DNA of 64,000 bases. It comes from Gammaproteobacteria bacterium (lineage in GTDB: Bacteria > Pseudomonadota > Gammaproteobacteria > Competibacterales > Competibacteraceae). Below are positions 1 through 64,000 of this stretch, one piece after another (within the stretch, counting starts at the first letter, position 1; every line of letters starts with the position of its first letter). The stretch spans positions 62,001-126,000 of the forward strand of contig JADLEK010000076.1 of NCBI GenBank assembly GCA_020846135.1, read 5' to 3'. The position numbers and the translations under genes are program-made. The notes beneath the pieces were generated by a model, which saw only the letters and a list, made by a program, of their open reading frames with translations, did not search any database and was not told the origin of the DNA.

Positions 1-1
1 G

Positions 2-451
2 GATCAGGTCGCTAAAGACATGATCGCTGTTCGCATCGGTCCAGATCTGCGCATTGCCGTGGTGGGATCACCTGCTTATTTTGCACAACGGCCGCCGCCT
101 GAGACCCCCAAGGATCTCACCGCACACAATTGCATCAATCTTCGTCTGCCGACTCATGGGCAACTATTGCTTTGGGATTTTGAGAAGATCGGCCAGGCGC
201 TCAATGTCCGCACCGAGGGGCAATTAGTCTTCAACAGTAGTTCGGCGATCCTGCGTGCGGCTCTGGAGGGGTTCGGTCTGGCCTTCGTGCCTGAAGACAT
301 GGCTGAGCCACATCTTGGCAAGGGGTGTCTAATGCGGGTGCTTGAGGATTGGTGCCAGCCGTACCCCGGTTATCACCTGTATTACCCCAGCCGTCGACAG
401 AGTTCACCGGCATTCAGGTTGGTGGTCGAGGCTTTGCGTTATCGCCGCTAG
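2..451 (+). CDS. LysR-family transcriptional regulator, C-terminal part (5' end outside window)
   Basis: The reading frame is open from base 2 (codons for D-Q-V-A-K-D precede the first ATG at 20), so this is the 3' end of a longer gene. The 149 visible residues match the second half of a LysR substrate-binding domain: the 'VVGSPAYFAQRPPPETPKDL' stretch, an 'HNCINLRL' segment, a 'GFGLAFVPEDMAEPHL' segment and a 'YPSRRQSSPAFRLVVEAL' end are all typical. LysR proteins bind DNA through an N-terminal winged helix and sense a small ligand with this domain. The DNA-binding part and any divergent target gene lie outside the window, so effector and targets cannot be inferred. Confidence 0.85.
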   Translation, partial: DQVAKDMIAVRIGPDLRIAVVGSPAYFAQRPPPETPKDLTAHNCINLRLPTHGQLLLWDFEKIGQALNVRTEGQLVFNSSSAILRAALEGFGLAFVPEDMAEPHLGKGCLMRVLEDWCQPYPGYHLYYPSRRQSSPAFRLVVEALRYRR

Positions 452-484
452 TGGGCTGTTGCAAAAGTTTTGATAGGTTAGAAA

Positions 485-564
485 GCGTAGGGTGGATAAG
501 CGTAGCGCATCCACCAGGTCAGGCCACTGGTGGATGCGGCGCAAGCGCCTTATCCACCCTACGC
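485..564. repeat. Palindromic intergenic repeat
   Basis: Bases 485-502 and 546-564 are near-perfect inverted copies of a motif reading gcgtagggtggataag. A second inner pair, 507-516 and 528-537 (gcatccacca / tggtggatgc), continues the hairpin. The unit resembles dispersed 'GTAGGGTGGATAAGCG' repeats seen between genes in many proteobacteria. The rest of the gap from 452 to 771 shows no gene that I can support. It could act as a terminator for the LysR gene and the convergent kinase gene. Confidence 0.75.
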
Positions 565-771
565 CAGATCAAGACCTGTCAGAATTTATGCGGTAATCCA
601 CTAGGCAAATTTGACCATCAGGTCTTGCTGTCCGCGTGTCCAGGATAGATCACGCCTTTTGAGTCCACTATCCCATAAAACAGTGTGAGGTTCTTCGAGG
701 GCTGGAGCCGCAAAAGCGGAGCGTTGCCCGACCGGAATGTGCGTTGTCGGGCAAGTCCTGTATCCGACCGA

Positions 772-1761
772 CTACCGAAAGCCTTGCAAAATCGTCTGGG
801 TCTCCGCTGCCGCCATCCGCGGTCCCAGGCGCGTCACCAGCCGGGCCGCCGCCGCTGAAGCCAAGGCCCCGGCGCGCTGGTGTTTCCAACCCCGAGCCCG
901 GCCATAGAGAAACGCTCCGGCGAACATGTCCCCGGCGCCGACCGTGTCTATCGCGTCCACCGCAACCGGGTCAATCTCGATCAGCGCCTGACCGTCCCAA
1001 ACCAGCGCGCCTTTGGAACCTCGGGTGATCACAAACTCGCGGCTGAGGGTTTTCAGATACTCGACCGTGCCGCCCAGGTCCGCCGCACCCGCCATGTCCC
1101 TGGCCTCGTCCTCATTGGCGAACAGCAGGTCCACGCCGGAACCGATCATCTCCAGCACTCCGGTCTTGAAAAACCGGACCATATTGGGATCGGACAGGGA
1201 AATCGCGGTCCTGACCCCGGACGCCTCGGCTGTGCGCTTGGCGGCAATACAGGCTTGGCGGGCGGTTTCCGAAGTGACCAGATAGCCTTCCATATAGAAC
1301 CAGGCTGAATCATGCAGGGCGTCTTCGACCAGTTCTTTCGCCGACAACTCGCCGCTGATCCCCAAGAAGGTGCAAAGAGTACGGTCGCTGTCTGGCGTAA
1401 CCAGCACCACACACCGTCCGGTATGGCCCGGTTCCCGTTCGGTGTGGTGATTGGTGTTTACCCCGCCATCGAGCAGGTCCTGCATGTAGAAGTGACCGAG
1501 AGCATCGCCCGCCACCTTGCAGGAATAGAAACTGCTCCCGCCGAACTGGCTGACCGCGATCATCGAATTGGCCGCCGACCCGCCCGAACTGCGCTGATGC
1601 GGATGAGCGGCCAGATGCGCCATCATCCGCAACTGCTGCTCCTCATCGACCAGGGTCATCACGCCCTTGTCAATGCCCAGTGCCTCCAAGTCGCTCATCT
1701 CGACCTCATACTCCATATCCACCAGCGCATTGCCGATTCCGTAAACGTCGTACTTTGCCAT
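772..1761 (-). CDS. PfkB-family carbohydrate/nucleoside kinase (adenosine kinase-like)
   Basis: This 329-residue protein is a ribokinase-like (PfkB) kinase that phosphorylates a sugar or nucleoside with ATP in the cytoplasm. The N-terminal signature is 'SSGGSAANSMIAVSQFGG' (about 58-75) and the C-terminal signature is 'DTVGAGDMFAGAF' (272-284), in which D278 is the expected catalytic base and the GAG forms the anion hole. Length is normal for the family. Bacterial proteins of this subgroup are often annotated as adenosine kinase or sugar kinase; the substrate cannot be told from the sequence. It stands alone, convergent with the LysR gene. The start at 1761 (MAKYDVYGIGNALVD) fits family N-termini. 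Confidence 0.88.
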   Translation of the reverse strand: MAKYDVYGIGNALVDMEYEVEMSDLEALGIDKGVMTLVDEEQQLRMMAHLAAHPHQRSSGGSAANSMIAVSQFGGSSFYSCKVAGDALGHFYMQDLLDGGVNTNHHTEREPGHTGRCVVLVTPDSDRTLCTFLGISGELSAKELVEDALHDSAWFYMEGYLVTSETARQACIAAKRTAEASGVRTAISLSDPNMVRFFKTGVLEMIGSGVDLLFANEDEARDMAGAADLGGTVEYLKTLSREFVITRGSKGALVWDGQALIEIDPVAVDAIDTVGAGDMFAGAFLYGRARGWKHQRAGALASAAAARLVTRLGPRMAAAETQTILQGFR

Positions 1762-1801
1762 CGCGTCCCCATCGTCGAGTCGTCAAAAAGAGTGGATTAT
1801 A

Positions 1802-1914
1802 CGTCCCTGCCTTTTCGTCAACAGCCATTTGCTTCGATCATTACATCGGAACGGATCCGGATCGCGCCGGGGAAGAACTCCAGCAATTGACCGGTGCGCC
1901 GCGACTTGCCGGAA
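1802..1914 (-). pseudogene. Decayed, internally deleted copy of the adjacent P-loop kinase gene
   Basis: Bases 1843-1914 match 3078-3149 with about 8 differences in 72, and bases 1802-1842 match 2594-2634 with about 4 differences in 41. The second segment covers the stop codon and 3' flank of the kinase gene at 2630-4219; the first covers its P-loop region. Translated on the minus strand the fragment reads SGKSRRTGQLLEFFPGAIR, against SGKSRRTGQLLELFPGAIR in the intact protein. The two segments are fused at 1842/1843, so about 440 bases of the original were deleted. It is not expected to be expressed. Confidence 0.8.
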
Positions 1915-1922
1915 TATGAGCC

Positions 1923-1980
1923 TTGCGTTTGGAGATCACGCGACTTAGAGTTGTACGATAAACAGCACAGGTTAGCCCTT
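1923..1980 (+). promoter_or_regulatory. Probable promoter/operator of the yefM-yoeB pair
   Basis: This short gap lies immediately before yefM. A TTGTAC half-site at 1951-1956 resembles the TGTACA core of YefM operators, and it overlaps a possible -10 element (tacgat, 1954-1959). No convincing -35 at standard spacing is visible. YefM-YoeB complexes are known to repress their own promoter, so an operator is expected here; the assignment is inference. Confidence 0.3.
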
Positions 1981-2244
1981 ATGCAGGTCATCAACTTTTC
2001 CGAAGCGCGCAAGAACCTTAAAACCGTCATTGATCAGGTCATCGACGATGCCGACTACACGATCATTGCCCGGCGTGACGCCCCGGATGCCGTGATGATG
2101 TCGCTCGATACCTTTAACGGCTTGATGGAGACTGTTCATTTGCTCAAGACGCCAGCGAATGCAGCGCATCTGGCGCGATCCATCGCACAATACCGCAGCG
2201 GCAAGCTGACTCACCAGAGCCTGGTCGATGCTCAGTCGCATTAG
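1981..2244 (+). CDS. yefM: Antitoxin of the Phd/YefM family
   Basis: The 87-residue product starts MQVINFSEARKNLKTVIDQV, the classic Phd/YefM N-terminal fold that dimerises and binds the operator. The C-terminal half (HLLKTPANAAHLARSIAQYR) corresponds to the flexible tail that wraps and inhibits the toxin. An upstream in-frame extension to 1894 exists but runs into the decayed kinase fragment. The ATG at 1981 gives the family length, so it was chosen. The gene overlaps yoeB by 17 bases, ensuring coupled translation. Expected role: neutralise YoeB and autorepress the pair. Confidence 0.9.
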   Translation: MQVINFSEARKNLKTVIDQVIDDADYTIIARRDAPDAVMMSLDTFNGLMETVHLLKTPANAAHLARSIAQYRSGKLTHQSLVDAQSH

Positions 2245-2491
2245 TTGGACACTGGCGGCGTGGGAAGACTACCAGTATTGGCAGGGGCAGGATCGAAAAA
2301 CGCTCAAGCGACTCAACCGGTTAATAGAAGATTGCTTGCGGGAACCTTTTGCTGGCATCGGCAAGCCCGAATCGCTTAAGGAAAACCTGTCAGATTTCTG
2401 GTCACGTCGCATCGACGATAGCAACCGCTTGATCTATCGAGTGGATGGCGAAGACCTGGTCATCATTGCCTGCCGTTATCACTACGATTAG
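2228..2491 (+). CDS. yoeB: YoeB-family mRNA interferase toxin
   Basis: This 87-residue protein closely follows E. coli YoeB: W-x5-DYQYWQ at the N-terminus, 'GIGKPESLKENLSDFWSRRI' in the middle and 'ACRYHYD' at the end. The catalytic residues known in YoeB (E46, R65, H83, Y84) correspond to E48, R67, H85 and Y86 here, so the toxin looks intact. YoeB is a RelE-fold endoribonuclease that cuts mRNA in the ribosomal A site. It starts inside the antitoxin gene (17-base overlap), the usual antitoxin-first layout. Confidence 0.93.
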   Translation: MLSRISWTLAAWEDYQYWQGQDRKTLKRLNRLIEDCLREPFAGIGKPESLKENLSDFWSRRIDDSNRLIYRVDGEDLVIIACRYHYD

Positions 2492-2498
2492 CTTTGTC

Positions 2499-2530
2499 GG
2501 TTGGGTTGCTGTCCTTTTGGCAACCCAACC
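2499..2530. terminator. Hairpin after yoeB (possible terminator)
   Basis: A perfect 11-bp inverted repeat, ggttgggttgc at 2499-2509 and gcaacccaacc at 2520-2530, with a 10-base loop lies 7 bases after the yoeB stop. There is no U-tract on the plus strand, so it is a weak intrinsic terminator or an mRNA-stabilising hairpin. It sits between convergent genes. Confidence 0.5.
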
Positions 2531-2629
2531 AATATCCCCCTGATCCCCCTTTTGCGAAGAAGGCAGGAAATGAATGAACCGCTCGCGAATAATCGTCCCT
2601 GCCTTTTCGTCAACAGGCCTTTGCTCCGG

Positions 2630-4219
2630 TCATTGATCGCGGAAACTGGCGGAGATCGCTGCCCGCAACCGTTCCAGATCATCGTCGCCATTGGTTTTGA
2701 GCGGATTTTCGTCAGCGACGGGCGGCTCGTCGTACTGAAGCTGCCGCTCCAGCACCGCTACATCGGCCTCGGCGGCATCGTCGCCGCGAACCCGCCGGGC
2801 CGCGACCCGCTCGCGCAGGACTGCCGGATCAGCGCTGCAGTCCAGCAGAATGAAGGGAACTCCATGCCGGGCCGCCAGTTCGCGGAACGGCTGCCGGTGA
2901 ACCTGTTTCTGGAAGGTGGCGTCAACCAGCACCGGATGCCCGGCGGCCAGCAGGCGGTCCGCCAGTTCCAGCAGTCGCTGATAAGTCCGGGCGCTGGCTT
3001 CTGGCGTATACAGTCCTTGGCCGATCAGCGAACCGCTATCCTCCAGCGGCCCAAGCCCAAACAGCCGCTTGCGCTCCACATCGGCGCGAACCCGGATCGC
3101 GCCGGGGAAAAGCTCCAGCAATTGACCGGTCCGCCGCGATTTGCCGGAACCGGAAACGCCGTGGGTAATCAATAGAAACGGCGCCGGCGGGCGAGTCAGG
3201 TTCAGCGCCAGTTGCAGGTAAGCCCGGCATTGTTCACGGGCGCCGGCGCGCACGGCTTCGGGAATATTCTCCTCGCCGGCCTCAATCGCGTTGATCTTGG
3301 CCCGCACCATCGCCCGGTAAATCTGGTAATAGTCCAGCAGCGCCGCGCCGGCAAAATCGCCGCTGTATTCCAGATAGACGTTCAGCACCCGCTGAGCGAA
3401 GGGTCCAGCCTGGCGCGAGTGCAAGTCCATGGTTAAAAACGCCAGATCGTTGATCACATCAATCCAGCGGAAATCGTCGTTAAATTCGATGCAATCGAAA
3501 ATCGTCACCTGGTCGCCTTCGGTCAATATCATGTTACCCAGATGCAGATCGCCGTGGCCCTCGCGGATCCAGCCGTCGGCCTTGCGCTCGGCCAGGCGCG
3601 GGCGCAGCCGGGCGAAGGTCTCCACCGTCCACTGTTCCACTGCGGACAGAATGGCGAGATCAGCCGGATCGGTGAGCAAGGGCCGGGTTTGGGTGAAATT
3701 GTCCAGCATCGGCTGTTGCACCCGTTTCGGGGTTCCGAACGGCGTGGCCGGATCGGCGGCGGGAATGGTGCGATGAAATTCAGCCAGCCGCCGGGCCAGC
3801 GCATCCAGATGGCGTGGTTCCAGCTTGCCCGCAGCCAGACATTGATCCAGCAACGCCGCTTGGGGAAAGCGGCGCATCCGCACTGCGTACTCAATGACCG
3901 GGCCGGACGAATCTCCCCATCGCGGTTCAGCGACGCTGCCGCCGATCGGAACGCAGTCCAGATACAACTCTGGCGCAAGGCGGCCATTCAGCCGCAGTTC
4001 CTCTTCACAGTAGTATTTCCGCCGGGCCAGACTGGTAAAATCCAGAAAACCGAGATTCAGCGGTTTTTTGACTTTATAGGCATAGCCGCCGGCCAGCAGG
4101 ATATGTGAAATATGGGTTTGCAAATGTTCGACCGCAGTCGCCGGGTGTGGATAACGCCCCGATTGCAACAGCGCTGCAATCAGCGCGGTCTGGTCATAGG
4201 ATGGGGGGATTTCTTGCAC
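2630..4219 (-). CDS. Bifunctional aminoglycoside-phosphotransferase-like / P-loop ATP-binding protein
   Basis: Two kinase-type domains are fused. Residues about 20-330 are an APH/choline-kinase-like fold with the Brenner motif HGDLHLGNM (222-230) and the metal-binding 'IFDCIEF' (D242). Residues about 345-529 form an AAA_33-type P-loop domain with GVSGSGKS (354-361). The family is widespread and usually annotated 'aminoglycoside phosphotransferase/ATP-binding protein'; its substrate is not established and resistance should not be assumed. The frame is open back to 4333, but that overlaps the divergent mrcB. A GTG at 4219 preceded by GGAG eight bases upstream is the better start (529 residues). 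A broken copy lies at 1802-1914. Confidence 0.85.
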   Translation of the reverse strand: MQEIPPSYDQTALIAALLQSGRYPHPATAVEHLQTHISHILLAGGYAYKVKKPLNLGFLDFTSLARRKYYCEEELRLNGRLAPELYLDCVPIGGSVAEPRWGDSSGPVIEYAVRMRRFPQAALLDQCLAAGKLEPRHLDALARRLAEFHRTIPAADPATPFGTPKRVQQPMLDNFTQTRPLLTDPADLAILSAVEQWTVETFARLRPRLAERKADGWIREGHGDLHLGNMILTEGDQVTIFDCIEFNDDFRWIDVINDLAFLTMDLHSRQAGPFAQRVLNVYLEYSGDFAGAALLDYYQIYRAMVRAKINAIEAGEENIPEAVRAGAREQCRAYLQLALNLTRPPAPFLLITHGVSGSGKSRRTGQLLELFPGAIRVRADVERKRLFGLGPLEDSGSLIGQGLYTPEASARTYQRLLELADRLLAAGHPVLVDATFQKQVHRQPFRELAARHGVPFILLDCSADPAVLRERVAARRVRGDDAAEADVAVLERQLQYDEPPVADENPLKTNGDDDLERLRAAISASFRDQ

Positions 4220-4304
4220 AGCGTGGACTCCGGGTCGTAAATGATGAATATCGCTAGGGTAAGACAGAATCAGCCGGTTGCGGCGCTGCCTGATGGGAAC
4301 CGGC

Positions 4305-6869
4305 ATGGCTAGAAACCGCTCCTCATGCCCCACGCGGCGTCAGCCCCGCATATTCAGGTCGCTGCTCTCGCTGCTGGTCTCGCTGGCGCTGGGCGGCATC
4401 CTGCTGGGCGGGGTCGGGTTGGCGCTGTATATGGTTTATCTGGATAGCGTCATCCGCGCCGAATTTGACCAGAAGCGCTGGGCGTTGCCGGCCAAGGTAT
4501 TTGCCCGGCCGCTGGAGCTGTTTCAGAGTATGCCGCTGAACGCCGACGCCTTCGCCCAGGAACTCAAATTGCTGGGCTATCAGGACGTCAACTGCCCCGC
4601 GCCGCCGCCCGCGCCGCCGCCGCCGCCGCCGCCCGACAAGAATAAGCGCCCGGTCCTCAAGCGCAAACCACCGCTGCCCCCGGTGGTTTGCACCCCACAG
4701 CCAGGGGGTAACGAGTCACCGACCAAGCCGGGCAGCTACGCGCGCCAAGGCGAAACTTTTGAAGTGGTTACCCGCGAATTTGCGTTCTGGGATGACACGG
4801 AACCCTCGCGCAAGGTCAAGCTGGTGTTCGCCGGCAATATCCTGGTCGATTTGCTCAGTCTGGACGGGCAGGAAGCGCCGGGCCTGTTGCGACTGGACCC
4901 GCCGGAAATTGCCGGGATTTATCCTTCCCACTACGAAGACCGCATTCTGCTCAAGGGTCAGGATTTGCCGCCGGCGCTGGTAGACACGCTACTGGCGGTG
5001 GAGGACCGCTCCTTTTTTGAACACGCCGGGATCAATCCCAAGGGCATTTTCCGGGCGCTGCTGGCCAACCTGCGGGCCGGGCGCACCGTGCAGGGCGGCA
5101 GCACCCTCACTCAGCAACTGGTCAAGAATCTGTTCCTGAGCAACGAGCGCACCTTCAAGCGCAAAATCAACGAAATCCTGATGGCGATCCTGATCGACTC
5201 CCGCTACGGCAAGGACGAAATTCTGGAAGCCTACAGCAACGCCATTTATCTCGGTCAGGATGGCAGCCGGGCCATTCACGGTTTCGGTCTGGCCAGCCAG
5301 TTCTATTTTGGCAGGTCACTGGAAGACCTGGATTTGCACCAGTTGGCCTTGCTAGTGGGGATGATCAAGGGTCCCTCGCTGTACGATCCGCGCAAGAATC
5401 TGGATCGGGCCAAGGAGCGCCGCGCCCTGGTGCTGGACGTGATGGTTGAGCAAAATCTGATCGGAGCCGAGGATGCGGTGGTCGCCAAGGCGATGGCGCT
5501 GGATGTGACGCCCAAGGCCGCCAGTGGCATTACCGCCTATCCGGCTTTCCTGGAACTGGTGCGGCGGCAGTTGCGGCAGTATTACAAGGCCGAAGATCTG
5601 GTTTCCGAGGGGCTGCGGGTGTTCACTACGCTCGATCCGCGCTTGCAGGCGACCGCGGAAAATACCCTGGTCAACAGCTTGCCGCCGCTGGAAAAGAGCA
5701 AACCCGCCGCCCGACCGCTCCAGGGCGCGGCGGTGATCGCCGACACCCAGACTGGCGAAGTACTGGCGATGGTCGGCGACCGCGAGCCGAAGTCGATTGG
5801 TTTCAATCGGGCGCTGGACGCCAAACGGCTGGCCGGGTCGCTGATCAAGCCGGTGGTTTACCTGACCGCGCTGGAGCAGCCCGACCGCTATACCCTCACG
5901 ACCCGGATCAACGACAGTCCGCTGACTTACACCTCCGGCGGTCAGCGCTGGAGTCCGGGCAATTACGACCGGCGCTTTCATGGCCGGGTGACCTTGCGCG
6001 ATGCGCTGGCCCGTTCCTACAACATTCCGGCGGTGCGGGTCGGCCTCGACATGGACGTGATCAATGTGGTGACCATGCTCAAGCGGCTCGGTCTGGAGCA
6101 GGAGATCAAGCCGTATCCATCGCTGTTGCTGGGTGCGGTGAATGTCTCGCCATTCGAGATCGCGCAGATTTACGAGACGATCGCCAGCGGCGGTTTGCGG
6201 ATTCCGCTGCGGGCCATCCGCGAAGTCACCGACACTTCCGGGCGACCGTTACAGTATTACGCGATGGACGCAGTGAAGGCGGTCGAACCGGGGCCGGTTT
6301 ATGTCCTCACCAACGCCATGCAGCAGGTGGTCAAATCGGGTACCGCTGCGGCGATGAAAAGCAAACTGGCGCCGGAACTGAACATCGCCGGCAAGACCGG
6401 CACGACTGATGACTACCGCGATAGCTGGTTTGCCGGCTTCAGCGGCAACCGATTAGCCGTGGTCTGGCTGGGCCGCGACGACAACAAGCCGACCGGGCTG
6501 AGCGGAGCCAGTGGCGCATTGCGGGTGTGGATGGATTTGATGGCAGGGCTGAATCTGGACCCGATTGATACGCCGGCCCCCGCCGATGTTGAGGAAATCC
6601 GGGTCGATCCGCGCAGCGGATTGCGGTTAAGCCAGGGTTGCCGGCGCGGCGAACAACTGCCCTTCGTGATCGGCTCCGCGCCGGAAGGTTCGGCCTCATG
6701 CGGGGGCGGCGGAAGTAGCGGGGGCGGTGGTTCAAGCGCTGAACGGCGGGCCGAGCCGTCTGATGCTGATACGGACGCTGCCGCTGCCGATCTGGATATG
6801 CCGGCGGAGAGTCCCGACAGCGGCGGCGGTGGAGAGATGAGCGATTTTTTCCGCAGCCTGAATAATTGA
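4305..6869 (+). CDS. mrcB: Penicillin-binding protein 1B, bifunctional glycosyltransferase/transpeptidase
   Basis: This class A PBP polymerises and cross-links peptidoglycan at the inner membrane. From the ATG at 4305 (854 residues) it has a cytoplasmic basic tail, one membrane helix (about 18-46), a UB2H region, a GT51 domain (catalytic E233 in VEDRSFFEHAG, and QGGSTLTQQLVKN), then a transpeptidase with SLIK (S512), SYN (571-573) and KTGT (697-700). Two features are unusual: a roughly 45-residue proline-rich insertion with flanking cysteines inside UB2H, and a C-terminal tail rich in GGGGSS and acidic residues. An upstream in-frame start at 4278 would overlap the divergent kinase gene more deeply. 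The next gene encodes its likely activator. Confidence 0.95.
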   Translation: MARNRSSCPTRRQPRIFRSLLSLLVSLALGGILLGGVGLALYMVYLDSVIRAEFDQKRWALPAKVFARPLELFQSMPLNADAFAQELKLLGYQDVNCPAPPPAPPPPPPPDKNKRPVLKRKPPLPPVVCTPQPGGNESPTKPGSYARQGETFEVVTREFAFWDDTEPSRKVKLVFAGNILVDLLSLDGQEAPGLLRLDPPEIAGIYPSHYEDRILLKGQDLPPALVDTLLAVEDRSFFEHAGINPKGIFRALLANLRAGRTVQGGSTLTQQLVKNLFLSNERTFKRKINEILMAILIDSRYGKDEILEAYSNAIYLGQDGSRAIHGFGLASQFYFGRSLEDLDLHQLALLVGMIKGPSLYDPRKNLDRAKERRALVLDVMVEQNLIGAEDAVVAKAMALDVTPKAASGITAYPAFLELVRRQLRQYYKAEDLVSEGLRVFTTLDPRLQATAENTLVNSLPPLEKSKPAARPLQGAAVIADTQTGEVLAMVGDREPKSIGFNRALDAKRLAGSLIKPVVYLTALEQPDRYTLTTRINDSPLTYTSGGQRWSPGNYDRRFHGRVTLRDALARSYNIPAVRVGLDMDVINVVTMLKRLGLEQEIKPYPSLLLGAVNVSPFEIAQIYETIASGGLRIPLRAIREVTDTSGRPLQYYAMDAVKAVEPGPVYVLTNAMQQVVKSGTAAAMKSKLAPELNIAGKTGTTDDYRDSWFAGFSGNRLAVVWLGRDDNKPTGLSGASGALRVWMDLMAGLNLDPIDTPAPADVEEIRVDPRSGLRLSQGCRRGEQLPFVIGSAPEGSASCGGGGSSGGGGSSAERRAEPSDADTDAAAADLDMPAESPDSGGGGEMSDFFRSLNN

Positions 6870-7015
6870 AGGCCGCTGAATGGAAATCGCGCAACGCGGC
6901 TCATTGGGCATGGCGGCGGTAAGCGCAACAGGATAAAGTTACATTTTATAATGACCTGATTGAACAAGCGGGGTCTGGTTGCCAGCCAGCGCAACCGAAC
7001 CAGCAGGGAGTTTTG

Positions 7016-8077
7016 ATGAACATGATCTTGAAACAGTCGTTGGGGATTTTGGCGCTCACTGTGGGAATAGCGGGTTGTGCAACCCCGTATTCCCAGCAAC
7101 CCTCAGCCAAAAAGCCGGTTGCTAAAGCGCCAGTGGTGGAACGCAACGCCCGGCAACCTGCGCCCGGCGCTTACCCACAACCCGCCTATCACCAGCCGCC
7201 ACCCGCGCCGCAGGACGATCCGCTGATGCCGCGCGAGTACTCCTCGGCCTATCCCGCCGCGCCGGCTCCGAATACCACTGGCCACACTCCAGCGACTCCA
7301 CAGCCCCGGCCCTATCCGCCGCCAGCGACCAGTGAGGCTTACCCGCTGTCGCCAGCTTACCCGCCCGGCGCAGCGGCGCAACCCGGCTATCCACCGCCGG
7401 CGCCCCGGCCCTATCCGGCAACGCCCGCCGAGAGCTACAACCGCACTGCGCCACAAACGCCGCCGCCGGAAAGCTATGGCCGAACCGCGCATCAGGCTCC
7501 ACCCACCGGGTCACAGCCGCTGGAGGAGCCTTATGACACTGCCCCGGGTACTCTACCCGAACCGCAACCGGTAGTGCCGCAGACGCCGCGCACCGCGCCG
7601 CAACCCCGTCCTCCCGCTGATGCAGCGCCGACCCCAGACCCGGCGGAACCAGCGGTCGCCATGGCGCCTCAAGCTCCCGTTGCAGCCCCAGCGCCCAAGC
7701 CGGTTCAATCCGCTCCGCCTGCCGATTTGCCGCCGGCTGAAATCACCCGCGAGGGTAATCAGGCCGTCGCTGCGTTGCTGGAAAACGCAGACAAGTACGT
7801 CAAGAGCAACCAGTTGGACAAGGCCGGCGCGGCGCTGGAGCGGGCGCTGCGGGTGGAGCCGCGCAATGCCGGGATCTGGCATGATCTCGCCCAGATTCGC
7901 CTGCATCAGGGCCAGTACTCGCAGGCTGAATCGCTGGCCAGCAAATCCAACAACCTGGCGTCGGGCAACCGGACCTTGCAATCGCGCAACTGGAAGGTGA
8001 TCGCCTCCGCACGCAAGGCCGCCGGCAATGCCGCCGGGGCTGAGGAAGCCGAAGCGCAGGCGGCGCAATTGCGCTGA
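7016..8077 (+). CDS. lpoP: LpoP-like outer-membrane lipoprotein with TPR domain, probable PBP1b activator
   Basis: The N-terminus is a lipoprotein signal with lipobox I-A-G-C (C21). Residues about 22-245 are an extreme Pro/Ala/Gln/Tyr-rich linker with repeated 'YPPP'-like units. The last 100 residues are tetratricopeptide-type helices ('LLENADKYVKSNQLDKAGAA', 'LRVEPRNAGIWHDLAQIRLH'). In Pseudomonas, LpoP is a TPR lipoprotein encoded next to PBP1b that activates it from the outer membrane; order and architecture match here, so the function is inferred from that family. The ATG at 7016 follows AGGGAG with 5-base spacing. It starts 146 bases after mrcB and ends 6 bases before the helicase gene. 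Confidence 0.8.
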   Translation: MNMILKQSLGILALTVGIAGCATPYSQQPSAKKPVAKAPVVERNARQPAPGAYPQPAYHQPPPAPQDDPLMPREYSSAYPAAPAPNTTGHTPATPQPRPYPPPATSEAYPLSPAYPPGAAAQPGYPPPAPRPYPATPAESYNRTAPQTPPPESYGRTAHQAPPTGSQPLEEPYDTAPGTLPEPQPVVPQTPRTAPQPRPPADAAPTPDPAEPAVAMAPQAPVAAPAPKPVQSAPPADLPPAEITREGNQAVAALLENADKYVKSNQLDKAGAALERALRVEPRNAGIWHDLAQIRLHQGQYSQAESLASKSNNLASGNRTLQSRNWKVIASARKAAGNAAGAEEAEAQAAQLR

Positions 8078-8083
8078 CCGCCA

Positions 8084-10000
8084 TTGAAAAAGGACGCGGC
8101 AGAGTTGCTGGGGCCGGATGGTCCGCTGGCCCGACAGGTTCCGGGATTTGCGCCGCGCCTGCCGCAACAGCGGATGGCGCAAGCGGTTGAGGATATTCTG
8201 GAAACCGGCGGCGCATTGATTGTCGAGGCCGGCACCGGCACCGGCAAAACCTTCGCCTACCTGATCCCGGCCCTGCAATCCGGAGCGCGAGTTATCATCT
8301 CGACCGGCACCCGCCATTTGCAGGATCAGCTTTTCCATCAGGATTTGCCGGTGGTGCAGCGGGCATTGCACAGCCGCGTCCAGGTCGCGTTGCTCAAGGG
8401 CCGCAGCAACTATCTCTGCCCCTATCGCCTGCAAGCCGTCGAGGACAGCAGCCGCCTGGCGTCCCGGGAGCAGGTGGCCGACTTGCGCCGCATTCAGGAT
8501 TGGACGCGGCACACCCGGCGCGGCGACATTGCCGAAATCGCTACCGTCCCGGAAACCTCACCACTCTGGCCCCGGGTTACCTCGACCGCCGACAATTGCC
8601 TGGGGCAGAAATGCCCGCGCCTTGATGACTGTTTTTTCGCTAAGGCCCGGGTCGAGGCGCAGGCGGCGGACCTGCTGGTCATTAACCATTATCTGTTCTG
8701 CGCCGACCTAGCGATGCGCGATGCCCACGGTTTTGCTGAACTACTGCCCGGCGTCGATGCGTTCATTCTGGATGAAGCCCACCAGTTGCCGGAGATCGTC
8801 AGCCAGTTTTTCGGCAAATCGCTCAGTGGCCGGCAACTGCTCGAACTGGCACGGGACACGGTCGTGGAGCAGGCCAAGGATGCGTCCGACTTTCCGGCGC
8901 TGCGCCAACGGGCCGAGGCGCTGGAGCCAGCGGTGCTGGCCTTGCGCCAGACGCTGGGCGCGGCGGAGCGGCGGGCGCTGTGGCGGGAGGCCAGCGAGCA
9001 AGCGGCGGTCCGGGAAGCGGTCGCCGACCTGATCGGGGTATTGGAACCGTTGCGCGAGGCTTTAAAGGAAGGAGCCAAACGCGGCAAGGGGCTGGAAAAT
9101 TGCCAGCGGCGCGGCGAGGAGCTGGCGCAGCGGCTATTGCTGCTGACCGGCGAAAACGCCAATCCGGATCAGGTGCGCTGGTTTGAAACCTGGGGCCGCA
9201 GTTTTACTCTGACCGAGACGCCGCTGGATGTTGCCCCGTTGTTCCGGGGCCGGATGGCGGCGCAACCGAGCGCTTGGATTTTCACCTCGGCGACCTTGGC
9301 GGTTGGGCAGAACTTCACTCATTTTGCGATCCGACTGGGCATCCCGGATTATGCCGGGCTGCGGCTGGACAGCCCGTTTGATTTTCCCCGCAACACGTTG
9401 CTCTATCACCCGCCGGCGCTGCCCGATCCGGGTTCTCCCGGCTACACCGTGGCGTTGCTGGAAGCGATGCTGCCGGTGCTGGACGCCAGCCAGGGGCGGG
9501 CCTTTTTGCTGTTCACCAGTTACCGAGCCTTGCGGGAAGCGGCGGAGTGGCTGGCGGGCCGGCTGGACTATCCACTGCTGACCCAGGGCGATTTGCCGAA
9601 AGCGGCGCTGTTGGCGCAATTTCGGAGTCTGGGCAATGCCGTCCTGCTGGGAACAGCCAGCTTCTGGGAAGGAGTGGATGTGCGTGGCAAGGCGCTGTCC
9701 TGCGTGATTATCGACCGGCTGCCGTTTGCTGCGCCCACCGATCCGGTGGTGCAGGCCCGGATCGAGGCACTGCGCCGGCGCGGTGAGGACCCGTTTCTGG
9801 GTTATCAACTCCCCCAGGCGGTGATTACCCTCAAGCAGGGCGCTGGCCGGCTGATCCGTGATGTCCATGATCGAGGGGTGCTGGCGCTGGGCGATCCCCG
9901 GCTGTTAAGCAAATCCTACGGACGGGTGTTTCTAGACAGTCTGCCGCCGATGCCGAAAACTCGGAATTTGGACCGGGTCCGGGCGTTTTTTGGCCAGTAA
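8084..10000 (+). CDS. yoaA: YoaA/DinG-family ATP-dependent DNA helicase with iron-sulfur cluster
   Basis: This 638-residue superfamily 2 helicase of the XPD/DinG group probably unwinds DNA 5'-to-3' in repair or fork restart. Walker A is EAGTGTGKT (48-56) and the DEAH box is 230-233. Four cysteines suited to a 4Fe-4S cluster are C112, C172, C177 and C183. The later motifs include 'GTASFWEGVDVRGKALSCVI' and 'QGAGRLIRDVHDRG'. The shorter arrangement without extra domains favours YoaA over DinG. The only start near the family N-terminus is TTG at 8084, six bases after the lpoP stop and without a clear ribosome-binding site, so translational coupling to lpoP is likely. Confidence 0.88.
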   Translation: MKKDAAELLGPDGPLARQVPGFAPRLPQQRMAQAVEDILETGGALIVEAGTGTGKTFAYLIPALQSGARVIISTGTRHLQDQLFHQDLPVVQRALHSRVQVALLKGRSNYLCPYRLQAVEDSSRLASREQVADLRRIQDWTRHTRRGDIAEIATVPETSPLWPRVTSTADNCLGQKCPRLDDCFFAKARVEAQAADLLVINHYLFCADLAMRDAHGFAELLPGVDAFILDEAHQLPEIVSQFFGKSLSGRQLLELARDTVVEQAKDASDFPALRQRAEALEPAVLALRQTLGAAERRALWREASEQAAVREAVADLIGVLEPLREALKEGAKRGKGLENCQRRGEELAQRLLLLTGENANPDQVRWFETWGRSFTLTETPLDVAPLFRGRMAAQPSAWIFTSATLAVGQNFTHFAIRLGIPDYAGLRLDSPFDFPRNTLLYHPPALPDPGSPGYTVALLEAMLPVLDASQGRAFLLFTSYRALREAAEWLAGRLDYPLLTQGDLPKAALLAQFRSLGNAVLLGTASFWEGVDVRGKALSCVIIDRLPFAAPTDPVVQARIEALRRRGEDPFLGYQLPQAVITLKQGAGRLIRDVHDRGVLALGDPRLLSKSYGRVFLDSLPPMPKTRNLDRVRAFFGQ

Positions 10001-10132
10001 TCTTCAGCAACGCCTTCCCGATAAAACCCCACTTTATGATCGTTAAAAAATCAGTATTAGGGACTCCGCCTTGCATTCTTAGTGGAATTTACCTTAACTT
10101 GCAGTTCAAAATTACGAATCCTGAGCTTCCCG

Positions 10133-10378
10133 ATGATCACCGCAGCCCAACTTAAAGCAGCGCGCGCCCTGGCCGGGATGGATCAGCGGATGCTGGCCGA
10201 AGCCTCCGGATTGTCCCTACCCACCATCCAGCGCATGGAATCCAGCGACGGCACCATTCGCGGTAACGTTGATTCCCTGGTCAAGCTGATCACCGCGCTG
10301 GAAGCCGCCGGAGTCACTATGATTAACGAAGGCGCCGCCAGCGCAGGCGGTGGGCGCGGCGTTCGGTTGAGCCGCTAA
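10133..10378 (+). CDS. Small HTH (XRE-type) DNA-binding protein
   Basis: The 81-residue protein reads MITAAQLKAARALAGMDQRM at the start and has 'LAEASGLSLPTIQRMESSDG' as a typical Cro/CI-type helix-turn-helix, followed by 'VDSLVKLITALEAAGV'. The ATG at 10133 gives a start matching this widespread mini-family; an in-frame GTG at 10082 is less likely. It lies 17 bases before hyfB on the same strand, so it may be co-transcribed with, and regulate, the Hyf-like cluster. This is inference, because such small XRE proteins also occur as orphans. Confidence 0.78.
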   Translation: MITAAQLKAARALAGMDQRMLAEASGLSLPTIQRMESSDGTIRGNVDSLVKLITALEAAGVTMINEGAASAGGGRGVRLSR

Positions 10379-10395
10379 GGAACGAGTTTCGCCCC

Positions 10396-12411
10396 ATGAC
10401 CTTACCCTTGCTTTTAGCGTTACCGATGGTCCTGCTGGCTGTGGGCGTCTATGCAGTCATCGCGGCCCGTCCCCCCCACGGCAGCCGGCAGGTGTACAGC
10501 GTTGCGCTGGCGGTCAGTACCGTGGCCTTGATCGCTGCGCTCGCGTATCTGGCGAGTGGGCAAGCGCCGGAAACCCTGCGACTGCCCATTGGCTTGCCCT
10601 GGCTCGGCGCGCATTTCCGGCTGGACCCGCTGGCGGCGTTTTTCCTGATCGTGGTCAACCTCGGCAGCGCGGTCGCCAGCCTGTTCGCCCTTGGCTACGG
10701 CCAGCACGAAACAGCCCCAGAGCGGGTGTTGCCGTTCTACCCGGCGTTTCTGGCCGGGATGAACCTGGTGCTGCTGGCCGATGACGCCTTCGCGTTCCTG
10801 TTCGCCTGGGAATTCATGTCGCTGAGTTCGTGGGCGCTGGTCATGGCCCATCATCAGGACCCGGCCAATACCCGCGCCGGCTATCTCTACCTGGTCATGG
10901 CCTGCTTCGGCACCCTGGCGCTGTTGCTGACCTTTGGTCTGCTGGCGGGTCCCGATGGCGGTTATAACTTCGACGCCATCCGCGCCGGCCAGATCACGCC
11001 GGGGCTGGCGGCGCTGGTCTTGGCGCTGGCCTTGATCGGGGCGGGTTCCAAAGCCGGGCTGGTTCCGCTGCATGTCTGGCTGCCGCTGGCTCATCCCGCT
11101 GCACCCAGCCACGTTTCGGCGCTGATGAGCGGGGTGATGACCAAGGTCGCGGTCTACGGCTTCATCCGAATCATCTTCGATCTGCTCGGCGAACCGGTGG
11201 CGTGGTGGTGGGGCGGGATGGTGCTGGCGCTGGGCGGGATTACCGCAGTTCTCGGTGTTCTGTATGCGCTCATGCAGCACGATCTCAAGCGACTGCTGGC
11301 CTATCACACGGTTGAAAATATCGGGATCATTTTCATTGGTCTGGGACTGGCGCTGGCCTTTCAGGGCAACCAGATGTACGCCAGCGCCGCATTGGCGCTA
11401 ACCGCTGCGCTGTTTCATGTCCTCAATCATTCGCTGTTCAAGAGCCTGCTGTTTTTGGGAACCGGCGCGGTGCTAACCGCCACCGGCGAGCGCGATATGG
11501 AGCATTTGGGCGGACTGATTCACCCGATGCCGTACACGGCGCTGGCCTTCCTGATCGGCGCAGCGGCGATTTCGGCCCTGCCGCCGCTGAATGGTTTTGT
11601 CTCGGAATGGCTGACCTTTCAGGCGATTTTGCTCAGCCCGGAATTGCCGCAATGGCTACTCAAGTTTTTGGCCCCGGCGGTTGGAGCCTTATTGGCCCTG
11701 TCCGCCGCGCTGGCCGCCGCCTGCTTCGTCAAAGCCTTCGGCATCACCTTCCTCGGGCGGCCCCGCTCGCCGGTCGCCGCCCAAGCGAAGGAAACCGACC
11801 GCTATTCGTTGACCGCGATGTTCATTCTGGCCGGGCTGTGCGTGGTGGCGGGCATCCTGCCGGGACTGGTGGTGGACGGACTGGGGCCGGTCGTCGGTTC
11901 GCTCAACGGCAGCGTTCAATTAACGACCCAGCATAATCAACCCTGGCTGACCCTGGTGCCGATTGTTGATGTCAAGAGTACCTATAACGGCCTGTTGGTC
12001 ATGCTGTTCATGGCGATTTCCGGAACTCTGGCCGCGTTGCTGATTCACCGGCTGGCGTCGAATAAGGTGCGGCGCGGCCCGGCCTGGGATTGCGGCTTTC
12101 CCGATGCCAGTCCAGCGACCCAGTACACCGCCGGCAGCTTCGCCCAACCGATTCGGCGGGTGTTCGGCAGCGTGGTGTTTCAGGCTCGCGAACGGGTCAC
12201 AATGCCGCCGCCCGGTGATCTGCGCCCAGCCAAACTGGAGGTCCGAATGCGCGATCCGGTCTGGGAGATCGGTTACGCGCCGATTGCCACAGCTGTGGTG
12301 GCGCTCTCAAGCCGCTTCAATTATCTGCAATACCTGACCATTCGCCGTTATCTGGGCCTGGTGTTTGGCGCATTGGTGCTGCTGTTGCTGGGGATGGTGT
12401 TATGGCGTTGA
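10396..12411 (+). CDS. hyfB: Hydrogenase-4 subunit B-like proton-translocating membrane protein
   Basis: This 671-residue polytopic protein belongs to the Mrp/NuoL-NuoN antiporter family. It shows the channel signatures 'FAWEFMSLSSWALV' (key Glu in helix 5), 'GAGSKAGLVPLHVWLPLAHP' (key Lys in helix 7) and 'APSHVSALMSGVMTKVAVYG'. A long C-terminal section after about residue 480, including 'GPAWDCGF', is characteristic of HyfB/HycC. In formate hydrogenlyase and related complexes this subunit pumps ions in the inner membrane, driven by electron transfer in the peripheral arm. It overlaps hyfC by 10 bases and begins a six-gene run. Confidence 0.9.
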   Translation: MTLPLLLALPMVLLAVGVYAVIAARPPHGSRQVYSVALAVSTVALIAALAYLASGQAPETLRLPIGLPWLGAHFRLDPLAAFFLIVVNLGSAVASLFALGYGQHETAPERVLPFYPAFLAGMNLVLLADDAFAFLFAWEFMSLSSWALVMAHHQDPANTRAGYLYLVMACFGTLALLLTFGLLAGPDGGYNFDAIRAGQITPGLAALVLALALIGAGSKAGLVPLHVWLPLAHPAAPSHVSALMSGVMTKVAVYGFIRIIFDLLGEPVAWWWGGMVLALGGITAVLGVLYALMQHDLKRLLAYHTVENIGIIFIGLGLALAFQGNQMYASAALALTAALFHVLNHSLFKSLLFLGTGAVLTATGERDMEHLGGLIHPMPYTALAFLIGAAAISALPPLNGFVSEWLTFQAILLSPELPQWLLKFLAPAVGALLALSAALAAACFVKAFGITFLGRPRSPVAAQAKETDRYSLTAMFILAGLCVVAGILPGLVVDGLGPVVGSLNGSVQLTTQHNQPWLTLVPIVDVKSTYNGLLVMLFMAISGTLAALLIHRLASNKVRRGPAWDCGFPDASPATQYTAGSFAQPIRRVFGSVVFQARERVTMPPPGDLRPAKLEVRMRDPVWEIGYAPIATAVVALSSRFNYLQYLTIRRYLGLVFGALVLLLLGMVLWR

Positions 12412-13358
12412 TCACCGATTATCTGGTGCAGGGCTGCCAAATGCTGCTGATCCTGCTGCTGGCCCCGCTGCTGACCGGCTGGGTGCGAGTCATCAAGGCC
12501 CGGCTGTTGCGCCGGCGCGGATCGCCCCTGCTGCAACCTTACCGTGACCTGTACAAACTGCTGGGCAAGGAGGTGGTGCTGGCCGAATCCGCCTCATGGC
12601 TGTTTCGGGTCGCGCCCTATCTGATTTTCGCCGCGATCTGGGTCGCGGCGGCGCTGGTTCCCACCTTCGCCAATGGCCTGTTGTTCAGTTGGACGGCGGA
12701 TTTAATCGCCATTGTCGCCCTGCTCGGCAGCGCCCGCTTTTTCCTGGCCTTGGCCGGGCTGGATGTGGGGACCAGCTTTGGCGGGATCGGCTCCAGCCGC
12801 GAAATGATGATCGCCTCGCTGGCCGAACCGGCGATGCTGATGATGGTGTTCACGTTATCACTGCTGGCCGGCACCACCGAATTATCCGCCGTCGCCCGCT
12901 TTATGCTGACTGCCGACGTTGGGCTGCGGGTGTCGCTGGGCCTGGCGTTGCTGGCCTTGATGATGGTGGCGATTGCCGAAAACGCCCGGATCCCGGTCGA
13001 TAATCCGGCCACCCATCTGGAATTAACCATGGTGCATGAAGCGATGGTGCTGGAGTATTCCGGACGGCATCTGGCGCTGATTGAACTGGCCGCCTCGCTG
13101 AAACTGTTGCTGTATCTGTCGTTGCTGGCCTGCATTTTTGCGCCGTGGGGCATGGCGGCAGCGGGCGCGGGATTGGCCGCTTATGGTATTGGCTTGATGG
13201 TTTATGTCATCAAACTCGCGTTCGGCGGGGTGCTGCTGGCGCTGTTTGAAACCAGCGTCGCCAAGATGCGGGTCTTCCGGGTCGATGAATTTTTAGGTGC
13301 GGCGCTGATGCTGGGCTTGCTCGGCGCATTGCTGCTGTTCGTGTCACGGGAGTTGTGA
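12402..13358 (+). CDS. hyfC: Hydrogenase-4 subunit C-like (NuoH-type) membrane subunit
   Basis: The 318-residue membrane protein is a NuoH/HycD homologue, the subunit that connects the peripheral redox arm to the membrane arm. It shows 'PLLQPYRDLYKLLGKE' near the N-terminus, the charged loop 'NARIPVDNPATHLELTMVHE' and 'EYSGRHLALIELAASLKLLL'. Several hydrophobic helices cover the chain. It overlaps both neighbours (10 bases with hyfB, 1 base with hyfE as TGATG), so equal expression is expected. Nothing in it suggests loss of function. Confidence 0.9.
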   Translation: MALITDYLVQGCQMLLILLLAPLLTGWVRVIKARLLRRRGSPLLQPYRDLYKLLGKEVVLAESASWLFRVAPYLIFAAIWVAAALVPTFANGLLFSWTADLIAIVALLGSARFFLALAGLDVGTSFGGIGSSREMMIASLAEPAMLMMVFTLSLLAGTTELSAVARFMLTADVGLRVSLGLALLALMMVAIAENARIPVDNPATHLELTMVHEAMVLEYSGRHLALIELAASLKLLLYLSLLACIFAPWGMAAAGAGLAAYGIGLMVYVIKLAFGGVLLALFETSVAKMRVFRVDEFLGAALMLGLLGALLLFVSREL

Positions 13359-14023
13359 TGCACGGTTTAGCCTTCGATATTGCCCACCTGTTAGCGGGCA
13401 GCATGGTGATCGTGAGTTTTATGCTGCTGTATCAGGATCGGGTGTACGCGCTGCTGAATATCTTCGCGCTGCATTCACTGGTGCTGGCGCTGGCAGTCGG
13501 TTGGCAGGCGCATATTCAAAACGCGCCGCATTTATACGTCACGGCAGTCATTGCGCTGGTGTTCAAGGCGATTGTAATTCCCACCGCCTTATATCGGATT
13601 GTCCGGCGACTCGGCATTCATCGCACCCTGGAAGTGGTGGGCGGAGTGGGTCGCGATATGCTGGCCGGCACGGGATTAGTGGCGCTGGCGATTCTGGTGA
13701 TGTTGCCCGTCACCGCAACGGCTGATCCCCTGGCGCGAGAAGATTTAGCCTTTGCCTTGGCCGTGGTGCTATTAGGTTTGTTGCTGATGGTGGTGCGGCA
13801 TAACGCGATCAGTCTGGTGATTGGGTTTATGTCGCTGGAAAACGGGCTGGTGCTGGCGGCAGCGGGCGCTAAGGGAATGCCGCTGGCGGTAGAAATCAGC
13901 GTTGCATTTTCAGTGCTGATTGCGCTGATCGTGATTGGCGTTTTTCTGTTCCGCATTCGGGAGCGGTTTGACAGCGTGGATATGCAGGCGATGGATACCT
14001 TTCGCGAGGAGCGGCGGCGATGA
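13358..14023 (+). CDS. hyfE: Hydrogenase-4 subunit E-like (NuoK-related) membrane subunit
   Basis: This 221-residue hydrophobic protein matches HyfE: 'FMLLYQDRVYALLNIFALHS' near the N-terminus, a central helix set, and a NuoK-like section 'VVRHNAISLVIGFMSLENGL' followed by 'AVEISVAFSVLIALIVIGVF'. HyfE-type proteins combine extra helices with a NuoK-like antiporter-associated domain. The ATG at 13358 overlaps the hyfC stop by one base (TGATG), which fixes the start; a GTG one codon earlier is possible. It ends in an ATGA overlap with hyfF. Confidence 0.88.
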   Translation: MHGLAFDIAHLLAGSMVIVSFMLLYQDRVYALLNIFALHSLVLALAVGWQAHIQNAPHLYVTAVIALVFKAIVIPTALYRIVRRLGIHRTLEVVGGVGRDMLAGTGLVALAILVMLPVTATADPLAREDLAFALAVVLLGLLLMVVRHNAISLVIGFMSLENGLVLAAAGAKGMPLAVEISVAFSVLIALIVIGVFLFRIRERFDSVDMQAMDTFREERRR

Positions 14024-15468
14024 GCAACCTCGGTTCTATAGCCGTAGTGGCGCTGCTGATCGTTCCGGCCAGTACCGCGTTGGCGCTGATCGGGCTGTCC
14101 AGCTATCGAATCGGCGCGCGCCTGAATATCGGCGCGGCGTTCATTACGCTCCTGGCTGCGGTCACCCTGTTTGGGGTGCGGCCAGAGGCTAACTTGTATC
14201 TGCGGGTGGATGATTTCAACATCTATCTCATTGCCCTGAATAATCTGGTCAGTTTCACCACCAGTATTTTCAGCGCCGGTTATATTGCCCATGAGCTGGA
14301 AACCGGGCGGTTGACTCCGAATTATCTGCGTTTTTATCACGCCATGTATCAGGCGTTGCTATTCGCTATGAATCTCGCCTTTCTCGCCAATAATATCGGG
14401 CTGATGTGGGTCGCGATTGAACTAGCGACGCTGGTGACGGTGCTGATGGTCGGGATTTACCGGACTCAGGCGGCATTGGAGGCAGCCTGGAAGTATTTTA
14501 TTCTCGGCAGTCTGGGGATTGCGCTGGCGCTGTTTGGAACGATTCTGGTGTATTTGGCCGCCCAGCCGGTGATGGGGGAAGGCTTGCCGGCGATGGCCTG
14601 GGATCAGTTGCTGGAACACGCCGCCCGCTTTGATCCGGCCTTACTGAATCTGGCGTTTATCTTTCTGCTGCTGGGTTATGGCACCAAGGCCGGACTGTTT
14701 CCCCTTCATGCCTGGCTGCCGGATGCCCATGCGGAAGGTCCGACGCCCATTTCGGCAGTGCTGTCCGGTTTGTTGTTGAATGTCGCGCTGTATGCGGTGC
14801 TGCGGTTCAAGATGCTGATGAACGCTAATCCGGCGGCATTAACGCCAGGTCCCCTGCTGGTCGGGGTAGGACTGGCGTCACTGCTATTCGCGGCTTTGAT
14901 GATTTACCGACGCGGTGATATTAAGCGGCTGTTTGCGTATTCCTCCATTGAACACATGGGTATTATGACTTTCGCATTTGGCATGGGTGGGCCGCTCGCC
15001 AATTTCGCCGGACTGCTGCACATGACCATGCACAGCCTGACCAAATCAGCGATTTTCTTTACCGTCGGTCATATCTCCCAAGCGAAAGGCACCCAGCGAA
15101 TCTCAACCATTCGCGGCTTGACTGCAACGCATCCGGCGCTGGGTTGGGGGCTGGTGGCGGGAGTAGTCGCCATTGTTGGAATGCCGCCGTTTGGCGTGTT
15201 CATGAGCGAGTTTCTGATTGTCAGTTCGACCTTTGCCCGTCAACCATTATTGGCTTTGCTGCTGGTCCTGGGATTACTGCTGGCGTTTGGGACTCTGCTC
15301 TGGCGATTGCACGGGATGGCGTTTGGTGAATCGCGTGGCGCGAATACGCCGGTTCACGCCAGTCTGTTGCCGATGCTGACTCATTTGGGATTGGTGCTGA
15401 TGGCGGGCATCTGGTTGCCGGAGCCACTGGTGGCGTGGTTTCAGCATGTCGCGGTGTTGCTGGGTTAA
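14020..15468 (+). CDS. hyfF: Hydrogenase-4 subunit F-like proton-translocating membrane protein
   Basis: This 482-residue protein is a second NuoN/NuoM-type antiporter subunit. Visible signatures are 'LMWVAIELATLVTVLMVG' (helix 5 Glu), 'GYGTKAGLFPLHAWLPDAHA' (helix 7 Lys), 'EGPTPISAVLSGLLLNVALY' and 'KRLFAYSSIEHMGIMTFAFG'. Together with HyfB it would give the complex two antiporter-like channels. It starts in an ATGA overlap with hyfE; 27 bases separate it from hyfG. Confidence 0.9.
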   Translation: MSNLGSIAVVALLIVPASTALALIGLSSYRIGARLNIGAAFITLLAAVTLFGVRPEANLYLRVDDFNIYLIALNNLVSFTTSIFSAGYIAHELETGRLTPNYLRFYHAMYQALLFAMNLAFLANNIGLMWVAIELATLVTVLMVGIYRTQAALEAAWKYFILGSLGIALALFGTILVYLAAQPVMGEGLPAMAWDQLLEHAARFDPALLNLAFIFLLLGYGTKAGLFPLHAWLPDAHAEGPTPISAVLSGLLLNVALYAVLRFKMLMNANPAALTPGPLLVGVGLASLLFAALMIYRRGDIKRLFAYSSIEHMGIMTFAFGMGGPLANFAGLLHMTMHSLTKSAIFFTVGHISQAKGTQRISTIRGLTATHPALGWGLVAGVVAIVGMPPFGVFMSEFLIVSSTFARQPLLALLLVLGLLLAFGTLLWRLHGMAFGESRGANTPVHASLLPMLTHLGLVLMAGIWLPEPLVAWFQHVAVLLG

Positions 15469-15495
15469 AGAAAGGCTAAGGGCTAAAGGTTAAAG

Positions 15496-17016
15496 ATGAG
15501 CGTTAGCGCTTTGCAGACAGTGCTGGAAGTCGGTCAATCAGTTGTGGAACATCGCCCATGGCCGCGAGTCGTGGTGACCGTTGAAACCTGGAATGCCTTG
15601 ATTGAAGGTTTGTCCGGCGGCGCGCTCACGATGTTGGGGTTATGGGGCGAAATGGGCATGGCCCATTTAGCGTTGCGCGAGGACTCCAGTGAATCAATAG
15701 TTGTCGCCAGTTTGCCGTGTCCCGATGGGCGCTTTCCTTCGGTTGGGCGACTCCATCCGCCAGCGCAACGTCTCGAGCGCACTATGGCTGATTTGGTTGG
15801 ATTACAGGCTATTGGCGCTCCTGATCATCGTCCGTGGCTGGATCATGGCCGTTGGCCGGTACGGCATCCACTCGGTGCAGCAACGACGCCCATCGGGATT
15901 TTACCGCCATATCGATTTTTGCCCGCTGAAGGCGAGAGTCTGCATCAGATTCCGGTCGGGCCGGTTCATGCCGGGATTATTGAACCCGGTCATTTCCGCT
16001 TTACCGCAAATGGCGAAACGGTAGTGCGACTCGAACAGCGCCTCGGCTATGTTCATAAGGGCATTGAGAGTCTGCTGAATGGTGCGACGATTGATCAGGC
16101 GGCGCGAGTGGTCGGGCGGGTGTCCGGTGATAGCACGGCGGCTTATGCGCTGGCTTTTGCCCGTGCGGTTGAAGCAGCGACGGAAACCGTTATTCCGGAT
16201 CGCGCTCACTGGTTGCGGGCATTGATGGCCGAACTGGAGCGGCTGGCAAATCATTGTGGCGATATGGGCGCAATTTGTAATGACGCCGCTTTTGCCTTAA
16301 TGCTGGCTCATTGCGCAGTATTGCGCGAGCGGATTTTACGCGCCAGCGCCGCCTGTTTCGGGCATCGCCTGATCATGGATTGCATCATTCCTGGTGGAGT
16401 GAGCGCTGATCTGCCAGCGGATGGAGTAAAGACCATTCAGGCGCTAGTGGCGGAAATTCGCCGCGATTTTCCGCCATTGGTGGATTTGTACGACAACACG
16501 GCTTCAATGCAGGATCGCACGGTGAATACCGGTTTTGTCCGGCCCGCGTTGATCAAGCAATTCGGCTGTGGCGGAATTATTGGCCGCGCTGGAGGCCGGA
16601 CTTTTGATGCTCGCCGCCAGCCCGGTTATCCACCTTATGCTCAATTGCAATTTGCAACGGCGCTCTTGACTGACAGCGATGTCAATGCCCGCATCTGGTT
16701 GCGAATCCGCGAAGTGGAACAAAGTCTAAGTCTCATCGATCAGATTTTACAGCGCTTGCCAACCGGGCCAGTACGAGTTGAATTAAATTCTCCAGGTCAA
16801 ATCACTGAAGGCATGGCTCTGGTTGAAGGTTTTCGTGGTGATATTCTGGTTTGGCTGCGCCTCAATGCCGATAGTACGGTGGCGCGTTGTCATCCCCGCG
16901 ATCCCTCGTGGTTCCAGTGGCCATTATTGGAAGCGGCCGTTGAAAATAACATCGTCGCGGATTTCCCAATCTGCAATAAATCCTTCAATGGTTCCTATTC
17001 AGGCCATGATTTGTAG
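15496..17016 (+). CDS. hyfG: Hydrogenase-4 large-subunit-like protein lacking the NiFe cysteines
   Basis: The 506 residues hold a NuoC-like 30-kDa domain ('GRFPSVGRLHPPAQRLERTM', about 78-97) fused to a NuoD/HycE-like domain starting near 155 ('RLEQRLGYVHKGIESL', 178-193). In true NiFe hydrogenases the next block carries an R-x-C-G-x-C motif. Here it reads R208-V-S210-G-D-S213, with serines at both positions. The C-terminal C-x-x-C is also absent: the protein ends P-I-C493-N-K-S-F-N-G-S-Y-S-G-H-D-L. So the catalytic metal site cannot form in the known way and H2 chemistry is unlikely. It resembles energy-converting hydrogenase-related (Ehr) complexes. A quinone-like or other redox partner role is inference. 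Confidence 0.9.
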   Translation: MSVSALQTVLEVGQSVVEHRPWPRVVVTVETWNALIEGLSGGALTMLGLWGEMGMAHLALREDSSESIVVASLPCPDGRFPSVGRLHPPAQRLERTMADLVGLQAIGAPDHRPWLDHGRWPVRHPLGAATTPIGILPPYRFLPAEGESLHQIPVGPVHAGIIEPGHFRFTANGETVVRLEQRLGYVHKGIESLLNGATIDQAARVVGRVSGDSTAAYALAFARAVEAATETVIPDRAHWLRALMAELERLANHCGDMGAICNDAAFALMLAHCAVLRERILRASAACFGHRLIMDCIIPGGVSADLPADGVKTIQALVAEIRRDFPPLVDLYDNTASMQDRTVNTGFVRPALIKQFGCGGIIGRAGGRTFDARRQPGYPPYAQLQFATALLTDSDVNARIWLRIREVEQSLSLIDQILQRLPTGPVRVELNSPGQITEGMALVEGFRGDILVWLRLNADSTVARCHPRDPSWFQWPLLEAAVENNIVADFPICNKSFNGSYSGHDL

Positions 17017-17027
17017 GCTCTCCCGCT

Positions 17028-17543
17028 ATGCGTAGCAAGCTGTTATTGCAAAATCTGTTACGGTTTCCACTGACCGTTCCAGCTCCCGCTCCGTCTGAAG
17101 CAGCGCTGGCTGAATTAGCCGCCAAGGTTAATGACAACGCCCAGCGGCGATTGGGTCGCAGCCTGTCCATTCGTGAGGTGGACGCCGGTTCCTGTAATGG
17201 CTGTGAACTGGAAATTCATGCGCTGAATAACGCTTTTTATGATCTGGAACGGTTCGGCTTTCATTTTGTCGCCTCGCCGCGCCATGCTGATGTGCTGTTG
17301 GTAACAGGGCCGGTGACCGCCAATATGAAACAGGCGCTGGAACGCACTCATGCTGCCACACCCGATCCGAAATGGGTGGTGGCGGTCGGCGATTGCGGAC
17401 GGGATGGCGGAGTTTTCGCCGGGAGTTATGCCTGCATCGGCGGCATTTCCGCAGTGATTCCGGTGGATTTGCATATCCCCGGTTGTCCCCCTACGCCGAT
17501 GCAATTGCTACAAGGGTTACTGGCGCTATTGGAAGCGCAGTAA
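17028..17543 (+). CDS. hyfI: Hydrogenase-4 small-subunit-like iron-sulfur protein (NuoB-type)
   Basis: The 171-residue protein is a NuoB/HycG homologue. It keeps four cysteines for one 4Fe-4S cluster: C56 and C59 in 'DAGSCNGCELE', C123 in 'VGDCGRDGG' and C153 in 'IPGCPPTP'. That is the cluster closest to the active site in complex I and group 4 hydrogenases, so electron transfer to this site should be possible although HyfG lacks NiFe ligands. It starts 11 bases after hyfG and ends the run. No ferredoxin subunit (HyfA/HyfH), formate dehydrogenase or hyp maturation gene is next to it. Confidence 0.9.
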   Translation: MRSKLLLQNLLRFPLTVPAPAPSEAALAELAAKVNDNAQRRLGRSLSIREVDAGSCNGCELEIHALNNAFYDLERFGFHFVASPRHADVLLVTGPVTANMKQALERTHAATPDPKWVVAVGDCGRDGGVFAGSYACIGGISAVIPVDLHIPGCPPTPMQLLQGLLALLEAQ

Positions 17544-17557
17544 ACACGACCATCATT

Positions 17558-17580
17558 AAAAAAGGCGCGGGAAGCGCCTT
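17558..17580 (-). terminator. Intrinsic terminator between hyfI and the protease gene
   Basis: Inverted repeat aaggcgc (17562-17568) / gcgcctt (17574-17580) with a 5-base loop. The A-run at 17558-17563 becomes a U-tract when read on the minus strand. It therefore terminates the protease gene and may also help stop hyf transcription. Confidence 0.7.
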
Positions 17581-17608
17581 CGATCCAAACCAAGGGTTAG
17601 CCGTTGGG

Positions 17609-18760
17609 TTACTGGGCGACCGCCGAGTCTTTCATGGCTTTCACCGAATCATCAAAGTAGGGTGAAAACATGACATCCAGGCCGTCATACCCATAAGAAT
17701 TGACGCCATTGGCAAAATTGGAAACCACAAGTCCCGGCGAAAAGTCAGTGATCCAAGGCCCGCCACTGCTTCCCCCCGTTTGGATACTGCCGGCTCCCGT
17801 GCTGGGAGGACTGCCAGAATCATCGATAGCAGCAGTCGGGGCCATTGTTTCGATCATTTCGTACCCAATATAAGGAGCGCCGGCTGGATAACCGAACATC
17901 GCCCACAGTCTTTCCCTGGGAAAGTTATAAGCAAACCCGAGTGCGCCTACCTTCCCTGACAGCGTGGAGCCTTGCTGATCGGCTACAATCGAGAAGGCGA
18001 CATCCCTGCCCAGATTTTCCTGTTCCTTCCAAGACTGAAAATAGAACAAAGACGTCTGTGTCCATCTACCATAAGGCGCCTCGCCATTGTAATAGACGGG
18101 TACAAAAACCCAGTTGACATGAGGTTTCCCTTTTTCCATCACGCAGTGGCCCGCCGTTAATACTGCCCTGCCGCCAATCGATGAGCCAGAACAGACATAA
18201 TCTTTGCCGTCTGCCTGACTGGTAAAAAACACTCTTCCAATGGCCATGTAAGGATAAAGCGGAGTCGGTGGCGCGTAGAGAATCCGCGGCACTGAAAATG
18301 TCGAGTGCATGGGGATGCCCACTTGCTGGATCGTCATTTGAATTGCCGCCATTTTCTGGGTTAAACCCGTCGAGAGGCTGGAACTGGAATCCACCGACGG
18401 TTTGGTGACATCGCCGCTATCGGGCTGTGGCGTTGCATTCTCAGTGGGCAAACTGCCAGGGTCATATCCAGGAGAGCTGCTGGGCGTATCCAAATCGGAC
18501 GGGGCACGAAGTGAGCCAGATTTACCGGGCGTGAGCACAGGATAGGGCTTGGCGTTTTTCATCCGTTCGGGCGTCCAGTAGTCTTCTTCTCCATTCCCCA
18601 TCATTCGGGTAGCCGGCGGAGTGCATTTAAGAATCGTTTCACCCCCGGCGTAGCCGTACTCAACGCACTCAGTCGTCGAACTTTCGCCCGCAACTGACGA
18701 TGCCGACCATAGCATGGCCGGGATAATCGCTAACCCAATACATGATTTTTTCAATGCCAT
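17609..18760 (-). CDS. Exported trypsin-like serine protease (V8/chymotrypsin fold)
   Basis: From the ATG at 18760 the 383-residue protein begins with a Sec signal peptide (MALKKSCIGLAIIPAMLWSA, cleavage near residue 24). A low-complexity stretch (about 80-135, Pro/Ser/Asp-rich) leads to a protease domain with a complete triad: H205 in LTAGHC, D253 in 'GRDVAF' and S332 in 'GGSSGGPW'. C190 and C206 probably form the usual disulfide. It would act in the periplasm or outside the cell. The frame is open back to 18844, but only the downstream start gives a signal peptide; GAGGAGA abuts it. Substrate unknown. It splits the hyf cluster from argH and looks like an independent unit. Confidence 0.85.
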   Translation of the reverse strand: MALKKSCIGLAIIPAMLWSASSVAGESSTTECVEYGYAGGETILKCTPPATRMMGNGEEDYWTPERMKNAKPYPVLTPGKSGSLRAPSDLDTPSSSPGYDPGSLPTENATPQPDSGDVTKPSVDSSSSLSTGLTQKMAAIQMTIQQVGIPMHSTFSVPRILYAPPTPLYPYMAIGRVFFTSQADGKDYVCSGSSIGGRAVLTAGHCVMEKGKPHVNWVFVPVYYNGEAPYGRWTQTSLFYFQSWKEQENLGRDVAFSIVADQQGSTLSGKVGALGFAYNFPRERLWAMFGYPAGAPYIGYEMIETMAPTAAIDDSGSPPSTGAGSIQTGGSSGGPWITDFSPGLVVSNFANGVNSYGYDGLDVMFSPYFDDSVKAMKDSAVAQ

Positions 18761-18880
18761 TCTCCTCAGCTTAAAGCGTGGGTGATCGTAACTCTGCATA
18801 AAGTGTAGGCGACGGCTTAATCTGCGTAAACCACGCCATACCATACATGGAGCGATCTTGGCAAGGTTATGGACAACGCC

Positions 18881-20278
18881 TCAGCCCAAATTCGCCAGCC
18901 AGGTTTGCGCCGAAATCGCCGCTTCCCGCACCCGGTCCGGGGCGGTCCCGCCCAACACGTTACGAGCTGCAACCGAACCTTCCAGCGACAATACCGTAAA
19001 CACGTCGTTCTGAATCAACGGTGAAAATCCCTGCAATTCGGCTAGGGTCATCTCCGCCAAATCCCGCCCGGTTTCAACCCCCAGTCGCACCACCTTACCG
19101 ACGATTTCATGGGCGTCACGGAATGGAATGCTCTTGCGGACCAGATAATCAGCCAGATCAGTCGCCGTCGCAAAGCCGCGCCGGGCCGCCTGCAACAAAT
19201 TATCCCGCCGGGGATAAATCGCCGGAATCAGGTCGCCAAACGCCCGTACACAACCCAGCACCGTATCCACAGCGTCAAACAGCGGTTCCTTGTCTTCCTG
19301 ATTGTCCTTGTTATAGGCCAGCGGCTGGCTCTTCATCAGAGTCAGCAACGCCACCAGATGCCCGTTGACCCGCCCGGTTTTGCCGCGCACCAGTTCCGGC
19401 ACATCGGGATTTTTCTTCTGCGGCATGATCGAGGAGCCGGTGCAGAACCGGTCAGGCAGATCAATGAAAGCGAATTGCGCCGATGACCACAGCACCAGCT
19501 CCTCGGCCATCCGCGAAAAGTGGGTCATCAGGATCGCGGCGGCGGCGGTGAATTCAATAGCGAAATCCCGGTCGCTGACCGCGTCCAGCGAATTGGCCGA
19601 TGGGGCGTCAAATTCCAGCAGTTGCGCGGTGTAATCGCGATCCAGGGGATAACTGGTTCCCGCCAGCGCCGCCGCGCCCAGCGGCATAATGTTGACCCGC
19701 TTGCGGCAATCGACCAGTCGCTCGTAATCGCGCTTGAGCATCTCGAACCAGGCCAGCAGGTGATGGCCGAAGGTGACCGGCTGGGCGACCTGCAAATGGG
19801 TAAAGCCAGGCATGATCGTTCCCGCTTCCTGCATCGCCAACCCGGTCAATCCACCCAGCAAGCGCCGAATCTCGGCCAGGATGGCGTCAATGGCGTCGCG
19901 CAAATACAGCCGGAGATCGGTCGCGACCTGATCGTTGCGGGAGCGTCCGGTGTGCAGGCGCTTGCCAGCAATGCCGATCCGCTCGGTCAGCCGCGCTTCA
20001 ATGTTCATGTGAACATCTTCCAGCTCCACCGACCAGACGAACTCGCCGCGCTCAATCTCGCTACGAATCGCTTCCAGACCCTGGATAATGGCCGCGCAGT
20101 CGCTCTCGGACAATACGCCGACCCGCGCCAGCATCCGGGCGTGAGCGATCGATCCGGCAATGTCCTGCCGGTACATCCGCCGGTCGAATTCCACCGAAGC
20201 GGTGAAGGCGGCGACAAAAGCGTCGGTGGTTTCGGTAAATCGTCCACCCCAGGTCTTATTGGTTTGCGTGTCGCTCAT
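18881..20278 (-). CDS. argH: Argininosuccinate lyase
   Basis: ArgH cleaves argininosuccinate to arginine and fumarate, the last step of arginine synthesis. The 465-residue protein has '[15 protein letters not shown]' and the superfamily signature '[15 protein letters not shown]' with its catalytic serine loop. Length and N-terminus (TWGGRFTE) are those of the family. It is divergent from hemC with only 43 bases between the starts, a gene pair common in gammaproteobacteria, so the two promoters must overlap. Confidence 0.97.
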
Positions 20279-20321
20279 CGGATATTCTTAAAAGGTTAAA
20301 AGGACGCCATAGCTTATCAAA

Positions 20322-21272
20322 ATGCTCACCGAAACTACGCTCTCCGAACCGCTGCGCATCGCTACCCGTAATAGCCCGCTGGCCCGCTGGCAAGCTGAAC
20401 ATGTCGCCTACCGCTTACAGCAAGCTCAACCTGACCTGCGGGTGGAACTGGTCGGGATGCTCACCCAAGGCGATAAAATTCTCGACAGTCCGCTGGCTAA
20501 AGTCGGCGGGAAAGGCTTGTTTGTCAAGGAACTGGAGTTGGGTCTGCTGGAGGGCCGCGCCGATCTCGCTGTCCATTCCATGAAAGATGTGCCGGTGGAA
20601 TTTCCCACCGGGCTGGGACTGGCGGCGATCCTGGCCCGTGACGATCCCCGCGATGCCTTCGTGTCCCGCCATTTTTCCCATCCCGATGCCTTACCTGAGC
20701 AAGCCAGGGTTGGCACGTCCAGTCTGCGCCGGCAATGCCAGTTGGCTGCCCGCTATCCGCAGTGGCAGATTCTCAGCCTGCGCGGCAACGTCAATCGCCG
20801 CTTGGCTAAACTGGATTCCGGCGAGTTCGACGCCATTATCCTGGCCGCTGCCGGGCTGAACCGGCTGGGTCTACAAGAACGAATCACGCTGGCGCTGGAG
20901 CCGGGGTGCAGCCTGCCGGCCATTGGTCAGGGCGCGATTGGGGTCGAATGCCGGCTGGATGATGCCCGGACCCGGGAATTGCTTGCTGCGCTGAATGATC
21001 CCACGACCCAGACCTGCGTGATGGCGGAACGGGCCTTTAACGCCCGCTTACAGGGTGGTTGCCAGGCCCCGATTGCTGCTCATGCGCTGCTGGAAGCGCC
21101 GGATCAGCTCTGGTTGCGCGGACTGGTTGGCGAACCGGACGGCAGCGTGATCATTGCTGGTGATCTGCGGGGTTCGGCAATGGCGGCGGAAAGCCTTGGC
21201 GCAACCCTGGCCGGGCAGTTGCTGGAACGCGGGGCTGATCCGATTTTGCGCCGGCTGCTGGCGGGGGGTTGA
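20322..21272 (+). CDS. hemC: Hydroxymethylbilane synthase (porphobilinogen deaminase)
   Basis: HemC joins four porphobilinogen molecules into hydroxymethylbilane in heme and siroheme synthesis. The 316-residue protein has '[15 protein letters not shown]' at the N-terminus, '[10 protein letters not shown]' (substrate-binding), '[10 protein letters not shown]' and '[15 protein letters not shown]', in which C247 carries the dipyrromethane cofactor. It leads the hemC-hemD-hemX-hemY run; hemD starts two bases after its stop. Confidence 0.97.
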
Positions 21273-21273
21273 A

Positions 21274-22092
21274 ATGCAACGCCCACTGCTCCCTCCCTCA
21301 GGTGATTTGCACAGTCTGGGTGTCCTAGTGACTCGTCCGGCGCATCAGGCGGATTCGCTATGCCGACTCATTGAACGCTATGGCGGGGTGGCGATTCGCT
21401 GTCCGGCATTGCTCATCAGCGAACCGCAGGACTGGACGCCGGCGCTGGCGATTTTTGACCGGCTGGCCGAGGTCGATTTGGCGGTTTTCACCAGCGCCAA
21501 TGCGGTTGACCGCGCGTTGTTGCCGATTCGGGAACGCGGCGGTTTGCCGCCCCGGTTGGAGATTGCCGCCATCGGCAAAGCCACCGCTCAGGCTCTCGCC
21601 CGCTACGGCGTCGCCCATTGCCTGCAACCGGAAGCCGGCTTTAACAGTGAGGCCTTGCTGGCCTTGCCCCTCTTGCAAAAGGTCGGCGGCCAGACTGTAG
21701 TTATCGTGCGTGGCGAAGGTGGACGAGAACTGCTGGCGGAAACTCTGACCGCTCGCGGCGCAACTGTTATTTATGCCGAGGTTTACCGCCGGGAACGACC
21801 CACGATGGACCTGGACGCGCTGCTGAAGCGCTGGCAACGCGGCGAAATTGGCGCCGTGGTGATCGCCAGCAGTGAAACCCTGTTGAATCTGTTTGATATG
21901 CTAGGCATTGCCGGGCAAGATGACCTGCGTAAAACCCCGATCATCACGGTCAGCACCCGCACCCGGCAGCTCGCCGCGACGCTCGGTTGTCATTCCCTCC
22001 GGCTCGCCCAGGCAGCGAGTGACGACGCCATTGCCGCCGCCCTGCTGGAACTGGCGGCGAACCCTTCACCCTTGGCTGGTAACGCTCCATGA
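21274..22092 (+). CDS. hemD: Uroporphyrinogen-III synthase
   Basis: HemD closes hydroxymethylbilane with inversion of ring D to give uroporphyrinogen III. The 272-residue protein shows the poorly conserved but recognisable two-domain pattern: 'LGVLVTRPAHQADSL' at the start, 'VFTSANAVDRALL' in the middle and 'VVIASSETLLNLFDMLG' later. The ATG at 21274 follows the hemC stop directly; a longer frame from 21154 overlaps hemC and is rejected. It ends in an ATGA overlap with hemX. Confidence 0.92.
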   Translation: MQRPLLPPSGDLHSLGVLVTRPAHQADSLCRLIERYGGVAIRCPALLISEPQDWTPALAIFDRLAEVDLAVFTSANAVDRALLPIRERGGLPPRLEIAAIGKATAQALARYGVAHCLQPEAGFNSEALLALPLLQKVGGQTVVIVRGEGGRELLAETLTARGATVIYAEVYRRERPTMDLDALLKRWQRGEIGAVVIASSETLLNLFDMLGIAGQDDLRKTPIITVSTRTRQLAATLGCHSLRLAQAASDDAIAAALLELAANPSPLAGNAP

Positions 22093-23531
22093 CCGATAAA
22101 ACCTCCGATAACAGTAACGCTAAACCCGACGCCAAACCCGCGCCGGCATCGCTCGCTAAACCCGACGCCAAGCCCGCGCCGCCTGTTCCTGTTCCTCCCG
22201 CCGCGCCCAAGAGCGGCCGTGGCGTGGCGTGGCTGGCGCTGCTGGTGGGACTGGGCGCCGGCGGCGGCAGCGGCTATCTCTGGTATCTGTGGCAACAGGA
22301 CAAGGTCGTTCAGGCTGACCAGTTGAAAGCCGCGATCAAGCAGGCTATCGATCAGCGCGATCCCGCTTTCAAAGCGCTGGAGGCCCAAGTTAAAGAGCTA
22401 CAGGCGCTCAAGGCCGGCATTGATCAGGTCCGCACCGAGAATCAGAATCTCAAGAGTCAAATCATCGGCCTGACCGGCGATCTGCAACCTCTCAAGAATG
22501 CGATGGAACTGCAAAAGGGTGAAAGCAACGTCATCAAGAGCGAAATCAAGCTGGTGCGGGAGGCCCAGACCGCTCATCAGACCACGCTTGAACAACACAA
22601 AACCGGAATCCAGACCCAATGGCAGGAGCAGCAGACCCGGCTGGCCGCGCTGGATACCCAGATCAAAAACCTGAAGCTCAGCCACAGTGGAATCGCAGAC
22701 AATCTGGAGACGGTCAAAACCGTCGCGGCGCAGGGCGGCGATCTCAATGCCTTCCCGCTGGCTGAAGTGGACTATCTGCTACGGCTGGCCGACGCCAAGT
22801 TGAAGCTGGAGCGCAATGTTCCCACCGCCCGCCTGGCGCTGGATGTCGCCCAGCAACGGCTAAAAGCGGTCAACGAGCGGAGTCTGGACTCGGTGCAAAC
22901 CATGCTGGCCGAATCTATCGCCAGCCTGCGCGGGGTGCAGTTGCCGGACATTGTCGGCCTGGCCCACAAGCTGGCGGATATGGAAACAGAGGTCAGCGGT
23001 TTGCCGGTGAAGATCGATTCCGGAACGCCGGATGTCAAAAACCGGTTCAAACCCGCCGCAACTGTGGCAGTCAGCACCGATGCCCAGCGTTCCTGGTGGG
23101 ATCGCAGCACTGAAGCGGTGTGGAACCAGTTCAAGGACATCGTGGTGATCCGCAGGGTGCGCAGCGAAGCGCCGCCGCTGATTGCGATGGAAGAGGAGTT
23201 TTTCCTGCGCCAGAACCTGCGCCTCGAACTGGAAAGCATGCGGATGGCGCTGTTGCGCGGCGATGCCCAGTCCTATCAGGATTCATACAGCCTGGTTCGC
23301 CAGTGGACTGAAACCTATTTTGATGTCCAGGACGCCCGCGTTACGGCCTTCCTCAGCCAGTTGCAAGCCTTGCAAACCGTGCAATTCAATCCCTACATCC
23401 CGGATCTGGCTGGACTGAACAAAGCCTTCAACGATGCGCTGACCCGTCGTCAACCCATTCGCGCCGTGCTGAAAACCCCAGCGGTTGCGGCAGATCCGCA
23501 GCCGGCTGTCACTGAAGGAGCGCAACCATGA
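22089..23531 (+). CDS. hemX: HemX-like membrane protein
   Basis: HemX is often annotated uroporphyrinogen-III C-methyltransferase but lacks the methyltransferase fold. This 480-residue protein has a Pro/Ala/Lys-rich cytoplasmic tail with a repeated 'KPDAKPAP' motif (about 9-37), one membrane helix (about 41-65), then a long coiled-coil region (75-220) and a helical C-terminal domain. Its exact role in heme metabolism is unsettled. It is coupled to hemD and hemY by 4-base overlaps. Confidence 0.9.
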   Translation: MTDKTSDNSNAKPDAKPAPASLAKPDAKPAPPVPVPPAAPKSGRGVAWLALLVGLGAGGGSGYLWYLWQQDKVVQADQLKAAIKQAIDQRDPAFKALEAQVKELQALKAGIDQVRTENQNLKSQIIGLTGDLQPLKNAMELQKGESNVIKSEIKLVREAQTAHQTTLEQHKTGIQTQWQEQQTRLAALDTQIKNLKLSHSGIADNLETVKTVAAQGGDLNAFPLAEVDYLLRLADAKLKLERNVPTARLALDVAQQRLKAVNERSLDSVQTMLAESIASLRGVQLPDIVGLAHKLADMETEVSGLPVKIDSGTPDVKNRFKPAATVAVSTDAQRSWWDRSTEAVWNQFKDIVVIRRVRSEAPPLIAMEEEFFLRQNLRLELESMRMALLRGDAQSYQDSYSLVRQWTETYFDVQDARVTAFLSQLQALQTVQFNPYIPDLAGLNKAFNDALTRRQPIRAVLKTPAVAADPQPAVTEGAQP

Positions 23532-24787
23532 GGCTGCTCATCGGGATCATCATTACGCTGTTTGTTGCGGTCTGGATGGCGCTGACGCTGCGCCAGGACC
23601 CCGGCTACGCGATGGTCAGCATCGGCGAGTGGACGATTGAAACCAGCCTGGCGTTCTTCGTCATCGTTCTGGGAGTGGCCTTCTGCGGGTTTTATGCCTT
23701 GGTGCGACTGGCGATCCGGCTGTGGAAGACTCCGGGCCAGACCTTGCACGCCAATCAGCGGCGGTTGCAGAAAAAAGCCCAGCGCCTGTTCAATCTGGGC
23801 GGGCGGCAACTGGCGGCTGGGCAATGGGCGGCGGCGGAAAAAACTTTTCTCAAGAGTGCGGAATACAGTGAGAACCCGGCCTTGCACTATCTGAACGCGG
23901 CGCGGGCGACTCACCATCTCAGCGACCTGAAATGGCGGCGCGATCTGAATCTGCGCAAAGCCGAGGACTCCCCGGATGCCGATCCAATGACCGTGCAATT
24001 GACACGGGTGGAGTTCCTGCTGGACGACCGGCAGGCCGCACTGGCCCGGCCCCTTCTGGAGTCGCTGCACACTCTGCATCCACGCCATCCCGGAGTATTG
24101 CTCTACCTAGCGAGGACTTATCAGCAATTGCAGGCCTGGGATCCGTTGCAGAAGCTGTTGCCGGAAGTTCAGAAGCAGAAGGCCCTCGGTCCGGAGCCGC
24201 TGGCGGAATTGCAGCAACAAACCTACCGGGCGCTGCTGGAAATCGTCGCCGCCAGTGGGTCGCTGGATAAGCTGCGGGCCTTGTGGAAGCAAGCGCCCAC
24301 AGTCATGCGTGAGGAGGATGAGGCGTTTGTGATTGCTTACGCGACGGCGCTATGTGATCTCAACGCCTTTGACGATGCCGAAACGTTGCTGCGGGAAGCG
24401 ATCAACCGGCGCTGGAGTCCGAAGCTGGCGGTGGGCTACGGGATGCTGGAGCGGGGCAATGCCGCCGCGCAACTGGCAACTGCCGAAGGCTGGCTGACCC
24501 AGCATGGCGATGATCCTTACCTGCTGTTGACCCTGGGCCGGCTGGCCAAGCGTTGCCAGCAACCCGCCAAAGCCCGCAATTATCTGGAGCGCAGCATTCA
24601 GCTCATGCCCAGCCCGGACGCCTACCAGGAACTGGGCGAACTACTGGAATCGGTCCATGAACTGACCCATGCCGGCCAGTGTTTTCACGCCGGGTTGCGG
24701 TTGCTGGTCGGCAAACCGCAGGAACAACAAGGCACGATGCTGCCCGGCGCTGAAGCGGGACAACAACTGCAGGCGACTGCGACCTGA
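23528..24787 (+). CDS. hemY: HemY-like TPR membrane protein
   Basis: The 419-residue protein has two N-terminal membrane helices (about 2-20 and 41-64) followed by tetratricopeptide-type helical repeats, the HemY_N plus TPR architecture. Motifs include 'LFNLGGRQLAAGQWAAAEKT' and 'HYLNAARATHHLSDLKWRR'. It is not the unrelated protoporphyrinogen oxidase also called HemY. Its role in heme synthesis or trafficking is inferred from constant linkage to hemCDX. The start overlaps hemX (ATGA). Confidence 0.92.
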   Translation: MRLLIGIIITLFVAVWMALTLRQDPGYAMVSIGEWTIETSLAFFVIVLGVAFCGFYALVRLAIRLWKTPGQTLHANQRRLQKKAQRLFNLGGRQLAAGQWAAAEKTFLKSAEYSENPALHYLNAARATHHLSDLKWRRDLNLRKAEDSPDADPMTVQLTRVEFLLDDRQAALARPLLESLHTLHPRHPGVLLYLARTYQQLQAWDPLQKLLPEVQKQKALGPEPLAELQQQTYRALLEIVAASGSLDKLRALWKQAPTVMREEDEAFVIAYATALCDLNAFDDAETLLREAINRRWSPKLAVGYGMLERGNAAAQLATAEGWLTQHGDDPYLLLTLGRLAKRCQQPAKARNYLERSIQLMPSPDAYQELGELLESVHELTHAGQCFHAGLRLLVGKPQEQQGTMLPGAEAGQQLQATAT

Positions 24788-24827
24788 TTCTTTTTGTTGC
24801 GGGTTTCCGCCAACCCTCTTGATTTGT

Positions 24828-24849
24828 TATACCCGCGCAAGCGGGTATA
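24828..24849. repeat. Short palindromic repeat after hemY
   Basis: Inverted repeat tatacccgc (24828-24836) / gcgggtata (24841-24849) with a 4-base loop. It is the same family as the palindromes at 24941-24960 and 30989-31014. It may serve as a transcription stop or as a REP-type target; no gene is seen in the 24788-24964 gap. Confidence 0.7.
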
Positions 24850-24940
24850 GCCATTCGGCTGGAGTGGCGGAATTTTCCGGGAATGGTTTTTTTGTGAAGT
24901 CATACCCATTCTCGGCCGGTTTTCGTATTTGATGGTCATC

Positions 24941-24960
24941 ATTCCCGCGAATGCGGGAAT
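24941..24960. repeat. Short palindromic repeat at the 3' edge of the c-di-GMP gene
   Basis: Inverted repeat attcccgc (24941-24948) / gcgggaat (24953-24960), loop gaat. The stretch before it (from about 24901, 'catacccattc') resembles 30966 onward, which precedes the palindrome at 30989-31014. The pair thus brackets the three-gene signalling locus. Confidence 0.7.
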
Positions 24961-24964
24961 CCAG

Positions 24965-27625
24965 TCAGCCGCTGAAAAACCGGCGCGTTGCCAATAAGCC
25001 TTCAAACTCGGCCACGGGCAGCGGTTTGCTGAAGTAGTAGCCCTGCACTTCGTCGCATCCGCTTTCGCGCAAAAAGGCCAGTTGACCCTCGGTTTCCACG
25101 CCCTCGGCAATGGTTTGCAAACCGAGACGGCGGGCCATGCTGAGGATGGCGCTGACAATGGCCTTGTCTTCCGGGTTATCGGTGATGTTGCGCACGAAGG
25201 ACTGGTCGATCTTGAGTTTATAGGCCTTGAACTGCTTGAGGTAGCTCAATGAGGAATAACCGGTGCCGAAATCGTCAATCGACATGCGAATGCCCTGGGC
25301 GTGCAGCGCATTCATCACCGCAATCGCGCCGATGGGGTCATTGAGCGCGACGCCTTCAGTCAATTCCAGCTCCAGGCACTGCGGCGGCAGTCCCTCTTCC
25401 GCCAGAATCTGCATGACCTGTTCGATCAGTCGCGGGTGCCGGAACTGAATCACCGACAGGTTAACGGCCATGACCATCGGCACACCGCCGGCCCCGGTAG
25501 CGACCAGCCCCTGATCCAGCCAGATCTTCATCTGGCGCACTGCGGTACGCAGCACCCATTCGCCCATCTGCACAATTTGCCCGCTGGCCTCGGCGATCGG
25601 GATAAATTCAGCCGGGGACACCGGGCCAAACTCGAAATGCCGCCAGCGTAGCAGCGCTTCGGCGCCGATAATGCGGCCATCCCGCAACGACACCTGGGGC
25701 TGGTAGTGCAAGGTCAACTGCCGGCGTTCCTGCGCCCGGCGCAAGGCGCTTTCCAGTTGCAAGATACGGGTCGAGCGGACCTGCATTTCCGCCGCGAAGA
25801 ACCGATAGCAATTGCGCCCGTCGCGCTTGGCGCGGTACATCGCCATATCGGCATTTTTGGTCAGCGTCTCGAAATCCTCACCGTCCGCCGGGTACAGGGC
25901 AATGCCGACCGATGGCGTAATCGCCAGTTCATGCGCATCGATCTGGTAGTCGCCGGCGATGGTTTCCAGCATTTTTTGCGCAATATGCGCGGCGCCATTG
26001 GCATCGGTGGTCGGCAGCAGCAGTACGAACTCGTCGCCGCCCTGGCGCGATACTGTGTCTTCCGCCTGCACCACCGACTGAATGCGGCGCGCGACCTCAA
26101 CCAGCATCGCGTCGCCGATGTAGCGACCGAGCGTGTCGTTGATATTCTTGAAGTGGTCCAGATCAAGCACCATCAGGGTCAGCGTCCGCTGGGTGCACCG
26201 CGCCATGCCGATGGCGTGATTAAAGCGATCACTCAGCAGGTGGAGATTGGCGAGGCCGGTCAGGGTATCAAAATGTGACAACCACTGGACCCGTTCATCC
26301 GCCTGTTTGCGTTGGGTGATGTCAATGCCCATGCCGATCAGGCAGGGTTGCTGCTCAAACTCAAAGCGCTGGCCCGTGAACAGGTACGGTGTACGGGTCC
26401 GGTCTTTCGACAAAAACTCCGCTTCCACCAGGGTTTCGCCCTGCGTAAAGACCTGCTCGATGGCGGCGGCAATGAGGGCCTTGCCGGCCTCTGCGAAGAA
26501 CTCCAAGGGCGTCATGCCGGCAATTTCGTCGGCGCTATAGCCCGATGCGGTTTCAAAATTCCGGTTCCAGCGCAGAAACTGGCCCTGTTCGCTAATCAGA
26601 TAAAACAGGCCCGGCAGGCTGTCGAGCGCCGCGCGGGTGAAATCCCGTTCATTCAGGATGATCGCCTCGGCCTGCCGGCGTTCAGCCTCGCGGGTGAAGT
26701 TGTCCAGCGCAAAACTGATGTCGGTGGACATCTCCAGCAACAGCTTGCGCGCCGCTTTATCAAAGGCGTTGAACTCATGGGCGTACAGCGCAAAGCTGCC
26801 GATGACCGCGCCCTTGCGCGACAGCGGCAGCGCGGCCACGCTGCGCCAGCCAAAGCGCGCCCCGCGTTCATGCCACGGCGCGGTGTCGGGATCATGGTAA
26901 AAATCCTGGATCCAGACCGGCGCCTGACTACGGATCGCCATGCCTATGGGACCGCACCCGGTCGGCTGGTCAGCATCAATAGAAATATCAATTCCTTGCA
27001 GGTAGTCCGTCCCGGCACCGAAGCTGACGACTGGATAAACCTGGCGGGTGCGGGCGTCAATCAGACCGATCCACGCCATCTTCATGCCGCCAAACTCGAC
27101 CGCAATCCGGCAGACTTCCAGCAGCAGCTCAGGCTCGTCAGTCACCCGCACAATGGCCTGGTTGCACTGGCTGAGGGCGGCGTATAGCCGGGCGGAGTGG
27201 GCCAGCCGGTGTTCAAGTTGCCCCCGCACCCGGGCGTACCGCACCGCCCGCGCCAGCGCATCGGGATCGAATTGACCCTTGACCAGATAATCCTGAGCGC
27301 CCGCTTCCAGTGCGGCGAAGGCCAGCCGCTTTTCGTCATTGCCGGTCAGCACCACAATCGGTGCATCGGTCAGCAGACGGCAACGCTCGACGGTCTGGAT
27401 ACCGCTGGAATCGGGCAGGTTGAGGTCGAGCAACACGACATCCGGCCGCAAGTCGCCCTTATCGATCAACTGCTGCCCCGCAGCCAGCGAATCAGCCATC
27501 GCCACGTCGAAAGCTGTGTCGCTTTTTTCAAGCAGTTGCCAGCGGATCAATTCCGCATCGCCGCGCTCGTCCTCGATCAACAGCACGACCGGAAGACTGG
27601 GAACGCCTGCTTCTATCGGTTTCAT
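24965..27625 (-). CDS. REC-GAF-PAS-GGDEF-EAL cyclic-di-GMP signalling protein
   Basis: This 886-residue cytoplasmic protein has a response-regulator receiver (1-130; acidic pocket E18/D19, phospho-acceptor D67, T94, K116), a GAF domain (about 150-310), a PAS domain (about 325-440), a diguanylate cyclase domain with intact GGDEF (529-533) and a phosphodiesterase domain with EAL (656-658) and 'DDFGTGYSSLSYL' (784-796). The RxxD inhibitory site before GGDEF is not present. Both catalytic motifs look intact, so net synthesis or breakdown of c-di-GMP cannot be predicted. The histidine kinase 21 bases upstream is the obvious partner for the receiver. Confidence 0.92.
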   Translation of the reverse strand: MKPIEAGVPSLPVVLLIEDERGDAELIRWQLLEKSDTAFDVAMADSLAAGQQLIDKGDLRPDVVLLDLNLPDSSGIQTVERCRLLTDAPIVVLTGNDEKRLAFAALEAGAQDYLVKGQFDPDALARAVRYARVRGQLEHRLAHSARLYAALSQCNQAIVRVTDEPELLLEVCRIAVEFGGMKMAWIGLIDARTRQVYPVVSFGAGTDYLQGIDISIDADQPTGCGPIGMAIRSQAPVWIQDFYHDPDTAPWHERGARFGWRSVAALPLSRKGAVIGSFALYAHEFNAFDKAARKLLLEMSTDISFALDNFTREAERRQAEAIILNERDFTRAALDSLPGLFYLISEQGQFLRWNRNFETASGYSADEIAGMTPLEFFAEAGKALIAAAIEQVFTQGETLVEAEFLSKDRTRTPYLFTGQRFEFEQQPCLIGMGIDITQRKQADERVQWLSHFDTLTGLANLHLLSDRFNHAIGMARCTQRTLTLMVLDLDHFKNINDTLGRYIGDAMLVEVARRIQSVVQAEDTVSRQGGDEFVLLLPTTDANGAAHIAQKMLETIAGDYQIDAHELAITPSVGIALYPADGEDFETLTKNADMAMYRAKRDGRNCYRFFAAEMQVRSTRILQLESALRRAQERRQLTLHYQPQVSLRDGRIIGAEALLRWRHFEFGPVSPAEFIPIAEASGQIVQMGEWVLRTAVRQMKIWLDQGLVATGAGGVPMVMAVNLSVIQFRHPRLIEQVMQILAEEGLPPQCLELELTEGVALNDPIGAIAVMNALHAQGIRMSIDDFGTGYSSLSYLKQFKAYKLKIDQSFVRNITDNPEDKAIVSAILSMARRLGLQTIAEGVETEGQLAFLRESGCDEVQGYYFSKPLPVAEFEGLLATRRFFSG

Positions 27626-27646
27626 CAGTATTATTTCAGCGCATTG

Positions 27647-29944
27647 TTAGGTAACGTTTAGGCAGGCGCACCCTGTTGATCCAGAAACATCCTTCGCCGT
27701 CGTCAGCGCCCGCGGCCAGTTGAAACAAAAGCGGCAACCCAGACCCGCGCCGCTGGATTCGACCCAGATGCGCCCGCCGTGGCGCTCGACGATCTTGTGC
27801 GCCACCGCCAGGCCGACGCCGGTCCCCTCGTATTGCTCCCGAGTGACCAGACGCTGGAAGACCTTGAACAAACGGTCGAACTGCGCCGGGGCGATGCCGA
27901 TGCCGTTGTCGGCTACGCAGAAACGCCAACCGTCGGCGTCCGGCGTGACCGTGATGTCGATTTCCGGCGCACGATCCGGGACGCGGTACTTCACGGCGTT
28001 GCCGATCAGGTTCTGCCACAGGCGGGTGAATTCGTCGCGGCTGGCGACCACTTCCGGCCAGTCGCCGGACACGCGCACCGTAGCGTTAGCCTCGCGGATG
28101 ACCGGGGCGAGGAAGCGCAGCGCCTCATCGACCCCGTTGCGGCTGGACAGCGGCGCGAACGGCTCGCCCTTGCGCCCGACCCGTGAATATTCGAGCAGCG
28201 AAACCAGCATCTGATCCATGCGTTTTGCGCCATCAACCGCAAAGTGCATCATCCGGCGCGTGTCGTCATTAAGCGTGTCGGCCAAGGCAAGCTCGATCAG
28301 CTGTATGTAGCTGTTGACCATCCGCAGCGGCTGGCGCAGGTCGTGCGAGACCGCGTAGGCGAATTGCTCCAGCTCGGCGTTGGAACGGGCCAGGGCGTCG
28401 GTCTGTTGCTGCAAGACGTGTTCAGCCTGTTTGCGCTCAGTGATGTCTCTCGTGACGGCAAGTTGAACCCGCTGGCCGTTTTCCTGGATGGGGACGGCGT
28501 GGGTTTCCATCCAGTGGCGACCACCCTTAAGTCCGATGATTTCGAATTCCATTTGTGCTGATTCGCCGCAAAGCACCCGCTTGCTCATCTCGACAAAGGC
28601 TTCACGATATTCGGGTGCGATCAAACCAATCACGGGTCGTCCAGCCACATGTTCCAGCGAGTCCGCCTCGATCATCGCCAGTCCGGCCGGGTTCATGAGG
28701 GTCAACCGACCTTGGGCATCCACGATCTTGATGCATTCAGGCTCGTTCTGGATGATGGCTCGCTGGCGCGACTCGCTTTCCTTCAAGGTTTGTTCGGCTT
28801 GTTTGCGCTCGGTGATGTCCCAGTGGGTGCCCGCCATCCAGAGCGGCTTGCCCTCCGCCGTCCAGGTCGATACGCGGCCGCGATCCAGCACCCAGACCCA
28901 ATGCCCCTCCTTGTGCCGCATCCGCGCTTCGCATTCGTAATAGCCGACTTGGCCGGAAAAATGCGCTTCGAGACGTTCGCCCGATGCTTTTAGGTCATCG
29001 GGATGGGCAAACCGAAGCCAGGTATCAATCGACACCGGTTGCAGCTCAGCCAGCGTATAGCCAATCATTTCGGCCCAGCGCTCGTTGAATACGGTTTCGC
29101 CGGTTTGCACGTTCCATTCCCAGGTGCCAATGTTGGTGCCGACGAGGATATTTTGCAGGCGCAGGTGTCCTTTCTGCAGTAAATCCCGTGACCGGCTGAT
29201 CACCTGGATCATGGTGTTCATGGTGTCCGTGAGGATAGCGATTTCGCGATAGGCCAGGCTGGGAATGGGCGACACCGGAATCCCATCGCGGTCAGTCTGA
29301 CCGATAACAGCGGCAAGTTGCGAAAGTGGGCGGACTAAAAAGCGATGGATAGCGAAAACAAGCGACACGATCAACAGCAGCGCAATGAAGACGGTGTTGA
29401 CCAGGTTCTCGATCAGAATGCGGTTCAATGCCTGCTTCACCTTCCCATCGGTGTTGTAGACCGAGAGGCTGCCCAGGCGGGCGCCCGATGGGGCGACCAG
29501 CGGGATGGTATCGCTGTGAAAGCTGCCGTCGAGCCACTGCCGATGCGCCGGATCATGGGGGTTGAAATCAATGATCCCTCCCGCAGCGTCACGGATTTTG
29601 CCACTGATGTACGCATCCTCAGCGCGGATTTTTCCCATGTTGAGGTCGGTGACGATGAGGGCGAAGTGTTGCCGCAGTTCGATCTCGGTCGCCAGCAGCT
29701 TGTCGTACTCGTTGATGGCGTAGGCTTCGATCAAGGGGATGATGTTCTTCTGCAGGGTGACGAGGCTCAAGGCTGAATTTTGCTTCATCTCCTCGATAAT
29801 CTGCTGCCGTTGTGACAGATAGGCATAAGCCGCATGTACGCCCAGCACGGCGACCACCACCGCAACAATGACGCCTCCCAGCAGCGCGTAAAGCGACTTG
29901 CCGGGATGTTCTCTGCTGGGTAACAGACCGCTCATGATCCTCAT
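27647..29944 (-). CDS. Membrane-bound PAS-containing sensor histidine kinase
   Basis: The 765-residue protein has a membrane helix (about 17-42), a periplasmic sensor region (43-180), a second helix (182-204), a HAMP-like linker, two PAS/PAC modules (about 262-385 and 390-508, each ending 'DITERKQAE'), then a kinase core. H534 in 'AVSHDLRQPLRM' is the phospho-acceptor, 'NLIGNAVKY' the N box, 'DNGIGI' the G1 box and 'GTGVGLAV' the G2 box. The core resembles phytochrome-type kinases. It lies between a periplasmic binding protein gene and a receiver-GGDEF-EAL gene on one strand, so it probably senses the binding protein's ligand and phosphorylates that receiver. Confidence 0.92.
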   Translation of the reverse strand: MRIMSGLLPSREHPGKSLYALLGGVIVAVVVAVLGVHAAYAYLSQRQQIIEEMKQNSALSLVTLQKNIIPLIEAYAINEYDKLLATEIELRQHFALIVTDLNMGKIRAEDAYISGKIRDAAGGIIDFNPHDPAHRQWLDGSFHSDTIPLVAPSGARLGSLSVYNTDGKVKQALNRILIENLVNTVFIALLLIVSLVFAIHRFLVRPLSQLAAVIGQTDRDGIPVSPIPSLAYREIAILTDTMNTMIQVISRSRDLLQKGHLRLQNILVGTNIGTWEWNVQTGETVFNERWAEMIGYTLAELQPVSIDTWLRFAHPDDLKASGERLEAHFSGQVGYYECEARMRHKEGHWVWVLDRGRVSTWTAEGKPLWMAGTHWDITERKQAEQTLKESESRQRAIIQNEPECIKIVDAQGRLTLMNPAGLAMIEADSLEHVAGRPVIGLIAPEYREAFVEMSKRVLCGESAQMEFEIIGLKGGRHWMETHAVPIQENGQRVQLAVTRDITERKQAEHVLQQQTDALARSNAELEQFAYAVSHDLRQPLRMVNSYIQLIELALADTLNDDTRRMMHFAVDGAKRMDQMLVSLLEYSRVGRKGEPFAPLSSRNGVDEALRFLAPVIREANATVRVSGDWPEVVASRDEFTRLWQNLIGNAVKYRVPDRAPEIDITVTPDADGWRFCVADNGIGIAPAQFDRLFKVFQRLVTREQYEGTGVGLAVAHKIVERHGGRIWVESSGAGLGCRFCFNWPRALTTAKDVSGSTGCACLNVT

Positions 29945-29953
29945 TTCCTCCCC

Positions 29954-30925
29954 TCACTTCCCGTTCATTCCCAGCACATTGCGGCGGATGATGGGCAACA
30001 TTTCTGCAATATTCTCGGTCGAGATGGGCAGTATGGGTAACTGCTGCTGTAGCTTGACCGGCTGGCCTTTCAGGTGAGCGTCCATGGTATTGACGGCCTC
30101 CTCGCCCATGAGGAACGGCTGCTGCATGGCCGCCCCCACCAGGACGCCCTTGGGGATCAACTGTAGAAACTCCGGTTCTGCGTCAAAACAGATGAGAAGT
30201 ATCTGATCGCTCTTGCCGGCAGCGGCGATGGCGTCCAGCGCCCCCTGATAGCGATCCGATCCTTGCAGCCAGAGCGCCCGCAGGTCGGGATTGGCGGCGA
30301 TCAGTTCCTTGGCGAAGTCATAGGTTTCCTGGTAGGAAAAATCCACCTGCTGCCGGAGGCCTGCCCCCTTGATCCCGGCTTCGTCCATCGCCTGCATGAA
30401 CCCGGCGGTGCGCGCCTGGCCGTTGATGCGTTTCTGCGGGATGGTGATGATACCCACGCTGCCCTTCTCCCACTGCCGCGCCTGTAACGCCTTGGCCAGC
30501 ACCTTACCGATTTGGTAGGAACCTTCCCGATTATCCGAAGCGATATAGCTCACATAGTCGCCACTGTCGGCGCCAATGTCCGCAATCACGACCGGAATGC
30601 CCGCCGCCTTGGCCAGCTTGAGGATCGTGACGGCGGCGGAGGAGTTGGTCGGCGAAAGAATAATGCCATCGACTTTCTCCCGGATGGCCCGCGCCGTGAG
30701 TTCCAGCTCACGTTTAGCGTTGTTTTCAGCGCTATAGAAAACCACCGTGTAGCCAAGCGCCTCGGCGCGCGAACCAATCCCGCGTTTCATGATGTCCCAA
30801 AAGGGAATGCGCAGGTCGGAGACCAGGTAGGCGAACTGCTGTTCAGCGGACTGGGCGATGCCTGCCGACATTAGAGAGGCCACCAGCAACAGACCGATCA
30901 TCGCGAGGGTTTTAAGGGTTTTCAC
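29954..30925 (-). CDS. Periplasmic sugar-binding-type substrate-binding protein
   Basis: The product (323 residues from the GTG at 30925) has a Sec signal peptide (cleavage near 'AQSA', residue 27) and a type I periplasmic binding fold of the ribose/galactose group: 'AYLVSDLRIPFWDIMKRGIG', 'EKVDGIILSPTNSSA', 'GIPVVIADIGADSGDYVSYI' and 'PDLRALWLQGSDRYQGALDA'. AAGGAG six bases before the GTG decides the start; the frame is open back to 31228 without a signal. No ABC permease or ATPase lies nearby. With the kinase gene 9 bases downstream, it is more likely a ligand receptor for the kinase (as LuxP or TorT are) than a transporter part. Confidence 0.88.
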   Translation of the reverse strand: MKTLKTLAMIGLLLVASLMSAGIAQSAEQQFAYLVSDLRIPFWDIMKRGIGSRAEALGYTVVFYSAENNAKRELELTARAIREKVDGIILSPTNSSAAVTILKLAKAAGIPVVIADIGADSGDYVSYIASDNREGSYQIGKVLAKALQARQWEKGSVGIITIPQKRINGQARTAGFMQAMDEAGIKGAGLRQQVDFSYQETYDFAKELIAANPDLRALWLQGSDRYQGALDAIAAAGKSDQILLICFDAEPEFLQLIPKGVLVGAAMQQPFLMGEEAVNTMDAHLKGQPVKLQQQLPILPISTENIAEMLPIIRRNVLGMNGK

Positions 30926-30988
30926 GCGCAGCTCCTTGGAAAAACAGGACGTTCGCTTCGATCTTATACCCATTCGCAATAGGGTTTC

Positions 30989-31014
30989 GTCATACCCGCG
31001 AAAGCGGGTATGAC
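30989..31014. repeat. Short palindromic repeat upstream of the signalling locus
   Basis: Perfect inverted repeat gtcatacccgc (30989-30999) / gcgggtatgac (31004-31014), loop gaaa. It lies between the binding-protein start (30925) and the membrane-protein gene ending at 31161, and is related to 24828-24849. It could terminate the upstream transcription unit. Confidence 0.75.
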
Positions 31015-31160
31015 GAACAGGGTCGTTTTTGATCTGAAAAAGATAAAATCTATCGGGAAACGGTATTAAAATCGGACATGCACAAACTTCCAGCCCGTGT
31101 TGAAACGGGCAAGATGCCCGTTGCATACCACAACCAGCGAATCTCCTGATTGCGCCGCTT

Positions 31161-32180
31161 CTATTCCGAATGCTCGCGCCGTCGCTGTTCCAGATAAAAC
31201 GTGAGCGCCAGCGCCCCGCCCCCGGCAATCAGCAGACTCAGCAACAAACCCAGATGCTCGGCCAGATGAGCAAAAAACAGGGTGTAAATCTGGATGATCA
31301 GGAAGGTCGCGCCGTAGCCGGTCAGCATCCGCATTGCCAGCCGTGCGCCTAACCAAACCAGTGCGATGTTTAAACCCGCCCACAGCGCATTGAACAGGAT
31401 CAACTCGCCGGCTCCGGCCCAATGCCAGCGCTCGGTTTCCAGATCGAAGTTGCCAAACAGCGCCAGCAACCACAGCGCCATTTCCGCAAAAAACAGCCCG
31501 GCGGACAGCCAGACCTTGCAAAAACCCCGGTACCGCGCCAACGGTCCAGCTTCGCTTTGTTGATGGATGATGGCAATGGCGATCATTGCGACCGCCGCCA
31601 GCAGGAAGCGCAATGGGTAGTTCATTCCGAACCAGTACGCCCCCCATCCGGACGCGTAGCCCGTGAAACCACCGAACCAGCAGAAAAACACCACTGCGCT
31701 CAACACCAGCAACAGGACGTTCCGCAGCGCGTAGCTGAGGCCAATCAGCAGCAACAAATCAATCAGCAACAGCGCCGGCCAGTTGCCGGAACCGGTGGAA
31801 TAAATCGCCCCCAGGGTGAAGGTCAGGCCGATCAGCAACAGACCGCCGAGCAGTTCCAGACTCAGCCCGCTCCAGACCAGGGCGGGCCGGGTGCGCTTGA
31901 GCCATTGCCCGCCGCTGAAACCGGCCAGCATGGCGATCCCCAGCAGTATCGTCAGCTTGGTCAGGGTGAACTCGAACAGGGTCCGGCTAATCAACGCCAG
32001 TCCCGCAATCACGCTGATCGCGCCGAAAATCAGGAACCAGCGACCCAGCGAGCGCCAGTCCCAGCCCGTGATCGGATAGCGATCCAGCAGTTGCCCATAC
32101 AGCGCCTCAGTCAGAACGCCTTCGCGCAGCAGTTCAGTCAGTTCCCGGCGGATACGGCGGTTACGGGAGAGTGGGTTCAT
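31161..32180 (-). CDS. DUF2157-like polytopic membrane protein, copy 2
   Basis: The 339-residue protein has a soluble helical N-terminus ('RRELTELLREGVLTEALYGQ') followed by roughly ten hydrophobic helices. I do not recognise a function; the layout resembles DUF2157-type membrane proteins. It is a diverged paralogue of its upstream neighbour: the ends 'GYGATFLIIQIYTLFFAHLA' and 'GFGIVFLAINLYTRFFEHFW' align, as do the N-terminal helices. The two overlap by 4 bases (ATGA), so they are made together and may form a heteromer. No enzyme motif is visible. Confidence 0.75.
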   Translation of the reverse strand: MNPLSRNRRIRRELTELLREGVLTEALYGQLLDRYPITGWDWRSLGRWFLIFGAISVIAGLALISRTLFEFTLTKLTILLGIAMLAGFSGGQWLKRTRPALVWSGLSLELLGGLLLIGLTFTLGAIYSTGSGNWPALLLIDLLLLIGLSYALRNVLLLVLSAVVFFCWFGGFTGYASGWGAYWFGMNYPLRFLLAAVAMIAIAIIHQQSEAGPLARYRGFCKVWLSAGLFFAEMALWLLALFGNFDLETERWHWAGAGELILFNALWAGLNIALVWLGARLAMRMLTGYGATFLIIQIYTLFFAHLAEHLGLLLSLLIAGGGALALTFYLEQRRREHSE

Positions 32181-33181
32181 GGTTGCCGCTCCGGAATGTT
32201 GGTCTGAGAAGCACTGACCTGACTCTGCCGCTCAAAGGCATAGCCGAGCAGCATCGCCAGCGCCCCGGCGATCAGGAAAAACGCGCCGGCGGACAGTTGA
32301 TCCCAGAAATGCTCGAAGAAGCGGGTGTAGAGATTGATCGCCAGAAATACGATGCCAAAGCCGGTAAAGCGGGCATCGTGCAGCCGGGCGCCAGCGACGA
32401 TCTGGGCGATACCGGCGAGGGTGAAGACCAGCACCCAGTCCAGCGGCCGGCCGAACAGGGTCAGGAACCACAGCGACAAATTCAGATACAGCAGCCCGAA
32501 AATGAGGTACAGCCCGCCGAACCCGGCGCACCGCCGCAACAGGCCGCTTTCCAGGACCCGCTCATGCCAGACCCCCAGCCCGATAGCGATCAAAGCGATC
32601 ACCGCCATTAGCCGCTCGTCCTGAATGTCCGCGAAATAGGTCCCATGCCCGCCGTAAGCGTGCCATGCGCCCACCCCGTGAAAGAACAGCAGCAGCGCCA
32701 ACAGCAACGGCCAGCGCAACCGGTAGCGGTAGGCGGTCAAGGCGGCCAGCGCCCCGGTCAGCAGCATGATCATCGGAACGGCGCGACCGTCCGCATCGCC
32801 ATTGAAGGTGATATTCAGCAGCAGGAAGGTTCCAAACGCCGCCGCCAGACTGGCTGTGACCAGCACCGAACCAGTAAAGGGATGACGTTGCTGCGAATCA
32901 ATCGCCATGCGCACCCCGAACCGCCACAACCCGGCGCTGACGCCGGCCAGCATCAATGCCGCCAGCAGGGCCGATTCGGTCATCAGGGCGATAAAGGCCA
33001 GGACCGCCAGCCCGAGTTGGAACAGGGCGAACAGGCCGAGCCATTTCAGCAGGGCCGCCAGAAACCGGCCCTGGGTTTCGTAGCGCGGCAGCAGCAGGTC
33101 CAGCATGGGCCGATCAATCCAGCCCTGCTGATGCCAGTCAGTGATTTCGCGGGTCAACAGTTCACGGGTGATGAGGCGCAT
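32177..33181 (-). CDS. DUF2157-like polytopic membrane protein, copy 1
   Basis: The 334-residue protein starts 'MRLITRELLTREITDWHQQG', a soluble helical segment, then has about ten membrane helices ending near 'SAGAFFLIAGALAMLLGYAF'. It is paralogous to the downstream gene and first in the pair. Function is not known to me. The rnt start is 669 bases upstream with its stop 19 bases before this start, so it may be read through from rnt. Confidence 0.75.
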   Translation of the reverse strand: MRLITRELLTREITDWHQQGWIDRPMLDLLLPRYETQGRFLAALLKWLGLFALFQLGLAVLAFIALMTESALLAALMLAGVSAGLWRFGVRMAIDSQQRHPFTGSVLVTASLAAAFGTFLLLNITFNGDADGRAVPMIMLLTGALAALTAYRYRLRWPLLLALLLFFHGVGAWHAYGGHGTYFADIQDERLMAVIALIAIGLGVWHERVLESGLLRRCAGFGGLYLIFGLLYLNLSLWFLTLFGRPLDWVLVFTLAGIAQIVAGARLHDARFTGFGIVFLAINLYTRFFEHFWDQLSAGAFFLIAGALAMLLGYAFERQSQVSASQTNIPERQP

Positions 33182-33199
33182 GGTTTGGACTCCGGTTAA

Positions 33200-33850
33200 T
33201 CAGTCTCTAACCAAATCGTCTTCCATGGCCCAGCCGCCCAGGTCCTGCCAGCGGTTGACGATTTGGCAAAACAGTTCTGCGGTGCGTTCAGCGTCATAAA
33301 TGGCCGAATGCGCCTCATGTTCATTCCACGGAATGCCCGCCGCCTTTAAGGCCTTGGCCAGCACGGTCTGGCCGTAAGCCAGTCCGGCCAGCGTCGCAGT
33401 ATCAAAACTGCTGAATGGATGAAAGGGACTGCGTTTGATCCGGTTTCGCTCAACCGCCGCATTCAGAAACGCCATATCGAAAAAGGCGTTGTGGCCGACC
33501 AGAACGGCGCGGCTGCAACCGGTATCCCGCATTTCCCGGCGGATCTCGCGGAAAATAGCGTTCAACGCCTCAGCTTCGGGTACGGCAAAGCGGAACGGAT
33601 GATCGGGATCAATGCCGTTGATCGCCATCGAGGCCGGATCGAGTCGCGCGCCGGGAAACGGCTGGATGTGGTGAGCCAGCGTTCCGACCGGCAGCAGATG
33701 ACCCTGCCAGTCCATGCGGATGATGACCGCAGCGATTTCCAGCAGCGCATCGGTCTGCGGATTGAGACCGCCGGTCTCGACATCAACGATCACGGGCAGA
33801 AAGCTGCGGAAGCGGCGGGAAATAAGGGAGTTGGGGGCGGGTTCAGTCAT
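33200..33850 (-). CDS. rnt: Ribonuclease T
   Basis: RNase T trims the 3' ends of tRNA and other stable RNAs. The 216-residue protein carries the DEDDh exonuclease residues D23 and E25 ('VDVETGG'), D125 ('GHNAFFDMAF'), H181 and D186 ('HSAIYDAERT'). It also shows RNase T-specific blocks such as 'GIDPDHPFRFAVPEAEAL', 'KRSPFHPFSSFDTATLAGLA' and 'LFCQIVNRWQDLGGW'. The ATG at 33850 matches the family start; the longer frame to 34039 overlaps moaE. Confidence 0.94.
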   Translation of the reverse strand: MTEPAPNSLISRRFRSFLPVIVDVETGGLNPQTDALLEIAAVIIRMDWQGHLLPVGTLAHHIQPFPGARLDPASMAINGIDPDHPFRFAVPEAEALNAIFREIRREMRDTGCSRAVLVGHNAFFDMAFLNAAVERNRIKRSPFHPFSSFDTATLAGLAYGQTVLAKALKAAGIPWNEHEAHSAIYDAERTAELFCQIVNRWQDLGGWAMEDDLVRD

Positions 33851-33903
33851 GAATGCAGCATAACGGATAGCCTTCCGGAACGCACCCAAACCACGCCGGC
33901 CTG

Positions 33904-34344
33904 TCACCCCGGCGTGTTGTGTTCGACCCAGTGCGGTCCGGTGGCAGTGTCCTCGCGCTTCCAGAATGGCGCGGTTGATTTGAGTTCCTCGATCAGGAAC
34001 CGGCAGGCGGCAAACGCCGCCGCTCGGCGCTCCGTCCAAACTGCGATCAGGACAATGGGATCATTGGGTTGCAATGCGCCGACCCGGTGGATGACCAGCA
34101 CATCCAGCAGCGCCCATTGCTGGAAAGCAGATTCAACAATCCGCTGCAACTGCCGTTCGGTCATGCCGGGATAGTGTTCCAGGGTCATGCCGCGCACCGC
34201 TTCGCCGTCATTGGCGTCGCGCATGGTTCCGATAAAGATCGTCGCCGCGCCGTACTGGCCGCGCCGGTTTTCATCCAAACCGGCCTGATAGCGCGCCAGT
34301 TCCGCCAGTGGCTCGAACGGGGTGGTCCGTAGTTCGACAGGCAC
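33904..34344 (-). CDS. moaE: Molybdopterin synthase catalytic subunit
   Basis: MoaE inserts the dithiolene sulfurs into precursor Z, using thiocarboxylated MoaD, to make molybdopterin. The 146-residue protein has 'GAATIFIGTMRDANDGEAV', 'MTLEHYPGMTERQL', 'HRVGALQPNDPIVLIAV' and 'STAPFWKRED', whose lysine is in the active site. It lies 3 bases after moaD. moaA and moaC are not in the window, so the cofactor pathway is split between loci. Confidence 0.96.
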   Translation of the reverse strand: MPVELRTTPFEPLAELARYQAGLDENRRGQYGAATIFIGTMRDANDGEAVRGMTLEHYPGMTERQLQRIVESAFQQWALLDVLVIHRVGALQPNDPIVLIAVWTERRAAAFAACRFLIEELKSTAPFWKREDTATGPHWVEHNTPG

Positions 34345-34347
34345 CGG

Positions 34348-34581
34348 CTACCCCCCGGTCACGGGCGGAAAGAACGCGACCTCGTCGCCATCAGCGACCG
34401 AGTGTTCCAATCCGGCATAGTCCAGATTGACCGCCGCCAGCGTATTCGGCGGCAGTGGCGCATCCGGCCACAGCGTCGCCCAAACGCCAGCGACGGTCAG
34501 CCCATCCACCGACTCCAGCCGATCTCCGGCCCGACCTAACTGATCGCGCAGACTGGCGAAATACTTGATCTCAATGGACAT
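34348..34581 (-). CDS. moaD: Molybdopterin synthase sulfur carrier subunit
   Basis: This 77-residue ubiquitin-fold protein ends in the required PPVTGG, whose terminal glycine is thiocarboxylated to donate sulfur to MoaE. The start (MSIEIKYFASLRDQLG) at 34581 is preceded by GAGGGATTC; an in-frame start at 34596 is less likely. It lies 15 bases after the ABC permease gene, so it could share a transcript with the exporter. Confidence 0.95.
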   Translation of the reverse strand: MSIEIKYFASLRDQLGRAGDRLESVDGLTVAGVWATLWPDAPLPPNTLAAVNLDYAGLEHSVADGDEVAFFPPVTGG

Positions 34582-34596
34582 GTGAATCCCTCGCAA

Positions 34597-35679
34597 TTAT
34601 TTGACTTGTCGCAGACTCAATAGCAGCGTCGCGATACCCAGCGCCGCCATCATCGCGTATTCAAAACCATGAGCGCCAAGCGGACTACCCTTCAGAAACA
34701 CATCGCGGATAATCACCAGGTAATAGCGCAATGGATTCAGCCAGGTCAGCCATTGCACCCCTTCCGGCATGTTCTGGATCGGGAAGGCGAAACCGGACAG
34801 CACCACCATCGGTTGGATCACGAAGAACGCCAGCAGTTGCGCCTGCTGCTGGGTGTCCGAATAGCCGGAAATCAGCAACCCGATCCCCAAGGTGCTCATT
34901 AGGAACAACCCACTGCCGGCTAGGAGGCCAATCACATTGCCCCGGAACGGCACGTCAAACCAGACCACCGCGATAACGCTGATCAGCAGCACGTCGAACA
35001 GGCCGACGCTGGCGACCGCCGTCATTTTCGCCACCAGAAATTCCAGCCGGGCGACCGGCGTCACCAGCAACCGCTCCAGGGTTCCAAACTCCCGTTCCCG
35101 GACAATGGTCATCGCGATCAAAATCACGGTAGTAATCAGCACGATGGTGGCGATGATGCCGGGGACAAAATAGGACCGGTCATCCAGGTTCTCATTGAAC
35201 CAAGCGCGATCTTCGACTTGGAGCGGTGGATCGAGGCCGGCGCTGGTCTGGGCGCTACGCTGCAAGGCCTGGCTGAGTTGCCCGACGATCATCTGGGCGC
35301 TGTTGGAATCCGAACCGTCGGCAATGATCTGTGCCGTCCGCCTGATCTCAAAATCCGGCGCAAACCGCAGCAGGGCGCGGACCTGGCCGCGATCAATGGC
35401 CGCCGAAGCCGCTGTGACATCCGGCAAATAGTGCAGGGTAAAGCTGCCGGTGGCCGCCACTGCCGCCAGCAGTTCGCGAGTGGTTGCGGTTCGGGCCTGA
35501 TCAACTATCGCAATTTCAGCATGGCGGACATCGAAACTGGCCGCATAGCCAAACGCCATGAGCTGAAACAGCGGCGGAACGATCATGAAAAAGCGCATCC
35601 GCGGATCGCGCAGCAGTTGCAAAAACTCCTTGCCGAGTAAAGCCCGCAGCCGAATCAGACTGGCTCGCAGCGGATTCAC
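34597..35679 (-). CDS. ABC-2 type exporter permease, second copy
   Basis: The 360-residue permease has one N-terminal membrane helix, a large periplasmic domain (about 50-170) and five C-terminal helices, the YhhJ/YbhR-type ABC-2 layout. Motifs include 'LLGKEFLQLLRDPRMRFFMI' at the start and 'VREREFGTLERLLVTP' before the second helix. The GTG at 35679 overlaps the upstream permease stop by 4 bases (GTGA), which decides the start. It would form the membrane part of a drug or hydrophobic-compound exporter with its paralogue. Confidence 0.88.
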   Translation of the reverse strand: MNPLRASLIRLRALLGKEFLQLLRDPRMRFFMIVPPLFQLMAFGYAASFDVRHAEIAIVDQARTATTRELLAAVAATGSFTLHYLPDVTAASAAIDRGQVRALLRFAPDFEIRRTAQIIADGSDSNSAQMIVGQLSQALQRSAQTSAGLDPPLQVEDRAWFNENLDDRSYFVPGIIATIVLITTVILIAMTIVREREFGTLERLLVTPVARLEFLVAKMTAVASVGLFDVLLISVIAVVWFDVPFRGNVIGLLAGSGLFLMSTLGIGLLISGYSDTQQQAQLLAFFVIQPMVVLSGFAFPIQNMPEGVQWLTWLNPLRYYLVIIRDVFLKGSPLGAHGFEYAMMAALGIATLLLSLRQVK

Positions 35680-36779
35680 GGCAATAGCCCCAGTTTTTTC
35701 GACCGGACCAGCGTCAAGCGCAGCAGCACCAGCGCAATCAGCGCCAGCGCGGCGATCTGACTCCACAGCAGCACCGGCGTAATCCCTTTAAGAAAAATCG
35801 CCCGCGCCAGCGCGACGTAATAGCGGGCCGGCACGATCAGCGTAATGTATTGCAACGCCGTGGGCATATTTTCAATGGCGAAAATGAATCCCGACAGCAG
35901 AAACGCCGGCAGAAAGGTACTGACCATCGCCATTTGACTGGCGAGAAGCTGATTGCCCGCGTTAATCGAAATCAGCGTCCCCTGCAACATCACCACCAGC
36001 AGAAACAGCAGCGACAACAACAGCAGCATGAACAGCGAACCGCGCAGCGGCACCCCGAAAACCCACACCGCGACGCCGACCGCAACCGCCAGATCAAGCA
36101 GGCCAATCACCAGGTACGGCAACAGCTTGCCGAGCAGAAATTCGCGCCCGGTCAGCGGCGTGGTGCGCAACATCACCAGATTGCCCTGCTCCATCTCCCG
36201 GGCGATGGTCAGCGACGTCATCATCGCCCCAATCACCGCCATCACCATTGCAATAACGCCGGGAATAATCGCCAGCCGGCTTTCCTTGGTTTCATTGAAC
36301 CAGGTGCGATCTTCAATCTGAATCGGCGGTGCGCCGCCCTGACTCAGCAGATAGTCATTCACCAGCGCCAGGGTGTAATTACGCAGCAACCGGGCGGTAT
36401 TAGCGTCCACCCCGTCCAGCAATAATTGCAGCCGGGCGTCGCCGCGCTCCAATTGCCGGGCGTAATCGGGGGGGAAGATCAGCGCCGCCCAAACCTGACT
36501 TTTTTGCAAAGCGGCGGCGGCCTCCCGGCGGTCGTTGGAGCGCAACACAACGTTGAACGCCCGACTGGCCGCGAACCGGGCGACCAGTTCCTCGGTGGCG
36601 GCGTCGCGGGATTGCTGAATAATGGCGATGGGCGCTTCGTACAAATCCAGCCGGATGGCGTAGCCGAACAGGAACAGCAGCAGGCTCGGCATCAGCAGAA
36701 TCAGCGCCAGACTGCGCGGATCGCGCAACAGGTGCCAGACTTCTTTGCGGGCAATGGCCCGAACGCGCTGCCCGTTCAC
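35676..36779 (-). CDS. ABC-2 type exporter permease, first copy
   Basis: The 367-residue protein has the same architecture as its downstream neighbour: 'AIARKEVWHLLRDPRSLALI' at the N-terminus, a periplasmic domain, 'AREMEQGNLVMLRTTPLTGR' and five C-terminal helices with 'FLPAFLLSGFIFAIENMP'. It overlaps the upstream ATPase gene by 4 bases and the downstream permease by 4. Such pairs assemble as a heterodimeric channel, as in the YbhFSR exporter. Substrate unknown. Confidence 0.9.
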   Translation of the reverse strand: MNGQRVRAIARKEVWHLLRDPRSLALILLMPSLLLFLFGYAIRLDLYEAPIAIIQQSRDAATEELVARFAASRAFNVVLRSNDRREAAAALQKSQVWAALIFPPDYARQLERGDARLQLLLDGVDANTARLLRNYTLALVNDYLLSQGGAPPIQIEDRTWFNETKESRLAIIPGVIAMVMAVIGAMMTSLTIAREMEQGNLVMLRTTPLTGREFLLGKLLPYLVIGLLDLAVAVGVAVWVFGVPLRGSLFMLLLLSLLFLLVVMLQGTLISINAGNQLLASQMAMVSTFLPAFLLSGFIFAIENMPTALQYITLIVPARYYVALARAIFLKGITPVLLWSQIAALALIALVLLRLTLVRSKKLGLLP

Positions 36780-37738
36780 CCGTCGCTCTCCTCCAGCACC
36801 GCCACGAACACGTCCTCCAGTTCCGGGACGGCAGGATGCAGTGCGGTCACTGTCAGTCCGTGCGCGATTGCCACCTGATCAATCCGTATCTGCAACGCCA
36901 CCGGATCGATTCCGGCATGAAGGCGAATCCGCAATTGCCCAGCATGAGGAATGACTTCGCGCACGTCCAGCCAATCCTGGGCCAGTCGCTCGAAAACGGC
37001 CGCATCGGGACTGTCCAGCGCCAGAATCGGCGTCGGCAGGGGCCGGCGCAACAGACTTTCCGGATCGCCTTCCGCCACGATTCGCCCGGCCTGCATCAGC
37101 GCCAGCCGGTCGCAGAACAGCGCCTCGTCCATATAGTGGGTGGTGACCAGAATGCCGATGCCGCTATCCGCCAGGGTGTAAATCAGCTCCCAAAATCGTT
37201 GCCGGGCCATTGGATCGACGCCCGAAGTCGGCTCGTCCAGGAACAGCACTTGCGGCTCATGCAGCAGCGCCGCCGCCAGTCCCAGCCGCTGCTGGTAACC
37301 GAGCGGCAAGGTCCCGGCCATCACCGTTTGCCGATCCGTCAGATTGAGCAGGCGCAACGCGGCGTCGATTCGGTCGCGACGGCGAATCCCGCTCAGACCA
37401 TAAAGTCCCGCCTGCAGCTTGAGGTTTTCCAGCACAGTCAGATCGCCGTACAGGGAGAAGCGCTGGGCGACGTAGCCAATTTGACCGCGCGCGCGGCGGG
37501 CATGGCGCACCATGTCCACCCCCGCCACCTGAATTTGTCCAGCCGTCGGCGTCAACATCCCGCACAGCATCCGGATCGCGGTCGTTTTGCCTGCGCCATT
37601 CGCGCCGAGCAGGCCAAACACTTCGCCGGGATCGACCGCCACCTGAATCCGGTCAACGGCGGTAAATGTCCCGAAGCGGCGAGTCAGGTCTTCAGCCAGA
37701 ATCAGCGGAACCGACTCTCCACAGGATTCAGCCCGCAT
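36776..37738 (-). CDS. ABC exporter ATPase, second copy
   Basis: The 320-residue ATPase has Walker A 'GLLGANGAGKTTAIR', a Q-loop ('YVAQRFSLYGDLTV'), a degenerate signature 'LPLGYQQRLGLAAAL' in place of LSGGQ, and Walker B 'VLFLDEPTSGVDP'. An extra C-terminal domain follows about residue 225. It overlaps its neighbours (11 bases with the upstream ATPase gene, 4 bases with the permease). The weak signature suggests asymmetric ATP sites shared with the other ATPase. Confidence 0.9.
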   Translation of the reverse strand: MRAESCGESVPLILAEDLTRRFGTFTAVDRIQVAVDPGEVFGLLGANGAGKTTAIRMLCGMLTPTAGQIQVAGVDMVRHARRARGQIGYVAQRFSLYGDLTVLENLKLQAGLYGLSGIRRRDRIDAALRLLNLTDRQTVMAGTLPLGYQQRLGLAAALLHEPQVLFLDEPTSGVDPMARQRFWELIYTLADSGIGILVTTHYMDEALFCDRLALMQAGRIVAEGDPESLLRRPLPTPILALDSPDAAVFERLAQDWLDVREVIPHAGQLRIRLHAGIDPVALQIRIDQVAIAHGLTVTALHPAVPELEDVFVAVLEESDG

Positions 37739-38660
37739 GGCCGCCTATCTCCGCCAGCGCCAGCTCCCGCAATGCCGCATCCTGGAGGGTCGGGGACAGC
37801 GGCAATATCTCCAACCCCGAATCAAGCGCCTGCAGCCGGGACTGGAACTCAACCAGTGGCCACTCGCGGTCCAGCCAGACCCGCAACTGTCGCCCGACCG
37901 GAAACGCCAGTTGCACCATCGGCCAGGCCAGTAGCGCCTGATGGCGTTGCCGGGCTGTTGCGCCGGAAACGCCTATAAGTTGCGCATGGGCGTTGCGGGT
38001 CAGCTCCAGCGGCGTTCCCTGCCGATCCAGCCGACCAGCGTTCAACAGCCCCACCCGGGCGCACCGTTCCGCCTCGTCCATATTGGCGGTGGCGTACAGA
38101 ATCGCTACGCCTTCCGCGCGCACCCCATTTAGCAACCGCCAGAACGCCCGGCGTGATACCGGGTCCACGCCGGTCGTCGGCTCGTCCAGAAACATCGCTT
38201 TCGGCTGGCTGACCAGCGCACAGGCCAGCGCCAGCTTCTGCATCATCCCGCCGGACAGATTGGCGGCGCGGCGATCTTCGAATCCCGCCAACCCGGTGCG
38301 ATCCAGCAGATCGGCAATCCGCGATCGCGCTACGGCTCGCGCCAAATCGTGCAGATCGGCGAAGAACGCCAGATTCTCCTGCACCGATAAATCCCGGTAG
38401 AGACCAAAGCCCTGTGGCATATAGGCGATCTCATCGCGGAGCGCGGGATCGGCGGCATCCCGGCCCAGCACGGTGATTCGTCCAGCCTGCGGGGGCAGTT
38501 GGCCCACCGCCAGTTGCAGCAGCGTAGTCTTGCCGGCGCCATCGGCGCCCACCACCCCGTAAATCTCGCCTGCCGCTACCTGCAAGACCACCCTTTCCAG
38601 CACCGGCTGTTCGCCATAGGCAAAGCGCAACTCAGTGATTTCAATCGCAGCAGCGGTCAC
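37728..38660 (-). CDS. ABC exporter ATPase, first copy
   Basis: The 310-residue ATPase shows Walker A 'GVVGADGAGKTTLLQLA', a Q-loop 'YMPQGFGLYRDLSV', the signature 'NLSGGMMQKLALACAL' and Walker B 'AMFLDEPTTGVDP'. It pairs with the following ATPase. In E. coli YbhF the two ATPases are one fused chain; here they are separate genes with an 11-base overlap. It also overlaps the membrane-fusion gene by 4 bases. Confidence 0.9.
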   Translation of the reverse strand: MTAAAIEITELRFAYGEQPVLERVVLQVAAGEIYGVVGADGAGKTTLLQLAVGQLPPQAGRITVLGRDAADPALRDEIAYMPQGFGLYRDLSVQENLAFFADLHDLARAVARSRIADLLDRTGLAGFEDRRAANLSGGMMQKLALACALVSQPKAMFLDEPTTGVDPVSRRAFWRLLNGVRAEGVAILYATANMDEAERCARVGLLNAGRLDRQGTPLELTRNAHAQLIGVSGATARQRHQALLAWPMVQLAFPVGRQLRVWLDREWPLVEFQSRLQALDSGLEILPLSPTLQDAALRELALAEIGGHAG

Positions 38661-39664
38661 GGTCCGGCTGCCTTGAGACGCACATCCGCCGGCATCCCCA
38701 GTTTCAGCGCGCCATTGGGATTATCCACCTCAACCTTGACCCGATAGACCAGATCGACCCGCAGGGCGCGGGTTTCTACCGTTTTCGGGGTAAATTCAGC
38801 GTCCGGGGCAATGAACGCCAGCCGGCCAGTCAGAACCTGACCGGGCAATCCATCCACCCGCACCTCCGCCACCTGACCCAGTCGCACCCGGGGCAGATCG
38901 GTTTCATTCAGATAGGCGCGCACCCAAGGCCGGTTCAATTCAACGATCCGCACCACTGGCTTGCCGGCGGCGACCACCTCCCCGGCTTCTGCCAACCGCA
39001 CTGACACCACACCTGCGACCGGACTGGGCAATCGCACATAATCCAGTTGCCGCTGCGCCGTTTCCACCAGCGTCAGTCGAGCGCGCAGTTCAGCGGCGGC
39101 CCGGTCAATGTCTTCCTGACGTGGACCTTCCCGCACCAGCGCCAACCGCTCGCGGGCCTGCTCAACCCCGGTTCGCGCGACTTCCCGCTGCAATTGCGCC
39201 TGATCCAGTTGTTCCGCCGCGACCAGCTTCCTGGGAACCAGACCGGCAATCCGCCGATAGTCAAGGTGGGCATAGTCGAAATCGGCCTGGGCTTTCGCCA
39301 GTTGCGCCTCGGCGACCCGCAGTTCCTGAACCCGGGAACCCGCCTGTAACGCCGCCAGCCCCGCTTGCGCGGCTTCCTGCTGAGCAATGGCGTTGCGCAA
39401 TCCCAACTGATAGTCATGATCATCCAGCGTTGCCACTAACTGTCCGGCCTCAACCGTATCGCCCTCATCCATGTTCAGACCGACCATGCGCCCAGTCACC
39501 TGGAACGCCAGATCGATTTCCCGGGCCTCAACGGTACCCGACAATTCAATGAATTCCGTATCGGCGGCGGTCTGCCACGGCCAGCGGAAGGCCAATAACC
39601 ACGGTAAGCTAACGAGCATCGCCAGCCCCAGAAATAGCCGCTTTACGGCAATGTTCCTGAACAT
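38657..39664 (-). CDS. HlyD-family membrane fusion protein of the ABC exporter
   Basis: The 335-residue periplasmic adaptor has one N-terminal membrane anchor (about 9-25), a lipoyl half-motif ('GTVEAREIDLAFQVTGRMVG'), a long coiled coil (about 85-205, 'GLAALQAGSRVQELRVAEAQ') and a second lipoyl/beta-barrel section ('LPSPVAGVVSVRLAEAGEVV'). It links the inner-membrane exporter to an outer-membrane channel encoded elsewhere. It heads the five-gene run. The ATG at 39664 places the anchor at the N-terminus; the frame is open to 39730. Confidence 0.9.
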   Translation of the reverse strand: MFRNIAVKRLFLGLAMLVSLPWLLAFRWPWQTAADTEFIELSGTVEAREIDLAFQVTGRMVGLNMDEGDTVEAGQLVATLDDHDYQLGLRNAIAQQEAAQAGLAALQAGSRVQELRVAEAQLAKAQADFDYAHLDYRRIAGLVPRKLVAAEQLDQAQLQREVARTGVEQARERLALVREGPRQEDIDRAAAELRARLTLVETAQRQLDYVRLPSPVAGVVSVRLAEAGEVVAAGKPVVRIVELNRPWVRAYLNETDLPRVRLGQVAEVRVDGLPGQVLTGRLAFIAPDAEFTPKTVETRALRVDLVYRVKVEVDNPNGALKLGMPADVRLKAAGP

Positions 39665-39741
39665 GAATTTTCTATTTCCCGAATGATTAGGCGATTGATC
39701 ATAAAGGCTATACCGGGCGTCGAGCATCATTCCAGAAACCG

Positions 39742-39800
39742 GCCACGGAAATACACGGAAAATTTTTATTTTTCAGTGTATTTCCGTGTTCTTCCGTGGC
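39742..39800. repeat. Imperfect palindromic repeat upstream of the exporter
   Basis: gccacggaa (39742-39750) is inverted at 39792-39800, and acacgga (39753-39759) at 39783-39789, around an AT-rich centre. This 'CCACGGAAATACACGGAA' type of unit is seen as dispersed intergenic DNA in various proteobacteria. It lies between two divergently spaced minus-strand genes and may carry a promoter or terminator; nothing else is seen in the gap 39665-39863. Confidence 0.6.
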
Positions 39801-39863
39801 TAATATCCTTAGGTTTGGTCGGAGTGAACACCAAAGCGGGTATCATTTTTTCGGGAAATCCCC

Positions 39864-40376
39864 TTAATCCTGACGCACCCGCCAACGCGGACACTCATTG
39901 TCATCGATCAACCCCTGTTGAATCAGCCAGGCGCGGGCCTCTTCGGCATCCTGCTCGAACCAGGCGCGAGTGGAACCCAGTCGGAAGCTGTAACCCCAGG
40001 CATCCATGTCCGCCCACATCCGCTCCCGCCCAATGACGCCCGGCCATTGATCCGCCAGCAGGATTTGCAAATAACAGACGCTGTTTTCCTCGATGCACTC
40101 GCCGCCAGCATCGGTATGCAACTGGGCGCGGCGGTCGGCATCCATGCAGATCCAGTGACACGCCTCATGGAGTGCTGAATGCACCGGTGTATCGTTTCTG
40201 ACCCACAGGCAATCCTTGATCAGCCCAGCCTCGCTATCGCCCCAATAGCTGCCCGGAATCTCGCTGCCTGCCGCCACCCATTCCAGATGCAATCCGTAGC
40301 GCTCTAACAAAGCAGCCAGCGGCTCGCGGCCCAGATCAGCGCAGGTCGGCATCGATTCGATCACGGCCACAGTCAT
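39864..40376 (-). CDS. Uncharacterised protein with HExxH motif (putative metallopeptidase)
   Basis: The 170-residue protein has no signal peptide or membrane helix. H70-E-A-C-H74 within 'HSALHEACHWICMDADRRA' is an HExxH zinc motif on a predicted helix, and E93, E96 or E97 could be the third ligand. 'GSYWGDSEAGLIKDCLWVRN' precedes it, and Trp-rich segments follow. I do not recognise the family with certainty; the motif suggests a zinc peptidase or an inactive relative. It is convergently placed before the exporter and divergent from metK. Confidence 0.7.
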   Translation of the reverse strand: MTVAVIESMPTCADLGREPLAALLERYGLHLEWVAAGSEIPGSYWGDSEAGLIKDCLWVRNDTPVHSALHEACHWICMDADRRAQLHTDAGGECIEENSVCYLQILLADQWPGVIGRERMWADMDAWGYSFRLGSTRAWFEQDAEEARAWLIQQGLIDDNECPRWRVRQD

Positions 40377-40543
40377 GCACGATTTTCATCCGGTTTGCCC
40401 TTCTCTAAATAACTAAATAGCATAAAAAATGGGGATGAAAATGCAGTATGTCCTAGGGTAGACTAATTGGCTTTTCATCACTGTCGCCGCTTTGGCGGGC
40501 GAACCCCTATTTGCGCAACTGTTGTCCAAGGATACGCCACCCC

Positions 40544-41704
40544 ATGAGCCGAACCACGCTGTTCACTTCCGAATCCGTTTCCGAAGGACATCCGGATAAA
40601 ATCGCTGATCAGATTTCCGATGCGGTGCTGGATGCCATTCTCGCCGAAGATCCCAAGGCCCACGTCGCCTGTGAAACCCTGATCAAAACCGGCGTCGTGG
40701 TGCTGGCCGGCGAGATCACCACCTCCGCTTGGGTCGATTTCGACCAGATCGTGCGCGATACCGTAGTCGGCATCGGCTACGACAACTCCCATGTCGGCTT
40801 CGACGGCGCCACCTGCGCGGTGCTGTCCTGCATCGGCAAGCAGTCGCCGAACATTGCCCAAGGCGTGAACCGCGACAAGCCCGAAGAGCAGGGCGCGGGC
40901 GACCAGGGCCTGATGTTCGGCTACGCCTGCAACGAAACCGAAGTACTGATGCCTGCACCGATTACCTACGCCCATCGGCTGGTGCAACGGCAAGCGGAAA
41001 TGCGTAAAGCCGGAGTATTGCCGTGGCTGCGGCCCGACGCCAAGAGCCAGATTACCTTCCGCTATGACGGTAATAAAGCGGTGGGCATCGAAGCGGTCGT
41101 GCTGTCCACTCAGCATGATGCCGACATCAGCTACAAGCTGCTCTGCGAGGCGGTGATGGAAAACATCATCCTGCCGGTGCTGCCTCCCGAGTGGCTGGAC
41201 AAACACACCCAGTACCACATCAACCCTACCGGCAGTTTTGTCATCGGCGGGCCGGTCGGCGATTGTGGCCTGACCGGACGCAAGATTATCGTCGATACCT
41301 ACGGCGGCTCCGCCCATCACGGCGGCGGCGCATTCTCCGGCAAGGATCCATCCAAGGTTGACCGCTCCGCCGCTTACGCCGGACGTTACGTCGCCAAAAA
41401 CATCGTCGCCGCTGGACTGGCGGACAAATGCGAAATTCAGGTGTCCTACGCGATCGGCGTGGCCGAACCCACCTCGATCAGCATTAACACCTTCGGCACC
41501 GGCAAAATCGATGAAGATCGTCTGGTAGACATCGTGCGCGGTCATTTCGATCTACGGCCTTACGGGCTGGTGAAAATGCTGGACCTGATTCGGCCCATCT
41601 ACCGCAAGACCGCCGCTTACGGCCATTTTGGCCGCGAAGAGCCGGAATTTACCTGGGAGCGCACTGACAAGGCCGAAGCGCTGCGGGACGCCGCCGGGTT
41701 GTAA
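40544..41704 (+). CDS. metK: S-adenosylmethionine synthetase
   Basis: MetK makes SAM from methionine and ATP. The 386-residue protein has '[20 protein letters not shown]', the P-loop-like '[20 protein letters not shown]' and the hexapeptide-type '[12 protein letters not shown]'. The ATG at 40544 ([12 protein letters not shown]) matches the family start. It is followed by an SAH riboswitch and ahcY, then metF. No SAM riboswitch is recognisable in its own leader. Confidence 0.97.
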
Positions 41705-41728
41705 AGGTTTTACCCTCAGTTTCGCCCC

Positions 41729-41801
41729 CATGCCGAGGGGCGCTGCAACGGTTTCTACCGTCAGGCTCGGCATGGCGCGGCTTTCATAGCCAACGGCGCC
41801 C
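41729..41801 (+). promoter_or_regulatory. S-adenosylhomocysteine (SAH) riboswitch
   Basis: The leader of ahcY carries the SAH-riboswitch core. P1 pairs atgccgag (41730-41737) with ctcggcat (41766-41773), the conserved gcgctgcaacg follows (41740-41750), and a short hairpin acggtttctaccgt (41748-41761) closes the centre. A pseudoknot can form between ggggcgc (41737-41743) and ggcgccc (41795-41801). These riboswitches turn on SAH hydrolase when SAH accumulates. The element ends 15 bases before the GGAGA ribosome-binding site. Confidence 0.92.
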
Positions 41802-41825
41802 GTTCATTCCTGAATGGAGAGTGTT

Positions 41826-43244
<1,419 letters not shown>

Positions 43245-43354
43245 TAGATTGATAAGCTGGCGGCGCTGCAATCTGGCGTCGCTGGCGCATCACTGCCGTA
43301 TTGATCTTCGTTTCTCCGCCATCTCCAAGCCGCTCAATCCATGTCTGAATTTCT

Positions 43355-44218
43355 ATGTCTGAATTAACCGGATCTCAAACGCTCAGTTGCGAATTCTTTC
43401 CCCCGATCACCAGCGAAGGCGTCGTTAAGTTAAAAGCGGCGCGCGAGCAATTATTGGCGCTACATCCCGCCTACTTCTCGGTGACTTACGGCGCTGGCGG
43501 CTCCACCCGCGATCGCACCGTTGAAATCGTGCTGGATACCCAGGCGCATAGTGGAATCCCCGCCGCTCCACATCTGACCTGCATCGCTTCGACTCAGGAC
43601 AGCATCCGAGACCTGCTCAATCACTACCGGGCGCAGGGTATCCGCCGGATTGTCGCCTTGCGCGGCGATATGCCTTCGGGAATGCGCGATGCCGGCGAAT
43701 TTCGCTACGCTAATGAACTGGTCAGTTTTATCCGGGCGGAGTTCGACGACCATTTTCATCTTGAGGTCGCCGCCTATCCCGAATATCACCCGCAAGCACC
43801 GAGTCCTGAACAGGATTTAGCCAATTTCAAGCGCAAGGTAGATGCCGGAGCCAACAGCGCCATCACTCAGTATTTCTACAACTCCGACGCCTATTTCCGG
43901 TTCGTAGAACAAGCCGCCAAGGCAGGAATCGCTATTCCCATCGTTCCTGGCATTATGCCGATCACCAATTTCACCCAACTCGCCCGTTTTTCGGATGCCT
44001 GTGGGGCGGAAATTCCCCGCTGGGTACGCAAAAAGCTGGAAAGTTTTGGCGATGACCGCGCCGCGATTCGCGCTTTTGGCTTGGATGTCGTTAGCGATCT
44101 ATGCCGACGATTGCTGGATGGCGGCGCACCGGGGCTGCATTTCTACACCATGAACCTGGCAGGATCGACGCTGGCCATCTGTGAGCGGCTGGGACTGATT
44201 CCAGCCCGGTCAGTTTGA
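43355..44218 (+). CDS. metF: Methylenetetrahydrofolate reductase
   Basis: MetF reduces methylene-THF to methyl-THF, the methyl donor for homocysteine methylation. The 287-residue TIM-barrel protein shows 'SCEFFPPITSEGVVKLKA' (catalytic Glu in EFFPP), 'VTYGAGGSTRDRTVEIVL', 'ALRGDMPSG' and 'IPIVPGIMPITNFTQLARFS'. A false start at 43341 (same ATGTCTGAATT string) runs into a stop after eight codons, so 43355 is used. It completes the metK-ahcY-metF run. Confidence 0.97.
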   Translation: MSELTGSQTLSCEFFPPITSEGVVKLKAAREQLLALHPAYFSVTYGAGGSTRDRTVEIVLDTQAHSGIPAAPHLTCIASTQDSIRDLLNHYRAQGIRRIVALRGDMPSGMRDAGEFRYANELVSFIRAEFDDHFHLEVAAYPEYHPQAPSPEQDLANFKRKVDAGANSAITQYFYNSDAYFRFVEQAAKAGIAIPIVPGIMPITNFTQLARFSDACGAEIPRWVRKKLESFGDDRAAIRAFGLDVVSDLCRRLLDGGAPGLHFYTMNLAGSTLAICERLGLIPARSV

Positions 44219-44235
44219 ATCGGCCAGAAGCAACA

Positions 44236-44265
44236 ACGCCCTTCCTCGATCGAGAGGAAGGGCGT
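44236..44265. terminator. Hairpin between metF and the convergent lipoprotein gene
   Basis: A perfect 12-bp inverted repeat, acgcccttcctc (44236-44247) and gaggaagggcgt (44254-44265), with loop gatcga. It is flanked downstream by an A-run rather than U, so it is a strong hairpin but not a textbook intrinsic terminator on the plus strand. Confidence 0.7.
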
Positions 44266-44298
44266 CAAAAAATAACTGTTTGGGCGAAAACCGCTGAT

Positions 44299-44856
44299 TT
44301 ATTCGGCAATCAGCGCCTTAGCGTCCGGTCCCAGCGGCAATACATAGTCGTAGGCGGCCAGCACCAGATTATCCGTAGCGCGAATCAGGCGGGCGTTGAC
44401 AAACACTGACTGCCGACCAATCGCATAAGTGCCGGCGATCACGGCAGCAGCGTTATGCGACTGGCTGATCTCCTTGACTGACCGCGATAGCGCAAACTCG
44501 CCAGAACCTTCCCTGACAAAGATGTTGTTACGCATCTTGATCTCGATGACGGTAAAGCCCTGCTGGGCGAACCGCGAACCAATCTGTTCACCAATCACCC
44601 GCCCCAAGCCCGATGACATCTCGAGATTGTTAATATCGACGAAGGTGGCGGCCAACAACGGTTCGCGCCGCTCCTTTAACCAAGGTGCCCGCATCAACAG
44701 GGCCTCCGCCGCCCCGTAGTTTTTATCGATGAGGTTGGCATCCTGAATGATGGGCCGAACCGGTATATCGTCCCCCGAAGAGGCGCAGCCCAAAATGCCC
44801 AAACTGGCCGCAGCCAGCGCCACCGCAATTCCGCGTACCATCAGGTTCCGGATCAT
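44299..44856 (-). CDS. FlgO-domain lipoprotein
   Basis: The 185-residue protein has a lipoprotein signal with L-G-C (C24, 'ASLGILGCASS') and a FlgO-like domain: 'REPLLAATFVDINNLEMSSG', 'LGRVIGEQIGSRFAQQGFTV' and 'AVIAGTYAIGRQSVFVNARL'. FlgO in Vibrio is an outer-membrane lipoprotein of the flagellar H-ring region, but the domain also occurs in non-flagellar lipoproteins, and no flagellar gene is in the window. It overlaps the upstream lipoprotein gene by 4 bases. Confidence 0.82.
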   Translation of the reverse strand: MIRNLMVRGIAVALAAASLGILGCASSGDDIPVRPIIQDANLIDKNYGAAEALLMRAPWLKERREPLLAATFVDINNLEMSSGLGRVIGEQIGSRFAQQGFTVIEIKMRNNIFVREGSGEFALSRSVKEISQSHNAAAVIAGTYAIGRQSVFVNARLIRATDNLVLAAYDYVLPLGPDAKALIAE

Positions 44857-45530
44857 TGTCCAACAACCTCCACGATGCGGGTTGTGACTGGCGTCGGTCC
44901 TTTAGCAACGTACTGCCCGACATTGTTGTCGCTGATGTAGTAGATATCCCGCAGGCGGGCGGCATAACGGTCACCGCTCATCACCGAGGTAGTGACGATA
45001 ATTTCGCTGTTCGGGTTATCGGTAATGAAGCCTGACGCTACATCCAGACCCACTGCGCCAAGCATCACCGCCGATACGGTGCTACTGTCGGCTACGCTGC
45101 GCAATACAAATACGCTGCCGGCCAAGGCGGTGAACAAGCCCGGGGTCGGGCGGATAAATCCGCGATCGTTGTGCGTCACAACCTGGATGCTATAACTGAC
45201 TGGCAAACCACTCGATGGATTCTCACTGACCACGAATCCCTGCTCCATCAGGTGAGTAATCAGCAGATCATGGAAAGCTTGGCTGAAATCGCTATCGTAT
45301 TTCGGACGCTGGACGTACAGGGAAGTTGGACGCCCCTGTTGCCCACTGGGGCCGATCAGCGAATCACGCAACCGATTGGCTATGTCAGCAGTTAGAACAT
45401 CCCAATGTCCAGCCGCCTGCATTTTCTTTTGGAACGTCACCGGATAGGTGGTGGCAACCGGCACCTGGGACATACAAGCCCCCAACCCCAGGCAGAGCAG
45501 GATGAGAGGAGCGGCATACGAAATCTTCAT
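44853..45530 (-). CDS. Uncharacterised lipoprotein paired with the FlgO-like protein
   Basis: The 225-residue protein has a lipoprotein signal ending L-G-A-C (C19). The mature part contains 'WDVLTADIANRLRDSL', 'RPKYDSDFSQAFHDLLITHL', 'LFTALAGSVFVLRSVADSST' and a C-terminal 'RYAARLRDIYYISDNNVGQY'. I do not recognise the family. Translational coupling (ATGA) to the FlgO-like gene suggests that the two lipoproteins act together at the outer membrane. Confidence 0.78.
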   Translation of the reverse strand: MKISYAAPLILLCLGLGACMSQVPVATTYPVTFQKKMQAAGHWDVLTADIANRLRDSLIGPSGQQGRPTSLYVQRPKYDSDFSQAFHDLLITHLMEQGFVVSENPSSGLPVSYSIQVVTHNDRGFIRPTPGLFTALAGSVFVLRSVADSSTVSAVMLGAVGLDVASGFITDNPNSEIIVTTSVMSGDRYAARLRDIYYISDNNVGQYVAKGPTPVTTRIVEVVGQ

Positions 45531-45886
45531 GGTTTCTCCCTCGGTTTTTTATGTCCATCAGCGGACATGTCCACTGAATTTTAGGCTGGTTATACCACCG
45601 GTTCCAGCCCTTGACAACCAGGTTTCCACCAACCACTTCGCCAGACTTTAATATGACGTATTTCCAGCGAAATGATTGCTGTTGGAAACAATAAGTTAGT
45701 TATATTTTTCAACAAGTTGTGCTACACAAATACCGGATCTGCCGCTATTATTGGACTGCGTCGGGACGTTTTTTGCTTTAAAATCCGCCGTCCGGTGGGA
45801 GGCGGAACCTGGCCCGCGTTGGATTAACCACCGTTTTTATCCCTCCCGCATCCCTACAATCTGCTTCCCCGGAGACCCCTCGGCTT
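45531..45886 (+). promoter_or_regulatory. nrdJa upstream region with operator-like palindrome
   Basis: This 356-base gap separates the divergent lipoprotein pair from nrdJa and must carry both promoters. A short palindrome ttgtg-cta-cacaa at 45717-45729 sits in an AT-rich stretch (about 45690-45730) and could be a regulator site. A second inverted repeat tttcca (45660-45665) / tggaaa (45682-45687) lies nearby. I do not see a clear NrdR box or a full cobalamin riboswitch. No gene is supported here. Confidence 0.35.
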
Positions 45887-48046
45887 ATGAAAACTGCGCA
45901 TTTGCAGCCCGCTGACCGCCCGCTCACTGCCGCCGACGTGCCGATGCAACCCGCCTCCTGGGATATCTGGGACAAAAAATACCGGCTCAAAGCTAAGAAT
46001 GAGCGGCCACTGGATGAGACCATTGATGGAACCTGTCAGCGGGTAGCGCGGGCGCTGGCCGAAGTCGAAACCACCCCGGAATTGCAAGAACGCTGGTATG
46101 AAAAATTCCTGTGGGCATTGCGGCATGGCGCGATTCCTGCCGGGCGCATCATTTCCAACGCCGGCGCCTGGGAACACAAGCCGGCGACCTCGACCATCAA
46201 CTGCACCGTGTCCGGCGCTATCCAGGACTCGATGGACGATATTCTGGGCAAGGTGCATGAAGCCGGATTGACGCTCAAGGCCGGTTGCGGCATCGGCTAC
46301 GAATTTTCCACCCTCCGCCCACGCGGCGCTTATGTTTCCGGGGCTGGGGCCTACACCTCCGGGCCACTGTCGTTCATGGATATTTACGACAAAATGTGTT
46401 TCACCGTCTCGTCTGCGGGCGGTCGACGGGGCGCGCAAATGGGGACTTTCGATATCGGTCACCCGGATGTCATGGAGTTTATCCGCGCAAAGCGTGAGGC
46501 GGGCCGGTTGCGGCAGTTCAACCTGTCGTTGCTGATCACCCGCGAATTTATGGAGGCGGTTCGGCATGACACTGACTGGGTGCTGGCGTTTCCACTGCTG
46601 GCCAAGGAAGTGGAACAGGATCGGATCGATGTCAACGATCCAGAACGCATCGTGTGGCGCGAATGGCCGGTTACTGTGGGCTTGATCGTCAATGAAACCG
46701 GGCAGGCTGCCTGCAAGATTTATCGCAAAATTCGCGCCCGCCGGCTCTGGAACGCCATCATGGCCTCCACTTATGATTATGCGGAACCCGGCTTTATTCT
46801 GATTGATGAAGTCAACGAGATGAACAACAACTGGTTCTGCGAAAACATTCGGGCCAGCAATCCTTGCGGCGAACAGATGCTCCCCCCTTATGGTTCGTGC
46901 TTGCTTGGTTCAGTCAATCTCACCCAGTTTGTCCAGGATCCGTTTACCGCCCAAGCCCGCTTCGATTGGAAAATCTATCGGGAAGTGGTCGCCATCTTTA
47001 CCCGAATGCTGGATAACGTGGTGGAAATTAACGGTCTGCCCTTGGAACCACAACGCCGGGAAATCGCTGACAAGCGTCGGCACGGCATGGGCTATCTGGG
47101 GCTGGGTTCCACCCTGACCCTGCTGGGCATGAAGTACGGCTCGCCGGAATCGCTGACGTTCACCGAAAAAGTCACCCGGGAACTGGCGCTGACCGGTTGG
47201 CGTACAGCCCTGGAACTGGCGCAGGAAAAGGGTCCGGCCCCGATCCTGGAACGGGAGTTCACCGTGACCGTGGCCATGCTGCGCCAACGTCCTGAGATGG
47301 CCCGTGACGGGATTCAGCCCGGCACCCGGATCAAAGGCAAGGTCCTGCATGCCCGGTATAGCCGCTATATGCAACGGATTGCCGAAATAGACGCCGATTT
47401 GACGGCAAAACTGGCCGAAGTAGGTGCCCGATTTACCCATCACACTTCTATTGCGCCGACCGGCACCATTGCCTTATCCCTCGCCAACAACGCCAGTAAC
47501 GGCATTGAACCCAGTTTTGCTCATCACTACTTTCGCAACGTGATCCGCCCCGGTAAGAAGTCCAAGGAAAAGGTGGATGTATTCTCCTTTGAACTGCTGG
47601 CTTACCGGCATCTCATCAATCCCCGAGCCATACCCAATGCGGAATCTGATGAAGAACGCCTGCCGGAAGTGTTTATTACTGCCGACGACGTAACGCCCCA
47701 TCAACATGTTGATATTCAGGCGGCGGCGCAGAAATGGATTGACTCCAGCATTTCGAAAACGGCCAATGTCCCACCCGATTTTCCCTACGAAGACTTCAAG
47801 AACATTTATTTCTACGCCTATGAGCAGGGCCTCAAGGGCTGCACCACCTTCCGGTTCAACCCGGAGGCGTTCCAAGGAGTGCTGGTCAAGGAACAGGACC
47901 TGGCCAACACCTGCTACCGGTTTGTGCTGGAAGACGGTTCGGAAATCGAGGTCAAGGGCAACGAGGAGATCGAGTACGACGGTGAGGTTCACACGGCGGC
48001 GAACCTGTTTGATGCGATCAAGGAAGGGTACTACGGGAAATTCTAG
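45887..48046 (+). CDS. nrdJa: Adenosylcobalamin-dependent (class II) ribonucleotide reductase, catalytic subunit
   Basis: This 719-residue protein reduces ribonucleotides to deoxyribonucleotides using a B12-derived radical, with or without oxygen. C106 in 'TSTINCTVSG' and C338 in 'PPYGSCLLGSVNL' are the redox pair. C327 in 'ASNPCGEQM' with E329 is the thiyl-radical site; the 11-residue spacing from C327 to C338 fits class II. 'TSIAPTGTIALSLANNASNG' is a substrate-phosphate loop. It ends without the usual cysteine-rich tail, which is supplied by the separate nrdJb. This split form is known in Pseudomonas. Confidence 0.95.
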   Translation: MKTAHLQPADRPLTAADVPMQPASWDIWDKKYRLKAKNERPLDETIDGTCQRVARALAEVETTPELQERWYEKFLWALRHGAIPAGRIISNAGAWEHKPATSTINCTVSGAIQDSMDDILGKVHEAGLTLKAGCGIGYEFSTLRPRGAYVSGAGAYTSGPLSFMDIYDKMCFTVSSAGGRRGAQMGTFDIGHPDVMEFIRAKREAGRLRQFNLSLLITREFMEAVRHDTDWVLAFPLLAKEVEQDRIDVNDPERIVWREWPVTVGLIVNETGQAACKIYRKIRARRLWNAIMASTYDYAEPGFILIDEVNEMNNNWFCENIRASNPCGEQMLPPYGSCLLGSVNLTQFVQDPFTAQARFDWKIYREVVAIFTRMLDNVVEINGLPLEPQRREIADKRRHGMGYLGLGSTLTLLGMKYGSPESLTFTEKVTRELALTGWRTALELAQEKGPAPILEREFTVTVAMLRQRPEMARDGIQPGTRIKGKVLHARYSRYMQRIAEIDADLTAKLAEVGARFTHHTSIAPTGTIALSLANNASNGIEPSFAHHYFRNVIRPGKKSKEKVDVFSFELLAYRHLINPRAIPNAESDEERLPEVFITADDVTPHQHVDIQAAAQKWIDSSISKTANVPPDFPYEDFKNIYFYAYEQGLKGCTTFRFNPEAFQGVLVKEQDLANTCYRFVLEDGSEIEVKGNEEIEYDGEVHTAANLFDAIKEGYYGKF

Positions 48047-48059
48047 GCTTCAAAAGCGA

Positions 48060-48089
48060 ACGGGGACCGAGTTGGCGCTCGGTCCCCGT
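48060..48089 (+). terminator. Strong hairpin after nrdJa
   Basis: A perfect 12-bp stem, acggggaccgag (48060-48071) and ctcggtccccgt (48078-48089), with loop ttggcg, lies 13 bases after the nrdJa stop. No U-tract follows, so it may terminate, pause or protect the nrdJa message rather than act as a classical terminator. Confidence 0.65.
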
Positions 48090-48108
48090 GCGTGAGGAGA
48101 CATTTTCG

Positions 48109-48387
48109 GCAACCGAGCGTCTCCCCTATGGCTGTATTTCCAAATACAGGGGTAAAGATAGCAGTTTTCAACCTCCTGCCGCCATGGTTTTAAGGCTCGG
48201 TTGCACCTTAACTTTATGGTGCTAATCCATGAACAGTCTTAAGAGTGTGTTTGTTAATGAGTATTCAAGATTTAGACTTGGCAAGTGGGAGTGTGTAAGA
48301 GCACACTGGCGCAGCCCTCCCTCTCGCTAGACTCCGTCTAATCTTGTGATGTCTCACAGCCCCTTGCAATGTAGGGGCTGTTTTCTT
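48109..48387 (+). ncRNA. Candidate structured RNA between nrdJa and nrdJb (leader or small RNA)
   Basis: Nested complementarity fills this gap. gcaaccgag (48109-48117) pairs with ctcggttgc (48196-48204) around ctgtattt/aaatacag (48132-48139/48142-48149). gcacc/ggtgc forms a hairpin (48203-48222). agatttagac (48268-48277) can pair with gtctaatct (48336-48344) around agtgtg/cacact (48290-48295/48302-48307). An intrinsic terminator ends it. The pattern suggests a regulatory leader of nrdJb or an independent small RNA. I do not recognise it as tmRNA, 6S, RNase P RNA or a cobalamin riboswitch. Confidence 0.45.
48356..48387 (+). terminator. Intrinsic terminator just before nrdJb
   Basis: acagcccc (48356-48363) and ggggctgt (48374-48381) form an 8-bp stem, followed by TTTTCTT. 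It lies only 6 bases before the GGAGAGGA ribosome-binding site of nrdJb. The 3' arm can alternatively pair with cagccc at 48312-48317, a possible anti-terminator. Confidence 0.75.
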
Positions 48388-48408
48388 CCACCGGAGAGGA
48401 CGAAAATT

Positions 48409-49092
48409 ATGGCCATCAAGATCGACAAAAAAATCGTCGCCTACAGCGTCGTCAAACCCGATGACGCCCCGCTCGTTGCCGAAGCCACTGCCCCGGCTGT
48501 GCAACAAATGCATGAAAGCCTGGAACGGCCTGATGTGTTGCCTGGCGCAACCTACAAGGTCAAGACGCCGCTGTCGGATCACGCGCTCTATATCACTATC
48601 AACGACGTAGTTCTCAACCCTGGCACCGAACATGAGATGCGCCGCCCGTTCGAGATTTTCATTAATTCTAAGGCGATGGATCATTTTCAATGGATCGTCG
48701 CCCTGACCCGGATTATTTCAGCAGTGTTCCGCAAGGGTGGCGACGTCACCTTCCTGGTGGAGGAAATGCGTTCGGTGTTCGATCCAAAGGGCGGCTATTT
48801 CAAAAAGGGCGGAAAATATATGCCCTCGCTGGTTGCTGAAATCGGTGACGTGATCGAATCGCACATGCGCTCAATTGGCCTGCTCAAGGAGGACGGTCCC
48901 GACGAACATCAACGCAAACACATCGAAGCGCAGCGCAATAAATACGAACTCGGCGTGAAAGCGGTTGAGGATGCCGGCGCTGATGGCTTCCCGCTGGAAG
49001 CTACGTTGTGCAGCAAATGCCAGACCAAAGCGGTCATTGCCATGGATGGCTGCCTGACCTGTCTGAGTTGCGGCGATTCAAAGTGTTCCTGA
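48409..49092 (+). CDS. nrdJb: Class II ribonucleotide reductase, small C-terminal subunit
   Basis: The 227-residue protein supplies the C-terminal part of a split class II reductase. A TSCPD-type domain ('FEIFINSKAMDHFQWIVALT', 'RIISAVFRKGGDVTFLVEEM') is followed by a cysteine-rich tail with C201/C204, C215/C218, C221 and C226. Those cysteines are expected to shuttle electrons from thioredoxin to the NrdJa active site. The ATG at 48409 follows GGAGAGGA by 8 bases; an upstream in-frame ATG at 48346 lies in the terminator region and is rejected. It is separated from nrdJa by 362 bases. Confidence 0.92.
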   Translation: MAIKIDKKIVAYSVVKPDDAPLVAEATAPAVQQMHESLERPDVLPGATYKVKTPLSDHALYITINDVVLNPGTEHEMRRPFEIFINSKAMDHFQWIVALTRIISAVFRKGGDVTFLVEEMRSVFDPKGGYFKKGGKYMPSLVAEIGDVIESHMRSIGLLKEDGPDEHQRKHIEAQRNKYELGVKAVEDAGADGFPLEATLCSKCQTKAVIAMDGCLTCLSCGDSKCS

Positions 49093-49111
49093 ACCCAAGC
49101 GAGATCGCACC

Positions 49112-50116
49112 ATGCCATTAACAGTGCCCGACACGATGACGGTGATTGAAATTACTGGACCTGGCGGCCCGGAACAATTGGTTCCGGCCTGCCGCCCGGT
49201 TCCGACCCCTGCGCCCGGGGAAGTCCTGATCCGGATAGCCACTGCTGGAGTTAATCGCCCGGATTGCCTGCAACGCCAAGGCGGTTATCCACCGCCGCCC
49301 GGCGCATCGGATATTCCCGGACTGGAAGTGGCCGGCACGGTGGTCGCCTTAGGCGAGGGAGTGGAAAACTGGAAAACCGGCGACCCGGTTTGCGCCTTGC
49401 TGACCGGTGGCGGTTATGCCGAATACTGCGTTGCACCCGCCCGGCAATGCCTGCCGGTTCCCGCCGGGCTGACCCTGCAACAAGCCGCGGCGTTGCCGGA
49501 AACCTTTTTCACCGTCTGGAGCAATGTGTTCGACCGGGCGCGGTTGCAACCGGGTGAGAGTCTGCTGGTTCACGGCGGAGCCTCCGGGATTGGCGTCACT
49601 GCGATTCAACTGGCCCGGGCGCTCGGTTCGCGGGTCTTTGCAACGGTCGGCAATGACGGCAAAGTGCAACCCTGCCTCGCCATGGGCGCGGAGCGGGTCA
49701 TCAATTACCGCAAGGAAGATTTTGTTCAAGCGATCAAGGATGCGACCGGCAACCGGGGAGTGGATGTGGTTCTAGATATGGTCGGCGGCGACTACATCCA
49801 GCGTAACCTCAGCGCTTTGGCCGTCGAGGGTCGGTTGGTTTTCATTGCCTTCCTGCGCGGTGCCAAAGTTGAATTGAATCTAGCTCCAGTCATGATGAAA
49901 CGGCTGACGATTACCGGTTCAACCTTACGATCGCGTCCCGTTGAACACAAGGCTGCCATCGCGACTGCCCTGCAAAAAATCGTCTGGCCATTGCTCGCCA
50001 GCGGCGCTATTCAGCCGATCATTGACCGGGTTTTCCCCTTGACCGAAGCCGTCGCTGCGCATGCCCTGATGGAATCGAACCATCATATCGGCAAACTGCT
50101 GCTTCAAGTGGCCTGA
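49112..50116 (+). CDS. NAD(P)H:quinone oxidoreductase-like medium-chain dehydrogenase
   Basis: The 334-residue protein is a zinc-free MDR of the quinone oxidoreductase/PIG3 type. It has 'VNRPDCLQRQGGYPPPPGAS' near the N-terminus, the nucleotide-binding 'LLVHGGASGIGVTAIQLARA' and 'GVDVVLDMVGGDYIQRNLSA'. Such enzymes reduce quinones or enones with NADPH. No catalytic zinc ligands are seen. It starts 19 bases after nrdJb and may be on the same transcript; a link to nucleotide reduction is not established. Confidence 0.9.
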   Translation: MPLTVPDTMTVIEITGPGGPEQLVPACRPVPTPAPGEVLIRIATAGVNRPDCLQRQGGYPPPPGASDIPGLEVAGTVVALGEGVENWKTGDPVCALLTGGGYAEYCVAPARQCLPVPAGLTLQQAAALPETFFTVWSNVFDRARLQPGESLLVHGGASGIGVTAIQLARALGSRVFATVGNDGKVQPCLAMGAERVINYRKEDFVQAIKDATGNRGVDVVLDMVGGDYIQRNLSALAVEGRLVFIAFLRGAKVELNLAPVMMKRLTITGSTLRSRPVEHKAAIATALQKIVWPLLASGAIQPIIDRVFPLTEAVAAHALMESNHHIGKLLLQVA

Positions 50117-50190
50117 TCCCGCTTTCCCCACCTCGTCCAAACCCCGCGCTCTGCCGCCGTTCCGACAATTTATTCTGCATTGCAACAAAA

Positions 50191-50222
50191 AGTCAGCTAT
50201 GGTGTCCTTAACGTAGCTGACT
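50191..50222. terminator. Hairpin after the quinone oxidoreductase gene
   Basis: agtcagcta (50191-50199) and tagctgact (50214-50222) form a 9-bp stem with a 14-base loop. No U-tract follows. It may end the nrdJb-oxidoreductase transcript. The rest of the 50117-50410 gap shows no gene that I can support. Confidence 0.45.
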
Positions 50223-50410
50223 CGCCGGAAAAACTGCGGTCGATCAACTAGAGTTGATAAATGAGCGTTGCCTGATATCTAGCCTTCTACCGAAAGCGCC
50301 AAAACCCGTTTGGCAACCCCAACGATAACCAACCCGCCAAATAACGACATTGGCCAGGCGTGTTGGACCGGCGAGCGTACCCCGGTTATAAAATTGAGAG
50401 GTTGAATCCC

Positions 50411-50584
50411 ATGAGCACCCGTTACTCTTTTCACCACCCGTTTGTCTGGTTTGAAAATGGCGGTTGGTGGTTCAAAATTTTCGGCGAATGCTTCGGCCCG
50501 TATCAGAGCCTGATCGAAGCCCGCCATCATTTTCTGGTGATTAAGGGACTCAGCCGACAACTCCGCGAAGCGGTCGCTGGCTAG
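50411..50584 (+). CDS. Small hypothetical protein, aromatic-rich
   Basis: The 57-residue product begins MSTRYSFHHPFVWFENGGWW and continues with 'FGECFGPYQSLIEARHHFLV'. It is rich in Trp, Phe and His, without a signal peptide. The ATG at 50411 follows GAGAGGTTG by about 9 bases, giving a better start than the in-frame 50360. The regular codon use and downstream gene 13 bases away support it as real. Function unknown; the 'G-G-W-W-F-K-I-F-G' core may be a small beta structure. Confidence 0.6.
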   Translation: MSTRYSFHHPFVWFENGGWWFKIFGECFGPYQSLIEARHHFLVIKGLSRQLREAVAG

Positions 50585-50597
50585 AACATGCTGGACT

Positions 50598-51560
50598 ATG
50601 GAACTCGATCCCGGAATTCACGCTGCGGTCAGTGACGCTACACGCAACTATCTGATTGAGCGCCGCACCCGAGTCGCTCCTTTTACCCGGCGGCATTTTT
50701 CGTTTAAAGGCGCTTGGCGGATTAACCAACGCGCCTTTGGCAAGGATTTGTTGCGTACTCCAGCCAATGTGCTGTGGGCGGTTCCACAACTACTGGCGCA
50801 AGGCGGTGCGGCGCTGAGTCGCAAGCTGAGGTTTGAAAACCTGGCCCGCCAGTTGGAACGCCTGCCGCCCGGGTTCAAAACTGATGTTGAACGGGAAGTC
50901 GAATGGCTGATTTACAGCGAGTTGCTGGAGTTGCCTTTTACCCAAGACGACCGTCGCTGCACCCGGGACGCCCTTCTTGAAGAAATTCTGGCGCACCCGG
51001 TCATCAGGCAATTATTAATCCCGGAATTGCAACGGCTGGACCAGCTTGCCCACCAGCAGAACTTCCGACAACGGCTCGAAGAATATCTGACCACTTACAC
51101 TACGAGCCGCACCGCAGCGGCGGATTTGTCTGGATCCTTGCTTAGCCTGGCTGCCGGCGTCGCCGCGTTCAAGCAGTTCACGCCCGGCGCTATGGCGATT
51201 GGTGGCGCAGCAGCAACTGCCATCGCCAACCAACTGGCTGTTGCCAACTTCGCGCTGGGTTCGACGCTGGGTTCGCTCTATTACGGCGTGTTCCCCGCGG
51301 CGGCTTCTACCGGATTGCTGGTCGCGACTACGGGCGGTCTGATCGCAGCACTGGGCGTTTTGAGCGCTTTGGCCGGCGTGATGACCGATCCGCTCCAGCA
51401 ACTCCTCGGTCTGCATGAACGCAAATTGCTAAAATTACTGGATGCGCTCGAACAGGAACTCACCGGTCAAGGCAACAACTACCGTCTGCATGATGCCTAC
51501 GCTGCACGAATTTTCGACCTTTGGGACCTGCTGCAAACCACAACCCGCGCCTTGGCCTGA
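50598..51560 (+). CDS. Uncharacterised protein with a hydrophobic central region
   Basis: The 320-residue protein has a basic N-terminal half with few hydrophobic segments ('YLIERRTRVAPFTRRHFSFK'). It then has an Ala/Gly-rich hydrophobic region (about 170-270: 'AADLSGSLLSLAAGVAAFKQ', 'GLLVATTGGLIAALGVLSAL') that could hold two to four membrane helices, then a soluble tail. I do not recognise the family. It starts 13 bases after the 57-residue gene and converges on rplQ. Membrane association is inference from composition. Confidence 0.7.
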   Translation: MELDPGIHAAVSDATRNYLIERRTRVAPFTRRHFSFKGAWRINQRAFGKDLLRTPANVLWAVPQLLAQGGAALSRKLRFENLARQLERLPPGFKTDVEREVEWLIYSELLELPFTQDDRRCTRDALLEEILAHPVIRQLLIPELQRLDQLAHQQNFRQRLEEYLTTYTTSRTAAADLSGSLLSLAAGVAAFKQFTPGAMAIGGAAATAIANQLAVANFALGSTLGSLYYGVFPAAASTGLLVATTGGLIAALGVLSALAGVMTDPLQQLLGLHERKLLKLLDALEQELTGQGNNYRLHDAYAARIFDLWDLLQTTTRALA

Positions 51561-51594
51561 CGCCGGCCAATGGTTATTTGTCAAATTGCGGCCA

Positions 51595-51621
51595 CAAAAA
51601 AAAAACCGGGACACGCCCGGC
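51595..51621 (-). terminator. Intrinsic terminator of the ribosomal protein operon
   Basis: Read on the minus strand, gccggg-cgtgt-cccggt forms a stable stem directly followed by about ten U residues (A-run at 51596-51605 on the plus strand). It lies 25 bases after the rplQ stop and ends the long ribosomal transcript. Confidence 0.9.
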
Positions 51622-51645
51622 TTTCCGTTTACAACTTGTACGATT

Positions 51646-52020
51646 CTATTCGGCTACCGCTTCAGGCCGGTCCACCAGCTCAACATAAGCCATAGGCGCG
51701 TTGTCGCCGGCGCGGAATCCGCATTTCAGAATCCGCAGGTATCCACCCGGCCGCAACTGATAGCGTGGCCCCAACTGGTTAAACAGCTTGGTCACTACGC
51801 TCCTGTCGCGCAAGCGATCAAACGCCAACCGTCGGTGCGCCACGCTATCCTGCTTGGACAGAGTGATCAACGGTTCAGCGACTTGCCGCAACTCCTTAGC
51901 TTTAGGCAAGGTCGTGCGAATCAGTTCGTGGGTAAACAACGAAGCGGCCATGTTGCGCAACATGGCCTTGCGATGGCTGCTGGTGCGATTTAACTTGCGA
52001 CCGGCTTTGCGATGGCGCAT
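51646..52020 (-). CDS. rplQ: 50S ribosomal protein L17
   Basis: The 124-residue protein has the L17 signature '[20 protein letters not shown]' followed by '[20 protein letters not shown]' and '[20 protein letters not shown]'. L17 binds 23S rRNA near the exit tunnel. It is the last gene of the alpha operon, 71 bases after rpoA, with AAGGA upstream and a strong terminator downstream. Confidence 0.98.
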
Positions 52021-52091
52021 GACGACAGTTCCTTAAAAAAACGCGAAAATTCGGATCAGCAAACGATGCAGGCGGATACTGAAGCACCGCC

Positions 52092-53207
52092 TTATTCAGA
52101 TTCAGCTTCGGTTTCACCATCCGCTGCAACTGCCGGTGATCCTGCCTGGGATAAATTCTCTGCTTCTGCCGCTGTATCAGCGGCCATACTCGCCCGCCGC
52201 GCTGCGGCCCGTTCTTCGGCTTGCTCCAGATTCAGGTTTGGCGGCGGCCAGTTCTCAACCTTCATCCCCAAGGCCAGCTTGAACTTGGATAGCACATCCT
52301 TGATCTCGGTCAGCGACTTCTTGCCAAGATTCGGCGTTTTCAGCAATTCCGATTCAGTACGCTGTACCAGATCGCCAATATAGTTGATATTTTCAGCTTT
52401 CAGGCAATTGGCTGAACGCACTGTCAGTTCCAAATCGTCCACTGGCTGAGTCAGGACCGGATCGATATCCATCAATGGCATTAGAACCGGTTCATCCTGT
52501 TTTCCTTTGAGATCAATGAACACCGACAACTGATCCAGCAAAATACGAGCCGCAGTGCGAATGGATTCCTCCGGATCAATCGTGCCGTTGGTCTCCAGGT
52601 TCAGGATCAGTTTGTCAAGGTTAGTGCGTTGCTCAACGCGGGCGCTCTCTACTCGATAGCTGATTCGTTCAACCGGGCTGAAAGAGGCATCCAGCCGCAA
52701 CCGACCAATCGGTTGGGTTTCGCTGTCAACGCCTTCCCGCTGGATAGCCGGCCAGTACCCCCGGCCCCGCTCAACCTTGATCCGCATGGTCAATTCGCCG
52801 CTCTTGGTCAGATGGGCAATGACATGATTCGGATTAACGATATCTACCGCATGGGTTTTCTCAATATCACCCGCTACTACGCGGCCTGGCCCCTTCTTGG
52901 TGAGCGTCAAGTTGGCTTCTGTAACGCTCTCTTGCAGAGTAACCGCTACCCCTTTCAGGTTGAGCAGGATGTCGATGACATCTTCCTGCACACCCTCTAT
53001 GGTGGAGTACTCATGTAGCACCCCATCGATCTCACACTCGACAATGGCGGCTCCAGGAATGGATGACAGCAGAATCCGTCGCAGGGCGTTACCGAGGGTA
53101 TAGCCAAAGCCACGCTCCAGCGGCTCCACGGTCACCCGCGCCAATCGCGGCCCCAGTTTCTCCACTTCGACGCGGGTCGGTTTCAGCAAATCAAAGGCGC
53201 CTACCAT
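52092..53207 (-). CDS. rpoA: RNA polymerase alpha subunit with extended C-terminal tail
   Basis: Alpha dimerises to nucleate RNA polymerase and contacts promoters and activators through its C-terminal domain. The N-terminal domain has '[20 protein letters not shown]', and the alpha-CTD has '[20 protein letters not shown]' and '[20 protein letters not shown]'. After '[12 protein letters not shown]', where most homologues end within a few residues, there are about 45 more, rich in Ala and Glu. Length is 371 against 329 in E. coli. The ATG at 53207 has GAGGG seven bases upstream; a GTG at 53231 overlapping rpsD is possible. Confidence 0.96.
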
Positions 53208-53227
53208 CCGTTTACCCTCGGAGTCGG

Positions 53228-53848
53228 TCACTTGGAATACAGCTCCACTACCAGGGACTCATTGATATCCGCCGACAGATCGCCTCGATCAGGGACCCGC
53301 TTGAAGATCCCACTGAGCTTGGTAGCATCCACCTCTACCCACTCCGGGAAACCATGTCCCTGAGCCAACTGCAGCGAGTACTGGATGCGCGTCTGGTTGC
53401 GGCTTTTTTCATGGACGGCAACCACATCCTCAGCATGAACCTGGCAAGAAGGAATATTGACCCGCTGGCCATTGATGGTAATCGCCCGATGCGAAACCAG
53501 TTGCCTGGCTTCGGCGCGGGTGCTGCCGAAACCCATCCGATATACGACATTATCCAGCCGACATTCCAGCAGCTTCAGCAGATTTTCACCGGTCGCGCCA
53601 CGGCGGCGGGCTGCTTCTTTATAGTAGTTGAGGAACTGCCGCTCCAGCACCCCATAGGTGCGACGCAGTTTCTGCTTTTCCCGCAACTGCAAGCCATAGT
53701 CGGACAGTCGGGGACGGCGTGCGCCATGCTGGCCCGGCGGTCGTTCCAGATTACATTTGGACTCTACGGGCCGGGCCGCAGATTTCAGAAACAGATCCAC
53801 GCCTTCCCGGCGGCTTAGCTTGCATTTGGGACCGAGATATCTCGCCAC
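53228..53848 (-). CDS. rpsD: 30S ribosomal protein S4
   Basis: The 206-residue protein starts [20 protein letters not shown] and contains the S4 RNA-binding motif '[20 protein letters not shown]', followed by '[20 protein letters not shown]'. S4 nucleates 16S rRNA folding and in E. coli represses the alpha operon. Length equals the E. coli protein. It lies between rpsK and rpoA as usual. Confidence 0.98.
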
Positions 53849-53862
53849 GGTAAACTCCTGGA

Positions 53863-54252
53863 CTAGACGCGCCGACGTTTCGGGGGACGACAGCCGTTAT
53901 GGGGAATCGGCGTGACATCCATAATGCTCATGATCTTGAATCCGGCAGCGTTCAATGAACGAACCGCTGATTCACGACCTGGACCTGGACCCTTGACGTT
54001 GACTTCCAGATTCTTGACGCCGTATTCCTTCACCACATTACCAACCCGCTCGGCGGCGACCTGCGCAGCAAACGGGGTACTTTTGCGGGAACCGCGAAAA
54101 CCCGATCCGCCTGACGTAGCCCACGCCAAGGCATTGCCCTGACGGTCAGTAATCGTAATGATAGTGTTGTTGAACGAGGCGTGGACATGGGCGATGCCAT
54201 CCACCACATTTTTTTTGACACGCTTGCGCGTTTTGGTAACCGGTTTTGCCAT
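53863..54252 (-). CDS. rpsK: 30S ribosomal protein S11
   Basis: The 129-residue protein has '[20 protein letters not shown]', '[20 protein letters not shown]' and ends '[15 protein letters not shown]', all typical of S11, which lies in the platform of the 30S subunit near the mRNA exit. Length equals the E. coli protein; 14 bases separate it from rpsD. Confidence 0.98.
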
Positions 54253-54293
54253 GCTCCGACCTATGCCAGCGGATTTACAGGAAATTCAGACAG

Positions 54294-54650
54294 CTACTTG
54301 CGGATCGCGCGACGTGGACCTTTACGCGTCCGGGCGTTGGTGCGAGTGCGTTGACCCCGCACCGGCAGGCCGCGCCGATGCCGCAGGCCCCGGTAGCAGC
54401 CTACATCCATCAATCGCTTGATGCTCATGGATACTTCACGGCGCAAATCGCCTTCTACGACGTACTTGCCGACTTCAGCGCGCAACGCATCCACTTGGGC
54501 CTCATCCAAATCCCGCACCTTGCGATCCGGGGGAACCTGGACCGCTGCGCAAATCTGCTTGGCTCGGGTCGAGCCAATGCCATAGATAGCCTGCAACGCG
54601 ATGATCGCGTGCTTATTGACCGGAATGTTGATGCCTGCAATACGGGCCAT
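54294..54650 (-). CDS. rpsM: 30S ribosomal protein S13
   Basis: The 118-residue protein begins [20 protein letters not shown] and ends in the basic tail '[18 protein letters not shown]' that reaches toward the P-site tRNA. Internal '[20 protein letters not shown]' is the S13 signature. It is the first gene of the alpha cluster after rpmJ. Confidence 0.98.
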
Positions 54651-54749
54651 GCCTTGAAACTCCTCCCATCGCCAGCCAAGTGCTTCGTCCGCGCAAAGAA
54701 GCGGGAGTTTACTTGGGTCAGCGCTGCAAAATCAATCAGAATTGTTGGT

Positions 54750-54863
54750 TTATCCCTGCCGCTGTTTATGGCGGGCATCCTTGCAAATCACCCGCACTAC
54801 ACGGTCGCGGCGGATGATTTTGCAATTGCGGCAAATTTTCTTTACCGAGGCGCGTACTTTCAT
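54750..54863 (-). CDS. rpmJ: 50S ribosomal protein L36
   Basis: A 37-codon frame translates as [20 protein letters not shown] followed by [17 protein letters not shown]. The zinc-ribbon ligands C11, C14, C27 and H32 are all present, so this is the zinc-binding (C+) form of L36. GGAG lies eight bases upstream of the ATG at 54863. It sits between secY and rpsM, its standard place. Confidence 0.96.
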
Positions 54864-54927
54864 TGTTATTCTCCAGATTCAATTCGACAGGCACCGTCTC
54901 AATAACAGCACCAGTTAGTGGCTTCAA

Positions 54928-56256
54928 TCAGCGCAACAGACTTTGGCCTTTGAAACTGCTTTTTTTCAACAGGCTCTCGTACTGATGCGACATCAGGTGC
55001 GCCTGAACCTGAGCCATAAAGTCCATCACTACGACGACAATGATCAGCAGTGACGTCCCACCAAAGTAGAATGGCACCCGCCAGTACAGAATCAGAAACT
55101 CGGGCAGCAGACAGACCACAGTGATGTAGGCGGCGCCAATCAGAGTCAGCCGGGTTAACACTTTGTCGATGTAAGTCGCCGTCTGCAAACCTGGACGGAT
55201 ACCTGGAATGAATGCCCCGGATTTCTTCAGATTGTCGGCGGTTTCCTTGGAATTAAACACCAGCGCAGTGTAAAAGAAGCAGAAAAAGATAATCAGACCG
55301 GCATAAAGCAAGACATACAGCGGTTGTCCAGGTGACAACGCCGAGCTGATATCCCGCAACCATTCCATATTCGGCGCATTACCAAACCAACTGCCCAAGG
55401 TCGCTGGAAACAGAATCAGGCTGGAAGCGAAGATCGGTGGAATGACGCCCGACATGTTCAGCTTCAGCGGCAAATGGGTCGTCTGGGCGGCATACACTTT
55501 CCGACCCTGCTGGCGTTTAGCATAATTAACCGTAATTCGGCGTTGCCCACGTTCAACAAAGACCACAAATCCGGTCACGACTACCGACAGCAGCAACAGA
55601 AACAGCACCAGTATGACGTGCAACTCACCAGTACGGGCCAATTCCAAGGTACCACCCACCGCCTGCGGTAACCCCGCGACGATGCCGGCAAAGATGATCA
55701 TGGATATGCCGTTGCCGATGCCGCGTTCAGTCACCTGCTCGCCGAGCCACATCAGAAACAAAGTCCCGGTCACCAGGGTAATGGTCGCCGTCATCATGAA
55801 ACCGATGCCGGGAGCAATCACCACCGAAGCGCCGCCCGCCATCTGGTTCTGCAAGGCGATGCTAACACCGATCGCCTGGAATGCCGCCAACACCACGGTC
55901 AGATAGCGGGTATAGCGAGTCAGGGCGTGACGCCCGGCGGCGCCGCCTTCCTTGCGCAACTGTTCAAGCGCTGGAACAACCATCGACATCAGTTGCAAAA
56001 TAATCGAGGCGGAGATGTAAGGCATCACGCCGAGAGCGAAGAGACTAAGCCTGCCCAAGGCACCACCCGAAAACATGTTGAACATGTCGAGAATGGTGCC
56101 GCGCTGCTGATCAAACAACTGCGCCATGGCCGTCGGATCGATGCCCGGCACCGGAATATGAGCGCCAACACGAAACACCACCAGCGCCCCCAGCAGGAAC
56201 AGCAGGCGTTGACGCAGTTCGGTCATTTTGCCGAGATCCGGCAGGGCGGCAGCCAT
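54928..56256 (-). CDS. secY: Preprotein translocase channel subunit SecY
   Basis: SecY is the ten-helix membrane channel for Sec-dependent export. The 442-residue protein shows '[20 protein letters not shown]', '[20 protein letters not shown]' and '[20 protein letters not shown]', matching the family closely. It starts 5 bases after rplO in the spc operon, so it is made with ribosomal proteins as in other bacteria. Confidence 0.98.
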
Positions 56257-56261
56257 CGCAA

Positions 56262-56696
56262 TTACTCTTGGATCGTGCCGCCAGCCGCCAGCACCGCGTC
56301 ACGGGCGCCTTTGGTCAGCGCCAGACCACGCAGAACCACCGGCTTGTCCAGCTTGCCGGAAACGATCACCTTGGCTTTTTTAGCGAAGATCGGGATCAGG
56401 TTAGCTAACTTGAGCGCCGCGAGATCGATGACCTCGGCCTTCACATTGTCCAGCGCCGCCAGCCGCACTTCGGCGGTCTCCTTGGTGGCCATCGAGTGGA
56501 AGCCACGCTTGGGCAACCGACGCTGCAACGGCATCTGACCGCCTTCAAAACCGACTTTATGATAGCCACCAGCGCGGGCATGCTGGCCTTTATGGCCGCG
56601 CCCACTGGTTTTGCCAAGGCCGGAACCGATGCCGCGCCCGACCCGTTGCTTATCCGGACGACTGCCAGCAGCCGGCTTGAGGGTATTAAGACGCAT
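56262..56696 (-). CDS. rplO: 50S ribosomal protein L15
   Basis: The 144-residue protein has the L15 N-terminus '[20 protein letters not shown]' and the glycine/arginine-rich '[20 protein letters not shown]', followed by '[17 protein letters not shown]'. Length equals the E. coli protein. It lies between rpmD (3-base gap) and secY. Confidence 0.98.
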
Positions 56697-56699
56697 GGT

Positions 56700-56885
56700 T
56701 CAGGCCTCCTCGACCTTGAGTAGATAGGACACCTTGCGGATCATGCCTCGATTTTCCGGGGTGTCGATGACGACCGCAGTACTGTGGGTCCGCCGTAACC
56801 CCAGCCCGCGCACACAAGCCCGGTGGTTAGCCAGCCGGCCATGTGCGCTTTTAACCAGCGTCACTTTCAACTTATTGTCGGCCAT
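56700..56885 (-). CDS. rpmD: 50S ribosomal protein L30
   Basis: The 61-residue protein has the L30 core '[20 protein letters not shown]' and '[20 protein letters not shown]'. Position between rpsE and rplO (5 and 3 bases away) confirms it. Confidence 0.97.
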
Positions 56886-56890
56886 GGGTC

Positions 56891-57400
56891 TTAGCTCCGA
56901 ATCTCGTCCACGCTTTTGCCACGCTTGGCCGCCTGATAGTCAGGCGACTTCATCGTACTCAGGCCGTGAATAGTCGCCCGCACCACGTTAATGGGATTAC
57001 GCGAGCCGATGCACTTGGCCAGCACATCCTTGACCCCGACCACGTCAAACACCGCCCGCATCGCGCCGCCGGCAATGATGCCGGTACCCTCCGATGCCGG
57101 CTGCATGAACACCTGGGCCGCTCCATGCCGGGCGGTCACCGGGTATTGCAGGGTGACGCCGTTCAGCGGGACCTTGCTCATATTTTTGCGGGCCTTATCC
57201 ATCGCCTTCTGAATCGCCATCGGCACTTCGCGGGCCTTGCCATAACCGAGTCCAACCCGGCCATTGCCATCGCCAACCACCGTCAGCGCTGTAAAGCCAA
57301 ACTGCCGCCCGCCCTTGACCACCTTGGCTACCCGATTGACGGTGATCAGTTTTTCCTGCAAACCGTCGCTGTTCTGAGAACTTTCCACGTTCGTCGCCAT
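56891..57400 (-). CDS. rpsE: 30S ribosomal protein S5
   Basis: The 169-residue protein contains the S5 double-stranded RNA-binding motif '[20 protein letters not shown]' and '[20 protein letters not shown]', then '[20 protein letters not shown]'. S5 is involved in decoding fidelity. Nine bases separate it from rplR. Confidence 0.98.
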
Positions 57401-57409
57401 ATCTGCTCC

Positions 57410-57784
57410 TTAAAACTGCAAACCATGTTCGCGGGCGGCTTCAGCCAGGGCCTTGACCCGGCCGTGGTACTTGAAGCCGGAACGATCAAAAGCCACCTGG
57501 GTAATCCCGGCTGCCTTGGCCTTCTCGGCAATCGCCTGACCTACCACCTTAGCTGCGGCGACATCGCCAGTGCTTTTGAGCGCCTGGCGCAGGGCCGGCT
57601 CCAGGGTAGAAGCGGCGGCCAGAGTCCGATCGCCGGTCTCTGCCGGAATGATGATCTGAGCGTAGATATGCCGGGGGGTGCGATGAATACACAGGCGGCA
57701 CACGCCCAGCTCCCGAATCTTGTAGCGGGTCCGCAACCCGCGCCGCAAGCGGGCGGTTTTCTTGTCGGCTGCTTTCTTGTCCAT
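57410..57784 (-). CDS. rplR: 50S ribosomal protein L18
   Basis: The 124-residue protein ends in the L18 signature '[20 protein letters not shown]'. It starts with a slightly longer basic N-terminus than the E. coli 117-residue form ('[20 protein letters not shown]'). L18 binds 5S rRNA. A C-x-x-C (C29, C32) in '[14 protein letters not shown]' replaces the usual residues; there is no sign of a zinc site. Confidence 0.97.
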
Positions 57785-57794
57785 AGATCAGTCT

Positions 57795-58367
57795 CTACTT
57801 CTTCTTGGCTTCTTTCAGGACGATGGTCTCACCCGCATAACGCACACCCTTACCCTTATAGGGTTCCGGCGGCCGATAGGCGCGAATTTGGGCGGCGACT
57901 TCGCCAACCTGTTGCTTGTCTACACCCCGGATCATGATTTCGGTCGCCGTCGGCGTTTGAATAGCGATGCCGTCGGGGATCTTGAACTCGACCGGATGGG
58001 AGAAACCGAGGGTCAGATTCAACACGCTGCCCTGCGCCTGAGCCTTGTAACCAACCCCAACCAGTTGCAACTTGCGTTGAAACCCTTCGGTCACGCCAAT
58101 CATCATGTTGTTAAGCAAGGCCCGCATAGTGCCGGTCATCGCCCGATACTTGGCTTCGTTAGTGAGAACCCGAGGGCTGACTTTCAGTTCGTCGCCATCG
58201 CGTTCGACTGCGACCCACGGATGCACCAGCAGTTCGGCTGCGCCATTCTTGCCCTTGAGCGCAACCTGCTGATCCATAATGGTCACATCGACGCCGGATG
58301 GCACCGGGATCGGTTTCTTGCCGACCCGCGAGGTACGAATTTTCTTTTCCTTGATGAGGCTTGCCAT
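57795..58367 (-). CDS. rplF: 50S ribosomal protein L6
   Basis: The 190-residue protein has 'SRVGKKPIPVPSGVDVTI', 'QLVGVGYKAQAQGSVLNLTL' and the signature 'PEPYKGKGVRYAGETIVLKE'. The ATG at 58367 with AGGAG eight bases upstream is preferred to the longer frame from 58412, which overlaps rpsH. The N-terminal extension before SRVGKK is about 12 residues longer than in E. coli. Confidence 0.96.
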   Translation of the reverse strand: MASLIKEKKIRTSRVGKKPIPVPSGVDVTIMDQQVALKGKNGAAELLVHPWVAVERDGDELKVSPRVLTNEAKYRAMTGTMRALLNNMMIGVTEGFQRKLQLVGVGYKAQAQGSVLNLTLGFSHPVEFKIPDGIAIQTPTATEIMIRGVDKQQVGEVAAQIRAYRPPEPYKGKGVRYAGETIVLKEAKKK

Positions 58368-58380
58368 TGCAGTTGCTCCT

Positions 58381-58779
58381 TTAGGCCACGAAGCACAGCA
58401 CTTCGCCACCATGACCCGCGGCGCGAGCGGCGCGGTCGCTCATCAGACCCCGGGACGTCGAAATGATCGCCACCCCTAGACCATTCATCACCTTGGGCAG
58501 ATCGTCCTTGCCGCAAAATACCCGCCGGCCTGGCTTGCTGACCCGGTCAATCCGGTCGATGACCCGCCGGCCCTCGAAATACTTGAGGACGACCGTCAGT
58601 TCCGACTTACCCGGGTCGGTAGGCGCAACCGCAAAGTCGGCAATATAGCCCTCGTCGCGCAACACCTGGGCAATAGCGGCCTTCACTTTGGAAGCCGGCA
58701 TCGTCACCTGGGTTTTGGCGGCAGTCTGGGCGTTACGGATGCGGGTCAACATGTCCGCAATGGGATCGCTCATACTCAT
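58381..58779 (-). CDS. rpsH: 30S ribosomal protein S8
   Basis: The 132-residue protein starts [20 protein letters not shown] and ends with the S8 signature region '[20 protein letters not shown]'. S8 binds helix 21 of 16S rRNA and in E. coli is the translational repressor of this operon, acting at rplE. I have not verified such a site here. Confidence 0.98.
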
Positions 58780-58884
58780 TCTGCAAATAACTCCACAGGG
58801 TCAGTTGTGGGGTTACCGCTTGGCGGCGGAATAACCCCATGAACTTAAAAACTGGTGGTGGTGGAAGTAGCTTGGTTTACTGGC

Positions 58885-59190
58885 TTACCAACTGGCTTTG
58901 CGCAAGCCCGGCACATCGCCGCGCATGGTGGCTTCCCGCAGCTTGTTCCGGCCCAGGCCGAACTTGCGATAGAAACCGTGCGACCGTCCAGTCAGCCGGC
59001 ATCGGTTATGCAGCCGGCTCGGACTGGCATCGCGAGGCTGCGCCTGCAATTTTTGCTGCGCTTCCCGTCGTTGCTCATCACTATTGGCCGGATCGCGGAT
59101 GGTTTCCTTCAACTCGGCTCGCTTCACGGCATACTGCTTGACAATACGCGCCCGCTTAATCTCGCGGTTAATCATGCTCAGTTTTGCCAC
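58885..59190 (-). CDS. rpsN: 30S ribosomal protein S14
   Basis: The 101-residue protein is the long, zinc-free form of S14: '[20 protein letters not shown]' and '[20 protein letters not shown]', ending '[11 protein letters not shown]'. The C-x-x-C pairs of the short form are absent. It lies between rplE (11 bases) and rpsH (105 bases, with no other gene). Confidence 0.98.
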
Positions 59191-59201
59191 AGACTGAATC
59201 C

Positions 59202-59741
59202 TCAGTTCCGGAACGGGAAATTGAATGCGGCCAGCAGGGCGCGGCCTTCTTCATCGGTTCGCGCCGTCGTGGTGATAGTGATGTCGAGGCCACGAATGGC
59301 GTCGATCTTGTCGTAGTCGATTTCCGGAAAAATGATCTGTTCCCGCACACCCAAGCTGTAATTGCCACGCCCGTCAAAAGCCTTGGCGCTGAAGCCGCGA
59401 AAGTCGCGGATGCGCGGAATAGCGATATTGACCAACCGATCCATAAATTCGTACATCCGGTCGCGACGCAGCGTCACTTTGCAGCCGATCGGCCAACCCT
59501 CGCGAATTTTGAAGCCGGCGATGGATTTGCGCGACAGGGTCACGATCGGCTTCTGACCCGCGATCTGGGTCAGGTTGCTGACCGCGTGATCCATGATTTT
59601 CTTGTCAGCTACCGCTTCACCCACTCCCATGTTCAGAGTGATCTTGGTGATGCGCGGCACCTCCATAACGTTGCCGTACTGGAACTGCTCGCGCAGCTTG
59701 GGCGCTACCGTTTCACGATAAAACTGTTGTAGTCGGGCCAT
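59202..59741 (-). CDS. rplE: 50S ribosomal protein L5
   Basis: The 179-residue protein has '[20 protein letters not shown]', '[20 protein letters not shown]' and '[20 protein letters not shown]', the L5 blocks that bind 5S rRNA. Length equals the E. coli protein; rplX ends 9 bases upstream. Confidence 0.98.
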
Positions 59742-59750
59742 GACTTTTCC

Positions 59751-60071
59751 TCAGACGTCCACGACTTCGTTATTGGACTTGAAGTAGCGCACTTTGCGGC
59801 CATCTTCCAACACCCGAATCCCGGTCCGGTCGCCCTTTTTGGTGATCGGGTTGAACAACATCACGTTGGACACATGAATGGTCGCCTCCCGCTCAACGAT
59901 GCCGCCTGAGACCCCCTTAGTAGGATTAGGCTTGGTATGACGTTTGACCAAGTTGACGCCACCGACAATCAACCGCTGCCCCTCCTCGACCACCCGCATC
60001 ACCTTGCCCCGCCGGCTCTTGTCTTTGCCGGCGATGACGATGACTTCATCACCTTTTCGTATTTTACGCAT
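59751..60071 (-). CDS. rplX: 50S ribosomal protein L24
   Basis: The 106-residue protein has the KOW motif '[20 protein letters not shown]' and '[20 protein letters not shown]'. L24 starts assembly of the large subunit. It follows rplN by 18 bases, the usual spc operon order. Confidence 0.98.
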
Positions 60072-60089
60072 TGCCAGTTTCCTCCCGCC

Positions 60090-60458
60090 TTACAGCACTT
60101 CCGGGGCCAGGGATATGATTTTCATGAACCGTTCGCTACGTAGCTCGCGGGTGACCGGCCCAAAGATCCGGGTGCCAATCGGCTCCAGCTTGTTGTTGAG
60201 CAGCACCGCCGCGTTGCCGTCAAAGCGGATCAGTGAGCCGTCGGGGCGGCGGACGCCCTTACGGGTCCGCACCACTACAGCGTTGTAAACCTCGCCCTTA
60301 TTGACCTTGCCGCGCGGGATGGCGTCCTTGACGCTGACCTTGATAATGTCGCCGATCTGCGCATAGCGGCGATGGGAGCCGCCCAGCACCTTGATGCACA
60401 TCAGCCGGCGGGCGCCGCTGTTATCGGCGACTTCCAACATCGTTTGCATCTGAATCAT
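60090..60458 (-). CDS. rplN: 50S ribosomal protein L14
   Basis: The 122-residue protein has '[20 protein letters not shown]' and '[20 protein letters not shown]', the L14 signature. It begins the spc cluster; the 49-base gap to rpsQ upstream is where an spc promoter would be expected, although I do not see a clear one. Confidence 0.98.
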
Positions 60459-60507
60459 GGTTTTACATTCCGTCTACGAATTAGGGAAAACGCCCGCCGG
60501 GGCGCGG

Positions 60508-60768
60508 CTATTGCGCCCGATCAACCACGCTGACCAGCATCCAGGCCTTGGTCTTGGACAGAGGCCGGCATTGCTTGATGGTGACCAGATCGCCCTCGCG
60601 GCACTCATTACTTTCATCGTGGGCGTGCAGCTTGGTCGTCCGGCGAATGTACTTGCCGTAAACCGTGTGCTTGACCAGCCGTTCGATAGCGACGGTGATG
60701 GTCTTGTCCATTTTGTTACTGGTGACGCGCCCGGTCAGGGTGCGCTCCGCCTGGGTTTCCGTGGTCAT
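60508..60768 (-). CDS. rpsQ: 30S ribosomal protein S17
   Basis: The 86-residue protein has the OB-fold blocks '[20 protein letters not shown]' and '[20 protein letters not shown]'. It starts in a 4-base ATGA overlap with rpmC and is the last gene of the S10 cluster. Confidence 0.98.
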
Positions 60769-60959
60769 GCCTGGCTCGCTTTTTCGCTCATCACCATCTT
60801 GACCCGGGCGACATTACGCCGCACCTGCCGAAACAGGTGGGGCTTGGTCGCCTGGCCAGTCGCTTTCTGCATCCGCAGATTAAACTGCTCGCGCAACAGC
60901 GCCAGCAATTCCTGTTTCAAATCGTCCACGCTTTTTTGCCGCAGTTCGCTTGCATTCAT
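60765..60959 (-). CDS. rpmC: 50S ribosomal protein L29
   Basis: The 64-residue protein has '[20 protein letters not shown]' and '[20 protein letters not shown]', the L29 helical hairpin. The ATG at 60959 shares one base with the rplP stop (TGATG); a GTG one codon upstream is less likely. Confidence 0.97.
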
Positions 60960-61372
60960 CACATTACCATCCGGGTCACAAAGATCGTCTGCACCGGCAG
61001 CTTGGCCGCCGCCAGCCGAAAAGCCTCACGGGCGACCTCCTCGGACACGCCTTCCACTTCATACAGCACCCGGCCCGGACGGACCGGTGCGACCCAGTAC
61101 TCGACACTGCCCTTACCACTGCCCATCCGGACTTCAAGGGGCTTTTTGGTAATGGGCTTGTCTGGAAAAATGCGGATCCAGACCTTGCCGCCGCGCTTGA
61201 TATAGCGGTTGATCGCGCGACGCGCCGCTTCGATCTGGCGGGCAGTCAGCATCCCACGGGTGGTGCATTTTAGCCCGTACTCACCGAAGCTGACTGAAGC
61301 GCCGCTAGTTGCTACGCCCTGGTTGCGCCCTTTGCGCTGTTTGCGAAATTTGGTTCTTTTCGGCTGTAACAT
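60959..61372 (-). CDS. rplP: 50S ribosomal protein L16
   Basis: The 137-residue protein begins [20 protein letters not shown] and contains '[20 protein letters not shown]' and '[20 protein letters not shown]', the L16 signatures. L16 organises the A-site region. It overlaps rpmC by one base. Confidence 0.98.
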
Positions 61373-61422
61373 ATTCTATCTCATCTGGCAGCAGGCGAAC
61401 CCGACCAAGTGGCGTTTCGCGC

Positions 61423-62136
61423 TCATTCCCGATCCCGATCGCGTTCCCGATCCCGGCGATCGGCCGGTTTATCCGGTTTAGCCTCGGCAGGCCGATCAAA
61501 GCCGAACACCTCGCCCTTGAAAATCCAGACCTTGACCCCGATCACGCCATAAGTAGTGCGGGCTTCGGCCAAACCGTAGTCAATATTGGCTCGGAGGGTG
61601 TGCAGCGGCACCCGTCCTTCCCGGGTCCACTCGCTGCGAGCAATCTCGGCGCCGTTCAAGCGTCCGGCCACCTGAATCTTGATCCCCAGCGCCCCGAGCC
61701 GCATAGCATTGGCGACCGAGCGTTTCATTGCCCGGCGAAACATGATCCGCCGCTCCAGCTGCTGGGCGACACCCTCAGCGACCAGTTGCGCATCCAGTTC
61801 CGGCTTGCGGATTTCCTCAATGTTGATCTGGAGATCCTTCATCTCCAGCCCCATCATCTTGGCGATGGCCTTCCGCAACGCCTCAATATCTTCGCCTTTC
61901 TTGCCAATCACGACCCCGGGCCGGGCGGTGTGAATGGTGACGCGGGCCAGCCGCGCTGGCCGCTCGATCTGGATTCGGCTCACCGAGGCCGTCGATAACT
62001 TCTTCTTTAGAAACTGCCGTACTTTCAGATCGGTTTCCAGCAAATCAGGAAAATTCTTGCTGCTGGCGTACCACTTGGACGTCCAGTCGGCGGAAATGCC
62101 GAGCCGGATTCCGGTGGGATTGACTTTCTGACCCAT
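61423..62136 (-). CDS. rpsC: 30S ribosomal protein S3
   Basis: The 237-residue protein has the KH-type motif '[20 protein letters not shown]' and the S3 C-terminal signature '[20 protein letters not shown]'. S3 lies at the mRNA entry. The last residues form an alternating charged tail '[12 protein letters not shown]' coded by a tandem cgatcc/cgatcg-like repeat (about 61429-61463). The core before the tail is normal. Confidence 0.97.
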
Positions 62137-62154
62137 GTCGTTTTCTCGCTCCTG

Positions 62155-62484
62155 TTACTCAGCGACGGTCACAGTGATATGGCTGGTGCGTTTGACGATC
62201 CGGTTGCCACGACCCTTGGCTCGAGCGTGCATTCGCTTCAGCAGCGGGCCGCAATCGACGCAAATGGCGGCGACCTTCAACTCGTCAATATCCGCGCCTT
62301 CATTGTGTTCAGCATTAGCGATGGCCGATTCCAGCACCTTCTTGATCATCGGAGCGGCTTTTTTGTCGCTGAAGGTCAGAATCTGCAAGGCCCGTTCAAT
62401 CGGCAAATTACGGACCTGATCGGCCACCAACCGGGCTTTTTGCGGCGAGATGCGGGCATGTTTCAAAATAGCAACGGCTTGCAT
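62155..62484 (-). CDS. rplV: 50S ribosomal protein L22
   Basis: The 109-residue protein shows '[20 protein letters not shown]', '[20 protein letters not shown]' and '[20 protein letters not shown]', the L22 blocks lining the exit tunnel. It lies 12 bases after rpsS and 18 bases before rpsC. Confidence 0.98.
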
Positions 62485-62496
62485 CGGATCGTTTCC

Positions 62497-62769
62497 CTAT
62501 TTGGACTTCTTGTCCGCCGCATGACCGCGATAAGTGCGGGTTGCGGCGAACTCGCCCAGTTTGTGGCCAATCATGTTCTCAGTCACCAAAATCGGCACAT
62601 GCTGGCGACCATTGTGGACCGCGATGGTCAATCCAATCATCTCGGGCAGAATCATTGACCGTCGCGACCACGTCTTGATCGGGCGCTTGGCGTGGGTGGC
62701 TATCGCCTGCTCCACCTTCTTAATCAGGTGAAGATCGACGAACGGGCCTTTTTTAATCGAACGTGGCAC
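62497..62769 (-). CDS. rpsS: 30S ribosomal protein S19
   Basis: The 90-residue protein has '[20 protein letters not shown]', '[20 protein letters not shown]' and the signature '[19 protein letters not shown]'-type ending '[11 protein letters not shown]'. S19 binds the head of the 30S subunit. Standard place between rplB and rplV. Confidence 0.98.
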
Positions 62770-62793
62770 CTTGGGTGTCCTCCGGGTTCAGCC

Positions 62794-63621
62794 TTATTTC
62801 TTGTTGCGCCGACGCACGATCAATTTATCAGTGCGCTTGTTCGAACGAGTCTTGTAGCCCTTGGTCGGCGTTCCCCATGGCGAGACCGGATGACGCCCAC
62901 CGGAGGTACGGCCTTCACCGCCGCCGTGTGGGTGATCGACCGGATTCATGGCGACGCCACGCACGGTCGGACGAACCCCACGCCAGCGCTTGGCCCCGGC
63001 CTTACCGAGTGAGCGCAGGTTGTGTTCTTCATTGCCCACTTCGCCAATGGTAGCCTTGCAATCGGCGTGAACCTTGCGGATTTCGCCAGAACGCAGCCGC
63101 AAGGTCGCGTAGTTGCCATCCCGAGCGATCAATTGCGCCGAAACACCGGCGCTACGAGCCAGTTGCGCGCCTTTGCCAGGTCGCAGCTCAATGCAATGCA
63201 ACTGACTGCCGATCGGCGCGTTCCGCAGTGGCAACGCATTACCGGGCTTGATCGGTGCAGCCGGCCCGGACATCAGGCTAGCGCCGGCACCGACGCCGCG
63301 CGGGGCGATAATGTAGCGACGTTCGCCATCGGCGTACAGAAGCAGGGCGATATGGGCGCTGCGGTTTGGATCATATTCCAGACGTTCAACCGTGGCGGGA
63401 ATATTGTCCTTGTCGCGTTTGAAATCGACCATCCGGTAATGCTGCTTGTGACCGCCGCCCTGATGCCGGGTGGTAATCCGGCCCATATTGTTACGGCCAC
63501 CCGTGCGGGTCTGTTTTTCGATCAGCGGTGCGTAGGGGCGACCCTTGTGCAGTTCCGGGCTGACGACCTTGACGACGAACCGCCGACCGGGTGATGTAGG
63601 TTTGGTCTTGACGATGGACAT
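62794..63621 (-). CDS. rplB: 50S ribosomal protein L2
   Basis: The 275-residue protein carries the L2 signature '[20 protein letters not shown]' with the conserved histidine near the peptidyl-transferase centre. It also has '[20 protein letters not shown]' and a basic C-terminus ending '[14 protein letters not shown]'. It follows rplW by 43 bases. Confidence 0.98.
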
Positions 63622-63664
63622 GGAAATTTACCTTATCCTGGGGTTCGGGGTTGTCAACGCCGGC

Positions 63665-63961
63665 TCACTCGGCAACCATGAAATCAATCTCATGACCGGT
63701 TTCCAGCGAAACATAGGCTTTCTTCCAGTCCGAACGCCGGCCCTGGATCGCCCCGAACCGCTTGCGCTTGCCCTTGACGTTAACCACAGTGACGCCCTTG
63801 ACCTTGACCTTGAACAACAACTCAACCGCATCCTTGATTTCAGGCTTAGCGGCATCACGGGCGACCTTGAACACGATCTGATTATGCCGCTCCGCGACCC
63901 GGGTCGCTTTTTCGGAAACGTGTGGAGCCAGCAGGATTTTCAGCAACCGTTCTTCGTTCAC
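63665..63961 (-). CDS. rplW: 50S ribosomal protein L23
   Basis: From the GTG at 63961 the 98-residue protein reads [20 protein letters not shown] and later '[20 protein letters not shown]', the L23 pattern. L23 sits at the tunnel exit and docks SRP and trigger factor. The GTG overlaps the rplD stop by 4 bases (GTGA), which fixes the start; a GTG at 63970 is also in frame. Confidence 0.96.
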
Positions 63962-64000
63962 GCCAGCCACTCCCCGACGCGCTGTAGGGCGCCTGCCGTT
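63958..64000 (-). CDS. rplD: 50S ribosomal protein L4, C-terminal end only
   Basis: On the minus strand, in the frame ending at TGA (63960-63958), the last 13 codons read [13 protein letters not shown]. This fits the C-terminus of L4, which normally precedes L23 in the S10 operon. The rest lies beyond the window edge. Confidence 0.82.

Follow-up and report, generated by a model that had tools for sequence, protein, structure and literature searches.

The window, a stretch of 64,000 nucleotides from a wastewater Competibacteraceae gammaproteobacterium, carries on its plus strand the seven-gene hyqRBCEFGI set already known from Azorhizobium caulinodans (2009–2012). The first gene encodes a hyqR-like XRE/HTH regulator (10133–10378; 81 amino acids from the ATG at 10133; Pfam HTH_3) that lies directly 5′ of hyfB and had been missed by the earlier note; an open reading frame listing gives it as 10082–10378, from a GTG upstream of that ATG. 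Its product begins with M-I-T, as does hyqR according to the Azorhizobium primer Hyq-B. There follow HyqB (HyfB), a large antiporter-like membrane subunit (10396–12411; 671 amino acids; NCBIfam NF005086, 885 bits, over the cut-off); HyqC (HyfC), a NuoH-like membrane anchor (12402–13358; 318 amino acids; Pfam NADHdh, 121.5 bits); the membrane subunit HyqE (HyfE; 13355–14023; 222 amino acids); HyqF (HyfF), a second antiporter-like membrane subunit (14020–15468; 482 amino acids; NF005043, 832 bits, over the cut-off); HyqG (HyfG), a NuoC-NuoD/HycE-like large subunit without NiFe ligands (15496–17016), assigned by Pfam, NCBIfam, alignment, tree and Foldseek; and the small subunit HyqI (HyfI; 17028–17543; Pfam Oxidored_q6), with one hydrogenase-type [4Fe-4S] site (CxxC...C...C). 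The frames and coordinates that the earlier note gave for six hyf-like genes are right, and the families of five are confirmed by Pfam and NCBIfam. HyqE, with no Pfam match and a score of 77 against the cut-off of 136 for NF008556 (hydrogenase 4 membrane subunit), is assigned from that model and its operon position. The genes had been called mostly overlapping, and indeed three of the five junctions overlap.

Gene content and the order R-B-C-E-F-G-I are as in the hyq locus of A. caulinodans ORS571, whose HyqG is 58.5% identical to that of the window. Both proteins have the SGDS motif and an NKSFN-x-SY-x-GHDL end and lack CxxC pairs, although the present host is a gammaproteobacterium and the third "conserved" cysteine is Gly499 here. 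At least 592 pattern matches were found, of which 578 were confirmed as relatives. In a tree that carries a long-branch warning, in which group 4 is represented only by E. coli HycE and HyfG and which does not reach to the placing of the NiFe loss, Hyq forms one clade that includes Azorhizobium HyqG (support 99/98).

With six subunits, Hyq is a minimal relative of formate hydrogenlyase and of complex I. The closest solved relative of HyqG in sequence and fold is HycE of E. coli hydrogenase-4/formate hydrogenlyase, and the membrane subunits are homologous; however, the window operon has no counterparts of E. coli hyfA, hyfD, hyfH and hyfJ and, unlike a group 4 [NiFe] hydrogenase, HyqG lacks all four NiFe cysteines as well as a C-terminal tail. 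With complex I (NuoB, NuoCD, NuoH) Hyq shares the fold, acidic NuoH-like anchor residues and a C-terminus at the same column, whereas NuoEFG genes are missing from the operon and the small subunit lacks adjacent cysteines. The proposal that the complex is Ehr-like, that is, group-4-like with an intact antiporter arm and Fe-S site and no NiFe ligands, is borne out. Hyq fits the definition of Ehr given in PMC6349859, a group-4-like complex without Ni/Fe-coordinating residues, and the two have in common a group-4-like large subunit without NiFe ligands together with antiporter subunits. Nevertheless, Ehr is a loose label, whereas Hyq makes up a single well-delimited clade, marked by a constant pocket and an associated regulator.

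The cluster site and the antiporter arm are preserved, as had been claimed. All four cluster cysteines of HyqI (C56, C59, C123 and C153) are kept in 91/91 sequences; a fifth, C136, is not conserved, and the protein has CNGC where NuoB has its adjacent CC pair. Glutamates and lysines that we take to be channel residues are retained in both antiporter-like subunits, namely E139, K219, K250 and E404 of HyfB (71/71) and E134, K223 and E397 of HyfF (80/80). Likewise, the acidic residues E142, E193, D200, E207, E213, E218 and E283 of HyfC occur in 75/75 homologues.

The rebuilt pocket of HyqG

The NiFe ligands C241, C244, C531 and C534 of E. coli HycE align with S210, S213, S500 and G503 of HyqG, and this comparison upholds the earlier description of the first ligand pair as S210-G-D-S213 in place of C-x-x-C. 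The second pair had been located wrongly. PICNKSFN is neither the ligand position nor the end of the protein; the ligand columns fall on S500 and G503, within SYSG, and the true C-terminus reads ...NKSFNGSYSGHDL. Among 91 distinct homologues, none has cysteine at a ligand column, the four columns reading S/S/S/G. Of 109 sequences, the alignment retained 91 close and 3 distant ones after removal of those identical over the last 400 residues; one of the 91 is the window's own protein and one is truncated at its C-terminus. A CxxC pair elsewhere in HyqG that might take over the ligand positions was also sought, and stray pairs were found in 3 of 92 sequences, none at the ligand columns.

What replaces the ligands is a fixed pocket, S210-G-D212-S213 ... 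N498-x-S500-Y501-x-G503, in which an asparagine stands at the canopy position, where hydrogenases and complex I are described as having a strictly conserved aspartate. In a list of 17 pocket positions picked after the alignment had been seen, 16 are at least 98% conserved, compared to 137 of 506 in the whole protein. The column of the quinone-head histidine of complex I (NuoCD H224) is I162 in 91/91 HyqG sequences, and G211, also in 91/91, occupies the column of what we take to be the quinone-head tyrosine of NuoD. That HyqG lacks both CxxC pairs is already in print in the 2012 paper; new here are the 0/91 count of ligand cysteines, the fixed pocket, the change of the canopy Asp to Asn, the glycine at a "conserved" cysteine and the survey of nifD and HypD described below. 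The 2012 paper calls Cys-258, -491 and -497 completely conserved. In our alignment C261 is kept in 91/91 and C493 in 90/90, but the third position is cysteine in 75/90 and glycine in 15/90, including G499 of the window. The variable third cysteine is not a founding feature of Hyq, so the membership of the window's complex stands.

HyqG ends at L506, which aligns with HycE R537, presumably the site of maturation cleavage, and has no C-terminal maturation extension. In PMC9474812 the large-subunit domain of HycE is given as residues 182–537, and counterparts of the proton-path residues described there are kept in HyqG (E163, H253, R364, E406 and R447). An AlphaFold model of HyqG alone has a mean pLDDT of 84.9; residues 145–187 and 501–506 fall under 50, and these segments include the beta1-beta2 loop and some of the C-terminal ligand region. 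Foldseek matches HyqG to HycE (7z0s chain E), a result that supports the fold only.

Genomic context and distribution

A second hyfF-G-I set lies on contig C11 of the host genome. Its HyfG is identical to the window copy at 429 of 506 positions, and the two hyq copies are separated by a dN of 0.09 and a dS of 1.02; together with the conservation of the pocket, these values argue that HyqG is selected and not decaying. The statement that hyp genes are absent holds at most for the neighborhood, since the host genome has hypD. It also codes for true NiFe subunits in which both CxxC pairs are present. A host-family group 4 hydrogenase was considered as an intact contrast, but three stretches hold large subunits read as group 1; these group-1-like proteins, with CxxC pairs intact, served as positive controls only.

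The earlier note had suggested that gene neighborhoods be surveyed for a conserved seventh partner. Such a partner exists, but it is a regulator and not a redox subunit. The regulator lies within 100 nt upstream of hyfB on the same strand in 54 of 60 usable loci, and the window's regulator is the only match in its own genome at E ≤ 0.001. When 3,796 flanking open reading frames were clustered, the widest 40 clusters inspected and Pfam run on eight representatives, it was the only flanking gene recurring across lineages beside the operon, and no redox partner gene was found among those 40 clusters. An ABC-like frame occurs at 19 loci, but at a median distance of 4.9 kb, while a methyltransferase-like frame (14 loci) and SulP (6 host-family loci) are lineage-local. 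Other wide clusters consist of reverse-frame open reading frames, scattered common families or lineage-local genes. In one distant relative a CLC gene adjoins hyq. In a scan for NifA/sigma-54 promoters TGT-N10-ACA turned up in 4 of 67 cases and the strict sigma-54 pattern in none, but the patterns also missed the Azorhizobium promoter, the positive control.

A survey of 50 Hyq-positive genomes outside the host family, aimed at nifD of the Mo type, found no match over the cut-off in 36; HypD is missing from 34 (present in 16), and neither is present in 30. The carriers lacking nifD include isolates (Sphingopyxis, Afipia, Labrys, Phyllobacterium and Ensifer strains). Within the Competibacteraceae, nifD over the cut-off is found in 15 of 17 Hyq-positive genomes and in 3 of 8 Hyq-negative ones, two more of which have it partly and some of which are incomplete. 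Because nifD and HypD are missing from most of the 50 carriers outside the family, the recycling of nitrogenase H2 is unlikely as the general role of Hyq.

Possible roles of Hyq

The protein behind the published claim that hyq encodes a hydrogenase for recycling H2 from nitrogenase has no NiFe ligands. The earlier reading of an ion pump with an Fe-S cluster and no NiFe ligands stands, but its addition that no hydrogen site survives is called into question by the H2 activity claimed for Azorhizobium Hyq, the nearest relative to have been studied, in PMC2650096, PMC2930871 and PMC3357923, from in vivo genetics only. Either a widespread bacterial ion pump has an unidentified substrate, or H2 activation is possible without NiFe or FeFe centers. 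Both outcomes matter, and the S-G-D-S / N-x-S-Y-x-G pocket and the regulator offer precise handles.

We tentatively favor the view that Hyq is an ion-translocating oxidoreductase with a rebuilt NiFe-free pocket, with ferredoxin-quinone chemistry as the preferred candidate. A soluble low-potential carrier, most likely ferredoxin or flavodoxin, would dock on HyqI itself, without a subunit of its own, while the cavity of HyqG that once housed NiFe would take up a second substrate, most likely an unusually bound quinone. Electrons would pass between the two in a reversible reaction, and HyqC would couple it to the movement of ions in HyqB and HyqF. The H2 effects seen in Azorhizobium would then arise indirectly, as nitrogenase came under a changed electron pressure. 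Least secure in this scheme are the identities of the two redox partners, which we infer. Ile162 and Gly211, in place of the quinone-head His and Tyr, would count against a quinone, while PMC3357923 holds quinone-cavity-forming elements to be conserved in Hyq. In favor of the scheme are the conserved pocket, the retained proton-path, cluster and antiporter residues and the lack of HypD and of nifD in most of the 50 carriers. Also in its favor, in Table 2 of PMC2650096, 20% H2 brought Hyq-only cells little gain (7.2 to 6.8 h), which is odd for a cytoplasmic H2 oxidizer, and the impaired growth of the hyq mutant on N2 is reported there to have remained with 20% H2.

Rather unlikely, in our estimate, is a redox-sensing or redox-independent cation/proton antiporter, in which the hydrophilic arm would gate two Mrp-like subunits and the cluster would act as a sensor. 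The conserved charged residues of the membrane subunits, the failure to find a redox partner gene nearby and the anion-transporter neighbors of some lineages (SulP, CLC) are consistent with this arrangement. However, the proton path and specifically conserved pocket of HyqG point to chemistry at that site, and the effect on diazotrophic growth suggests that Hyq has an energetic role.

Less probable again is that Hyq is a true H2:quinone oxidoreductase, as the 2012 authors proposed while doubting the NiFe site, and hence a NiFe-free, Hyp-independent hydrogenase. Evidence for it comes from Azorhizobium mutants. Nodule H2 in PMC2930871 was 0.30 in the wild type, 0.32 in hup-, 0.36 in hyq- and 27.0 in the double mutant, and the rise from 0.32 in HupSL-less nodules to 27.0 when hyq is also deleted is hard to explain without H2 uptake, which speaks against the oxidoreductase reading. 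H2 evolution at 20 uM O2 was 12 in the wild type, 16 in hup-, 175 in hyq- and 540 in the double mutant, and microaerobic H2 was 61,000 (hup-), 14,000 (hup- hyq-) and 56,600 (nifK hup-) (PMC3357923). Recycling is stated to survive deletion of the whole 20-gene hup/hyp operon, and Rhodocista centenaria, with hyq and without hup/hyp, is said to recycle H2 ("data not presented"; PMC2930871). In the genome taken for the Azorhizobium strain we found no FeFe match and, outside the hup region, no NiFe large subunit except HyqG. The paradox remains that hyq deletion raises H2 loss in an organism whose genome showed only Hup otherwise. Moreover, any H2 handling in the 34 genomes without HypD would proceed without Hyp-made NiFe. 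Against a hydrogenase stand the missing ligands, the weak response to 20% H2 and the frequent lack of nifD among carriers. In addition, a cell-free assay with exogenous H2 was, according to PMC3357923, not at hand, and a nifK hup hyq triple mutant is absent from the strains it lists. The hyq deletion also takes hyqR, and complementation does not appear in the available parts of these papers, all three of which appear to share one group's authorship. Finally, nodule H2 of 27.0 in the double mutant exceeds an acetylene reduction of 25.0, above what obligatory nitrogenase H2 would lead one to expect. The bolder version, a fourth kind of hydrogenase, seems improbable to us. In it H2 would be activated, independently of NiFe and Hyp, in the pocket of Ser210, Asp212, Ser213, Asn498, Ser500, Tyr501 and Glu163 beside a single [4Fe-4S] cluster, with coupling to ion pumping. 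It is compatible with the mutant data in print, with the failure to match another hydrogenase outside the hup region of the Azorhizobium genome and with the 34 of 50 carriers that lack HypD.

There is similarly little to recommend a nitrogenase-specific device that would supply electrons or recycle H2 and be co-selected with nif. The NifA-dependent induction and N2-specific growth defect of Azorhizobium hyq (PMC2650096) and the association with nifD within the Competibacteraceae favor it, but it already fails as a general role, given the lack of nifD in most other carriers, isolates included. An orthodox NiFe hydrogenase with unrecognized ligands, as claimed in 2009, is very hard to sustain: its sequence class and best solved relative, HycE, suit it, but no homologue has a ligand cysteine, one of the three cysteines proposed in 2012 varies, most carriers outside the host family lack HypD, and HyqG stops at the R537 column with no maturation tail.

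Genomic setting of the complex

The window complex is genuine, and its host, a Competibacteraceae bacterium with a genome of 3.7 Mb (99.9% complete), represents a new lineage for Hyq; a limited literature search found no paper on the complex in this family. An ORF check upheld the six Hyf genes of the earlier note (HyfB, C, E, F, G and I, at 10396-17543). Both Pfam and NCBIfam recognised HyfB, HyfC, HyfF, HyfG and HyfI; HyfE was not matched by Pfam, and its NCBIfam match stayed below the threshold. The set of six was not complete, as an HTH gene of 81 aa had been missed, which starts with an ATG at 10133 and stops 17 nt before hyfB on the same strand. This gene supplies the conserved seventh neighbour for which that note had called, as a regulator and not a redox subunit. 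Among 75 loci with hyfB, 60 were usable (hyfB start present and at least 400 nt upstream), and in 54 of these an HTH gene lies 0-98 nt from hyfB on the same strand. In the remaining six, one HTH gene overlaps an apparent mis-called start, one is 2.3 kb off and four loci have no match; 9 of the 15 loci set aside also carry the gene within 100 nt of hyfB. The window copy is the sole match in its own genome.

No redox partner was found among the flanking genes scanned with Pfam and NCBIfam, which covered part of the window's ORFs and included helicase YoaA, porphobilinogen deaminase, HemX, HemY and a trypsin-like protein. The last (17609-18844, minus strand) is convergent with hyfI, has no NCBIfam match and shows no visible link to the complex. 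Further along, a minus-strand run at 29957-39730, whose genes include two ABC ATPases with two ABC-2 permeases as well as a HlyD-type and a periplasmic binding protein, is likely an ordinary export operon. The same genome holds a second hyfF-hyfG-hyfI set (contig C11, 1-4927), whose HyfG is identical to the window's at 429 of 506 positions. Its short contig stops past hyfF at one end, and a transposase-like ORF converges on the set from the opposite flank; the set is either a genuine duplicate or a fragment due to assembly or strain variation.

Former ligand positions and the HyfG pocket

HyfG was aligned across 91 distinct close homologues (the window's own included), three distant sequences and HycE, HyfG and NuoCD of E. 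coli. None of the close homologues has a cysteine at any of the four ligand columns. The columns of HycE C241 and C244 are S210 (Ser in 91/91) and S213 (Ser in 90, Ala in one) in the window protein; those of C531 and C534 are S500 (Ser in 90/90) and G503 (Gly in 90/90), one sequence being incomplete at its C-terminus. The PICNKSFN stretch, previously taken to replace the C-terminal pair, occupies residues 491-498, just ahead of the real site. The peptide patterns used to fetch named relatives exclude the ligand sites, and hence do not build in this invariance, although the sample is limited to the 80 best among 578 confirmed relatives. As positive controls, true NiFe subunits from the same genome and family retain ICGxC or LCGxC and DPCxxC. 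One of the three distant sequences, from locus L026, has a cysteine at the first former ligand position, whereas its C-terminal pair reads Ala and Gly; it is possibly a relic of ligand loss. The other two lack cysteine at the first column. The last residue of the window HyfG falls at the HycE R537 column, which we take to be the cut point of the maturation protease.

We followed the HycE residues named in passages of PMC9474812. Glu193 of the beta1-beta2 loop is retained in the family as E163, Asp192 is Ile162 in 91/91, and the canopy residue Asp529, there termed strictly conserved, is Asn498 in 90/90. Residues H253, R364, E406 and R447 are retained in at least 90 of 91 homologues. D212, an acidic residue that lies between ligand positions one and two, is invariant in the 91 close and three distant sequences and absent from all three references (Ile in HycE and E. 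coli HyfG, Leu in NuoCD). For a list of pocket positions picked after viewing the alignment, 16 of 17 are at least 98% conserved, versus 137 of 506 across HyfG, and the two copies in the host genome differ with dN 0.09 and dS 1.02. These comparisons indicate that the pocket is rebuilt, not decaying. By sequence the nearest solved structure is HycE (176.9 bits), in agreement with the best structural match of the AlphaFold model, 7z0s_E; model confidence is low in pocket segments 145-187 and 501-506.

Conserved positions also occur in other subunits. HyfI keeps its cluster cysteines, as had been claimed, in the form of CNGC and two further cysteines, a hydrogenase pattern unlike the CC of NuoB. 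Seven acidic residues of HyfC are retained in 75/75, and four charged residues in HyfB and three in HyfF throughout the homologues, which agrees with the reported retention of antiporter channel Glu/Lys if the channel assignment is taken as given.

Is Hyq a NiFe-free hydrogenase?

The absence of NiFe ligands is not a novel observation, because it is already in print in PMC3357923 (2012), one of three papers on hyq of Azorhizobium caulinodans (the others being PMC2650096 and PMC2930871). We take one genome, G102, to be this species: a 21-mer from published primer Hyq-B matches it alone among 391 genomes of one family, four of six hyq primers match exactly within the 13 kb examined, and all seven hyq genes have matches in order. 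Its HyqG carries GRVSGDS and ends in CNKSFNCSYAGHDL.

Passages of PMC2650096 (2009) describe hyqRBCEFGI as a Ni,Fe endo-hydrogenase with NifA-dependent expression, whose deletion slows growth on N2 (7.2 to 8.8 h). A NiFe-free hydrogenase would fit the double-mutant phenotypes in culture and in nodules, where H2 in portions of PMC2930871 is 0.30 for wild type, 0.32 for hup, 0.36 for hyq and 27.0 for the double mutant; strains without the whole hup/hyp operon are stated there still to recycle H2. Nor did G102 yield a match to an alternative enzyme: apart from HyqG, the NiFe family is matched there by one cluster (661-673 kb), interpreted as HupL and HupV with an accessory protein, and no FeFe hydrogenase was found in the genome. 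However, the published claims apparently come from one group and rest on no cell-free assay, and the deletion described also removes hyqR. Moreover, 20% H2 has little effect in the 2009 data (the hup mutant shifts from 7.2 to 6.8 h and the double mutant not at all), and the double-mutant nodule value of 27.0 exceeds the acetylene-reduction rate of 25.0.

Sections of the 2012 paper (PMC3357923) call three HyqG cysteines completely conserved and regard a quinone cavity as conserved. The third cysteine is Cys in 75 and Gly in 15 of 90 homologues, and therefore the family as a whole does not depend on it as a ligand.

Carriers, a possible mechanism and related loci

According to part of PMC2930871, hyq is generally absent from non-diazotrophs. 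From the 80 named loci we took 50 with names other than Competibacteraceae and searched their genomes, many of them MAGs of unknown completeness, for Mo-type nifD and for HypD. nifD exceeded the cut-off in 14, with a fifteenth weak match, and HypD was present in 16; ten carriers have both and 30 neither. Records without a MAG label among the latter include Sphingopyxis, Mesorhizobium, Neorhizobium, Labrys, Phyllobacterium, Rhizobium, Bradyrhizobium (the weak nifD match), Ensifer and Afipia. Within the host family, nifD is over the cut-off in 15/17 Hyq-positive versus 3/8 Hyq-negative genomes (two more partial), a comparison uncorrected for kinship and with incomplete genomes among the eight. 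Together, the pocket signature shared across the family, a cysteine claim that does not hold and the 30 carriers with neither gene narrow the question of Hyq function to one for direct tests.

A single cluster site and a single pocket, combined with two antiporter-like arms whose charges are conserved, would fit an ion-coupled oxidoreductase. With no other redox subunit in the set, electrons would have to pass between the cluster and a soluble carrier, and between the pocket and a second substrate. Our preferred candidates are ferredoxin or flavodoxin as the carrier and a quinone as the substrate, on the model of the complex I forms lacking NuoEFG. The canonical quinone His of complex I is Ile162 in HyfG, and the column taken for the quinone Tyr is Gly211, so any quinone would bind differently, in contrast to the conserved cavity proposed in 2012.

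No SulP-type gene was seen beside the window's operon. SulP-type transporter ORFs adjoin the operon on the same strand at six host-family loci (L042, L043, L044, L045, L046 and L050), five downstream and one upstream at a median of 224 nt; the Pfam assignment, which includes a STAS domain, was made on the L046 copy. Two distant Hyq-like operons (L040 and L041; HyfG 39-42% identical) lack the HTH gene; one is preceded by BipA, and the other is followed by a CLC chloride channel.

Follow-up and report, generated by a model that had tools for sequence, protein, structure and literature searches.

In the window (i.e. the whole stretch of 64,000 nt analysed here), the genes for the large and small subunits of a split class II RNR, nrdJa and nrdJb, are separated by a gap of 362 nt (48047-48408), which raises the question of what this gap is and to which gene it belongs. 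A first-pass annotation had described it as highly structured and as looking like a riboswitch or attenuator of nrdJb, or a small RNA ending there, with the cofactor or a nucleotide as a possible signal. As a description of the structure this was accurate: the plus strand of the gap folds at -144.3 kcal/mol (z = -5.6), a value equalled by 0 of 100 dinucleotide shuffles, and every feature named was found in its place, i.e. a 12 bp hairpin (48060-48071/48078-48089, in extended form with 15 nt arms at 93 %), a long-range stem at 48109-48117/48196-48204 that proved to be a perfect 10 bp helix (48109-48118/48195-48204), a stem with one bulged base (48268-48277/48336-48344) and an intrinsic terminator before nrdJb (arms 48356-48364/48373-48381, 9 bp, then TTTTCTT), for which the predicted transcript end near 48387 appears right from the sequence. 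The minus strand of the gap is likewise unusually structured (z = -4.6). What had been missed are a 33-codon ORF within the gap and the antisense orientation of the 12 bp hairpin (Table 1).

Table 1. Features of the nrdJa-nrdJb region, in window coordinates
Feature	Position	Strand	Remark
nrdJa, large subunit of split class II RNR	45887-48046	+	host gene
Predicted antisense RNA, ~84 nt	48053-48136	-	runs 48136 to 48053; ends from predicted promoter and terminator
Predicted antisense terminator (the 12 bp hairpin)	48057-48092	-	T-run on minus strand
Leader stem P1, GGAGAC/GTCTCC	48096-48124	+	loop bears pseudoknot 5' strand GCAACCGAGC (48109-48118)
Leader helices P2, P3 and P4	48126-48187	+	P2 48126-48132/48181-48187; P3 48134-48139/48142-48147; P4 48148-48152/48173-48177
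Predicted antisense promoter	48143-48171	-	-35 TTGAAA 48166-48171; 17 nt; -10 TGTATT 48143-48148
Pseudoknot 3' strand GCTCGGTTGC	48195-48204	+	identical to antisense RNA loop
Hairpin with tiny-ORF Shine-Dalgarno, GGTG 48218-48221	48203-48222	+	hand-aligned P5
33-codon ORF MNSLKSVFVNEYSRFRLGKWECVRAHWRSPPSR, ATG...TAG	48229-48330	+	phrog_21154; predicted beta-hairpin
Intrinsic terminator of tiny-ORF mRNA	48356-48385	+	outer pair C-G to T-A in G004/G032/G025
nrdJb, small subunit of split class II RNR	48409-49092	+	host gene

Comparison with related genomes shows that the gap is a patchy insertion and not an nrdJ control element. The genome analysed is a MAG of Competibacteraceae placed close to Candidatus Contendobacter. 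The host operon is the same as the nrdJa/nrdJb operon for the split class II RNR of Pseudomonas aeruginosa (PMC4520616), and the cassette is an addition to it in a subset of Competibacteraceae. In 14 Competibacteraceae, the congener G003 among them, the two genes are spaced by 30-42 nt, vs about 380-560 nt in the cassette carriers. This cassette (cassette 1) is found in six genomes (G000, G001, G002, G004, G032 and G025), the five other copies being 75-89 % identical to that of the window, and remnants are left in G029 (72 nt), G026 and G034. The same site holds a different, unrelated cassette of about 430-460 nt in three genomes (G013, G021 and G028). Carriers of either cassette have in common a distinct nrdJa 3' end, i.e. 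the last 54-75 nt, ending in ...GKF and not in ...GKW. Over the last 75 nt, identity is 0.89 among cassette 1 carriers, 0.83 between cassette 1 and cassette 2 carriers and 0.81 among non-carriers, vs 0.72 between carriers and non-carriers, and the nrdJa segments upstream show no carrier/non-carrier split. Therefore, cassette and gene end are exchanged as one unit, with homologous recombination as the simplest route. Site-specific integration was considered and rejected, as the copy of the nrdJa end that it would have displaced to the far side of the cassette was not found.

In G026, an additional nrdJa locus, which adjoins an unrelated ATPase gene, has the carrier-type nrdJa end and the initial portion of the cassette. 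G013 (contig C102, locus L125) likewise has an extra nrdJa that lacks nrdJb and adjoins a P-type ATPase gene, and this same solo locus occurs in G022 and G026. In G004, G008, G010, G015, G019 and G026, a long uninterrupted frame (1044-1206 aa) contains nrdJa in two parts, divided at about residue 328 or 130, probably by inteins; if so, nrdJa is a target for mobile elements of more than one type. Two cassette copies carry MITE-like inserts of their own, i.e. one of ~200 nt with 15 bp inverted repeats (GGGGCGCGAGTTGAG) before the cassette terminator in G002 (L020), and one of ~120 nt, bounded by inverted ends resembling CTGTAYAAAAAC, at the tiny-ORF start in G025 (L023).

This distribution bears directly on the idea that AdoCbl or nucleotides control nrdJb through a riboswitch, an attenuator or a processing element in the gap. 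The location within the nrdJ operon and the terminator just before nrdJb fit such a role, but the cassette is absent from most relatives having the same operon, the family of the tiny gene is found away from nrdJ elsewhere, and nrdJab is retained both in G025, despite an insert within the tiny ORF, and in G029, despite reduction of the cassette to the 72 nt remnant. Nor did Rfam at curated thresholds give a match anywhere in the gap, AdoCbl and nucleotide riboswitches included, and no tRNA or tmRNA was found. We therefore regard this idea as highly improbable and largely refuted. The best sub-threshold Rfam match was a weak one on the minus strand to RF02353 (BjrC68), which in the window and in G002 covers the whole length of the predicted antisense RNA (E about 2e-4 per genome); since E 1e-3 is reached in other genomes and the model also matches 9 of 14 controls, this identity was rejected and the match taken as one of two-hairpin shape only. 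The motif cagccc (48312-48317), previously put forward as an anti-terminator pairing with the terminator 3' arm, lies inside codons of the conserved ORF and reads gcggcc in G004, so the pairing is probably incidental. The terminator hairpin, which ends 27 nt upstream of the start codon of nrdJb, would make read-through from nrdJa into nrdJb less frequent; a promoter scan recognised no promoter of nrdJb's own in the carriers.

The tiny ORF is under purifying selection, with dN/dS of 0.07-0.26 among the five intact copies (first four codons left out). Together with its homologues, it matches phrog_21154 (PHROGs v4; E 1e-6 to 2e-8), a family annotated as of unknown function; the ORF belongs to it, but the PHROG entry is silent on leader, antisense RNA and role. 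The homologues have the motif KxVxVxxYxRxRxGxxExVxxHxRSxP; the tiny proteins gave no match in Pfam, NCBIfam or the PDB. The 33-residue product is basic and hydrophilic (pI 10.9, GRAVY -0.79), and AlphaFold2 predicts a beta-hairpin of two beta-strands (pLDDT 86.7). Homologues were found in 32 genome contigs of Proteobacteria, Bacteroidales and one Polarisedimenticolaceae MAG, on small plasmids (ColE-type in E. coli and Raoultella) as well as Alteromonas and Halomonas plasmids, between cI and N of lambdoid phages, and in viral contigs, and nothing tied these homologues elsewhere to nrdJ. Among E. coli strains, the cI-N version is carried by 233 of 5426 genomes. Of 83 proteins encoded beside the homologues, 5 are ImmA/IrrE-type peptidases, and IS1595 transposases and resolvases also occur there; single matches to BstA and PD-Lambda-1 are suggestive of a defence context, not a statistical association. 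The protein is perhaps a mildly toxic, maintenance or phage-interference factor. In one viral contig (L074), the unit of leader and tiny ORF is followed by a tandem duplicate of that leader, and a copy on a Marinifilum scaffold (L092), nearly identical to the Raoultella ColE plasmid region L066, is likely to be assembly contamination.

Upstream of the ORF lies a leader RNA whose structure is conserved. For P1-P4, the Shine-Dalgarno hairpin and the pseudoknot, 96 % of cells in the six copies are paired, vs 36-47 % with the partners slid; seven pairs are altered on both sides vs 2.8 in shuffles, and the covariation score was reached by 0 of 500 shuffles. The compensatory changes are located in P2 (two two-sided changes), P4 (three in the outer and one in the inner part) and the Shine-Dalgarno hairpin, in which pairing is kept in 6/6 copies though the sequence varies. 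Thus, the lack of conservation and covariation in relatives that would have spoken against the earlier reading is not observed: the gap is a conserved, structured RNA with covarying pairs, and it is the assignment to nrdJb that fails. The pseudoknot pairing GCAACCGAGC/GCTCGGTTGC is also kept in 6/6 copies, yet it shows only two one-sided G-U changes in the six sequences, and P1 is invariant, so covariation supports neither of them; both are proposed from complementarity (10 bp) and analogy.

Leaders of the family at large behave similarly. In 37 homologous loci they reach a median z of -2.26 vs -0.33 for random windows of the same loci, the latter being mostly coding, and the leader 5' part is complementary to the start region (p<0.1, mismatched-pair comparison) in 18/37 loci vs 2/37 for a control region. 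A covariance model of the leader (R1) gave no believable match outside Competibacteraceae, and the matches at E 0.02-0.1 were without the ORF. A general stem closing the leader with the tail after the stop codon was rejected, being significant in 11/37 loci only, with the window cassette not among them. In a mainly alphaproteobacterial and viral subgroup (L059, L060, L079, L080, L090, L098, L107 and L108), a strong closing stem of this kind (GGCGGT.../...CCGCC) stands in place of clear antisense signals.

A masked Shine-Dalgarno could also belong to a translational riboswitch or thermosensor that acts on the tiny ORF in cis without any antisense RNA, with TGAGG (48093-48097) pairing the anti-Shine-Dalgarno arm and the Shine-Dalgarno being free or masked. 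Indeed, RNAalifold prefers UGAGG:CCUCA (alignment columns 2-6/141-145), mutually exclusive with P1 and the Shine-Dalgarno hairpin, and GTGAGGAGACA is invariant in the six copies; the modelled helix is a possible ON/OFF alternative fold. We nevertheless consider a pure cis-switch unlikely, because the Rfam search of the gap found no riboswitch family, the homologues' leaders differ from each other in sequence, as aptamers would not, and the minus-strand promoters and terminators would be left unexplained.

These minus-strand signals point to antisense control of the tiny ORF, as predicted from sequence. The 12 bp hairpin lacks a T-run on the plus strand but has one (CTTTTG) on the minus strand, and its most plausible role is to terminate an antisense RNA; its arms are mostly paired across copies, with compensatory changes in G032/G025. 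The predicted RNA would consist of two stem-loops, i.e. a target-recognition stem-loop and the terminator hairpin (z = -6.1), and the same fold is found in 6/6 cassette copies (z -4.7 to -6.7). The ten letters of the pseudoknot 3' strand, GCTCGGTTGC, recur in the first loop of the predicted RNA. When sigma70-type promoters were searched from -125 to +20 of the tiny-ORF start, minus-strand promoters were found (p<=0.05) in 12-14 of the 37 loci, not all of which are independent, vs 2-3/37 on the plus strand; the count of 14/37 compares with 7/101 at flanking genes (Fisher 3e-5). The antisense promoter is thus present in only about 40 % of family loci. In 14/37 loci its -10 lies at -56 to -70, a range picked after seeing the data. 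Upstream of it, strong terminators are also more frequent on the minus strand (10/37 loci, often at -131 to -170) than on the plus strand (2/37).

In the six cassette copies, the best minus-strand promoter is located at -77 to -87 (p 0.02-0.04 each), and where indels have shifted the spacing, in G000 and G002, another promoter hexamer restores it at 17 nt. The -10 of G000 (TGTATT) is poor, and a strict promoter scan did not list this promoter; it overlaps the conserved leader positions TTTCAA and AAATAC, which could be kept for RNA structure instead. No sense-strand promoter was found for the cassette. The upkeep of the antisense promoter despite indels, together with the purifying selection on the ORF and the compensatory changes in the leader, argues against the cassette being a mobile-element scar, i.e. 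a decaying passenger without present function. Its patchiness, the broken or partial copies in G025, G026, G029 and G034, and the swapping in of an unrelated cassette in G013, G021 and G028 are what such a scar would leave; on balance, we find this explanation quite improbable.

Our analysis favours with fair confidence that the gap is an inserted, self-contained mini-gene of the phage/plasmid type, in which translation of the tiny protein is checked by its own antisense RNA. The sense RNA would arise by read-through from nrdJa or from an unrecognised promoter, and would stop at the terminator ahead of nrdJb. In this RNA, the P1 loop (GCAACCGAGC) may pair with GCTCGGTTGC just upstream of the hairpin masking the Shine-Dalgarno, and we infer that this pseudoknot promotes, rather than inhibits, translation of the 33-residue protein. 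The opposite strand would give the antisense RNA across P1, and, its loop being a copy of the pseudoknot 3' strand, this RNA should occupy the P1 loop, block the pseudoknot and keep the protein off. Finally, the cassette would move among Competibacteraceae by recombination with the nrdJa 3' end.

A comparable plan is known from repZ/Inc of IncI-alpha (ColIb-P9), for which the account in PMC8383071, citing Asano and Mizobuchi 1998, describes an antisense RNA that blocks a translation-activating pseudoknot: the loop of a hairpin base-pairs with a segment shortly before the start region, and the antisense loop competes for this site. Judged by sequence, both traits are present in the cassette, i.e. 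a leader loop complementary to a strand near the Shine-Dalgarno and a predicted antisense RNA with a loop equal to the pseudoknot 3' strand. Unlike repZ, the cassette encodes a 33-residue product and not a replication initiator, and no repY-like leader peptide was seen; there is no replication gene between the nrdJa stop and nrdJb, and the cassette is not a replication control region. The type I toxin-antitoxin system timP/TimR of Salmonella likewise combines a masked Shine-Dalgarno, an activating 5' UTR pseudoknot and a repressing RNA (PMC11295053), to which the small-protein mRNA with masked Shine-Dalgarno, the proposed activating pseudoknot and the putative repressing RNA of the cassette would be analogous. 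TimP, in contrast to the basic, hydrophilic, predicted beta-hairpin protein, has 38 residues and resides in the inner membrane, and transcription of TimR is divergent, whereas the RNA of the cassette would be a true cis-antisense RNA. Other type I toxin-antitoxin traits found here are a short ORF under purifying selection on mobile DNA and a structured mRNA with masked Shine-Dalgarno. The hydrophobic membrane peptide that is usual, not universal, in such systems was not found (GRAVY -0.79), and with a protein that is not membrane-like and only putatively toxic, the cassette cannot be classed among them.

The second cassette (L030 of G028, L038 of G013 and L041 of G021) encodes a phrog_33859 protein. 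It follows the same plan, with a minus-strand terminator with a long T-run, a hairpin loop CCGGGAGG that pairs with CCTCCCGG, and, ahead of the phrog_33859 ORF, the stretch AAAGGAGGTGATC, which is almost fully complementary to the 3' end of 16S rRNA. Both phrog_21154 and phrog_33859 are found next to HTH-ImmA/IrrE genes, and the viral contig L075 has the two in tandem. Only tentatively, as a proposal that may well fail, do we suggest that phrog_21154 and the partner-like phrog_33859 represent an undescribed, multi-phylum class of antisense-controlled, pseudoknot-activated mini-genes for non-membrane beta-hairpin proteins, i.e. type I toxin-antitoxin or phage-interference modules of a new kind. 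If true, a large number of tiny genes in plasmids, prophages and chromosomes, most of them without annotation, would share one control plan of folded leader, masked start site and antisense RNA. This would add a non-membrane kind to the antisense-controlled small proteins, offer a straightforward signature by which others could be found, and open a way to the function of two phage protein families. The locus also illustrates how an exchangeable accessory cassette can reside in a core operon, and cautions against taking a structured gap for a riboswitch of its flanking genes.

Elsewhere in the window, a SAH riboswitch (RF01057, 64 bits) is located at 41729-41808, directly upstream of an S-adenosylhomocysteine hydrolase-like ORF at 41814, which is a known arrangement.
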